A stretch of 35,652 bases of DNA from Reyranella massiliensis 521 (lineage in GTDB: Bacteria; Pseudomonadota; Alphaproteobacteria; Reyranellales; Reyranellaceae). Positions within the stretch are counted from its first letter, which is position 1. Each line of letters begins with the position of its first letter. Positions 1 through 35,652 of this stretch are shown here, one piece after another. Location of the stretch: positions 1 to 35,652 of the forward strand of contig CAMAYC010000041.1 in the NCBI GenBank assembly GCA_945862125.1, in the 5' to 3' direction. A program made the translations under genes and the position numbers. The notes beneath the pieces were generated by a model. It was given only the letters and a program-made list of their open reading frames with translations, made no database searches and was not told the origin of the DNA.

Positions 1-900
1 CACGGCGTAGCGCACCGTGGCGCCCAGGAATTCCCGGTGCGTGACCGGGCCGCGCAAAGGAATGCCCTCGGCCGACGACAGGGAGGCGTGCTGCGGCCGG
101 AAGACCAGCCGCTTACCGGCCGGCACCGCGATGCCATCGCCGTCGCCCAAGATGTTGGCCGAGCCCAGGAAGCTCGCGACGAAGAGATTGGCCGGGTTCT
201 CGTAAAGTTCCATCGGCGTGCCGACCTGGCGAACGGTGCCGGCGTCCATGACGGCGATACGGTCGCAGATCGTATTGGCCTCTTCCTGATCGTGGGTGAC
301 GAAGATCGTCGTGAGCCCGAGGCGTTGCTGCAGCGCGCGCAGCTCGCGCCGCACGCTCACCCGCATCTTGGCGTCGAGGTTCGAGAGGGGCTCGTCGAGC
401 AGCAGCACCTTGGGCTCGATGGCGATGGTGCGGGCGACGGCGACGCGCTGCTGCTGGCCGCCCGAGAGCTGCGCCGGACGGCGGCTGGCGAAGGCCGTGA
501 GTCCAACCAGGTCCAGCGCCTCGGCCACGCGGCGGTCGATTTCGGCGCGTGGCAGGCGGCGCTCTTCCAGGCCGAAGGCGACGTTCCTGGCCACCGTCAT
601 GTGCGGCCACAGGGCATAGCTCTGGAACACCATGCCGACATCGCGCTTCCACGGCGGCAACGGCGCCACATCCTGGCCGTCGAGCAGCACCTGGCCGGTC
701 TGCGCCTGGGCGAATCCCGCGATCAGCCGCAGCAGTGTGGTCTTGCCGCAGCCCGAGGGGCCGAGAAAGGCGAAGAATTCCCCCGGATGGATCGTGAGGT
801 CGACATTCTTCAGGACGTGCGTCGACCCGTAGGAGAGGTTGACGCCCGCGATTTCGATGCCCACAGCCTTGGCCGGTTTCGACATGGTCATGCCCGTCAT
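1..900 (-). CDS. ABC transporter ATP-binding protein, FbpC/PotA-like (3' end outside window)
   Basis: This is the ATPase that powers the importer encoded by the two genes upstream of it. The reading frame is open from an ATG at 900 to the window's left edge, giving 300 codons with no stop, so the C-terminus is missing. Visible motifs are Walker A GPSGCGKTT (about 47-55), the Q-loop Gln near 93, the signature LSGGQQQR (145-152), Walker B VLLLDEP (165-171) and the switch His in VTHDQEEA (about 203). A regulatory TOBE-like tail begins before the edge. The start codon overlaps the permease stop as ATGA, which implies translational coupling and decides the start; in-frame ATGs at 891 and 885 are alternatives. 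Family membership is firm. The substrate (iron(III), polyamine, phosphonate or other) cannot be read from the ATPase. Confidence 0.93.
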   Translation of the reverse strand, partial: MTGMTMSKPAKAVGIEIAGVNLSYGSTHVLKNVDLTIHPGEFFAFLGPSGCGKTTLLRLIAGFAQAQTGQVLLDGQDVAPLPPWKRDVGMVFQSYALWPHMTVARNVAFGLEERRLPRAEIDRRVAEALDLVGLTAFASRRPAQLSGGQQQRVAVARTIAIEPKVLLLDEPLSNLDAKMRVSVRRELRALQQRLGLTTIFVTHDQEEANTICDRIAVMDAGTVRQVGTPMELYENPANLFVASFLGSANILGDGDGIAVPAGKRLVFRPQHASLSSAEGIPLRGPVTHREFLGATVRYAV

Positions 901-2585
901 ATATCGAGGCCGCGCGCGCGTTGCGAGCGGTCGGCGGCAAGTTGCGCCAGCCCCATGCAGATCGCCACGATGATCACCGCGATGACGCCCAGCGCCGCGC
1001 CCGCGCCGCGTCCGGCTGGCGTCTGCATCAGCACATAGAGGCCGTAGGCCAGTGGCGCGTCGGAGTTGGACTGCACCAGGATGAGTACGGCCGATAGCTC
1101 GACCGCGGCGGTGGCGAAGCTGGTGACGAAGCCTGCAAGGAGGCCGCCGGTCATCAGCGGGATCACGATCCGCCGCACGGTGCGCGCCTTGGTGGCGCCG
1201 AGGTTCTCCGCCGCCTCCTCGAGCGACACCGAGATCTGCTGCAGGGCGGCGTAGGCGGCGCGCAAGGCATAGGGCAGGCGGCGGATGGCGATCGCCAGCA
1301 CGATTACGATCCAGAGCGTCGCGAGCGGCGTGCCGTCGGGCAATTGCACGCCGTAGAAGGCGCGCAAATAGCCGATGCCCAGCACGATGCCGGGCACGGC
1401 CAGTGCCGTGCTGGCCGCCCAGTCGAGCCACTGCCGGCCAGGCAGCTTGGTGCGCAGCACCAGGTAGGCGATGGCGCCGCCGATCACGACGTCGATCCCC
1501 GCGGCGAGGCCCGCATAGAGCAGCGTGTTCTTTATGTAGACCGAGCTGTCGCCCAGCACCCGGGCGTAGTGGGCGAGGGTGTAGCCGTCGGGCAGGGGGC
1601 TGAACGACCACACGGTGGCGAACGACAGCAGCAGCAGGCCGACATGCGGCGCCAGCACCATCGCCAGGATCAGGATCACGACGGAATAGGCCAGGAACGA
1701 CTCGCGCGGCTTGAGCTTGCGCCGGGCAAGGCCGCCGCCGCCGCGCTGGGTCGTGGCGTAGTCCTTGCCCTTCAATACCTGCGCCGAGGCCCACATGGTG
1801 GCCACTGCGACAACGATCAGGACGACCGAGATCACATAGCCCATCGGGTCGTCGATACCGATCGAGGTGATGCGCAGGTAGGCCTGCGGCGCCAGCATTT
1901 CCTTGACGTTGAGCAGCAACGGCGTCGCCACGTCGTCGAAGACTTTTACGAACACCAGGCTTGCGCCGGCGATGTACCCGGGCAGCGCGAGTGGAAGCGC
2001 AATACGCCGGAACAGGCGGAGGCCATGCGCGCCGAGGTTCTGGGCGGCTTCCTCCATGGAGCGGTCGATGTTGCGCAGCGCCGCCGACAGGTTGACCAGG
2101 ATGAAGGGGAAATAGTGGATCGCCTGCAGGAAGATGACGCCGTTCAGCCCTTCCATGAAGCCGATCTTGAAGCCGAACCACTCGTCGAGCAGCAGGTTCG
2201 CGCTGCCGTTGCGGCCGAACAGGAGCTGCATGGCGACGGCGCCGACGAAAGGCGGCATGACCAGAGGCAGGAAACCCAGGGTCTGCACCAGCATGGCGCC
2301 GCGGAACTCGAAGCGCGTCGTCAGATAGGCGAGCGGCAGCGCGAGCGCCGAGGCCCACATCACCGTCATCGCCGACACGTAGATCGAGTTCCAGAACGAG
2401 CGCACGAACAGGTCGGTGCGGGCAAAGTCGAGGAAGTTGACCAGCGTCAGCGCGCCGCCGCCTTTTTCGGTGAAGGCGACATAGATGACCGTCGCCACGG
2501 GCACGACCAGGAAGACGCCGAGGAAGAGCGCGATGGCCAGCGCCAGCGCGGCCTGGCCGGCCGAACGCGTGCCCGCCAGCGCCAT
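897..2585 (-). CDS. ABC transporter permease, fused two-module FbpB/AfuB type
   Basis: This inner-membrane permease of 562 residues contains two homologous BPD_transp_1 halves in one chain, as in iron(III) FbpB and thiamine ThiP permeases. Each half carries an EAA cytoplasmic loop that docks on the ATPase: one around EEAAQNLGAHGLRLFRRI and one around EEAAENLGATKARTVRRI. Many hydrophobic segments are visible, about twelve in all. I chose the ATG at 2585 because it overlaps the stop of the binding-protein gene by one base (TGATG). The frame stays open upstream to 2660, but that stretch lies inside the binding-protein gene and is unlikely to be translated. The downstream ATPase starts inside this gene's stop codon. 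Family assignment is strong; substrate is unknown. Confidence 0.93.
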   Translation of the reverse strand: MALAGTRSAGQAALALAIALFLGVFLVVPVATVIYVAFTEKGGGALTLVNFLDFARTDLFVRSFWNSIYVSAMTVMWASALALPLAYLTTRFEFRGAMLVQTLGFLPLVMPPFVGAVAMQLLFGRNGSANLLLDEWFGFKIGFMEGLNGVIFLQAIHYFPFILVNLSAALRNIDRSMEEAAQNLGAHGLRLFRRIALPLALPGYIAGASLVFVKVFDDVATPLLLNVKEMLAPQAYLRITSIGIDDPMGYVISVVLIVVAVATMWASAQVLKGKDYATTQRGGGGLARRKLKPRESFLAYSVVILILAMVLAPHVGLLLLSFATVWSFSPLPDGYTLAHYARVLGDSSVYIKNTLLYAGLAAGIDVVIGGAIAYLVLRTKLPGRQWLDWAASTALAVPGIVLGIGYLRAFYGVQLPDGTPLATLWIVIVLAIAIRRLPYALRAAYAALQQISVSLEEAAENLGATKARTVRRIVIPLMTGGLLAGFVTSFATAAVELSAVLILVQSNSDAPLAYGLYVLMQTPAGRGAGAALGVIAVIIVAICMGLAQLAADRSQRARGLDI

Positions 2586-3910
2586 CAGCGGGCGAGCTTC
2601 AGCGCCTCGTCGGCCTTGGCCTTGGCAGCGGCGTATTTCTCCTTGGCGAAAGCGGCCCACTGCTGCTCGAGTTCGGCTTGGCGCGCCGACTTTTCCTTGC
2701 CGCCGGTGAAGGCGGCGCGGATCTCGGGCGAGGCGGCCTGGGCCGCGGTGATCGGCATCGCGGCGATCAGGTCGCGCGCCTCCTTGGCCAGGGCGCGGGC
2801 CTGGGCATTGTCCTTCTTCGCGAGCGCCGCATCGACCTCATGCAATGTCTTGGTCGCGGCCTTGAGCGGCTCGAGCTGGAAGGTGATGAGCTGGTCGAAC
2901 AGCGTATCGACCGCGGCCGTCCGGCTCTCGGACAGTTCGGCGTTGAAGGTGAGCAAGCCCTGGAGGTTCTTGTCCTTGAAGGGGTTGGGATAGCCGGCCG
3001 GGGCCTTGGCGTAGGTCTCTGGCCGCACCGGCAGGCGGCGGATGGTGGGCTCGAGCAGCGCCTCCTGGCCCGCCGGCGAGAGCAGGAACTCGATGAAGGC
3101 CTCGGCGCCTGCCTTGTTGGGGGCGTTGGCGACGATGCCGACATTGGCTGGCACCAGGGTCGTCACGGAGGGATAGACGAACTTCACCGGGAAGCCCGCG
3201 CCCTGGGAGGAGAAGGCGAAGAAGTCGATCACGATGCCGTAGCCGACCTGGCCGGAATTGACCGCCTCGGGCACGCCGAACGAGCGATCCGTCACCTGCC
3301 GCAGGTTGCCCGAGATCTCCTTGGTGGTCCGCCAGCCCTTGTCCCAACCTTCACCCTGCAGAACGGTCTCGATGGTGAGGTGTGTCGTGCCCGAGCGCGA
3401 CGGCGCCGAGATCGAGACATGGTCGAAGTAGGGTGCGGTCGCGAGGTCCTGCCATTCCTTGGGCTCTGGCAACTTGTTGGCTTTCACGTAGCGCTCGTTC
3501 CACATGATGCCGTAGCCCGAGGCCGCGAAGCCGGAATAGAAGCCGTCCTTGTCGTTCACCGGATAGGAGCCGACCTTCTCGGCGATGCCGCTGGCCTTGG
3601 GCTTGTAGGGGCTGAGCAGTTTCTTGCCCTTCAGCACTTCGAAGGCGTCCGGCGCCGAGGCCCAGAACAGGTCGACCTGGTTGTTGGCCTTGGTCTCCTC
3701 GAGGAATTTCACGCCGGCATTGGTGTTGCGGTTCTGCACCTCCAGCGTCGCGCCGGGTACGGCCTTCTCGAAGGCCTTCTTCAGCGGATCGGTCACGTCC
3801 TTGGAGAAGGAGGTGACGACCGTCACCTTGCCGGTCTGCGCGAACGCGGCGCCGGCCGCGAGGACGAGGCCCAGGGTGAGGCCCGCGGTGAGCGTGGACA
3901 GACGGATCAT
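2585..3910 (-). CDS. Periplasmic ABC substrate-binding protein with C-terminal helical extension
   Basis: This 441-residue periplasmic binding protein feeds the importer. A Sec signal peptide is clear: MIR, a hydrophobic core, then AFA before Gln25. The body resembles class II iron(III)-type binding proteins (SBP_bac_6/11-like). Such proteins are usually near 340 residues; here roughly the last 95 form an Ala/Lys/Glu-rich, probably helical tail ending in KADEALKLAR. I did not find the adjacent tyrosine pair typical of ferric-binding proteins, so iron is not assured as ligand. The start at 3910 follows a GGGAG about ten bases upstream; an in-frame ATG at 3928 would add six residues and has a weaker ribosome site. 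Its stop overlaps the permease start by one base. Confidence 0.9.
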   Translation of the reverse strand: MIRLSTLTAGLTLGLVLAAGAAFAQTGKVTVVTSFSKDVTDPLKKAFEKAVPGATLEVQNRNTNAGVKFLEETKANNQVDLFWASAPDAFEVLKGKKLLSPYKPKASGIAEKVGSYPVNDKDGFYSGFAASGYGIMWNERYVKANKLPEPKEWQDLATAPYFDHVSISAPSRSGTTHLTIETVLQGEGWDKGWRTTKEISGNLRQVTDRSFGVPEAVNSGQVGYGIVIDFFAFSSQGAGFPVKFVYPSVTTLVPANVGIVANAPNKAGAEAFIEFLLSPAGQEALLEPTIRRLPVRPETYAKAPAGYPNPFKDKNLQGLLTFNAELSESRTAAVDTLFDQLITFQLEPLKAATKTLHEVDAALAKKDNAQARALAKEARDLIAAMPITAAQAASPEIRAAFTGGKEKSARQAELEQQWAAFAKEKYAAAKAKADEALKLAR

Positions 3911-3935
3911 GGAGTATCTCCCGTGCATTTCTTGA

Positions 3936-6230
3936 TCACGCGGCCTCGATGAAGCTGTCGAGCACCTTCTTGGGGCCGGCCTTCTCGAAGTCGATGTCGA
4001 GCTTGTTGCCATCGACCGCGACGATTCGGCCATAGCCGAACTTCTGGTGGAACACGCGCTGGCCGACGGCGAGGTCTGGCTTGTCGCCCTCCACCGCACG
4101 TCGATCGTCCAGCGTCTCGTCGCGATAACGCGTGCGCCGCGCGCCGCCGGTGCCGAGGCTTTCGTAGCCGAAGCCGCTCGCCTGGTCGCGCAGGCCGCCG
4201 TGATGGCCGGCGGAATAAGTGGCGTAGAGGCCGGCGTCGCTGCTTTCGGCCAGGCGGTCGGTCGGCAGCTCGCGCAGGAAGCGCGACGGGATCGCGGCCT
4301 GCCATTGATTGAAGATGCGCCGGTTGGCGGCGAAGGAAACATAGGCTCGCCGGCGCGCGCGCGTCAGGCCGACATAGGCGAGGCGGCGCTCCTCCTCCAG
4401 CCCGGCCAGTCCCTTGTCGTCGAGCGCCCGCTGGTTGGGAAACAGACCTTCCTCCCAGCCCGGCAGGAACACGGTGTCGAACTCCAGGCCCTTGGCGGCG
4501 TGGAGCGTCATGAGGCTCACCATGTCGGTATCGCTACGGTCAGCCATGTCGGTCAGCAGCGCCACGTGTTCGAGGAAGGCGGGCAGCGAGTCGAATTCCT
4601 GAAGGGCGTTGGTGAGTTCCTTCAGATTCTCCAGCCGGCCCTCGGCCTCGGGCGATCGATCGATCCGCAGCATGTCGGTGTAGCCCGACTCGTCGAGCAG
4701 GGTCTCGACCACCTCGACGTGGCTGATGCCGTCGAGCATGGCGCGCCAGCGCTCGAAGTTGGCGATGAGATCGCCCAGGGACTTGCGTTGCCGGCCCTTC
4801 AGTTCGTCGGTCTCGAGCGCGCGACGGGTCGCCTCGAACAGCGAGATCTTCTGCGTGCGCTGGATCAGCCGGAGCGTGCGCAGCGCCGATTCGCCGAGAC
4901 CGCGGCGCGGCGTGTTGTAGATGCGCTCGAAGGCGAGATCGTCGTCGTGCTGCACCGTGACGCGGCAATAGGCCAGCGCGTCGCGAATCTCCTGGCGCTC
5001 GTAGAAGCGCGGGCCGCCGATCACGCGATAGGGCAGGCCCATGGTGATGAAGCGTTCCTCGAACTCCCGGGTCTGGAAGCCTGCGCGCACCAGGATGGCG
5101 ATCTGCGACAGCCGGTGCTTGTCGCGCTGCAGCGCCTCGATCTCCTCGCCGATGCCGCGCGCCTCTTCCTCGCCGTCCCACACGCCGCGCACCGCGATGC
5201 GCTCGCCTTCCTTCATCTCCGTCCACAGCGTCTTTCCGAGGCGGCCCTCGTTGTGCGAGATGAGATGCGAGGCGGCGGCCAGGATGTGCGGCGTCGAGCG
5301 GTAGTTGCGCTCCAGCCGCACGATGGTGGCGCCGGGGAAATCCTTCTCGAAGCGCAGGATGTTGCCGACCTCGGCGCCGCGCCAGCCATAGATCGACTGG
5401 TCGTCGTCGCCGACGCAGCAGACGTCCTCGGTGCCCTGGGCCAGCAGGCGAAGCCAGAGATACTGGGCCACGTTGGTGTCCTGGTATTCGTCGACCAGGA
5501 TATGGCGGAAGCGGCGGTGATAGATCGCCAGGATGTCAGGGTGCTTCTGCCACAGGGTCACGCAGTGCATGACGAGGTCACCGAAATCGACGGCGTTCAC
5601 CTCGGCCAGGCGCTCCTGGTACTGGCGGTAGATATCGGCGGCCTTGCCACCGGCGAATTCGCCGGCCTCATCGCCCGAGACCTTTTCGGGGGGCAGGGCA
5701 CGGTCTTTCCAGCGCTGGATGATGCCGCTCAGCACCCGCGCCGGCCATTTCTTGTCGTCGATACCCTCGGCTTGCAGCAGCTGCTTGATCAGGCGCGTCT
5801 GGTCGTCGGTGTCGAGGATGGTGAAATTGCTCTTCAGGCCGACCAGTTCGGCATGGCGGCGCAGCACGCGCACGCCGATCGCATGGAAAGTGCCCAGCCA
5901 CATGCCATCGGCGGCGCCGCCGATCAGGCTTGCCACGCGGTCGAGCATTTCGCGCGCGGCCTTGTTGGTGAAGGTGACCGACAGGACCTGCGAGGTCCGG
6001 GCCCGGCCGGTGATCAGCAAATGGGCGATGCGCGAGGTCAGCACGCGTGTTTTGCCGGTTCCGGCGCCGGCCAGCACCAGCAATGGCCCGCCCTGGTGGG
6101 TTACGGCCACCCGCTGCTCCTCGTTCAGCCCGTCGAGATGGGCCGTGGACGCAACGGCACGCCGCGCCGGCTCAGGCGCAGCCGGGGCGGGATCGTCGGT
6201 GATTTCGAACGGGTCGGCGGGGGGCGCCAT
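3936..6230 (-). CDS. uvrD: UvrD/PcrA-type superfamily 1 ATP-dependent DNA helicase
   Basis: This 764-residue 3'-5' DNA helicase acts in nucleotide excision repair, mismatch repair and replication-fork clearance. Motifs in order: Q-motif LNEEQ (35-39), Walker A GAGTGKT (55-61), motif II DEYQD (247-251), motif III GDDDQSIYGWRG (274-285), the nucleotide-contacting RNYRST, and the late SLMTLHAAKGLEFDTVFLPG and VGLTRARRRAYV blocks. The extreme C-terminus (GQRVFHQKFGYGRIVAVDG) matches the Tudor-like RNA-polymerase-binding tail of PcrA/UvrD. The first 30 residues are Pro/Ala-rich and unconserved in look. The ABC importer begins only 25 bases after the stop, so read-through is possible. The divergent neighbour at 6313 leaves an 82-base shared promoter region. 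UvrD versus PcrA naming is a matter of convention. Confidence 0.95.
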   Translation of the reverse strand: MAPPADPFEITDDPAPAAPEPARRAVASTAHLDGLNEEQRVAVTHQGGPLLVLAGAGTGKTRVLTSRIAHLLITGRARTSQVLSVTFTNKAAREMLDRVASLIGGAADGMWLGTFHAIGVRVLRRHAELVGLKSNFTILDTDDQTRLIKQLLQAEGIDDKKWPARVLSGIIQRWKDRALPPEKVSGDEAGEFAGGKAADIYRQYQERLAEVNAVDFGDLVMHCVTLWQKHPDILAIYHRRFRHILVDEYQDTNVAQYLWLRLLAQGTEDVCCVGDDDQSIYGWRGAEVGNILRFEKDFPGATIVRLERNYRSTPHILAAASHLISHNEGRLGKTLWTEMKEGERIAVRGVWDGEEEARGIGEEIEALQRDKHRLSQIAILVRAGFQTREFEERFITMGLPYRVIGGPRFYERQEIRDALAYCRVTVQHDDDLAFERIYNTPRRGLGESALRTLRLIQRTQKISLFEATRRALETDELKGRQRKSLGDLIANFERWRAMLDGISHVEVVETLLDESGYTDMLRIDRSPEAEGRLENLKELTNALQEFDSLPAFLEHVALLTDMADRSDTDMVSLMTLHAAKGLEFDTVFLPGWEEGLFPNQRALDDKGLAGLEEERRLAYVGLTRARRRAYVSFAANRRIFNQWQAAIPSRFLRELPTDRLAESSDAGLYATYSAGHHGGLRDQASGFGYESLGTGGARRTRYRDETLDDRRAVEGDKPDLAVGQRVFHQKFGYGRIVAVDGNKLDIDFEKAGPKKVLDSFIEAA

Positions 6231-6312
6231 GCACCGTCATATAGCAATCGGCGCGGCAGACGCCTATCTTCCAGACTGTGGACGCGCCCACTGTAAATGT
6301 AGGGGTGTAGGA

Positions 6313-7329
6313 ATGGCCCGAGGGTTGAACGGTTCCGCCAACGGCACAGGACACTGGCCGGGCGGCCAGGAAGGCGTCGAGGCGCGAATCCCGGGCCGGT
6401 CGTCGAACGTGCCGCTGGCCATCGCCGAGGTGCTGCCGGCGGTGATCGGCCTGAAAACCACCATTCCGGAGAACCGCCGTTCGGCCCAGACCCTGGGGTC
6501 CGAACGCGAGGGGCACGGCATTGTGATCGACGACGAGGGGCTGATCGTCACCATCGGCTACCTGATCATGGAAGCCGACACCGTCACCGTCACCGACATC
6601 GAGGGCAGCGAGTGGCCGGCCCATATCGTGGGCTACGACTATGAGAGCGGCTTCGGGCTGGTGCGCGCCGATGCGCCGCTGGCCATCAAGCCGATGCGCT
6701 TCGGCGATTCCGATACGCTGTCGCTGCGCAGCGAGGCCGTCGTCGTGGGCTATGGCGGCGAGAAGGCGACGCTCAAGGTCAAAGTCGCCAGCCGCCGCGA
6801 GTTCGCGGGCTACTGGGAGTACCTGCTCGACAACGCGATCTTCACTGTCCCCGCCTATCCGCTATGGGGCGGCTCGGCGCTGGTCGGTCCGGACGGTGCG
6901 CTCCTGGGCGTCGGCTCGCTGCTGGTTGAGGAGGCGCTGGGACCGGGAGCGGCTGCTTTTCCCGGCAACATGTACGTGCCGATCAACCGGCTGAAACCGA
7001 TATTCTCCGAACTGGTGACGAAAGGCCGGTTGTCGACACCGCCCAGGCCGTGGCTCGGGATCTACACCCTCGAGCACATGGGCCGGCTGGTGATTGGCGG
7101 CATTTCCGACGGTGGTCCGGCCGATCGCGCCGGCCTGCAGCGGGGCGATGTTCTCCATGCCCTCAACGACGAGGTGCTGGACGATATCGCCGACTTCTAT
7201 CGCAAGCTGTGGGAAAGCGGTCCTGCCGGCACGACGATCAGATTGCGCATGGAACGCGACAACGATGCCTTCGAGGTCGCGGTCCGGTCGGGCGACCGGG
7301 GGAGCTATCACAAATACGGTCCCGACTGA
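6313..7329 (+). CDS. HtrA/DegP-like trypsin-fold protein with PDZ domain, catalytic triad lost
   Basis: This 338-residue protein has an S1C trypsin-like core (about 35-235) and one PDZ domain (about 245-335, GISDGGPADRAGLQRGDV). Compared by eye with DegP, the His block TNNHVI reads TIGYLI (His to Tyr83), the Asp block SDIALL reads SGFGLV (Asp to Gly113), and the nucleophile block NSGGAL reads WGGSAL (Ser to Gly186). It is therefore probably not a protease but a peptide- or protein-binding chaperone-like factor. No signal peptide or membrane segment is visible, so the cytoplasm is likely. The ATG at 6313 follows AGGGG about eight bases upstream; the frame runs far upstream but only inside uvrD antisense. 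It stands alone between a divergent helicase and the next promoter. Confidence 0.85.
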   Translation: MARGLNGSANGTGHWPGGQEGVEARIPGRSSNVPLAIAEVLPAVIGLKTTIPENRRSAQTLGSEREGHGIVIDDEGLIVTIGYLIMEADTVTVTDIEGSEWPAHIVGYDYESGFGLVRADAPLAIKPMRFGDSDTLSLRSEAVVVGYGGEKATLKVKVASRREFAGYWEYLLDNAIFTVPAYPLWGGSALVGPDGALLGVGSLLVEEALGPGAAAFPGNMYVPINRLKPIFSELVTKGRLSTPPRPWLGIYTLEHMGRLVIGGISDGGPADRAGLQRGDVLHALNDEVLDDIADFYRKLWESGPAGTTIRLRMERDNDAFEVAVRSGDRGSYHKYGPD

Positions 7330-7388
7330 CGCTGCGGCCCCTAGCGCCTGTGGGCAGGCGGCCTGTGAATAGTCCGGCGCGACGCGCT

Positions 7389-7416
7389 TTGACTTGGGCC
7401 GCGCACGCTGCATAGG
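7389..7416 (+). promoter_or_regulatory. Possible sigma-70-type promoter for the MBL/monooxygenase genes
   Basis: TTGACT at 7389-7394 matches the -35 consensus well. CATAGG at 7411-7416, after a 16-base spacer, is a weak -10. The element lies in the 124-base gap upstream of the MBL-fold gene, with a transcript leader of about 30 bases before the ATG. Only the -35 half is convincing. Confidence 0.35.
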
Positions 7417-7453
7417 TTCCTGCGAACACAGAATGTGCAGGGGAGACACACGG

Positions 7454-8410
7454 ATGGCCAAGGCCTTCGCCTCGCAAGCGGACATGGTGGACAAGAAGAT
7501 CACCTTCAGCCGCCTGTCCGAGCACGCCTACGCCTTCACGGCCGAGGGCGATCCCAACACCGGGATCGTGGTCGGCGACGACGCGGTGATGGTGATCGAT
7601 GCCCAGGCGACGCCGAAGATGGCAGAGCAGGTGATCGAGCGCATACGGACCGTCACCGACAAGCCGATCAAGTATGTGGTGCTGTCGCACTACCACGCAG
7701 TCCGCGTGCTGGGGGCCAGCGGCTACAGTCCCGAACACATCATCTGCAGCGAGGCGACGCGCGAGATGATCGTCGAGCGCGGCGCCCAGGACTACAAGTC
7801 CGAACTCCAGCGCTTCCCGCGCCTGTTCCAGGCCGCGGAGACCATCCCCGGCCTCACCTGGCCTACGATCACCTTCAACGACCGCATGACCCTGTGGCTG
7901 GGCAAGCTGCAGGTCGACATCATCCACGCCGGCCGCGGCCATACGAAGGGCGACACGATCGTTTGGCTGCCCGAGGAGCGCACCCTGTTCAGCGGCGACC
8001 TCGTCGAATACGGCGCCACGCCCTATGCCGGCGACGCACACTACAAGGATTGGCCCGAGACGTTGCAGAAGCTACGTGACCTCAAGGCCGACGCGCTGGT
8101 GCCCGGCCGCGGCGACGCGCTGATGGGCGCGGGCGCCGTGGAAGAAGGCATTGCCGGCACCCAGGCGTTCCTGGCCGACCTCTACAAGGCCGTGTCGCAG
8201 AGCGCCGAGGCCGGGGATTCGCTGAAGCTCGCCTATGACAAGGCGATGGCCGCGCTGCAGCCGCGCTACGGCAACTGGGTAATCTTCGAGCATTGCATGC
8301 CGTTCGACGTGAGCCGCGCCTATGACGAGGCCAAGGGTCTCGACCATCCGCGCATCTGGACCGCCGAGCGCGACATCGAGATGTGGGCGGCGCTGGAAAA
8401 GGCCGACTGA
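7454..8410 (+). CDS. Metallo-beta-lactamase-fold protein lacking second-metal ligands
   Basis: This 318-residue MBL-fold protein resembles the quinoprotein-relay/SoxH-like branch. The HxHxDH motif reads H79-Y-H81-A-V83-R84, so the Asp and last His are replaced. H163 in GRGHTKGDT and D182 in FSGDLV are kept. The usual C-terminal GHG reads GRG (R219). Thus the site 1 ligands and the bridging Asp are present, while the three ligands specific to metal site 2 are gone, suggesting a mononuclear or non-hydrolytic protein. I chose the ATG at 7454 because GGGGAGA lies about ten bases upstream; a further 20 codons are open but look like leader. It is followed 25 bases later by an FAD monooxygenase and then DUF2783, probably one operon. 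Confidence 0.87.
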   Translation: MAKAFASQADMVDKKITFSRLSEHAYAFTAEGDPNTGIVVGDDAVMVIDAQATPKMAEQVIERIRTVTDKPIKYVVLSHYHAVRVLGASGYSPEHIICSEATREMIVERGAQDYKSELQRFPRLFQAAETIPGLTWPTITFNDRMTLWLGKLQVDIIHAGRGHTKGDTIVWLPEERTLFSGDLVEYGATPYAGDAHYKDWPETLQKLRDLKADALVPGRGDALMGAGAVEEGIAGTQAFLADLYKAVSQSAEAGDSLKLAYDKAMAALQPRYGNWVIFEHCMPFDVSRAYDEAKGLDHPRIWTAERDIEMWAALEKAD

Positions 8411-8416
8411 TCATGC

Positions 8417-8433
8417 TCTTCCGGTCCGGAAGA
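8417..8433 (+). promoter_or_regulatory. Perfect 8-bp-arm dyad enclosing the monooxygenase ribosome-binding site
   Basis: TCTTCCGG, a single central T, then CCGGAAGA form a perfect 17-base inverted repeat in the 25-base gap between two genes. Its right arm holds the GGAAGA that serves as Shine-Dalgarno for the ATG at 8436. With a one-base centre the actual hairpin would lose a base pair or two, but the dyad could mask the site, or bind a protein. The stop codon of the upstream gene is seven bases away. Confidence 0.5.
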
Positions 8434-8435
8434 CG

Positions 8436-10064
8436 ATGAGCTCCTACGAATACCGACATTATCCCTATCAGCGGCCACCTGAACTCGACGGCAAGGGCAA
8501 GCGCCGGCCGGTCGTGATCGTTGGCGCGGGGCTTGCCGGCCCGACATTGGCGCTTGCGCTCGCGGTGCGTGGTGTGGCCTCGGTGCTGCTCGACGAAGAC
8601 GACACGGTCAGTAACGGCAGCCGGTCGATCTGCCAGGCCCAGCATAGTCTCGAGACCTGGGACCGTTTCGGCATCGCCCAGCGCATGGTCGACAAGGGCA
8701 TCACTTGGGAGCAGGGCGAAGTCTATCTCCACGACACACCGATCTACCATTTCAACCTGGCGCCCGAGCCCGGCCACAAGTTTCCGGCCTTCGTGAATCT
8801 GCAGCAGTACTATGTCGAGGAATACCTGTTCGACCGCTGCCTTGCCGAGAAGCTGATCGACCTGCGCTTCCGCAACAAGGTGGTGGGCGTCCGGCCGGAC
8901 TCCAGAGGTGTCGTGCTCGACGTGGAGACGCCTGACGGACGCTACAGGCTCGAAGCCGACTGGCTGGTCGCCTGCGACGGCGTGCGCAGCACGGTGCGTC
9001 ACCTGCTCGGCCTGCCGTTCCCTGGCGAAGTCTTCCACGACCAGTTCCTGATCGCCGATATCCGCTTCACAAGCGACCTGCCGAAGGAAAGGCGCTTCTG
9101 GTTCTATCCGTCGTTTCACCCGACCAATTCCGTGCTGTTGCACCGCCAGGCCGACAATGTGCTGCGCGTCGACTTCCAGCTCGGCCGCGATGCTGATCCG
9201 GAGGAGGAGAAGAAGCCGGAGAATGTCGATCGCCGCCTGCGCCAGATGTTCGGCCCCGAGGCGACCTGGGAACATGAATGGTGCAGCGTCTACACCTTTA
9301 CCTGCCGCATGATGGAGCGCTTCGTGCAGGGTCGCGTGATTTTTGCCGGCGATGCCGCCCACGTCGTCTCGCCATTCGGGGCGCGCGGCGGCAACGCGGC
9401 GGTGGCCGATGTCGACAATCTCGCCTGGAAGCTGGCGCGCGTGCTGGACGGAACGTCGCCGGCCGCGCTGCTGGATAGCTACTGCAGCGAACGCCGCGCC
9501 GCGGCGCAAGAGAACATTCTGAATTCGACCCGCAGCACCGATTTCATCACGCCCAAGTTCCCGGCCTCGCGTGCCTTTCGCGATGCCACGCTGGCGCTGG
9601 CGCGGGAGTTCCCGTTCGCCCGGTCGCTCGTCAACAGCGGCCGGCTCTCGGTGCCGACAATCCAGCCGGGCTCATCCATCGATACGCCTGAAGGCGACAC
9701 CGATTGGCTTCGGGGGCCGGCTCCCGGGACGGCGATGGTCGATGCGCCCGTGGTCAATGGCCGCGGCGGCTTCCTGGTCGATCATGTCGGGCCCGGTTTC
9801 ACGCTGATCTCCTTTGCTGCCCGCGCCGTCGATCTGCCCGAGCTGCCGGCGGGAGTGACGGGCGTGATGGTGGCGCGTGAGGGTTCCGCCCCCTCAGGCT
9901 GGACGGCGCTGCAGGATCGTGACGGGCTGTTGCGGCAGCGTTACGACGGCCGCGCCGGCACGGCTTACCTGATTCGCCCGGATCGCTATGTCGCGGCGCG
10001 CTGGCGCCGGCCCGACGCCAGGGAGTTGGCGGCGGCGTTGCGGCGTGCGACGGGCCACGGTTGA
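8436..10064 (+). CDS. FAD-dependent aromatic-ring-type monooxygenase (MhpA/PheA-like)
   Basis: This 542-residue class A flavoprotein hydroxylase inserts one oxygen atom into an organic, usually phenolic, substrate using NAD(P)H. Motifs: Rossmann GAGLAG (30-35), the internal DG block around VACDGVRSTVRHLLG, and the GD block VIFAGDAAHVVSPFGARGG that contacts FAD ribose. About 170 residues follow this last block, consistent with the thioredoxin-like C-terminal domain of MhpA and phenol hydroxylases. The ATG at 8436 has GGAAGA just upstream inside a dyad; longer in-frame starts would overlap the MBL gene. The MBL gene ends 25 bases before it and DUF2783 starts 11 bases after it, so the three are probably co-transcribed. 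Substrate unknown. Confidence 0.88.
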   Translation: MSSYEYRHYPYQRPPELDGKGKRRPVVIVGAGLAGPTLALALAVRGVASVLLDEDDTVSNGSRSICQAQHSLETWDRFGIAQRMVDKGITWEQGEVYLHDTPIYHFNLAPEPGHKFPAFVNLQQYYVEEYLFDRCLAEKLIDLRFRNKVVGVRPDSRGVVLDVETPDGRYRLEADWLVACDGVRSTVRHLLGLPFPGEVFHDQFLIADIRFTSDLPKERRFWFYPSFHPTNSVLLHRQADNVLRVDFQLGRDADPEEEKKPENVDRRLRQMFGPEATWEHEWCSVYTFTCRMMERFVQGRVIFAGDAAHVVSPFGARGGNAAVADVDNLAWKLARVLDGTSPAALLDSYCSERRAAAQENILNSTRSTDFITPKFPASRAFRDATLALAREFPFARSLVNSGRLSVPTIQPGSSIDTPEGDTDWLRGPAPGTAMVDAPVVNGRGGFLVDHVGPGFTLISFAARAVDLPELPAGVTGVMVAREGSAPSGWTALQDRDGLLRQRYDGRAGTAYLIRPDRYVAARWRRPDARELAAALRRATGHG

Positions 10065-10075
10065 GGGGGAAGGCA

Positions 10076-10306
10076 ATGGCGGAAGCGGCAACAGGAGCGC
10101 TCCGGCGCACGCTCAATCTCAGGCGGCCCGACGAGGTCTACAACGCCATCATCGACGCGCACCGCGACCTGGATGACGACCAGTGCCGAGCCTTCGATGC
10201 CGGATTGATCCTGCTGCTTGCCAACCATGTCGGCGATGCCGATGTCATCGCGGAGGCGCTGGCCGCCGCCCGCCTGTCGTTGAATGGAGGCTCCTGTGCC
10301 GACTGA
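10076..10306 (+). CDS. Small DUF2783-like protein
   Basis: This 76-residue soluble protein has no signal peptide or membrane segment. It reads as two helices around a conserved-looking core: DEVYNAIIDAHRDLDDDQCR, then LILLLANHVGDADVIAEAL. That pattern matches what I remember of DUF2783, a family of unknown function that I recall sitting beside FAD monooxygenases and MBL-fold proteins, as here. The ATG at 10076 follows a strong AGGGGGAAGG; an in-frame TTG at 10061 is less likely. Its end overlaps the GNAT gene by 11 bases. A role as accessory subunit of the neighbouring monooxygenase is inference from context. Confidence 0.7.
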   Translation: MAEAATGALRRTLNLRRPDEVYNAIIDAHRDLDDDQCRAFDAGLILLLANHVGDADVIAEALAAARLSLNGGSCAD

Positions 10307-10787
10307 GCCGGCGCCTGTCGTCGTCCGCCCCGCCACCGTCGACGATGTCGATCTTCTTCATCGATTCTCGGTCGATCTTGCGACTTACGAGGACGAGCCT
10401 GACGCCGTCACCTCGACGCCCCAGACGCTGGCCCGCGACGGATTCGGCGCCGATCCCAAGTTCGCGGCCCTGATCGCCGAACGTGGCGGCGTGCCCGTCG
10501 GCTTCGCGATGTACACTTTCAATTACTCGGTCTGGACCGCGGCGCGCGGCATCTTCATCGAGGATATCTGGGTCGTGCCCGAGGAACGCCGTGGCGGCGT
10601 CGCCCGCGCGCTGATGGTGATGTTGGCCCGTGAGTGTGCCGCCAAAGGTTTTAAGCGCATCGATCTCAACGTGCTCGACTGGAATCCGGCACGCGGCTTC
10701 TACGAACGCATCGGTTTCCGCTGGATTCGCAACTGGCAGCCCTATCGCCTCAGCGGCGAGGCGCTGACGGCGCTCGCTGCTTCTTAG
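10296..10787 (+). CDS. GNAT-family N-acetyltransferase, diamine-acetyltransferase-like
   Basis: This 163-residue acetyl-CoA-dependent N-acetyltransferase shows the GNAT core: motif D/A with IFIEDIWVVPEERRGGVARA (beta4, then the pyrophosphate-binding R/GxGxA-like loop RRGGVA), and motif B with NVLDWNPARGFYERIGF. The ordering and the IEDIWV strand are like spermidine/spermine (SSAT) acetyltransferases. I favour the GTG at 10296, since GGAGG sits five bases upstream. An ATG at 10284 in the same frame would give 167 residues but has no clear ribosome site. Either choice overlaps the end of the DUF2783 gene, suggesting coupling. It converges with the thioesterase gene, leaving four bases between stops. 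The true amine substrate is unknown. Confidence 0.85.
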   Translation: MPTEPAPVVVRPATVDDVDLLHRFSVDLATYEDEPDAVTSTPQTLARDGFGADPKFAALIAERGGVPVGFAMYTFNYSVWTAARGIFIEDIWVVPEERRGGVARALMVMLARECAAKGFKRIDLNVLDWNPARGFYERIGFRWIRNWQPYRLSGEALTALAAS

Positions 10788-10791
10788 TCCG

Positions 10792-11310
10792 CTACTTCTT
10801 CTTCGAAAGACTCATGATTCGGCCGGCCTTGGCCGGCTTGGGCAGCAACTGGTGGGTTGCCCACAAAAGGTCCAGGCGCGCGGTCACCGGCACCGGCCAG
10901 GGCGCGGAGCGGCGCGAGGCGTAGTCGATGTTCATCACGATGGTTTCGTTGGTCGCCGCCAGGTAGCCCTGCTCGCCGTGGAACATCTCGTGGAAGAGAT
11001 GGACCTTCTTGGCATCGCGCGCGAGAAGCTGGGTGGCAAAGCGCATGGGCGCGCCTTCCTTCATCTCGCGATCGTAGGTGACATGGGTTTCGAGCACGAA
11101 CGTCATGCCGAGCTTGCCATCGACGTAGCGCCGGCCCAGCCCCATGTTGCGCATGAAGGCGCCCGAGGCCTGGTCGAAGGCCGTGACATAGAAGGCTACG
11201 TTCATGTGGCCGTTCCAGTCGACCCATTCCGGCAACACGGTCGAGCGATGCGTGTCGAGCGGCGCTGAGGTGACGAGTTCCGGGAGTTCGTAGGGCAGTG
11301 ACTCGAGCAT
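10792..11310 (-). CDS. Hotdog-fold acyl-CoA thioesterase, second of a tandem pair
   Basis: This 172-residue 4HBT-type hotdog protein probably hydrolyses an acyl-CoA thioester. The N-terminal block WVDWNGHMNVAFYVTAFDQA contains the Asp and the NGHMN turn of this family, and THVTYDREMKEG is the central strand region. I recall similar blocks in betainyl-CoA/carnitine-pathway thioesterases, which makes such substrates possible but unproved. It lies five bases after a paralogue that is strikingly similar from start to end (APLDxHR, DWNGHMNV, GMTFVLE, HVTYDRE, NIDYASRRSAPWP), an evident tandem duplication. The frame is open far upstream through two other genes; the ATG at 11310 matches the paralogue's start. 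It ends in a Lys-rich tail (LSKKK). Confidence 0.87.
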   Translation of the reverse strand: MLESLPYELPELVTSAPLDTHRSTVLPEWVDWNGHMNVAFYVTAFDQASGAFMRNMGLGRRYVDGKLGMTFVLETHVTYDREMKEGAPMRFATQLLARDAKKVHLFHEMFHGEQGYLAATNETIVMNIDYASRRSAPWPVPVTARLDLLWATHQLLPKPAKAGRIMSLSKKK

Positions 11311-11315
11311 GAGCG

Positions 11316-11828
11316 CTACTTCTTCTTGATGCCGATGAGACGGCCGGCCTGTGGGGGCTTGGGCAGGGAGGCGTGTGCCGCCGCCAGTCGCTCGATGCGT
11401 TCCATGGCGAAGTCGGGCCACGGCGCGGACCGGCGGCTCGCGTAGTCTATATTCATCAGCATGAGTTCGTTGGTGGCGGCGAGGTACCCCTCTTCGGCAT
11501 GATACATGGTGTGGATGTAGTGGATGCGCTTGGCATCGTGGTCGAGGATCTGAGTGGTGATCCTGAGCGCATCGCCCTCCTTGACCTCGCGGTCGTAGGT
11601 GACGTGCGCCTCGAGCACAAAAGTCATGCCGATTTTGTCGCGCGTGTATTCGAAACCACAGGCGAACTGCTGGCAGAGCGTGTCGGTCGCCTGATCGAAA
11701 GCCACGACGTAGTAGCCGACGTTCATGTGGCCGTTCCAGTCGATCCAGTCCGGCTTGACGGTGGCGCGGTGACGATCGAGCGGCGCGCTCAGATCGAGTT
11801 CGATCATGGGGTAGGGGGCCGATCTCAT
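11316..11828 (-). CDS. Hotdog-fold acyl-CoA thioesterase, first of a tandem pair
   Basis: This 170-residue paralogue of the gene just downstream shares DWNGHMNVGYYVVAFDQA, IGMTFVLEAHVTYDREVKEG and NIDYASRRSAPWP. The presumed catalytic Asp (DWNGHMN) is present. The start is uncertain: the ATG at 11828 gives a protein that lines up with the paralogue's N-terminus, while a TTG at 11867 has GAAGAGAA upstream, and an ATG at 11807 is also in frame. The gene follows the MFS transporter by 57 bases. The two copies differ mostly in the segment after DWNGHMN (LCQQFACGFEYTRDK against FMRNMGLGRRYVDGK), a region likely to shape the acyl pocket, so the pair may have diverged in substrate or form a heteromer. 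Substrate unknown. Confidence 0.86.
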   Translation of the reverse strand: MRSAPYPMIELDLSAPLDRHRATVKPDWIDWNGHMNVGYYVVAFDQATDTLCQQFACGFEYTRDKIGMTFVLEAHVTYDREVKEGDALRITTQILDHDAKRIHYIHTMYHAEEGYLAATNELMLMNIDYASRRSAPWPDFAMERIERLAAAHASLPKPPQAGRLIGIKKK

Positions 11829-11885
11829 GCGGGGCGGACCGTAGCGAACGTACCTGCCGACGTGCAAGTTCTCTTCGATGCCGGT

Positions 11886-13139
11886 TCAGGCACGGCCGGC
11901 CGATGCGCCGCTCCGGCGGGCGCCTTCGTACCAGCGCGACATGAGTTCGATGGCAATCCAGGTCAGGATCGAGCAGCCCAGCAGGGCGTAGAGTGCATTG
12001 TGCCAGCCGACATGGTCGACGATCAGCGCGAACAACGCCGGTGAAAACGCATTCACCAGCAGGATCGGAGTGGCGATCAGGCCGAGCACCGTGCCGTAGC
12101 CCTTGGTGCCGAACAGCGCGAGCGGCACGGCGCCGCGCACGATCGTGATCACGCCCTGCGAGGCACCCAGCAGCAGGGTGAAGGTGACAAGCAGCCAGAA
12201 TTGGCCGCGCGCCAGCATCAGCAGCAGCAGCGCCGGCGGCAGGACGCCGATGGCGATGCGCGCAATCGTCATGGCCCTGAGGTTCTTGCCGAAAAAAATC
12301 TCGACCAGGCGGCCGCCGAACTGGCCGTGGCCCTTGAGCGAGGCGACCCACACCGCCGTGGCCCCGGCCAGGCCCGCCGCCTCGAGCAGCGGCACGAGCT
12401 GCAGCGACACCACGCCGAAGACGAACCCGTTGAGCGACATGATGAGGGCGAACAGGGCGATGCCGACCACGCGCAGGCGACCTTCCAGGGCAGGACCGTC
12501 CTGCGTTCGCTCCGGTGTCGCGGCGGCCGCCGCTTCCGTCGCCGTCTGGCGCCGCGAGAGGCCAAGCCAGTTGAGGGGCAGGCAGACGGCGAGGTTGATG
12601 GCGGCGAAGATCAGCAGCGTGCCGCGCCAGCCATAGGCCGAATTGAGGTAGTGGCCGATCACCCAGAACACCGTCGAGGCGTAGGCGCCGTAGAGGGTGA
12701 GGTAGGAGATGGCCGCACGTCCGCGGCTCGGCACGGCCTGAACCAGGGCGGCGAAGGCGGCATCGTAGAGGCAGCAGCGCATGCCGACGCCGATCACCAG
12801 CCAGGCCGCGAAGTAGGTTGCCACGTCGCGAACCTGCGACAGGCCGAGCAGGCCCGCCGAGACGATCACGGTGCCGATCGACATCACCGAGCGGGCGCCG
12901 ATACGGTCGATCAGCCGACCGACCCAGGTCGAGATCAGCCCCATCGTCACCAGGGCGACGCTGAAGCCCAGGAAGATCGTGCTGATGCCCCAGCCGGTCT
13001 CGGCCGCGATCGGCTTGGCCAGCACGCCCAGGCAATAGTAGCTCGTGCCCCACGCGGTGATCTGCGTGATGCCGAGCGCGTTGACGGCGACGACAAGCGG
13101 GTCGTTGCGCCATCGCCGCCAGCCGGTTTGGTCGCTCAT
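11886..13139 (-). CDS. Major facilitator superfamily transporter
   Basis: This inner-membrane secondary transporter has 417 residues and about twelve hydrophobic segments. The loop between helices 2 and 3 reads GRLIDRIGARSVM, which fits the MFS G-x-L-x-D-R-x-G-x-R motif. A charged central loop (about 195-215, ATEAAAAATPERTQDG) separates the two six-helix halves. The N-terminus WGTSYYCLGVLAKPIAAETG resembles the oxalate/monocarboxylate-type MFS group, but that is a weak resemblance. The start ATG at 13139 overlaps the hydrolase stop as ATGA, so the two are translationally coupled. With the hydrolase upstream and the thioesterases downstream, export or uptake of an organic acid or ester is plausible but not shown. 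Confidence 0.9.
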   Translation of the reverse strand: MSDQTGWRRWRNDPLVVAVNALGITQITAWGTSYYCLGVLAKPIAAETGWGISTIFLGFSVALVTMGLISTWVGRLIDRIGARSVMSIGTVIVSAGLLGLSQVRDVATYFAAWLVIGVGMRCCLYDAAFAALVQAVPSRGRAAISYLTLYGAYASTVFWVIGHYLNSAYGWRGTLLIFAAINLAVCLPLNWLGLSRRQTATEAAAAATPERTQDGPALEGRLRVVGIALFALIMSLNGFVFGVVSLQLVPLLEAAGLAGATAVWVASLKGHGQFGGRLVEIFFGKNLRAMTIARIAIGVLPPALLLLMLARGQFWLLVTFTLLLGASQGVITIVRGAVPLALFGTKGYGTVLGLIATPILLVNAFSPALFALIVDHVGWHNALYALLGCSILTWIAIELMSRWYEGARRSGASAGRA

Positions 13140-13858
13140 CGCCGGATCTCCAGCAGCTCGCGCGCCACGAGGTCGGGCGCGGAGAGGATGCAGTTGTGGC
13201 CGGCCTCGATCGGCCTGTAGCGAATGTGAGGCATCGCCTGGACCTTCTCATGCATGCCGGCCGACACCGGATAGCGCGGCCTGGTGCAGGCTATGTAGGT
13301 CATCGGCCGGCCGTTGCCGGCGGGATGGAACAGGCGGATCGGCTTGGTGTAGCAGGCGAGTGGATGCGGCGTGAGCTGCCGGTGCGTCCAGGCGGCAAGC
13401 TCGGGATCGTCGATGATGAGGCTGCCGACCGGCGCGAAGGGCAGGACCTCGGTGCCGTCGACGATCTTCACCAGCTTCTTACGTTTGGCCACGATCTCGG
13501 CCGGGATGCGGCCGAAGATCGACTGGCCATCCTGCGCGATGCCGCCGTCGATGATCACCAGATGGCCGATGCGCTCCGGCACGCGGTCGGTGGTGAGGCT
13601 GGCGATCAGGCTGCCGAAGCTGTGGCCGACCAGCACGACCTCGCGCAGGTCTTCCGCCTCGAGATAGTCGATCGTGTCCGCCAATAGAACGTCGTTGTCG
13701 ACCTTGGGCGACAGTTCCGAGGCGCGTTCGCCGACGCCGCGAAAGGGCAGCGCGCGGACGTCGTGTCCTTCAGCGGAGAGGCGCTCGACGACGAACTTCC
13801 AAGTCCAGGCGCCCATCCAGGCACCGGGCAGGCAGACATATGTACGAGGTTGGGTCAT
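13136..13858 (-). CDS. Alpha/beta hydrolase, EstC/salicylate-esterase-like
   Basis: This 240-residue soluble serine hydrolase has the nucleophile elbow GHSFG with Ser80, an N-terminal oxyanion region CLPGAWMGAWTW (9-20), and a late GHNCILSAPD block carrying the catalytic His. The PGAW/MGAW start and the short length match the hydroxynitrile-lyase/EstC/methyl-salicylate-esterase group of the fold, whose members cleave small esters. The ATG at 13858 directly follows the ankyrin stop with no gap (TGA then ATG). The stop overlaps the MFS start by four bases. No signal peptide. The substrate is unknown; linkage to a transporter and thioesterases suggests catabolism of an imported ester. Confidence 0.87.
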   Translation of the reverse strand: MTQPRTYVCLPGAWMGAWTWKFVVERLSAEGHDVRALPFRGVGERASELSPKVDNDVLLADTIDYLEAEDLREVVLVGHSFGSLIASLTTDRVPERIGHLVIIDGGIAQDGQSIFGRIPAEIVAKRKKLVKIVDGTEVLPFAPVGSLIIDDPELAAWTHRQLTPHPLACYTKPIRLFHPAGNGRPMTYIACTRPRYPVSAGMHEKVQAMPHIRYRPIEAGHNCILSAPDLVARELLEIRR

Positions 13859-14437
13859 TCAGCGGCCGCCCGCAGCTTCGAGAATCGCCACGATCTCGCG
13901 GTGGCCGCGCTGGTGGGCGTGGGCCAGCGGCGTGAGGCCTTGTTTGTCGGCGAGATTGACGTCGGCCTTGTGGGCGACCAGCAGGCGCGTGATCTCGATA
14001 TAGGTCGCGCTGCCGTTGCCCAGGATCACCGTCTCGAGCAGGGCGGTCCAGCCGAGCCGGTTGACATGGTTCACATCGATCCCAGTCTTCAGCAGCTCGC
14101 GTACCGTCTCGACATGGCCGTGATGGCAGGCCGGGATCAGCGCCGTGCCACCGTAGCGGTTGGTGCTCTTGAGGTCGGCGCCCGCCTGCAGGGTGAGCTT
14201 CAGGATTTCCAGCCGTCCCTCGGCGCCGGCCAGCAGAAAGGCGCTGTCGAGATTCTCGTCCTGTGCGTTGACGCTGGCGCCGGCGGCGATCAGGCGCCGC
14301 GCCGTCTCGACGTCGTTGCGGCGCGTGGCGTCGATCAGGGCGCGGTCGTCAGCGGAGAGGGATGGGGCGGAAGGAGATTGAGCAGGCACGACGCCACTCC
14401 ATAGCAGAACGACAAGTGCAAGGAACACAGCCCGCAT
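13859..14437 (-). CDS. Secreted ankyrin-repeat protein
   Basis: This 192-residue protein has a Sec signal peptide (MRA, hydrophobic core LALVVLLWSGV, likely cleavage near VPAQ) and about five ankyrin repeats. Repeat signatures include the ARRLIAAGASVNAQDENL, LKLTLQAGADL, TALIPACHHGHVETVRELL, ITRLLVAHKADVNLADKQG and TPLAHAHQRGHREIVAILE stretches. Ankyrin repeats bind proteins, so a periplasmic binding or inhibitor role is reasonable, but nothing in the sequence identifies a partner. The ATG at 14437 has GGGAG about seven bases upstream. It heads a five-gene minus-strand run (ankyrin, hydrolase, MFS, two thioesterases) and is divergent from the CurA-type gene across 51 bases. Confidence 0.88.
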   Translation of the reverse strand: MRAVFLALVVLLWSGVVPAQSPSAPSLSADDRALIDATRRNDVETARRLIAAGASVNAQDENLDSAFLLAGAEGRLEILKLTLQAGADLKSTNRYGGTALIPACHHGHVETVRELLKTGIDVNHVNRLGWTALLETVILGNGSATYIEITRLLVAHKADVNLADKQGLTPLAHAHQRGHREIVAILEAAGGR

Positions 14438-14488
14438 CGTTTCTCCCTTTCCGACATGCTAGCGTGACGGAAACCAACGGAGGATGCC

Positions 14489-15511
14489 ATGGCCACCAAC
14501 CGCCGCGTGTTGCTTAAGTCGCGCCCCGAGGGCGAGCCGACCCACGCCAATTTCGATGTGGTAGAGCACCCGATCCCCGAACCCAAGGACGGCCAGTATC
14601 TCTCGCGTACCATCTGGATGTCGCTCGATCCCTACATGCGCGGCCGCATGGCCGAGACCAAGGGTTACGCCGCCAACGTCAACCTAGGCGATGCCATGGT
14701 CGGCGGCACGGTCGGCCAGGTCGTGAAATCGAAGAACCCGCGGTTCAAGGAAGGCGACTACGTCGTCGAGTATGCCGGCTGGCAGAGCTACGCCGTGTCC
14801 GATGGCACGATGAGCATGAAGCTCGATCCCAGCGCCGCGCCGCTGTCGCTGGCTCTCTCCGTGCTCGGCATGCCGGGCATGACGGCCTGGTGGGGCTTGA
14901 TGCAGATCGGCAAGCCCAAGGCGGGCGAGACCGTCGTCGTCTCCGCGGCCTCGGGCGCCGTCGGCTCGGTCGTGGGCCAGCTCGCCAAGCTGCACGGCTG
15001 CCGCGCGGTCGGCCTCGCCGGCGGCAAGGACAAGTGCGACTACGTCGTGAAGGAACTGGGCTTCGATGCCTGCGTCGACTATCGCGCGGCCGGCGCCAAC
15101 CTCTTCAAGGAGATCCGCGCCGCGGCGCCCAAGGGCATCGACGTCTATTTCGAGAATGTCGGGGGCGCCGTTCAGGCCGCCGTCGTGCCGCAGCTCAACG
15201 ATTTTGCCCGCGTGCCTCTGTGCGGACTGATCTCGCAATACAACGAGATGCAGATGAACCCCGGTCCCGACTGGCGCCTGCTGCTGGTCAAGCGCGCGAC
15301 CGTGACCGGCTTCATCGTGTCGGACCACTTCGGCCAGATGGAGGGCTTCTGGAAGGAAGTGCCCGCCGCGGTGAAGGCCGGCAAGATCAAGTACCGCGAG
15401 GACATCGTGCAGGGCATCGAGAATGCGCCGGAGGCCTTCATGGGCCTGCTCAAGGGCCGGAACTTCGGCAAGCTGCTGGTGCAGGTCGCCGAAGATCCGA
15501 CGCGGAAGTAG
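14489..15511 (+). CDS. CurA/YncB-type NADPH-dependent medium-chain reductase
   Basis: This 340-residue zinc-free member of the MDR superfamily, leukotriene-B4-dehydrogenase/CurA branch, reduces alpha,beta-unsaturated ketones or aldehydes with NADPH. Evidence: the N-terminal SLDPYMRGRM block of this branch, the cofactor loop VVSAASGAVGSVVGQLAKL (AxxGxxG), the acceptor motif VGLAGGKDKCDYVVKELG (Lys consistent with NADPH phosphate binding), YFENVGG, and LCGLISQYN. No structural or catalytic zinc Cys cluster is seen. The ATG at 14489 follows GGAGG. It ends immediately next to the HdeD-like gene on the opposite strand with no spacing. It probably serves general detoxification of reactive carbonyls and is not obviously tied to its neighbours. 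Confidence 0.92.
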   Translation: MATNRRVLLKSRPEGEPTHANFDVVEHPIPEPKDGQYLSRTIWMSLDPYMRGRMAETKGYAANVNLGDAMVGGTVGQVVKSKNPRFKEGDYVVEYAGWQSYAVSDGTMSMKLDPSAAPLSLALSVLGMPGMTAWWGLMQIGKPKAGETVVVSAASGAVGSVVGQLAKLHGCRAVGLAGGKDKCDYVVKELGFDACVDYRAAGANLFKEIRAAAPKGIDVYFENVGGAVQAAVVPQLNDFARVPLCGLISQYNEMQMNPGPDWRLLLVKRATVTGFIVSDHFGQMEGFWKEVPAAVKAGKIKYREDIVQGIENAPEAFMGLLKGRNFGKLLVQVAEDPTRK

Positions 15512-16090
15512 TTACGCCCGCTTCTTGAGCGCCAGGCCCATGGTGATCCAGCCGGCACCGATGAAGATCAGGTCGATGCCGAGGAAGACGCCGAGCACGA
15601 ACAGGCTCGAGGCCGGCCACTGGACGATGATCATGCAGCCCAGGGCGAAGGTGATGACGCCCGACAGCGCGACCCAGGCCCACGGCCCACCGGCGCTCTT
15701 CATCTGGAAGGCGAGGAAGATGCGCAGGATACCGCCGACCGCAAGTGCCACGCCCAGCATCAGCGTGAGGTAGGCTGCCGCGAGCAGCGGGTTCATGATG
15801 GCGATCATGCCGGCGGCGACGTAGAGCACGCCCAGCAGCAGCCAGAACAGGAACTTGCCCCAGCTCTTGACGCCGAAGGCGGCGATGATCTCGGCAACGC
15901 CACCCATCAGCATCATGATGCCGACGACCAGCACGGCGGTTTCCGTGGCGGCAACGACGCTGCCCAGCGCGATGACGCCGGCAACCAGGAAGACCACGCC
16001 GAGGGCAACGATCCAACCCCATTTGCCCCGCAGAGCCTTGAGGCCGTCGGCCAGGTTCTGGGGGCCCGATTTGTCTGCCGTCATGGACAT
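15512..16090 (-). CDS. HdeD/DUF308 family inner-membrane protein
   Basis: This 192-residue integral membrane protein has six hydrophobic segments arranged as three short hairpins (WGWIVALGVVFLVAGVIALG, then LVVGIMMLMGGVAEIIAAF, and so on), the repeat pattern of HdeD/DUF308. HdeD in E. coli belongs to an acid-resistance locus; in most bacteria the family has no assigned function. I chose the ATG at 16090 because GGAGG lies just upstream; the open frame to 16210 lacks support. It converges with the CurA-type gene with zero spacing, and is divergent from the Nudix gene across a region holding two dyads. Confidence 0.9.
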   Translation of the reverse strand: MSMTADKSGPQNLADGLKALRGKWGWIVALGVVFLVAGVIALGSVVAATETAVLVVGIMMLMGGVAEIIAAFGVKSWGKFLFWLLLGVLYVAAGMIAIMNPLLAAAYLTLMLGVALAVGGILRIFLAFQMKSAGGPWAWVALSGVITFALGCMIIVQWPASSLFVLGVFLGIDLIFIGAGWITMGLALKKRA

Positions 16091-16103
16091 GGTGTCCTCC
16101 TTC

Positions 16104-16136
16104 AGTGCGAAACGCACTTGCCGAGAATACACTCGG
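16104..16136. promoter_or_regulatory. Two adjacent dyads in a divergent promoter region
   Basis: AGTGCG-AAA-CGCACT (16104-16118) is a perfect 6-bp-arm dyad. CCGAG-AATACA-CTCGG (16121-16136) is a 5-bp-arm dyad two bases later. They sit between the divergent HdeD-like and Nudix genes, 14 bases from the HdeD-like start, where a repressor could block that gene. No regulator can be named. Confidence 0.4.
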
Positions 16137-16197
16137 TCGATGACTCTGTCGCCGGTTGTATGGGAAGCTCGCCATCTCACGGAGACAACGGATACAA

Positions 16198-17043
16198 ATG
16201 ACCGACACACCCAAGAAGGAACCGGCGCCGCCGCGTCCCGCCACCACTGTTCTGCTGCTGCGGCCGTCCAGGCGCGGCGACAAGGCCTCGCCGCTCGAGG
16301 TTTTCATGGTGGTGCGTCATCACCAGATCGATTCCTTCTCCGGCGCGATCGTGTTTCCCGGCGGCAAGCTCGAGGAGGCCGACGGCGACAAGCGCCTGCG
16401 CGCCCGCTCGGGCGGCCCCGACACTATCAGCGACGATGAACTCAAGTTCCGCATCGCCGGCGTGCGCGAGGCGTTCGAGGAGTGCGGCGTGCTGCTGGCG
16501 CGCAAGCGTGGGCAGAAGGCGCTGATCGCCGCCGCCGATCTCAAGCCGATCGAGGATCGCTGGCGCGCCAAGCTCGCCAAGGACGAGGCGAGCATCCTCG
16601 ACTTGGTCGAGGCCGAGGATCTCGAGCTCGCGACCGAACTCATGACTCCCTATGCGCACTGGATCACGCCGACCTTCGTGCCCAAGCGCTTCGATACCTG
16701 GTTTTTCCTGGCCGAGGCGCCGGAGGACCAGATCGCGCTGCACGACGGATCGGAGTCGACCGACTCCGTCTGGATCGGTGCCCAGGAGGCGATCGACGAG
16801 GCGACGGCGGGCAGGCGCACGCTGGTCCACGCGACGCAGAAGAACCTCGAGTTGCTGGCCGAGGGTGGCACGGTTGCCGGTGCCATCGCTGCGGCGGCGG
16901 TGCGCAAGATCGTCACTGTCCAGCCTTGGGTCGAGAGCCGGGACGGCAAGCGCTACCTGCATCTGCCGCCAGATGCCGGCTATCGCAACCTGGTGCGGGA
17001 AATGCCGGCTCAGCCTGGCGCGGTTCCGCAGACCGGAAGGTAA
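16198..17043 (+). CDS. NUDT19-like Nudix hydrolase
   Basis: This 281-residue Nudix pyrophosphohydrolase has a split Nudix box. The leading glycines lie in VFPGGKLEEADGD (about 53-64), and the REUxEExGU core is R90-E91-A-F-E94-E95-C-G, with an insert of about 25 residues between them. That long insert is typical of the NUDT19 branch, whose characterised members hydrolyse CoA and acyl-CoA, so a CoA diphosphatase role is reasonable, and it would suit the acyl-CoA genes downstream. Mg-binding glutamates are intact. The ATG at 16198 follows GGAGA/CGGA-rich sequence. A 123-base gap separates it from the HMGS-like gene, and it is divergent from the HdeD-like gene. Substrate is inference from family. 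Confidence 0.87.
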   Translation: MTDTPKKEPAPPRPATTVLLLRPSRRGDKASPLEVFMVVRHHQIDSFSGAIVFPGGKLEEADGDKRLRARSGGPDTISDDELKFRIAGVREAFEECGVLLARKRGQKALIAAADLKPIEDRWRAKLAKDEASILDLVEAEDLELATELMTPYAHWITPTFVPKRFDTWFFLAEAPEDQIALHDGSESTDSVWIGAQEAIDEATAGRRTLVHATQKNLELLAEGGTVAGAIAAAAVRKIVTVQPWVESRDGKRYLHLPPDAGYRNLVREMPAQPGAVPQTGR

Positions 17044-17109
17044 TTCCACGCTCTGGGTTGCCACGTCAAAACCGGCTCGCTCGGCGCGGGCCGGCGCGCT
17101 AAGAGCCAG

Positions 17110-17145
17110 TGAACAAGCATTCATGAGCCGGCGGGCTCCCGCCGG
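17110..17145 (+). promoter_or_regulatory. Operator-like dyad and GC hairpin upstream of the acyl-CoA module
   Basis: TGAA-CAAGCA-TTCA at 17110-17123 is a 4-bp-arm dyad with a six-base centre, the general look of a TetR-family operator such as those controlling fatty-acid genes. Immediately after it, CCGGCGGG (17128-17135) and CCCGCCGG (17138-17145) form a strong hairpin (seven pairs with a four-base loop) ending seven bases before the GGAGG of the HMGS-like gene. No T-tract follows, so it is not a terminator. Regulation is inference. Confidence 0.4.
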
Positions 17146-17166
17146 GCAATCGGAGGAAAGACAAGA

Positions 17167-18609
17167 ATGGTCGGAATCGTCGCCTTCGGCGCCTATGTGC
17201 CGCGCCTGCGCCTCAACCGTCAGGCGGCGTACGACGCCAATAAATGGTTCGCTCCCGGCCTGCGCGGTCTCGCCAAGGGCGAGCGCTCGATGGCCAACTG
17301 GGACGAGGATGCGATCACCATGGCGGTCGAGGCGTCGCGCGACTGCCTCACCAGCCACAAGGCCGAGGACGTCCGCAACATCTACTTCGCCTCGACGACG
17401 CATCCCTTCAAGGACCGCCAGAACGCCGGTGTCATCGGCACGGCACTCAACGTCGAGCAGAACCTCTCGGCGACCGACATCGGCGGCTCGCTGAAGGCCG
17501 GCACCTCGGCGCTGATCGCCGGCCTCAACGCCTCCAAGGACGGCGCGCCGTCGCTGGTGGCGGCAGCCGACAAGCGCATGGCCCGCGTCGCCTCGGCCAA
17601 CGAGCTCAACTACGGCGACGGCGCCGCGGCCCTGCTGTGCGGCACCGAGAACGTGATCGCCAAGCTGGTCGGACACCATTCGGTGTCGATGGATTTCGTC
17701 GATCACTTCCGCGGCGAGGAGTCGGAGTTCGACTACGGCTGGGAAGAGCGCTGGATTCGCGACGAGGGCTACTCGAAGATCGTGCCGCCGGCGATCAAGG
17801 CCGGCCTCGCCGCCTGCAAGCTCAAGGGCAGCGACATCACCCACTTCATCATGCCGAGCCTGATGCCGGCGGTGCCGAAGCAGATGGCCAAGATGGTGGG
17901 GATCGGCGAAGGCGCGGTGCGCGACCTGCTGGGCGCCTCGCTCGGCGACACCGGGGCGGCGCACGCGCTGGTCATGCTGGTCGACGCGCTCGAGACCGCC
18001 AAGGCCGGCGACAAGATCATGGTCGTGGCCTTCGGCCAGGGCGTCGACATCCTGGTGTTCGAGGTCACGGCCGAGAACGCCAAGCTTGCCAAGCGCAAGG
18101 GCCTGTCGGGCTGGATGGCGCGTCGCAAGGAAGAGAAGAACTACATGAAGTTCCTCGCCTTCAACGACATGCTGCCGATCGACAAGGGCATGCGCGCGGA
18201 GTTCGACAAGAAGACGGCGCTCTCGGTGCTGTGGCGCAAGCGCGACATGATCTACGGGCTGGTCGGCGGCAAGTGCAAGGTCTGCGGCACGGTGCAGTTC
18301 CCGCGCAGCCAGGTCTGCGTCAATCCCAACTGCCACGCCATCGACAGCCAGGACCCCTACGCGATGGCCGGCCTCGAGTGCAACGTGATGTCGTTCACCG
18401 CCGACTCGCTGGTCTATTCGCCGGACCCGCCGGGTTACTACGGCATGATCACCTTTCCCGAGGGCGGGCGCTTCATGGCTGACTTCACCGACAGCGACAA
18501 GGATCAGGTGAAGGTTGGCGCCAAGATGCGCATGACATTCCGCATCCGCGACAACGACACGATGCGCGGCGGCTTCAAGCGTTACTTCTGGAAGGCGGCT
18601 CCCGTCTAA
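17167..18609 (+). CDS. HMG-CoA-synthase-like domain fused to DUF35 (zinc ribbon/OB fold), catalytic residues lost
   Basis: This 480-residue protein has a thiolase-fold HMG-CoA-synthase-like domain (about 1-330) followed by a DUF35 module: a zinc ribbon with C370, C373, C384 and C389, then an OB fold. In archaea these are separate proteins that bridge thiolase and HMG-CoA synthase and share a pantetheine channel. By eye, the nucleophile block ACKAGT reads SLKAGT (Cys to Leu109), the SES acid block reads STT (Glu to about Thr77), and the FHxP block reads FIMP (no His). HMG-CoA synthesis by this chain is therefore unlikely; a scaffold, acyl-CoA-binding or transfer role is more likely. GGAGG precedes the ATG at 17167. 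An active-looking thiolase follows 56 bases later. Confidence 0.85.
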   Translation: MVGIVAFGAYVPRLRLNRQAAYDANKWFAPGLRGLAKGERSMANWDEDAITMAVEASRDCLTSHKAEDVRNIYFASTTHPFKDRQNAGVIGTALNVEQNLSATDIGGSLKAGTSALIAGLNASKDGAPSLVAAADKRMARVASANELNYGDGAAALLCGTENVIAKLVGHHSVSMDFVDHFRGEESEFDYGWEERWIRDEGYSKIVPPAIKAGLAACKLKGSDITHFIMPSLMPAVPKQMAKMVGIGEGAVRDLLGASLGDTGAAHALVMLVDALETAKAGDKIMVVAFGQGVDILVFEVTAENAKLAKRKGLSGWMARRKEEKNYMKFLAFNDMLPIDKGMRAEFDKKTALSVLWRKRDMIYGLVGGKCKVCGTVQFPRSQVCVNPNCHAIDSQDPYAMAGLECNVMSFTADSLVYSPDPPGYYGMITFPEGGRFMADFTDSDKDQVKVGAKMRMTFRIRDNDTMRGGFKRYFWKAAPV

Positions 18610-18665
18610 ATCGCCTTCCACCGGTCAAAGGTCTAGAATTCCAACCCCACTACAGGAGGCCTGCC

Positions 18666-19865
18666 ATGGCTCGGGGCATCAAGGACAAGGTCGCTATTCT
18701 CGGTATGGGCTGCTCGAAGTTCGGCGAACGCTGGGACAGCGGCGCCGAAGAGCTGATGCTCGAAGCCTACAAGGAATGCCTGAAGGACGCCGGGATCGAC
18801 CAGAACCAGCTCCAGGCGGCTTGGTTCTCCACCGCCATCGACGAGGTCCATGTCGGCAAGTCGGGCATTCCGCTCAGCACCACGCTGCGCCTGCCCAACA
18901 TCCCGGTGACGCATGTCGAGAACATGTGCGCCTCGGGCACCGAGGCCTTCCGCGGCGCCTGCTATGCCGTGGCCTCCGGCGCGGCCGACTTCGCTCTGGC
19001 CCTCGGCGTCGAGAAATTGAAGGACACCGGCTACGGCGGCCTTCCCGGCGGTCGCGGCGGCCCGCTGCAGGCCCTGTGGAATGCGAGCGGCACGGCGCCG
19101 GGCAACTTCGCCCAGCTCGCCACCGCCTACATGACTGCCCACGGCGTGAGCGGCGAGGACCTCAAGAAGGCGATCGGCCACGTCTCGTGGAAGAGCCATC
19201 AGAACGGTGCCAAGAACCCGAAGGCCCACCTGCAGAAGGCCGTCGAGATGGACACCATCCTGAACGCGCCGATGATCGCCTCGCCGCTCGGCTTGTTCGA
19301 CTGCTGCGGCGTGTCGGACGGTGCGGCGGCAGCCATCGTCACCACGCCCGAGATCGCCAAGGCGCTCGGCAAGAAGGACATCGTCAGCGTCAAGGCGCTG
19401 CAGCTCTCGGTCTCGAACGGCTCCGAGTCGGGCCATAATTCGTGGGACGGCAGCTACTTCCACACCACGCGTATCGCCTCGAAGAAGGCCTATGAAGAGG
19501 CCGGCATCAAGAGCCCGCGCGACGAAGTGTCGATGTTCGAGGTCCATGACTGCTTCTCGGTCACCGAGCTCGTGACCATGGAAGACCTGCACATCTCCGA
19601 GACCGGCAAGGGCTGGAAGGACGTGCTCGACGGCTTCTACGACGCCGACGGCAAGATTCCCTGCCAGATCGATGGCGGCCTCAAGTGCTTCGGCCATCCG
19701 ATCGGCGCCTCGGGCCTGCGCATGCTCTACGAGATGTACCTGCAGATCCAGGGCAAGGCCGGCGCGCGCCAGCTCAAGAACCCGCGCATCGGCATGACGC
19801 ACAATCTGGGCGGCGCGCCGCGCGAGAACATCTCCAGCGTGGCCATCGTCGGCCGCTACGAGTAA
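18666..19865 (+). CDS. Thiolase, SCP-x/archaeal acetyl-CoA acetyltransferase type
   Basis: This 399-residue thiolase forms or cleaves 3-ketoacyl-CoA. The nucleophile is C88 in VENMCASGTEA, followed by H294 in MFEVHDCFSV and C341/H344 in GGLKCFGHPIGASG. The classical second active-site Cys of the C-terminal CxGGG loop is not there (THNLGGAPREN), as in the SCP-2/archaeal branch where the CxGHP-like site is used instead. The catalytic set looks complete, in contrast to the HMGS-like partner upstream. GGAGG precedes the ATG at 18666. An intrinsic terminator lies just after the stop. The pairing with an HMGS-like/DUF35 protein recalls the archaeal thiolase/HMGCS/DUF35 complex. Acyl chain specificity unknown. 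Confidence 0.92.
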   Translation: MARGIKDKVAILGMGCSKFGERWDSGAEELMLEAYKECLKDAGIDQNQLQAAWFSTAIDEVHVGKSGIPLSTTLRLPNIPVTHVENMCASGTEAFRGACYAVASGAADFALALGVEKLKDTGYGGLPGGRGGPLQALWNASGTAPGNFAQLATAYMTAHGVSGEDLKKAIGHVSWKSHQNGAKNPKAHLQKAVEMDTILNAPMIASPLGLFDCCGVSDGAAAAIVTTPEIAKALGKKDIVSVKALQLSVSNGSESGHNSWDGSYFHTTRIASKKAYEEAGIKSPRDEVSMFEVHDCFSVTELVTMEDLHISETGKGWKDVLDGFYDADGKIPCQIDGGLKCFGHPIGASGLRMLYEMYLQIQGKAGARQLKNPRIGMTHNLGGAPRENISSVAIVGRYE

Positions 19866-19879
19866 TCACGAACGACAGG

Positions 19880-19925
19880 GCCCTCTCTCTCGACTCGGCG
19901 TAGTCGGGGAGAGGGCTTTTCTTTG
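19880..19925 (+). terminator. Rho-independent terminator between thiolase and MaoC genes
   Basis: GCCCTCTC (19880-19887) pairs with GAGAGGGC (19909-19916). CGACT/AGTCG (19891-19895, 19902-19906) extends the stem after a small internal loop, leaving a loop of about six bases. TTTTCTTT follows directly. It lies 14 bases after the thiolase stop and before the next ribosome site, so it can end or attenuate transcription inside the module. Confidence 0.75.
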
Positions 19926-19948
19926 AATCAGCCCGGGAGGGAGCTGCC

Positions 19949-20410
19949 ATGGAGCTCGACAAGAAGCTTATCGGACACACGTTCAAGCCGTTCACGACCA
20001 CCGTCGAGGCCGGCAAGATCCGCCTTTTCTGCAAGGCCATTGGCGAGGACGACCCGATCTACAGCGACGAGGCGGCGGCCAAGGCCGCGGGCTATCGTGG
20101 CGTCACCGCACCGCCCACCTTCCTGCGGGCCCTGCAGGCTGACGATCCCAACAAGGGTGGACTGCTGAAGCTGCTCAACGTCGACATCGGCCTGATCCTG
20201 CATGGCGAGCAGCACTTCGAGTATTTCGCGCCCGTCGTGGTCGGCGACAAGGTGACCTGCCAGGAGAAGGTGGTCGACATCTACGACAAGAAGGGCGGCG
20301 CGCTTTGGTTCGTCGTCCAGGAAATGGAGATGAAGGACCAGACGGGCAAGCTCGTGGCCAAGGGCAAGGGCGTGACCGTCGTGCGCAACCCAGACGCTGC
20401 TAAGAAGTGA
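19949..20410 (+). CDS. MaoC-like N-terminal-type hotdog protein (FAS1-like dehydratase, HadA/HadC-like)
   Basis: This 153-residue single-hotdog protein of the MaoC_dehydrat_N type is the partner subunit of heteromeric enoyl/3-hydroxyacyl hydratases such as mycobacterial HadA-HadB. The block IGEDDPIYSDEAAAKAAGYRG matches the family, but the hydratase His of the D-x4-H motif is Tyr here (DDPIY), as in the non-catalytic HadA-type subunit that shapes the acyl channel. VTAPPTFLRAL is the following strand-turn. A strong GGGAGGGAG precedes the ATG at 19949. The catalytic-looking MaoC partner begins 11 bases after its stop, so a heterodimer is very likely. It follows the terminator, and so may also have its own promoter, which I could not identify. 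Confidence 0.87.
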   Translation: MELDKKLIGHTFKPFTTTVEAGKIRLFCKAIGEDDPIYSDEAAAKAAGYRGVTAPPTFLRALQADDPNKGGLLKLLNVDIGLILHGEQHFEYFAPVVVGDKVTCQEKVVDIYDKKGGALWFVVQEMEMKDQTGKLVAKGKGVTVVRNPDAAKK

Positions 20411-20421
20411 GGGAGGCAGAT

Positions 20422-20844
20422 ATGGCAACCATTCCGAAGTTCGACCAGGTCAAGGTTGGCGATGAGCTGAAGCCGCTGGTGCTGCCGCCGGTCAGCCGTC
20501 ACCAGCTCGCGCTCTATTGCGGCGGCTCGGGCGATCACAACCCGATCCATGTCGATCTCGACTTCGCCAAGAAGTTCGGCTTCAAGGACGTGTTCGCTCA
20601 CGGCATGCTGTCGATGGCTTTCCTCGGCCGCCTCGTGACCAGCTATGCGCCGTCGAACAGGGTGCGCAAGCTCGGCACGCGCTTCACCTCGATCACCTGG
20701 GTCGGCGACGTCATCACCGTCAGCGGCAAGGTTACGGGCAAGCGCGAGGAGAATGGTGAGAAGCTGATCGACCTCGAGGTCAAGTGCACTAACCAGAACG
20801 GCCAGGACACGCTGCAGGGCCACGCCACCGTGGCGGCCGCCTAA
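20422..20844 (+). CDS. MaoC-like (R)-specific hydratase/dehydratase catalytic subunit (HadB-like)
   Basis: This 140-residue MaoC hotdog protein carries the hydratase-2 motif GDHNPIHVD with D38 and H43, followed by FGFKDVFAHGMLSMAFLGRL. These residues add or remove water across 2-enoyl-CoA/(R)-3-hydroxyacyl-CoA. With the His-lacking partner immediately upstream it should form the catalytic half of a heterodimer like HadAB or the steroid-pathway ChsH1/ChsH2 pair. The ATG at 20422 follows GGGAGG; an in-frame GTG at 20407 lies inside the preceding gene and is unlikely. The SDR dehydrogenase follows 22 bases later. Whether it works in synthesis or breakdown cannot be decided from sequence. Confidence 0.9.
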   Translation: MATIPKFDQVKVGDELKPLVLPPVSRHQLALYCGGSGDHNPIHVDLDFAKKFGFKDVFAHGMLSMAFLGRLVTSYAPSNRVRKLGTRFTSITWVGDVITVSGKVTGKREENGEKLIDLEVKCTNQNGQDTLQGHATVAAA

Positions 20845-20866
20845 GATACGTTTCAGGAGAAGTTAG

Positions 20867-21691
20867 ATGGGTCAGATGGATGGCAAGGTGGCGATCGTCA
20901 CCGGTTCGGGTCGCGGCATCGGCAAGGAGATCGCGCTCCGCCTGGTGCGCGACGGCGCCAGCGTGGTGATCAACGACATCGACGACGCCCCGGCCACGGA
21001 GACCGTGGCCGAGATCGTGAAGATGGGCGGCAAGGCGGTGGCCTGCAACGGTGACGTCGCCAAGCCGGACTTCGGCGACCGTATCGTCAAGACCGCGGTC
21101 GATGCCTTCGGCGATTGCCATGTCGTGGTGAACAACGCCGGCTACACTTGGGATTCGGTCATCCAGAAGATGAGCGACGAGCAGTGGTACGCCATCCTCG
21201 ACGTTCACCTGACGGCACCCTTCCGCATCCTGCGCGCCTTCCAGATCCACCTGAAGGAAGCCGTCGAGAAGGAGCGGGCGGCCGGCAAGCGCGTCGTGCG
21301 CAAGGTCGTGAACATCTCCTCGACCTCCGGCGTCAACGGCAATGCCGGCCAGTCGAACTACTCCGCCGGCAAGGCAGGCATCATCGGTCTCACCAAGACG
21401 CTGGCCAAGGAGTTCGGCCGCTACGACGTCACGGTGAACGCGGTGGCCTTCGGTTACATCCAGACGCGTCTCACCAAGCCGCTGTCGCAGGGCGAGTCGG
21501 GCGAGATCGAAGTCCAGGGCCGCAAGGTCAAGATCGGCGTTCAGGGTGGCCGGATTGCCGCGATGAACCAGATGATTCCGCTCGGCCGCGGCGGCCTGCC
21601 GGAAGAGGCGGCGGGGTCGGTCTATCTCTTCTGCAGCCCCGACAGCGACTACGTCAGCGGCCAGTGCCTGGTGGTCAACGGCGGCCTTTGA
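20867..21691 (+). CDS. Short-chain dehydrogenase, 3-hydroxyacyl-CoA/3-ketoacyl reductase type
   Basis: This 274-residue classical SDR has a cofactor loop TGSGRGIG (about 12-19), NNAG, the catalytic Ser in NISSTSGVNG, and YSAGK for Tyr and Lys. It has the VVNGGL C-terminus of FabG-like enzymes. A 25-residue insert near GESGEIEVQGRKVKIGVQGG before the substrate helix makes it resemble the multifunctional-enzyme/17beta-HSD4-like and actinobacterial 3-hydroxyacyl-CoA dehydrogenases. An Asp after the second strand (INDIDD) favours NAD(H). CAGGAGAAG precedes the ATG at 20867. It completes a hydratase, dehydrogenase, thiolase set with the genes upstream, and its stop overlaps the TTG start of the next gene. 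Confidence 0.92.
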   Translation: MGQMDGKVAIVTGSGRGIGKEIALRLVRDGASVVINDIDDAPATETVAEIVKMGGKAVACNGDVAKPDFGDRIVKTAVDAFGDCHVVVNNAGYTWDSVIQKMSDEQWYAILDVHLTAPFRILRAFQIHLKEAVEKERAAGKRVVRKVVNISSTSGVNGNAGQSNYSAGKAGIIGLTKTLAKEFGRYDVTVNAVAFGYIQTRLTKPLSQGESGEIEVQGRKVKIGVQGGRIAAMNQMIPLGRGGLPEEAAGSVYLFCSPDSDYVSGQCLVVNGGL

Positions 21692-22914
21692 GCTCCGTTG
21701 GAAAGCTAGAGGTTGGCGTTGTCGGTTGCGGTGTCGCCGGCCAGGCGGCAGCGACCCTGCTCGCCGATGAAGGCCATCGCGTTACCGTCTTCGAGCGCTT
21801 TGCCGAACCCAGGCCGTCGGGGGCCGGCCTGCTTCTGCAGCCGACCGGCCTCGCCGTGCTGCGCCGGCTCGGCCTCGATGAGCAAGCGGAGCGGCTGGGC
21901 GCCCGGATCGACGGATTGCAGGGCCTCAATCATCTGAAGCATACGGTCCTCGATCTCGCTTATGCCGACCTGCATCCCGCGGCCTTTGGGCTGGGGATCC
22001 ATCGCGGTTCGCTGTTCGAGCTGTTGCACGGCAGGCTGCGGCAATCGAGGGCCCGCCTGATCACCGATGCGGAGATCGTTGACGTCGTGCGCGATGGCGG
22101 CCGGGCAACGGTGGTCGACAAGGCAGGTACCCGGCACGGTCCTTTCGATCTCGTCGTGGCGGCCGACGGAGCACACTCGCGCCTGCGGGAACGGCTCATG
22201 CCGCAGGCACGGGCGCCGCTTTATCCCTGGGGCTGCATCTGGGCGACGGTGGCCGACAGCCGCGACATGATCAGCGCGCCCGCCATGCTGCAGCAGCGTG
22301 TCCGAGGCACCACGACGATGATGGGACTGCTGCCGGTGGGACAGCACCGGGTCACCCTGTTCTGGAGCCTGCCGGCCGCCGCATTGGAGGCCGGCCGCCC
22401 GATCGACCTCGAAGCATGGCGGTTCGAGGCGCTTGAACTCTGGCCGGAGGCGGTGGCGCTGATCGAGCAGGCGGCCAACGCCGACGACTTCGCGCGCGCG
22501 ACCTACCGGCATGTCGCATTGCCGCACTGGAACGACGGACCGGTCCTGTTCATCGGCGATGCGGCGCATGGCACCAGCCCACAACTCGGCCAAGGCGCCA
22601 ATCTCGGGCTGCTCGATGCCCATGCCTTGTCGCGTGCATTGGCTGCCAGTGACGACCTTGTCGCAGCGCTGGCCCTGTTTGCACGCCGGCGCGGGCCGCC
22701 CTCGCGCTTCTATCGCCAGGCCAGCCATCTGCTGACCCCGTTTTTCCAGTCGAACCAGCCGCTGCTCGGACTGGCGCGGGACGCGCTGATGGCCGTCGCC
22801 TGCCGCGCGCCAGGTCTGCGCCCGATGATGACGTCGACGCTGGCCGGCTTGAGGCGCGGCTGGCTGTCGGCCGATGCGCTCGACGCTGAGGGCCGTTACC
22901 CGCTCGATCCCTAG
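21688..22914 (+). CDS. FAD-dependent monooxygenase (UbiH/PHBH-like), TTG start
   Basis: This 408-residue class A flavoprotein monooxygenase shows VGCGVAGQAAATLLADEGH (Rossmann GxGxxG), FERFAEP, the DG block VVAADGAHSRLRERL, and the GD block VLFIGDAAHGTSPQLGQGAN. The C-terminus is a short helical tail without the thioredoxin-like domain of the first monooxygenase. No ATG or GTG lies near the conserved start; the TTG at 21688 overlaps the SDR stop (TTGA) and places the N-terminus eight residues before the first strand, so I take it as the start with coupled translation. The 3' end overlaps the AraC gene in a shared CTAG. Substrate unknown; co-expression with the acyl-CoA module is inference. 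Confidence 0.85.
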   Translation: MSSVGKLEVGVVGCGVAGQAAATLLADEGHRVTVFERFAEPRPSGAGLLLQPTGLAVLRRLGLDEQAERLGARIDGLQGLNHLKHTVLDLAYADLHPAAFGLGIHRGSLFELLHGRLRQSRARLITDAEIVDVVRDGGRATVVDKAGTRHGPFDLVVAADGAHSRLRERLMPQARAPLYPWGCIWATVADSRDMISAPAMLQQRVRGTTTMMGLLPVGQHRVTLFWSLPAAALEAGRPIDLEAWRFEALELWPEAVALIEQAANADDFARATYRHVALPHWNDGPVLFIGDAAHGTSPQLGQGANLGLLDAHALSRALAASDDLVAALALFARRRGPPSRFYRQASHLLTPFFQSNQPLLGLARDALMAVACRAPGLRPMMTSTLAGLRRGWLSADALDAEGRYPLDP

Positions 22915-23741
22915 GCGCTGGCGCGCGACAGCGCGGCCCAGCGGCCGGGCGTCAGGCCGAAGCGCGCCGAGAAGTGCCGGGTGAGGTGGCTCTGGTCGGC
23001 GAAGCCCGTCGCCGCGGCGGCCTCCGACAGTGCCATTCCGCCAGCGATCATCATGCGTGCCCTGACGAGGCGCCGTCCGACCTGGAAGCGATGCGGGGAG
23101 GTGCCGAAGGCGGCGCGGAAGTGCCGGGCGAGCGCGAATCGGTCGAGACCGCTCAGGCGTTCGAGTTCTTCCGAGGCGATCGTGCGGGAGGCTTCGGCCG
23201 TCAGGAAGTCGCGGACGCGTCCGACGGCACGAAAGGCGACCGCACGGCGGCCAGTTGCCTTGCGCGGCGACGGCCGTGCGGAGTCGGCACGCGCAGCCAG
23301 GCCTTCGGCCAGCCGGCCAACGACGGTATCGACGGCCAGCGGCTCCAGGCTGCGTGGAAAATCGGCGAAGGCTTCGTGCAGGATGGCGGCGAGGGCGGGA
23401 TCTGCCGCCACGGCGTCCGGCACGAAGGGCGGCGGCATATCGCCGAGCGCTGCGGAGATCGCCGCAGGATCGACATAGAGCATTCGGTAGGCGAAGCCGT
23501 CGGCAACGCCCGCGTGGCCGTCATGCGCCTCGTCGGGATGGAGCACGATGACCTGTCCGGCCCGGCTCGCCGTGCGCGCGCCGCGGTAGTGGAATGCCTG
23601 AACGCCGCGCAGCGTCAGTCCAACTGCATAGGTCTCGTGCCGGTGCAGGTCGTAGGCGTGGCCGCCAAATCGTGCCGCCAGGCGCTGCAGCCCGGCGTGC
23701 GGCTCATCGAAACGGATCTGGTCCGGCGCGATCGTCGACAT
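22911..23741 (-). CDS. AraC-family transcriptional regulator
   Basis: This 276-residue regulator has an N-terminal cupin-like sensing domain (about 15-95, with LHRHETYAVGLTLRG and VIVLHPDEAHDGHAG) and a C-terminal AraC DNA-binding domain with two helix-turn-helix units (about 175-272). The second carries ALSEAAAATGFADQSHLTRHF, and the end reads FGLTPGRWAAL, close to the family's F-x-x-x-x-G-x-x-P-x-x-[FY]-R/W signature. The ATG at 23741 is chosen because upstream in-frame codons run through the divergent gene. It is transcribed away from the amidase genes across a 48-base gap, so those are its most likely targets; the FAD monooxygenase it converges with is another candidate. Ligand unknown. 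Confidence 0.9.
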   Translation of the reverse strand: MSTIAPDQIRFDEPHAGLQRLAARFGGHAYDLHRHETYAVGLTLRGVQAFHYRGARTASRAGQVIVLHPDEAHDGHAGVADGFAYRMLYVDPAAISAALGDMPPPFVPDAVAADPALAAILHEAFADFPRSLEPLAVDTVVGRLAEGLAARADSARPSPRKATGRRAVAFRAVGRVRDFLTAEASRTIASEELERLSGLDRFALARHFRAAFGTSPHRFQVGRRLVRARMMIAGGMALSEAAAATGFADQSHLTRHFSARFGLTPGRWAALSRASA

Positions 23742-23789
23742 GATGGATTGCCTCATGCAGTCTGGCATCGCCATTGCAGGACAGACAGC

Positions 23790-23989
23790 ATGCCCGATAC
23801 GCCATCTCAAGACGAAATCGTCCGCCTCGCCCGACAGGCTGGCCTCGATCTGCCATAGGCCTCGACGAACTCGTCGAGGCCTATGGCCATGTACAGGCGA
23901 TGATCGCGCGCCTGCCTGCGGGGCGGCCGCACGGCGACGAGCCGGCACACACCTTCGTGCCGCAGAAATTCCAGCCGGCGAAGGAGTAG
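23790..23989 (+). pseudogene. Broken GatC/AtzG-like small partner of the amidase (frameshift)
   Basis: From the ATG at 23790 (AGGA upstream) the frame reads MPDTPSQDEIVRLARQAGLDLP and stops at 23856-23858. The -1 frame continues without interruption as LDELVEAYGHVQAMIARLPA and on to FVPQKFQPAKE, stopping at 23987-23989. Joined, these give about 66 residues that look like the small GatC-like partner encoded beside many amidases: an N-terminal IVRLARxAGLDLP helix, a second helix, then a DEPAHxFVP tail. The break falls at a perfect palindrome. No slippery heptamer is seen, so programmed shifting is unlikely; a real mutation or a sequencing/assembly error are the choices. The amidase ribosome site (AAGGAG) lies in its last codons. 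The family label is from memory and pattern. Confidence 0.6.
23852..23887. repeat. Perfect palindrome, 17-bp arms with 2-base centre
   Basis: GCCATAGGCCTCGACGA (23852-23868), the centre AC, and TCGTCGAGGCCTATGGC (23871-23887) are exact reverse complements. Both strands would encode a GLDE-L/F-VEAYG-like peptide. The left arm contains the stop codon that ends the first half of the broken small gene, and the right arm is coding in its second half. No T-tract follows, so it is not a terminator. Perfect arms of this length inside a coding sequence suggest template-switch correction of a quasipalindrome, or a fold-back artefact. Confidence 0.92.
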
Positions 23990-23992
23990 GCT

Positions 23993-25381
23993 GTGTCGGA
24001 TCCAGCTTTTCTCACCATCGCCGAGGCGTTGAAGCTCATCGCCGCCCGTAAGCTGTCGCCCGTCGAGCTGACCGAAGCGTACCTCGCCCGGATTGTGCAT
24101 CTCGACCATCTGCTGGACAGTTTCGTCACCCTGACGGCCGAGCGCGCGCGCGCCGAGGCCAAAGTCGCCGAAGCTGCGGTCATGGCCGGCAAGACGCTCG
24201 GCCGGCTGCACGGGATTCCCTATTGCCTGAAGGACATCTTCGACACGGCCGGCATCCGCACGACGGCGATGTCGAAGCTGCTGGCCGACAATGTTCCAGC
24301 GCGGGATTCGTTCTGCCAGGAGCGGATGGCGGCGGCGGGCGGCATTCTGCTGGGCAAGAACGCCACCTGGGAGTTCGCCCACGGCGGGCCGTCGTGGGAC
24401 GTGCTGTTTCCACCGGCGCGCAATCCGTGGCACCGCGACCATTCACCGGCCGGTTCGTCCTCCGGCTCCGCGGCGGCTGTCGCCGCGGGCTTCTCGCCGG
24501 CCACGCTCGGCAGCGACACCGGCGGGTCGATCCGCGGTCCAGCCGCCGCCTGCGGCATTGCCGGTCTGAAGCCGACCTACGGTCTGGTCAGCCGGCGCGG
24601 CGTCATTCCCAACTGCTTTACCCACGATCATGCCGGGCCGCTGGCCTGGACGACCGAGGACGTGGCGATCCTGATGCAGGTCATCGCCGGTCACGATCCG
24701 GAGGATCCTGGCTCTGCCGACGTGCCCATTCCCGACTACTGCGAGGCACTCACAGGCGACGTGCGGGGCCTGGTGATCGGCGTGCCAGCGGACTGGCTGG
24801 AGAAGGAGCTGCCGCTGGCGCCAGCCACAAAGGCAGCCTTCGACGCGGCGCTGGAAGTGTTCCGCGGTCTCGGTGCCACGGTGCGGCCGGTCGTCTTGCC
24901 GCCGCTGCAACAGTTCGATGACGCCAAGAAGATCATTGCCGTTGCCGAACTCTTCACCATCCACGGCCGGGATCTGCGGACACGGCCTGAATTGTTCGGC
25001 GCCAGCCTGCGATATCGGATCATTGCCGGCGGCCTGGTGCGCGCCGAGGACTATATCCAGGCCCAACGCCAGCGAACCGATCTGGCGCGGGCGATGCAAA
25101 AGGTCATGTCGACGGTCGATCTGTTGATGCTGCCGACGGGCGAACCGGCGGGAAAACTCGAACCTGTCCCGCCCTCGACCCTGTTCACCAAGGCCTCGCT
25201 CACCACGCCGTTCAACGTCGGCGGCAATCCCGCCCTGTCGATCTGCAGCGGCTTCGCCGCCAATGGCCTGCCGTTCTCCCTCCAGATCGTCGGCCGGCTG
25301 TTCGACGACGCCACCGTCCTGCGCGCGGGCGACGCCTACGAAAAGGCGACGCCTTGGCGCGACAGGCGGCCGGCGCTGTAG
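23993..25381 (+). CDS. Amidase-signature family hydrolase, GatA/AtzE-like
   Basis: This 462-residue amidase-signature enzyme hydrolyses a C-N bond using a Ser-cisSer-Lys triad. K80 (IPYCLKDIFDTAG), S155 (AGSSSGSAAA) and S179 (GSDTGGSIRGP) have the 75- and 24-residue spacings of GatA. GTG at 23993 is the start, with AAGGAG seven bases upstream overlapping the end of the small upstream gene; this coupling also argues the small gene was a real partner. A GatA role in tRNA charging is unlikely because no gatB is nearby and the context is catabolic. A DUF2000 gene follows at 25431. If the small subunit is needed, loss of its frame could impair activity. The amide substrate is unknown. Confidence 0.91.
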   Translation: MSDPAFLTIAEALKLIAARKLSPVELTEAYLARIVHLDHLLDSFVTLTAERARAEAKVAEAAVMAGKTLGRLHGIPYCLKDIFDTAGIRTTAMSKLLADNVPARDSFCQERMAAAGGILLGKNATWEFAHGGPSWDVLFPPARNPWHRDHSPAGSSSGSAAAVAAGFSPATLGSDTGGSIRGPAAACGIAGLKPTYGLVSRRGVIPNCFTHDHAGPLAWTTEDVAILMQVIAGHDPEDPGSADVPIPDYCEALTGDVRGLVIGVPADWLEKELPLAPATKAAFDAALEVFRGLGATVRPVVLPPLQQFDDAKKIIAVAELFTIHGRDLRTRPELFGASLRYRIIAGGLVRAEDYIQAQRQRTDLARAMQKVMSTVDLLMLPTGEPAGKLEPVPPSTLFTKASLTTPFNVGGNPALSICSGFAANGLPFSLQIVGRLFDDATVLRAGDAYEKATPWRDRRPAL

Positions 25382-25430
25382 CCTGCACAAACCTTCAAGA
25401 CGGGCGGACGACGATGCCCGAAAAGAGGGC

Positions 25431-25841
25431 ATGATCTACGATACCAAGACCGTCCTCGTCCTGCGTCGCGATCTCGCCGGCTGGCAGGCCGCCAACGTCG
25501 CGGCCTTCCTGGCGGGCGGGCTCGCCGGCGCCCATCCCCACATCATGGGCGAGGCCTATCGCGACGGCAGCGGCAAAACATATACGCCGCTGATCCGCGA
25601 GCCGGTGTTCGTCTACGGCGCCACCCTCGAGGAACTGCGGCGGACGCACCAGCGCATCCTGTCCCGCGAGCTGGTGCCGGCGATCTACATCGAGCCGATG
25701 TTTGCCACCACCAACGACGCCGACAACCGCGCCGCCGTGGCTGCGGCACCGCCCGACGCGCTGGATTTCGTCGGCGTCGGCGTCCACGGCCCGCGCAAGA
25801 CCATCGACAAGATCGTGAACGGGCTGAAGTTCCTGTCCTAG
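25431..25841 (+). CDS. DUF2000 family protein
   Basis: This 136-residue soluble protein has the TVLVLRRDLAGWQAANVAAF opening and the GEAYRDGSGKTYTPLIREPV centre that I associate with DUF2000, a family with a peptidyl-tRNA-hydrolase-2-like fold and no firm function. It ends with VGVGVHGPRKTIDKIVNGLK. The ATG at 25431 has AGAGGGC very close upstream, a short spacing. It follows the amidase by 49 bases and is probably co-transcribed. Its stop shares CTAG with the stop of the SnoaL-like gene on the other strand. No signal peptide or membrane segment. Confidence 0.78.
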   Translation: MIYDTKTVLVLRRDLAGWQAANVAAFLAGGLAGAHPHIMGEAYRDGSGKTYTPLIREPVFVYGATLEELRRTHQRILSRELVPAIYIEPMFATTNDADNRAAVAAAPPDALDFVGVGVHGPRKTIDKIVNGLKFLS

Positions 25842-26191
25842 AATCGGCTGACGTGAGCCGACACACAGCGCCAGCCCTCGGGCCGTCGCTGCCAGTCGTC
25901 AGTATACCGCCCCGCGCCCGTCGTTCCGTCGGGCTTCTTGTAAGTCGTCCGCGCGTGAATGATGGCGAAATCGCCGAGCAGCCGGATTTTCACGTCATGC
26001 TCTCGGAGATCGGTGACGGGCGAGCCGCGCCCGATCTGGGCCAGGAAGGCTGTCCGGTCGATCAACGTGCCGTCGGGATTGGTGTTGTGGAAGTCGTCGG
26101 CCAGGTGCTCATCGAACCAGCGAACATCGGCCTCGTCGACCGACCGGATGTAGTTGCGGTTGAGATCGGCCAGGACGGTCAAATCGCTCAT
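25838..26191 (-). CDS. SnoaL/DUF4440-like NTF2-fold protein
   Basis: This 117-residue cystatin-like NTF2-fold protein has the pattern LNRNYIRSVDEADVRWFDEHLADDF at the start, a middle HDVKIRLLGDFAIIHARTTY strand pair, and a closing DDWQRRPEGWRCVSAHVSRF. These match small SnoaL-like/DUF4440 proteins that act as isomerases, cyclases or binding proteins; specific function cannot be told. GGAGG lies nine bases upstream of the ATG at 26191. It is the last gene of a minus-strand run after the patatin gene (23-base gap). The 3' end overlaps the DUF2000 stop by four bases. Confidence 0.85.
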   Translation of the reverse strand: MSDLTVLADLNRNYIRSVDEADVRWFDEHLADDFHNTNPDGTLIDRTAFLAQIGRGSPVTDLREHDVKIRLLGDFAIIHARTTYKKPDGTTGAGRYTDDWQRRPEGWRCVSAHVSRF

Positions 26192-26214
26192 TTCGCTTCC
26201 TCCGTGTTCCGCGC

Positions 26215-28026
26215 TCAGGCCAGGAAGAGGCGGGCGCCCGTCGGCGAGGCGCGGGCCTTGTCGAGGCATTCCATCGTGGTGCGGTAGCCGACCTCCACAG
26301 CCGAGTCGAAGCTCGTCCAGTCGAGCAGGTCGATATGGTTCATCGGCGGCACGATCAACATGTCGGCGATGGCGCGATCCTCCTGCGCCCGCTCGGTGCT
26401 GGCGACCAGGGCCGAACGTAACAGGATGCGCACGATCGACGGGATCGGCAGCGTCTCGTCGCGCTTCCACAGCAGACGGCGGAAGAATTGCCAGGCCGAC
26501 CAGGGCTCCATGGCGTCTGCACCGGCAGCCAAAGCGCCGCCGGTGTCGATGTCGACACCGATGGTGACGCCGCGGCCCATGCGGCGCATCGCACGTACCG
26601 GGAAATTGTCGATGACGCCACCGTCGACATGGACTTCGCCGGCCTGGTTGAAGGGTGGCAGGACGCCCGGAATTGACACGCTGGCCCTGAGCCAGCGCCA
26701 CAGCCGTCCGACCGTGTGGATATCGGCCTTGGAGGTCGTGAGGTTGGCAGTGACGCAAAAGAAGGGCAGCGCCAGGTCCTCGATGTCCATTTCGTCGAAC
26801 GCCGCACGCAGCAGGGCCGCGACGCGGCGTCCGGCGAACAGCGAGATCGCCGGGATGGTGTAGTCACTGAGCGGATTGGCATCGACGAACGACCGCCGGA
26901 ACCGAGTGACTAGCTCTTCGTCGGTCCAGCGCGCCGCCACCCCGGCGGCCACGATGGCGCCCATGCTGGTGCCTCCGATCAGGTCGATCGGCACGCCCGA
27001 GGCACGCATCGCCTTGACGACCCCGATGTGGGTGAAGGCTCGCGCGCCGCCGCCCGCCATCACGAGGCCGACCGCGTGTCCCGTCAGGAGACGGCCCAGC
27101 CGGTCGATGTCGGCATGCAGGTCGAGCCGCACATGATGATGCTGGCCGTAGAGTCCGCCCGCCAGCAGGGGTGCCGTCGAGCCGGGCGCGGGCTCGTGGC
27201 CCTCATGCAGCAGCACCAGTTCGCGGCGGCGATGGAACACGGCGCCTGCCCGCGCCATCTCGATCTCGAAGGGAAGTTTGGTCGGGAGGTCGGAGTCGGC
27301 GCTGCGCACCACCACCAGGCAGTCGGCCTGGCGCAGGCAGAGTTCGGTCCAGGGTGTGAGCGTCGGATCGGCGCGGTAGAGGACGAAGGACGATTCCATC
27401 TCGCAGCGTGCGAACCACTCCGGTTCCTGCCCCAGGGAGTCGGATCCCAGAAGCTGGACCTGATTGCCGATCCGGCCGAGGGCGCTGGCCAGCAGCACCG
27501 CGAACCGCGCCGCCGGCACGTCCGGGCCCGATGGCAGGATCGCGAAAGTCCGGGGCTGCCGTCGGCGCTTGCCGGGCGGGACGGCGTTGCGCGCCGCGAC
27601 GTAGCGCATGAGCGTCGGCAATACCTCATGGTGCACCGCCGTCAGGGAGTCGAAGTCGGCCCGCGCCAGGCGCCAGACCTCGCTGTCGCGCAGCGCCGCG
27701 ACGCTGCGCGTGCGCTCGCTTTCGGACAGCAGCGACATCTCGCCCACGATATTGCCGGGTGTGATCTCGGCAATGAGGAGCGGCTCCTCGCCCTCGGCAT
27801 CCTCGTGCCGGAACACGCCGAGGCAGCCGCTCGCCACGAGATAGACCGCATCGGCGGCCTCGCCCTGGCGAAACAGTGGCGCGCCGCCAGGCAGGACGAG
27901 CAGCGTGAGCTGGTGCTCGACGGCCATGAGGCTCTTGGTGTCGAGGTCGGCAAACAGGGGCGCATGCTGAAGCGCCCGGCGGAGCCGCAGCCGGGAGGCG
28001 TCCTCGCTCGATGCGACGATGCTCAC
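26215..28026 (-). CDS. Cyclic-nucleotide-domain patatin-like phospholipase (NTE/RssA-like)
   Basis: This 603-residue protein is related to bacterial neuropathy-target-esterase homologues. An N-terminal cNMP-binding-type domain spans about 20-140 (FRQGEAADAVYLVASGCLGV, IVGEMSLLSESERTRSV). A middle domain (about 158-310) precedes the patatin domain: oxyanion GGGARAF (325-331), nucleophile S354 in GGTSMG, and D468 in VDGGVIDNFP. It probably hydrolyses phospholipids or lysophospholipids at the membrane. The GTG at 28026 is taken as start, ten bases after the DUF2817 stop, with GAGG upstream. No transmembrane segment is clear. Ligand binding by the cNMP-like domain cannot be assumed, since many such domains are degenerate. 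Confidence 0.9.
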   Translation of the reverse strand: MSIVASSEDASRLRLRRALQHAPLFADLDTKSLMAVEHQLTLLVLPGGAPLFRQGEAADAVYLVASGCLGVFRHEDAEGEEPLLIAEITPGNIVGEMSLLSESERTRSVAALRDSEVWRLARADFDSLTAVHHEVLPTLMRYVAARNAVPPGKRRRQPRTFAILPSGPDVPAARFAVLLASALGRIGNQVQLLGSDSLGQEPEWFARCEMESSFVLYRADPTLTPWTELCLRQADCLVVVRSADSDLPTKLPFEIEMARAGAVFHRRRELVLLHEGHEPAPGSTAPLLAGGLYGQHHHVRLDLHADIDRLGRLLTGHAVGLVMAGGGARAFTHIGVVKAMRASGVPIDLIGGTSMGAIVAAGVAARWTDEELVTRFRRSFVDANPLSDYTIPAISLFAGRRVAALLRAAFDEMDIEDLALPFFCVTANLTTSKADIHTVGRLWRWLRASVSIPGVLPPFNQAGEVHVDGGVIDNFPVRAMRRMGRGVTIGVDIDTGGALAAGADAMEPWSAWQFFRRLLWKRDETLPIPSIVRILLRSALVASTERAQEDRAIADMLIVPPMNHIDLLDWTSFDSAVEVGYRTTMECLDKARASPTGARLFLA

Positions 28027-28036
28027 CCGCGGCGCC

Positions 28037-29128
28037 TCATGATCCGGTGAGGCCCTTCAGTGCCCAGCCGATCGTCTGGTCGGCGCGGGCCCATACCATC
28101 TCCCGCCATTTGTCGCCCGACGGGAAGAAGCGCTCCTTCATGTCGGCCTTCAGCGCGCGGCCCTGCGCCGAGTTGAGGTCGCCGCGCTGGTGCAGCCAGT
28201 TGTCGGCCCGCACCGCGCCCAGCACTTCGGGCACGGAGTAGGTGCCGTATTCCAGCGCGATCGACGTCACCTCCGCGTCGGGCAGCTCCTGCGGAAAGGC
28301 ATCCGTCATGCAGCCCACCACCACCGCCGACGTCGAAGTGCCGCTCTCCGGCGAAGTCATCTCGTCGCCGTACCAGGCCTTGGAGCGGGCGAACGATTTG
28401 GCCTGGGGCGACACCGCACAGATCAGCTCGCCGTGACCGAACGGCCCAAGGCCAGTGTGAAAGTCGATGATCCCGACGCGGCGCGCCTGCGCGAGTTCCT
28501 TGCGGGCGATGGCACGGATGGTGCGGTTGCTCCAGGTCGGCGTGGTTCCGCCGAAGAAGATGCCATCGGGATGGGTGTACTGGCCGGCGCTGATCGCGCT
28601 CTGCAGCCCGAAGGCGCCGTGCTTCTGGGCGTAGGCGGCGAACACCGCTTCGGACTTTGCGGTGCTGGCGTCGTTCCAGTCGTGGGGCAGGACGGCATCG
28701 GCGATGGCGAGGTAGCCGTCATTGACCGGATAGGCCTTGTCGTGGTCGACGAAGTTGCGGTTGAGGTCGACATTGTCCTCGGTCACCCGGCGGCTCCAGG
28801 CAAAGCCGTAGGGATTGAGGGCGTGGATCACCAGCGCCCCGGTGTCCTTGGGCAGCCGGCCGGCGCCGCCGGTCCGCAGCCAGGCGATCTCGGCACCGGA
28901 ACCGCAATGTCCTTCGACGCCATGCGTGCCGGCGATCAGCACCAGCATGTTGGCGGCATCGGCCGGACCGAACCGCGCTGTGTCGAGATAGAGTGATTCG
29001 CCGCCCGGCCCGCGCGCCTTGGGATTGAGCCAGGAGCGCAGCGCGCCTCCCGCCTGTGCCGCCGCTGCGCAGAACTTGGGACGCGCGTCGGCATAGCTTT
29101 CGGAAAAGCACTCTGGAATTGACGTCAT
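28037..29128 (-). CDS. DUF2817 family, M14-carboxypeptidase-like protein
   Basis: This 363-residue protein has the M14-like zinc signature H69-x-x-E72 in GTHGVEGHCGS, then NPYGFAWSRRVTEDNVDLNR with the Arg/Asn substrate-anchoring block, and a later DFHTGLGPFGHGE carrying the third zinc His. This combination matches DUF2817, a family of uncharacterised zinc peptidase/amidase-like proteins. The ATG at 29128 follows GGAGGAAT; a longer start near 29152 lies within the ribosome-site region. No signal peptide. It sits between apt (62-base gap) and the patatin gene (10-base gap). Substrate unknown; hydrolysis of an N-acyl amino acid or peptide is a family-based guess. Confidence 0.85.
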   Translation of the reverse strand: MTSIPECFSESYADARPKFCAAAAQAGGALRSWLNPKARGPGGESLYLDTARFGPADAANMLVLIAGTHGVEGHCGSGAEIAWLRTGGAGRLPKDTGALVIHALNPYGFAWSRRVTEDNVDLNRNFVDHDKAYPVNDGYLAIADAVLPHDWNDASTAKSEAVFAAYAQKHGAFGLQSAISAGQYTHPDGIFFGGTTPTWSNRTIRAIARKELAQARRVGIIDFHTGLGPFGHGELICAVSPQAKSFARSKAWYGDEMTSPESGTSTSAVVVGCMTDAFPQELPDAEVTSIALEYGTYSVPEVLGAVRADNWLHQRGDLNSAQGRALKADMKERFFPSGDKWREMVWARADQTIGWALKGLTGS

Positions 29129-29190
29129 AAATTCTATTCCTCCCGTCGCCATCGTAGCCGGTTTGGCGGTAGCGCGGGAAGCGGCCGTGC

Positions 29191-29718
29191 CTAGCTGTCG
29201 TACTTGAGCAGCGTTTCGATCGGCACATTCAGCCGCTTGCGGCCCTCGAGGAAGGTGAGCTCGATCACGCAGGCCGCCGCCGGTACGACGCCGCCGACCT
29301 GCTCCAGCAGATTCACCGCCGCCGCCAGGGTGCCCCCGGTGGCCAGCAGGTCGTCGACTAGTACGACGCGCGCGCCCTTCTTGATGGCGTCGTTCTGGAT
29401 CTCGATCGTGTCGGTGCCGTACTCCAGCGCATAGGTGTGGCGCACCGTGGTGCCGGGCAGCTTGCCCTGCTTGCGCAGCATCACGAAGCCGGTGCCCAGC
29501 GCCAGCGCCAGCGGTGCGGCCAGAAGGAAACCGCGCGATTCGATGCCGGCAAGCACGTCGGGCTTGTAGGGCCGGAGCATGTCGGCCATCCGCTCGATGG
29601 TGGCGTGCCAGGCCTTGGCGTGCGCCAGCAAGGTCGAGATGTCGTAGAAGAGGATGCCCGGCTTGGGAAAATCGGGGATCGAGCGGATGTGCTTCTTGAG
29701 ATCGATGTCGTTGCTCAT
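29191..29718 (-). CDS. apt: Adenine phosphoribosyltransferase
   Basis: This 175-residue cytoplasmic purine-salvage enzyme joins adenine and PRPP to give AMP. The N-terminus [16 protein letters not shown] is characteristic of Apt. The [14 protein letters not shown] block contacts the base, and the PRPP-binding loop is [13 protein letters not shown] (118-130). The length fits the family. Apt usually has ITPLL after the Asp; here it is ISTLL, a mild variation. The ATG at 29718 follows GGAAGAG and is 12 bases past the amidase stop, so apt probably shares that transcript. Linkage to an amidase could reflect nitrogen or purine scavenging, but this is inference. Confidence 0.96.
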
Positions 29719-29730
29719 GACTCTTCCTGA

Positions 29731-31188
29731 TCAGCTGTAGGCCGGTGGCGGTTCGAAGCTGCGGTATTCCTTCTCCAGCAGCTTGGCGAACTCGATACAG
29801 GTGTAGTCGCCGTACTGCGGGCCGATGATCTGCACGCCGATCGGCAGCCCTTCCTTGGTCTGGCCGATCGGGGCGGCCGTCGAGGGCAACCAGGTGACGC
29901 CGGAATAGCCCGCCCAGAAAATCTGGTCGACGACGGGCACCTTCTTGTTGTTGACCACGATGGTGCGCAGATGGCGCAAGCCCTTCTGGTCGTGCGGAAA
30001 GGCCGCCGTTACGGCGACCGGGCACAGCATCAGGTCATAGTCCTTGAAGAACTCGTCCCAGGCCCAACGCATCTTGTGCCGCTTCTCGTTGAGCCGCAGC
30101 CAGTCGCGGTGCGCGAGCGAATTGCCGCGCTGCATCTGGGCGAAATAGCTCATGTCGTCGGACGGCAAGGTGGCCGCGTCCTTGACGGCCTGCTCGTAGA
30201 CGGCATCGGCCATGCGGGCCGAGGTCGCCGCGCGCAGCAGGCGGATGTAGACATCGTTCAGCTCCACCGTGTCGATGGCCGGCCGCGCCTTGTCGCTGAC
30301 CTTGGCTTTGTTCTTGGCGAGGAACGACGCAAGCTTGGAAATCTGCTCCTGCACCGAATCGTCGACTTCGGCATTGGGGTCGGTCAGCAGCACGGCGACC
30401 TTGAAGTCGCGCAGCCTGGTCTTCTTCGAGCGCGGCAGGCTGAGCGTCCAGCCGCGGCCGTCGAGCGCATCGGGCCCGGCCATCGCGTCCATGGCGATCT
30501 CGAGGTCCGCCGCGCCACGCGCCAGCGGTCCCACGACGCCGATGTCGCCATAGGCGACGGCACCGGCCAGCGCATGGCCCTTGGGCGAGACGACGCCCCA
30601 GCTCGGCTTGTGGCCCCACACGCCGCAATAGTGGGCGGGGTTGCGGATCGAGGCGCCGATGTCGCTGCCGGCCTCGATGCCGGTGAGGCCGGCGGCCAGC
30701 GCCGCGCCCGAGCCGCCCGACGAGCCGCCCGGCGTGCGGCCGAGGTCCCACGGATTGTTGGTCGAGCCGTAGACCTCGTTGTAGCTCTGCCAGTCGGCTA
30801 GGTTCAGCGGGATATTGGTCTTGCCGAACAGCGTCACGCCGGCCTTCTTCATGCGCTGCACGACCAGTGCGTCGGTCTTGACGATGGCGTCCTTGAACGC
30901 CGGGTCGCCCCACGTCGTCGGATACCCGGCGATATCGAAGGATTCCTTGATGGTCATGGGCACGCCGTGCAGCGGCCCCAGCTTCTTGCCGGCCTTGACC
31001 GCCTTGTCGGCGGCCTTGGCCTGCTTGCGGGCGCCCTCGATGTCGGTGGCGATGATGGCGTTGAGTTCGGGGTTATAGGCCTCGACCCGCTTGAGATAGA
31101 GGTCGAGAAGCTCGACGCAGCCGATCTTCTTCTTCCGGACCGCGGCAGCGAGCTGCTTGGCAGTCTGGAACGGGAGGGCGAGGGACAT
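29731..31188 (-). CDS. Amidase-signature family hydrolase
   Basis: This 485-residue amidase has an intact triad: K81 (GVPMTIKESFDIAG), cis-Ser S156 (TPGGSSGGSGAA) and nucleophile S180 (GSDIGASIRNPA). It differs clearly from the amidase at 23993, with the NIPLNLADWQSYNEVYGSTN and CGVWGHKPSWGVVSPKG blocks of the fatty-acid-amide/acylamidase branch. A central insertion rich in Lys (about 285-310, LASFLAKNKAKVSDKA) is visible. The start is taken at ATG 31188, though a frame open to 31224 also exists and the ribosome site is weak. It heads a five-gene minus-strand run (amidase, apt, DUF2817, patatin, SnoaL-like). Substrate unknown. Confidence 0.92.
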   Translation of the reverse strand: MSLALPFQTAKQLAAAVRKKKIGCVELLDLYLKRVEAYNPELNAIIATDIEGARKQAKAADKAVKAGKKLGPLHGVPMTIKESFDIAGYPTTWGDPAFKDAIVKTDALVVQRMKKAGVTLFGKTNIPLNLADWQSYNEVYGSTNNPWDLGRTPGGSSGGSGAALAAGLTGIEAGSDIGASIRNPAHYCGVWGHKPSWGVVSPKGHALAGAVAYGDIGVVGPLARGAADLEIAMDAMAGPDALDGRGWTLSLPRSKKTRLRDFKVAVLLTDPNAEVDDSVQEQISKLASFLAKNKAKVSDKARPAIDTVELNDVYIRLLRAATSARMADAVYEQAVKDAATLPSDDMSYFAQMQRGNSLAHRDWLRLNEKRHKMRWAWDEFFKDYDLMLCPVAVTAAFPHDQKGLRHLRTIVVNNKKVPVVDQIFWAGYSGVTWLPSTAAPIGQTKEGLPIGVQIIGPQYGDYTCIEFAKLLEKEYRSFEPPPAYS

Positions 31189-31250
31189 GTGCGGGATTCC
31201 GTGCAGACGGTGGACGAGACCCAAGTCCGTACCATATTGTCCGGTCCGCC

Positions 31251-31484
31251 GTGAAGAAACTCCCCGCCCGCACGATGCATTTTGCGCTGCCGCTCGCGCT
31301 CACCTTCATCATGACGTTCTTCGTCTCCGGTGTGGCGACCTTGCGTGCCGTGGGCTTTGCCAGCGGCATGATATCGAAGTGGATGGAGTCCTGGATGGCC
31401 TCCTGGATCATGGCCTTTCCCATCATGCTGTTCCTGATGCCGGTGATGCGGCGTCTGCTGGCTCGCTTTATCGAGCAGAAATAG
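31251..31484 (+). CDS. Small DUF2798 membrane protein
   Basis: This 77-residue inner-membrane protein has two hydrophobic helices (FALPLALTFIMTFFVSGVAT and WMASWIMAFPIMLFLMPVM) and basic ends. The first-helix SGVATLRAVG and the second-helix AFPIMLFLMPVMRRL match DUF2798, a family of unknown function. It starts at GTG 31251; no strong Shine-Dalgarno is seen (GTCCGGTCC upstream). It is divergent from the amidase and converges with hrpB, leaving four bases between stops. Too short and plain for any functional claim. Confidence 0.82.
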   Translation: MKKLPARTMHFALPLALTFIMTFFVSGVATLRAVGFASGMISKWMESWMASWIMAFPIMLFLMPVMRRLLARFIEQK

Positions 31485-31488
31485 GCGT

Positions 31489-33966
31489 TCAGCGCGGCCG
31501 GGGATGCCGGACGCGGGCCGTCGGCTCGGCGATCAGGGGATCGTCCGGCCAGTAGTGCCGCGGATAGCGGCCCTTCAGCTCGGCCTTCACGGACTTGTAG
31601 CCCGTCGCCCAGAAGCTCGCGAGATCGCGCGTCACCTGCACCGGCCGCCGTGCCGGCGACAGCAGGTGCACGGTGAGCGGCACCTTGCCGCCGGCAATGC
31701 GCGGCGTGTCGCTCAAGCCAAACATCTCCTGCAGGCGTACCGACAAGGTGGGTTCGGCCGGGTTGGTGTAGTCGATGGCCACACGCGAGCCGCTCGGCAC
31801 TTCGATGTGGGTTGGGACCAGCCGGTCGAGGTCGCGCTGCCGGTCCCACGGCACCAAGGCCTTCAGCGCCGCCGCGAGATCGACGCGCGCCAGGTGGTCG
31901 CGGCGCGACACGCCGTCGAGGAAGGGGCTCAGCCATTCTTCCAGGGAGGCAAGCAGGGCTGCATCGGAAAGATCGGGCCAGCTCTCGTCATGGGCGCGCA
32001 TGAACGCCACGCGCTCCCGCCATCTGGCGAGATCGTCGTTCCACGGCAGGGCTTTGGCGCCAAGCTGGCGGATGCCATCGACCATCGCGGCCTTTACGGC
32101 GCTCGCATCGGGCGTGGGGAGCGGCTTGTCTTCCAGCAGCAGCGCGCCGAGGCGCCGCCGCCGGCGAGCCAGCACCGCGCCGTCGCGGGGGCTCCAGCGC
32201 ACGATCTCTTCCGCCACGATGCGGTCGGCGTAGAGGTCCTCGATCTCGCCCACGGTGATGGGCGCGGCGAGGAAGATGCGCGAGTCCTGGGCCGAGCCGT
32301 CGAGATCGGCCACGACCAGGAATTCCTCGTTGGCCATCGGATCGCCTTCCGGCAACGCGGCGCCTCGGCCGCCCGACAGCAGATACCGTCCCGCTGCCGC
32401 GGCGCGACGCCGGCCGATGCGATCGGGATAGGCCAATGCCAGCAGCGCGCCGGTCATGGAACTGTCGGCGTCCTTGCCCTGGGTGAGCCGCCGCGCCACC
32501 TCTAGGATCTGCCGCGGCGCCTTGCCCGACAGCGCGATATCGACCCGGTGGCGCAGGTCGGCGTCGCGCTGTCCTGGCGGCAGGCGCAGGAAATCGCGCT
32601 CGCCCAAGACGGCCACCAGCAGGGCCGCCACCTTGCCCTGTCCCAGCTCGCGGCCTCTTAGCACGAGATGGGCGAGCCGCGGATGAAGTCCCAGCCGCGC
32701 CATGGCGCGGCCGTGCGGCGTGATGGTACCGGCATCATCGATCGCGCCGAGATCGGCCAGCAGGGCCCGCGCCGTGGCGAGCGAGGCCGGGGGCGGTGGC
32801 GTCAGCCACGGCAGACTCGCCGCATCGCCCGCGCCCCAGGCCGCCAGTTCGAGTGCCAACGGCGCGAGGTCGGCATCGAGGATCTCCGGCGGCGTGAACG
32901 GCAGCAGCCCGCGTTCGGCCTCCTGCGTCCATAGCCGGTAGCATATGCCTGGCTCGAGCCGGCCGGCGCGGCCGCGGCGCTGGTCGGCCGAGGCCTGGCT
33001 CACGCGCACCGTCTCCAGCCGCGTCATGCCCGAGCGCGGCGAGAAGCGCGGCACCCGCATCTCGCCGGAATCGATCACGATCCGGACGCCTTCGATGGTG
33101 AGGCTGGTCTCGGCGATCGCGGTCGCCAGCACCACCTTGCGCCGGCCCGGGGCCGAGGGCGCGATGGCGCGGTCCTGGTCGGCCGGTGAGAGGTCGCCGT
33201 AGAGCGGGGCGATATCGATTGCGGGCCCGAGCCCCTGCAGCCGCTCCTCGACGCGGCGGATTTCGCCGACGCCGGGCAGGAACACCAGCGCGCTGCCGCT
33301 CTCCTCGGCCAGCGCCCGGCGGATCGCGGCGGCGACCGTGTCTTCGATCCGGCCTGCCGCCTCGCGGTCGAGATGGCGCGTCTCGACCGGGAACATCCGA
33401 CCGGCGCTTTCGATTACTGCCGCGCCGCCCAGCCGGTCGGCAACGGGTCCGGGATCGAGGGTCGCGGACATGGCCACGACGCGGAGGTCTTCGCGCAGCG
33501 CCGTCTGCGCCTCGCGCACCAGGGCGAACGACAGGTCGGTCTCCAGCCCGCGCTCGTGCAATTCGTCGAAGATCACGCAGCCGATGCCGTCCAGCGACGG
33601 ATCGTCCTGCAGCATCCGCAGGAAGAGGCCATCGGTCACGACCTCGATGCGCGTGCGTGGTCCAACCTTGCTATCGAAGCGCACGCGATAGCCCACGGTC
33701 TCGCCCGCCGCCTCGCCCAGCGTCGCCGCCATGCGGTGCGCGGCGGCGCGCGCGGCCAGCCGCCGCGGCTCCTGCATGACGATCCGCCGGCCGCCGAGCC
33801 ACGGCGCGTCGAGCAGCGCCAGCGGCACGCGCGTCGTCTTGCCGGCGCCCGGTGGGGCGACCAGCACGGCGGCGTTGTGTCCGGCCAGCGCCTCTTTCAG
33901 ACGTGACAGGGCCTCATCGACGGGAAGGGAGTCCATTGTGGTGGCGCTTATAGCCGTCCTTGGCAT
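31489..33966 (-). CDS. hrpB: DExH-box ATP-dependent helicase HrpB
   Basis: This 825-residue member of the DEAH/DExH family (HrpB type) is near the usual size for HrpB. Motifs: Walker A APPGAGKTT, motif Ia MQEPRRLAARAAA, motif II DELHERG, motif III VAMSATLD, then TAIAETSLTIEGV and the QRRGRAGRLEPGICYRLW block, and the HrpB-specific C-terminal domain (KSVKAELKGRYPRHYWPDDP). The start is ambiguous: ATG 33966 has AGAAGAGG upstream, while ATG 33936 (MDSLPVDEAL) is closer to where most homologues begin. The cellular role of HrpB is poorly defined in most bacteria, though RNA-helicase-like. It is divergent from the VOC gene with only 41 bases between. Confidence 0.95.
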   Translation of the reverse strand: MPRTAISATTMDSLPVDEALSRLKEALAGHNAAVLVAPPGAGKTTRVPLALLDAPWLGGRRIVMQEPRRLAARAAAHRMAATLGEAAGETVGYRVRFDSKVGPRTRIEVVTDGLFLRMLQDDPSLDGIGCVIFDELHERGLETDLSFALVREAQTALREDLRVVAMSATLDPGPVADRLGGAAVIESAGRMFPVETRHLDREAAGRIEDTVAAAIRRALAEESGSALVFLPGVGEIRRVEERLQGLGPAIDIAPLYGDLSPADQDRAIAPSAPGRRKVVLATAIAETSLTIEGVRIVIDSGEMRVPRFSPRSGMTRLETVRVSQASADQRRGRAGRLEPGICYRLWTQEAERGLLPFTPPEILDADLAPLALELAAWGAGDAASLPWLTPPPPASLATARALLADLGAIDDAGTITPHGRAMARLGLHPRLAHLVLRGRELGQGKVAALLVAVLGERDFLRLPPGQRDADLRHRVDIALSGKAPRQILEVARRLTQGKDADSSMTGALLALAYPDRIGRRRAAAAGRYLLSGGRGAALPEGDPMANEEFLVVADLDGSAQDSRIFLAAPITVGEIEDLYADRIVAEEIVRWSPRDGAVLARRRRRLGALLLEDKPLPTPDASAVKAAMVDGIRQLGAKALPWNDDLARWRERVAFMRAHDESWPDLSDAALLASLEEWLSPFLDGVSRRDHLARVDLAAALKALVPWDRQRDLDRLVPTHIEVPSGSRVAIDYTNPAEPTLSVRLQEMFGLSDTPRIAGGKVPLTVHLLSPARRPVQVTRDLASFWATGYKSVKAELKGRYPRHYWPDDPLIAEPTARVRHPRPR

Positions 33967-34007
33967 TATACGCCTCTTCTCCGTGTCGAAATGACGAGGC
34001 TCCGGGC

Positions 34008-34415
34008 ATGGCTGTTATCGTTGATGCAATCGACCATATCGTCATCAACGTTCGGGACGTCGATGTCGCGGCCGCGTGGTACCAGCGTGTGCTCGGCATG
34101 ACGCGCGAGGATTGGCAGCCCGGGCCGGGCAAGTCCGGACGGACGACCGTCAAGTTCGGCCGGCAGAAGATCAATCTCAGGCCGATTTCGGCAACCCAGC
34201 AGGAATGGTTCACCGGCAAGCAGGTGGCGCCTGGCAGCGACGATCTCTGTTTCCTGACCAGGTCCTCGCCGCAGGCCGTGGCGGACCACCTGCGCGCCTG
34301 CGGCGTCGCGATCGAGGAGGGACCGACGGAGAAGCGCGGCGCGATGGGGACGATCGTGTCTGTCTATTGCCGCGATCCCGACGGCAGCCTGATCGAGATT
34401 TCGTCTTACAAGTAG
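34008..34415 (+). CDS. VOC-superfamily (glyoxalase/dioxygenase-like) protein
   Basis: This 135-residue vicinal-oxygen-chelate protein has the two beta-alpha-beta-beta-beta half repeats: IDHIVINVRDVDVAAAWYQRVLGM in the first and the closing YCRDPDGSLIEISSYK in the second. Candidate metal ligands are the His of DHIVIN and the Glu of LIEISSY; a mid-repeat ligand is less clear (DDLCF where a His is common), so enzymatic activity is uncertain. I chose the ATG at 34008 because GAGG lies about nine bases upstream and homologues start at the first strand. It faces the oxygenase genes with five bases between stops. A fosfomycin-resistance or ring-cleavage role is not supported. Confidence 0.88.
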   Translation: MAVIVDAIDHIVINVRDVDVAAAWYQRVLGMTREDWQPGPGKSGRTTVKFGRQKINLRPISATQQEWFTGKQVAPGSDDLCFLTRSSPQAVADHLRACGVAIEEGPTEKRGAMGTIVSVYCRDPDGSLIEISSYK

Positions 34416-34420
34416 CCGCG

Positions 34421-34885
34421 TCAGAGCGGGATGGCGACCAGCGTGTCGAAGCGGGCGCCGTCGCACACCACGATGCGCTCGGCGAACCTGAGGTCGCCCG
34501 CGGCATCGGTCGTGACCTTGTCGCGGTAGCAGCCGGTGGCGAACAGTGACATCGCACCGTCGCCCATGATGCGCACGATCAGGAACGGCACCTCGACGAT
34601 GCTCGCGCTGCCTTCCCGGCCCAGCACCATCGGCAGGCCGACGATGTGGCGGTAGCGCTGGCGCTCGTAGATGTTGGCCTTGCGCAGCGCCGAGACGCGG
34701 TCCTGCAGCATGGCGCGCGAATCGGCATAGATGATGCCGGCCTCGTAGCCCCTGGCGACGTTCTCCGCCGTGGTCACCTTGTAGAGGCAGGGATCGGTGA
34801 ACAGCTCGGGCCACTGCTCGAACTGCTCGCTATCGATGACGCGCGCGTAGGCGGCATTCAGCTCGACCAGTCGCGCCACATCCAT
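34421..34885 (-). CDS. Aromatic-ring-hydroxylating dioxygenase small (beta) subunit
   Basis: This 154-residue NTF2-fold small subunit packs against the Rieske-type large subunit. The pattern LNAAYARVIDSEQFEQWPELFTD, then CLYKVTTAEN, YERQRYRHIVG and CYRDKVTT, matches small subunits of anthranilate/salicylate-type oxygenases (AntB/NagH-like). The ATG at 34885 follows GGAGA, 11 bases past the large-subunit stop, a typical alpha-beta operon order. It has no catalytic metal of its own. It converges with the VOC gene. Confidence 0.9.
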   Translation of the reverse strand: MDVARLVELNAAYARVIDSEQFEQWPELFTDPCLYKVTTAENVARGYEAGIIYADSRAMLQDRVSALRKANIYERQRYRHIVGLPMVLGREGSASIVEVPFLIVRIMGDGAMSLFATGCYRDKVTTDAAGDLRFAERIVVCDGARFDTLVAIPL

Positions 34886-34896
34886 GCGACCGTCTC

Positions 34897-35652
34897 CTAG
34901 TAGTTCATGTGGCGGCGGTAGGCCTGCCAGAAGCCGCGTACGGCGGCCTCGGTGGCGCGCGTCGCCTGGCTTTCGGCGGCGTCTCCACCCATCTCGACGA
35001 CGGAGATCTTGTCGCCGGCCTCGACGATGCCGCGCTGCACGAAGCCGCCGACGCAGCCGTCCTCCATCGACACCAGGCCGGCCGGTCCCACGAGGTTCTG
35101 TTGCTTCAATCGTCGCTTGTTCATCTCCGACGTGTCATCGGCGAAGCCGAAGTAGGTCCAGCGCAGCTCCATGCCGCCGGTGCCCTTGGGCACCACCTGG
35201 CGCACGGCGAGGCAGTTGTGGACCTGCTGCAGCACGGTGCTGGGGAAGATCGTCAGCATCTGGAGCTGGATGCGGTCGCCGAACTCGTCGACGGGGTCGA
35301 GCATGCTGGGATCGGCCAGCTTGTAGTCGTCGCGCTCCGACCGGAGGTCCTTCTCGCGAAAGGCGGCGGCGCCGGGCGCGTCCTCGCTGCCGATGGTGTA
35401 GCTCGCATGATGGCCGCCGTCGGGGCTGACCAGAACACCGCCGGCCTGGGTCAGTCGCGTGATACGGAAGGTTGCGAAGAAGAGATGCAGCAGGCTCGCG
35501 TGATAGGTGTCCTTCACGTTCTCGACATAGAGCTTCCAGTTGTTTGGCAGCGGCTGGGTGAAGCGGCCCATGATCCGGATCGGGCGGTTGAGCACGCGGC
35601 GCACGCGGCCGGTGATCTCGGTGCCGAGATATTCCTCGATCGGCGGCGTGTC
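34897..35652 (-). CDS. Rieske ring-hydroxylating oxygenase large (alpha) subunit, C-terminal part (5' end outside window)
   Basis: The last 251 residues of a Rieske non-haem iron oxygenase alpha subunit are seen; the frame is open to the right edge with no usable start, so the N-terminal Rieske domain is beyond the window. The catalytic domain shows NVKDTYHASLLHLFF, holding the bridging Asp and two iron-binding His, and a late MEDGCVGGFVQRG with the third, Asp, ligand. YHASLLHLFF is typical of the anthranilate/salicylate-5-hydroxylase branch, which converts aromatic carboxylates. The small subunit follows 11 bases later. The ferredoxin and reductase it needs are not in this window. Exact substrate unknown. 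Confidence 0.92.
   Translation of the reverse strand, partial: DTPPIEEYLGTEITGRVRRVLNRPIRIMGRFTQPLPNNWKLYVENVKDTYHASLLHLFFATFRITRLTQAGGVLVSPDGGHHASYTIGSEDAPGAAAFREKDLRSERDDYKLADPSMLDPVDEFGDRIQLQMLTIFPSTVLQQVHNCLAVRQVVPKGTGGMELRWTYFGFADDTSEMNKRRLKQQNLVGPAGLVSMEDGCVGGFVQRGIVEAGDKISVVEMGGDAAESQATRATEAAVRGFWQAYRRHMNY

Follow-up and report, generated by a model that had tools for sequence, protein, structure and literature searches.

The locus studied here lies in a stretch of Reyranella massiliensis DNA of 35,652 nucleotides, referred to as the window, and raises the question of what a domain related to HMG-CoA synthase (HMGS) can contribute when it has lost its catalytic residues and stands fused to a DUF35 module beside an intact thiolase. 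The two genes and the parts of the fusion are:

17167..18609, + strand: HMGS-like/DUF35 fusion, 480 aa, ATG start
Fusion, about residues 1-335: HMGS-like domain (NF003274 match, residues 1-329)
Fusion, about residues 334-361: linker, low confidence in the AF2 model
Fusion, residues 364-391: zinc ribbon with C370/C373/C384/C389, above the Pfam cut-off
Fusion, residues 406-459: OB fold, above the Pfam cut-off
18666..19865, + strand: SCP2-type thiolase, 399 aa, ATG start, 56 bp past the fusion

The open reading frame and the matches to Pfam and NF003274 confirm the fusion and its four cysteines as an earlier note on this DNA had described them, and both genes look coding (GC3 of 0.93 for the fusion and 0.91 for the thiolase). 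A four-Cys zinc ribbon followed by an OB fold places the C-terminal half, by prediction, in the DUF35 family (zf-ChsH2 + OB_ChsH2_C), and this half matches 6esq_E and PhlB in sequence; three of the four zinc cysteines are replaced in eight lineages sampled in the 129-protein alignment described below. The best curated model for the HMGS-like domain is archaeal-type HMGS. The match to NF003274 (8.5e-52, 176 bits) lies under the 244-bit cut-off for true HMGS, and two further curated HMGS cut-offs are missed (124 vs 353 bits and 38 vs 360 bits). The closest solved proteins are PhlA, which is the best match by sequence, archaeal HMGCS and MucA. An AF2 model of the fusion, built from 35 homologues (pLDDT 74.7, with the linker and several loops poor), aligns with archaeal HMGCS 6esq_I at Z 39.6 and an rmsd of 2.3 over 320 residues, and this chain, PhlA (Z about 38) and MucA (Z 35) stand above all other chains. 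Annotation names given to such proteins include 'OB-fold protein', '3-oxoacyl-ACP synthase III C-terminal domain protein' and 'HMG-CoA synthase'.

The alignment comprised 129 fused proteins from Alpha- and Betaproteobacteria, Actinobacteria and Haloarchaea, together with the Methanothermococcus HMGS, two PhlA and MucA. Since the fused set was gathered outward from the window protein and consists mostly of Reyranella and other alphaproteobacteria, a Cys-bearing fused protein elsewhere is possible. Against the Methanothermococcus HMGS the window protein has L109 for the Cys, T77 for the Glu and I228 for the His, which bears out the earlier reading of SLKAGT (108-113), STT (76-78) and a missing FHxP His. 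Across the family the nucleophile position holds Gln in 68 proteins, Leu in 46, Met in 5, Thr in 3, Arg and Ala in 2 each, and a single Pro, Gly and His; Cys, which the earlier note had considered as a possible norm among homologues, occurs in 0/129. Thr stands at the Glu position in 126 proteins, with Ser in 2 and Ala in 1, and the His position is occupied by Ile, Val, Cys, Ala or Ser; no protein has Glu or His at the respective site. Of the three residues that the note had thought might be fixed, only Thr77 comes close; positions 109 and 228 vary, though 109 is never Cys and 228 never His. In these columns the Methanothermococcus HMGS and two MvaS-type HMGS, one from Methylobacterium and one from a Streptomyces mevalonate cluster, retain Cys, Glu and His, so the alignment is able to detect these residues where they are present.

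Two unfused alphaproteobacterial relatives are also Cys-less, and a thiolase is encoded in both loci. Conservation across diverse bacterial fusions revealed no conserved Cys/His/Glu trio in the HMGS-like half from which a displaced active site might be built. Polar residues that are at least 90% conserved and common to the Methanothermococcus HMGS (R15, D46-E47-D48, D104, E146, D179, R182 and R195) mostly occur in PhlA or MucA as well, and H266, present in 57 of the 62 fusions from diverse bacteria, is family-specific and without explanation. Judged by sequence, the HMGS-like domain is a pseudoenzyme across its family, as the note had proposed for the window protein, and may have a new residual function, given the conserved H266.

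These data bear on two alternatives. The top curated model and the fold match to 6esq_I could be taken to indicate an archaeal-type thiolase/HMGCS complex making HMG-CoA, but this reading is already contradicted and almost certainly wrong: all three catalytic residues are gone, the score falls well short of the true-HMGS cut-off, and a whole-genome search found no HMGS above cut-off in the window's genome. True HMGS activity was rejected on the same residues and family cut-offs. If the pseudoenzyme reading is true, mevalonate-enzyme annotations of the fusion genes are wrong. Alternatively, the domain could have kept some catalytic activity or acquired a new one, such as that of a KSQ-like decarboxylase with Gln for the nucleophile, and both the frequency of Gln and the conservation of H266, D179, R182, D104 and E146 would be in keeping with this. 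Such chemistry is quite improbable on three counts: the other residues at the nucleophile position, which range from the frequent Leu (window protein included) through Met, Thr, Arg and Ala to Gly, His and Pro, do not suit any one chemistry; no protein retains the FHxP His; and the domain is diverging faster than the thiolase. The KSQ-like decarboxylase was rejected, the nucleophile position being freely variable and the His missing.

The partner thiolase reaches 692 bits with NCBIfam PRK06157, above the cut-off of 403, and carries C88, H294-D295-C296-F297 (HDCF) and G343-H344-P345 (GHP), a set of nucleophilic Cys, HDCF and GHP that points to an SCP2-type (archaeal-type) thiolase. C88 and HDCF are invariant in 109/109 partner thiolases, and H344 is kept in 107/107 where aligned. 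All four residues listed in the earlier note (C88, H294, C341 and H344) are present, but the role of C341 was mis-assigned: because C296 of HDCF is invariant while C341 is replaced by Ser or Ala in 7/109, C296 is likely the second catalytic Cys, and C341 was rejected in that role as a variable position. The nearest relatives are archaeal and SCP2-type thiolases, with matches of 6e-51 to the archaeal enzyme (6ESQ), 3e-44 to the BbsAB structure 7pxp and only 1e-17 to PhlC. HDCF is the SCP2-thiolase motif, and aldolases carry YDCY (Sal) or YDHF (Ltp2). It is therefore very unlikely that the pair works as a retro-aldolase of the Sal/Shy or Ltp2/ChsH2 kind, even though those aldolases also come with DUF35 partners and hotdog hydratases and steroid degradation is among the similar clusters; the thiolase motifs hold without exception wherever aligned, and the same operon encodes a dehydrogenase that would be superfluous for an aldol route. 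A Sal/Ltp2-type aldolase was rejected on the motif.

Several observations uphold the tie between the fusion and an intact thiolase that the earlier note had proposed: the order of the genes, their overlaps, their co-occurrence and their congruent divergence. The two genes are adjacent (<=250 bp) in 107/126 loci, so the conserved neighbourhood whose possible lack the note had raised does exist; they lie within 8 kb in 7 more, and in 7/126 the flanking DNA is too short to place the thiolase. For five loci without a thiolase in their short flanks, whole-genome search located it 1-2 kb off in four cases; in the fifth (G372), as in G506, it lies on a different contig from the fusion. Overlaps of 1-8 bp between the two reading frames occur in Novosphingobium, Rhodococcus, Mycobacterium and Streptomyces, and also in haloarchaeal records, where the gene order is reversed. 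A long fusion match was found in 40 genomes of a first alphaproteobacterial sample, which include all 39 genomes of a second sample that have a close thiolase (E<=1e-100), so that the fusion is present in 39/39; the second sample may or may not include G238, the fortieth fusion genome. Across 46 non-redundant pairs, fusion distances track thiolase distances (r=0.93), where 2,000 permutations reach at most 0.51, although this congruence is also expected from simple co-inheritance, and the fusion diverges faster (median identity 49% vs 67%). Copy numbers mostly match, with two of each in G039 and G167, but the window's genome, which has a single fusion, encodes a second thiolase of the same family at 69% identity (C37:5442-6632).

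The genes around the pair suggest the pathway in which it acts:

16198..17043 (ORF listed from 16156), + strand: NUDIX-like protein, Pfam NUDIX 3.5e-4, just under cut-off
19949..20410, + strand: hotdog (R)-hydratase subunit, HadA/MFE-2-hydratase-N like (Pfam FAS1_DH_region 1.9e-40, MFE-2_hydrat-2_N 7.1e-12)
20407..20844, + strand: MaoC/HadB-like hydratase subunit (Pfam MaoC 1.6e-21)
20867..21691, + strand: SDR dehydrogenase, MFE-2-like (2et6, 1.9e-68)

The first hydratase subunit has PDB matches to HadA, ChsH1 and MFE-2, and the second, whose first 4 bp lie within the preceding gene (GTG start as listed, an alternative about 15 bp later being possible), to HadB and an (R)-specific enoyl-CoA hydratase; as a pair they also resemble ChsH1/ChsH2. 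The solved structure nearest to the SDR is the (3R)-hydroxyacyl-CoA dehydrogenase of yeast MFE-2 (2et6), ahead of the best FabG (4.6e-49), and the SDR resembles BbsD too. The order of fusion, thiolase, HadA-like, MaoC/HadB-like and SDR genes is kept in Reyranella. The NUDIX-like gene also keeps its place upstream of the fusion in Reyranella and is missing from basal relatives; it is probably not part of the enzyme. An enone-reductase-like MDR gene lies upstream of the fusion at 14489-15511. The NUDIX and MDR genes were both rejected as parts of the system, being missing in basal Reyranellaceae and other alphaproteobacteria. Searches for promoters and terminators in the operon and its surroundings gave nothing better than shuffles.

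The Reyranella operon holds neither acyl-CoA dehydrogenase nor CoA-ligase genes. In basal Reyranellaceae the pair is preceded by CaiB and by as many as three acyl-CoA dehydrogenases, and neighbours in other taxa include acyl-CoA dehydrogenases, CoA transferases, hydratases and acyl-CoA ligases. In Novosphingobium ES2-1 the pair lies in a cluster resembling the published estrogen edc cluster, and in Rhodococcus and on a Mycobacterium avium plasmid in ring-hydroxylating-dioxygenase clusters; one alphaproteobacterial branch (L069-L083) has sugar epimerases, a TPR/SPOR protein and an amidohydrolase between or around the pair, with no hint of a substrate. This setting favours degradation by R-specific beta-oxidation, from which we infer direction and substrate, and it does not fit the earlier suggestion that the fusion pulls condensation.

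A degradative role has to be weighed against a PhlABC-like C-acyltransferase, that is, biosynthetic Claisen or Friedel-Crafts acyl transfer. PhlABC (PpATase, the Friedel-Crafts acylase of Pseudomonas protegens), like CsATase and MucABC, combines a thiolase, a DUF35 protein and a Cys-less HMGS-like subunit, as here. PhlA lacks both the HMGCS Cys (Gly115 instead) and the Glu (Cys83 instead), and acyl transfer involves PhlC alone, yet all three Phl subunits are required (PMC6392133). In favour of such a transferase are these shared modules, the shared Cys loss in PhlA and MucA and the rank of PhlA as best solved match; the Reyranella operon could also be read as an elongation set of thiolase, reductase, dehydratase and upstream MDR reductase. 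Nevertheless, a PhlABC-like transferase is unlikely: the Phl/Muc/Priestia clade (100/99, only four Phl/Muc-type rows) is distinct from the fused clade (98/99), and the Cys-bearing HMGS, only three in the tree, branch separately from either (88/79), so that the PhlABC-type trait is found here but placement in the PhlA/MucA clade is not; the thiolase is far closer to archaeal and SCP2-type enzymes than to PhlC; and PKS/NRPS genes are absent nearby, the contexts being those of acyl-CoA degradation listed above. Moreover, PhlABC consists of three separate chains and is biosynthetic and CoA-independent, whereas here the HMGS-like and DUF35 modules form one chain in a catabolic setting with an HDCF thiolase.

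It is suggested that the two genes probably encode one heteromeric catabolic 3-oxoacyl-CoA thiolase with the fusion as its non-catalytic partner; we infer the physical complex, the scaffold role, the thiolytic direction and the substrate. The thiolase subunit would perform all the chemistry, with C88 as the acyl-carrying nucleophile and H294/C296 of HDCF and H344 of GHP as putative acid-base and oxyanion residues. The DUF35 module would dock on the thiolase and link the HMGS-like domain to it, such that two chains would reproduce the three-chain layout of archaeal thiolase/HMGCS/DUF35 and of PhlABC, and the HMGS-like domain, devoid of nucleophile, Glu and His, may be retained as a scaffold or as a wall of the acyl-CoA cavity. 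In its probable role, this assembly would complete R-specific beta-oxidation by thiolytic cleavage of the 3-oxoacyl-CoA that the HadA/HadB-like hydratases and the MFE-2-like dehydrogenase encoded downstream supply; this substrate may be bulky or alpha-branched.

Known systems share parts of this arrangement. The archaeal acetoacetyl-CoA thiolase/HMGCS/DUF35 complex (Methanothermococcus, 6ESQ) has the same module set, the closest fold and a related thiolase, but its HMGCS is catalytic (Cys114, Glu82) and unfused, whereas here these residues are lost, the domain is fused and beta-oxidation genes follow. The benzoylsuccinyl-CoA thiolase BbsAB is catabolic, belongs to the same superfamily branch and has a DUF35 partner, like the window pair; to our knowledge it has no HMGS-like domain. 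Peroxisomal MFE-2 and SCPx thiolase provide a hydratase 2, a (3R)-hydroxyacyl-CoA dehydrogenase and an SCP2-type thiolase, a set matched here on separate polypeptides; we know of no HMGS-like or DUF35 partner of SCPx. In the Novosphingobium tardaugens edc cluster, an 'HMG-CoA synthase' (EGO55_13555) accompanies a thiolase (EGO55_13550), and the resembling ES2-1 cluster encodes a Cys-less fusion, only about 30% identical to that of the window, whose gene overlaps the thiolase gene. The 2020 paper on N. tardaugens places the protein outside known HMGS groups, doubts condensation and leaves its role open, and the text consulted describes neither fusion nor Cys loss for EGO55_13555 (PMC7793797). 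Fusions of DUF35 to thiolase-superfamily members were noted in 2010, where PhlA was called inactive (PMC2954200).

Because PhlA (PMC6392133), the 2010 fusions (PMC2954200) and the edc protein (PMC7793797) precede it, the principle, known from relatives that make antibiotics, is not new, and the earlier note's view of an undescribed system does not stand: PhlABC is characterised with a Cys- and Glu-less HMGS subunit, DUF35 fusions had been recorded, and an edc member had been noticed. What is new is the combination of fusion, universal Cys loss and catabolic setting in a widespread and hardly described family; a fused catabolic family with universal loss of catalytic residues and tight thiolase pairing was not found in the open-licence literature. 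The proposal gives a testable role to a gene left without assignment in a published estrogen-degradation pathway (PMC7793797). If it is true, thiolases expressed without the fusion may seem inactive, as Phl subunits expressed apart do. A bolder version, which is doubtful, holds that the remodelled HMGS pocket serves as a binding site for the pantetheine arm or for one half of a bulky acyl-CoA, or else performs a non-Claisen step, that thiolysis of alpha-branched or polycyclic 3-oxoacyl-CoA needs the fusion, and that such two-chain thiolases form a general but so far unrecognised class in steroid, terpenoid and aromatic-acid catabolism of bacteria and haloarchaea. The pocket features cited for an active pocket are Gln, Leu or Met in place of Cys and the conserved H266, D179 and R182.

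The fusion gene is core in Reyranellaceae: it was found in 61/61 genomes searched, one copy each, a few matches being partial and on short contigs, and it occurs in about a sixth of the sampled alphaproteobacterial genomes. The nearest relatives reach up to 99% identity across the fusion, and one Reyranellaceae genome (G529) has an extra weak DUF35-only match.

The zinc ribbon of the Cys-less HMGS-like/DUF35 fusion protein seems, on comparison of the family's sequences, to have decayed repeatedly with its thiolase pairing retained, since several lineages (L103, L107, L108, L110, L111, L113, L119 and L122) have three of the four zinc cysteines substituted, in the pattern C-T-S-x, and two members of the family (L128 and L135) have lost all four. 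There may have been more than one gain or loss of the fusion itself, given that the unfused HMGS-like proteins of another alphaproteobacterial family (L145 and L146) cluster with fused haloarchaeal proteins (94/85). These unfused proteins are also Cys-less (GSPQAG), and a thiolase is encoded at both loci.

A Priestia megaterium plasmid (L147, 3992-6770) carries genes for an unfused PhlA-like protein (FSGKSGT), a thiolase and a zinc-ribbon protein, adjoining genes for a condensation-domain protein and an NRPS; this trio is apparently an acyltransferase of the PhlABC/MucABC type within a natural-product cluster. In Rhodococcus and on an M. avium plasmid (L134, L140 and L144), the fusion/thiolase pair is clustered with ring-hydroxylating dioxygenase subunits, an acyl-CoA ligase and several enoyl-CoA hydratases, reminiscent of the ipf (ibuprofen) gene set, in which the thiolase IpfD and the OB-fold protein IpfE release propionyl-CoA.

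The window's own genome encodes an additional thiolase (contig C37, 5442-6632; L158), 69% identical to that of the window and neighboured by P450-like and MDR-like genes. No second fusion protein was found in this genome, and the C37 thiolase may either use the common fusion subunit or function without one.

Other genes around the operon are as follows.

Window 22911-23948 (-), AraC-type regulator
Window 23993-25381 (+), amidase-signature gene
Window 26215-28026 (-), patatin/NTE-like phospholipase with a cyclic-nucleotide-binding domain, near the operon
Window 29731-31224 (-), amidase-signature gene
L058 (a basal relative) 12885-14732, patatin/NTE-like phospholipase with a cyclic-nucleotide-binding domain, directly downstream of the operon

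The window's two amidase-signature genes lie on opposite strands with about 4-7 kb between them.
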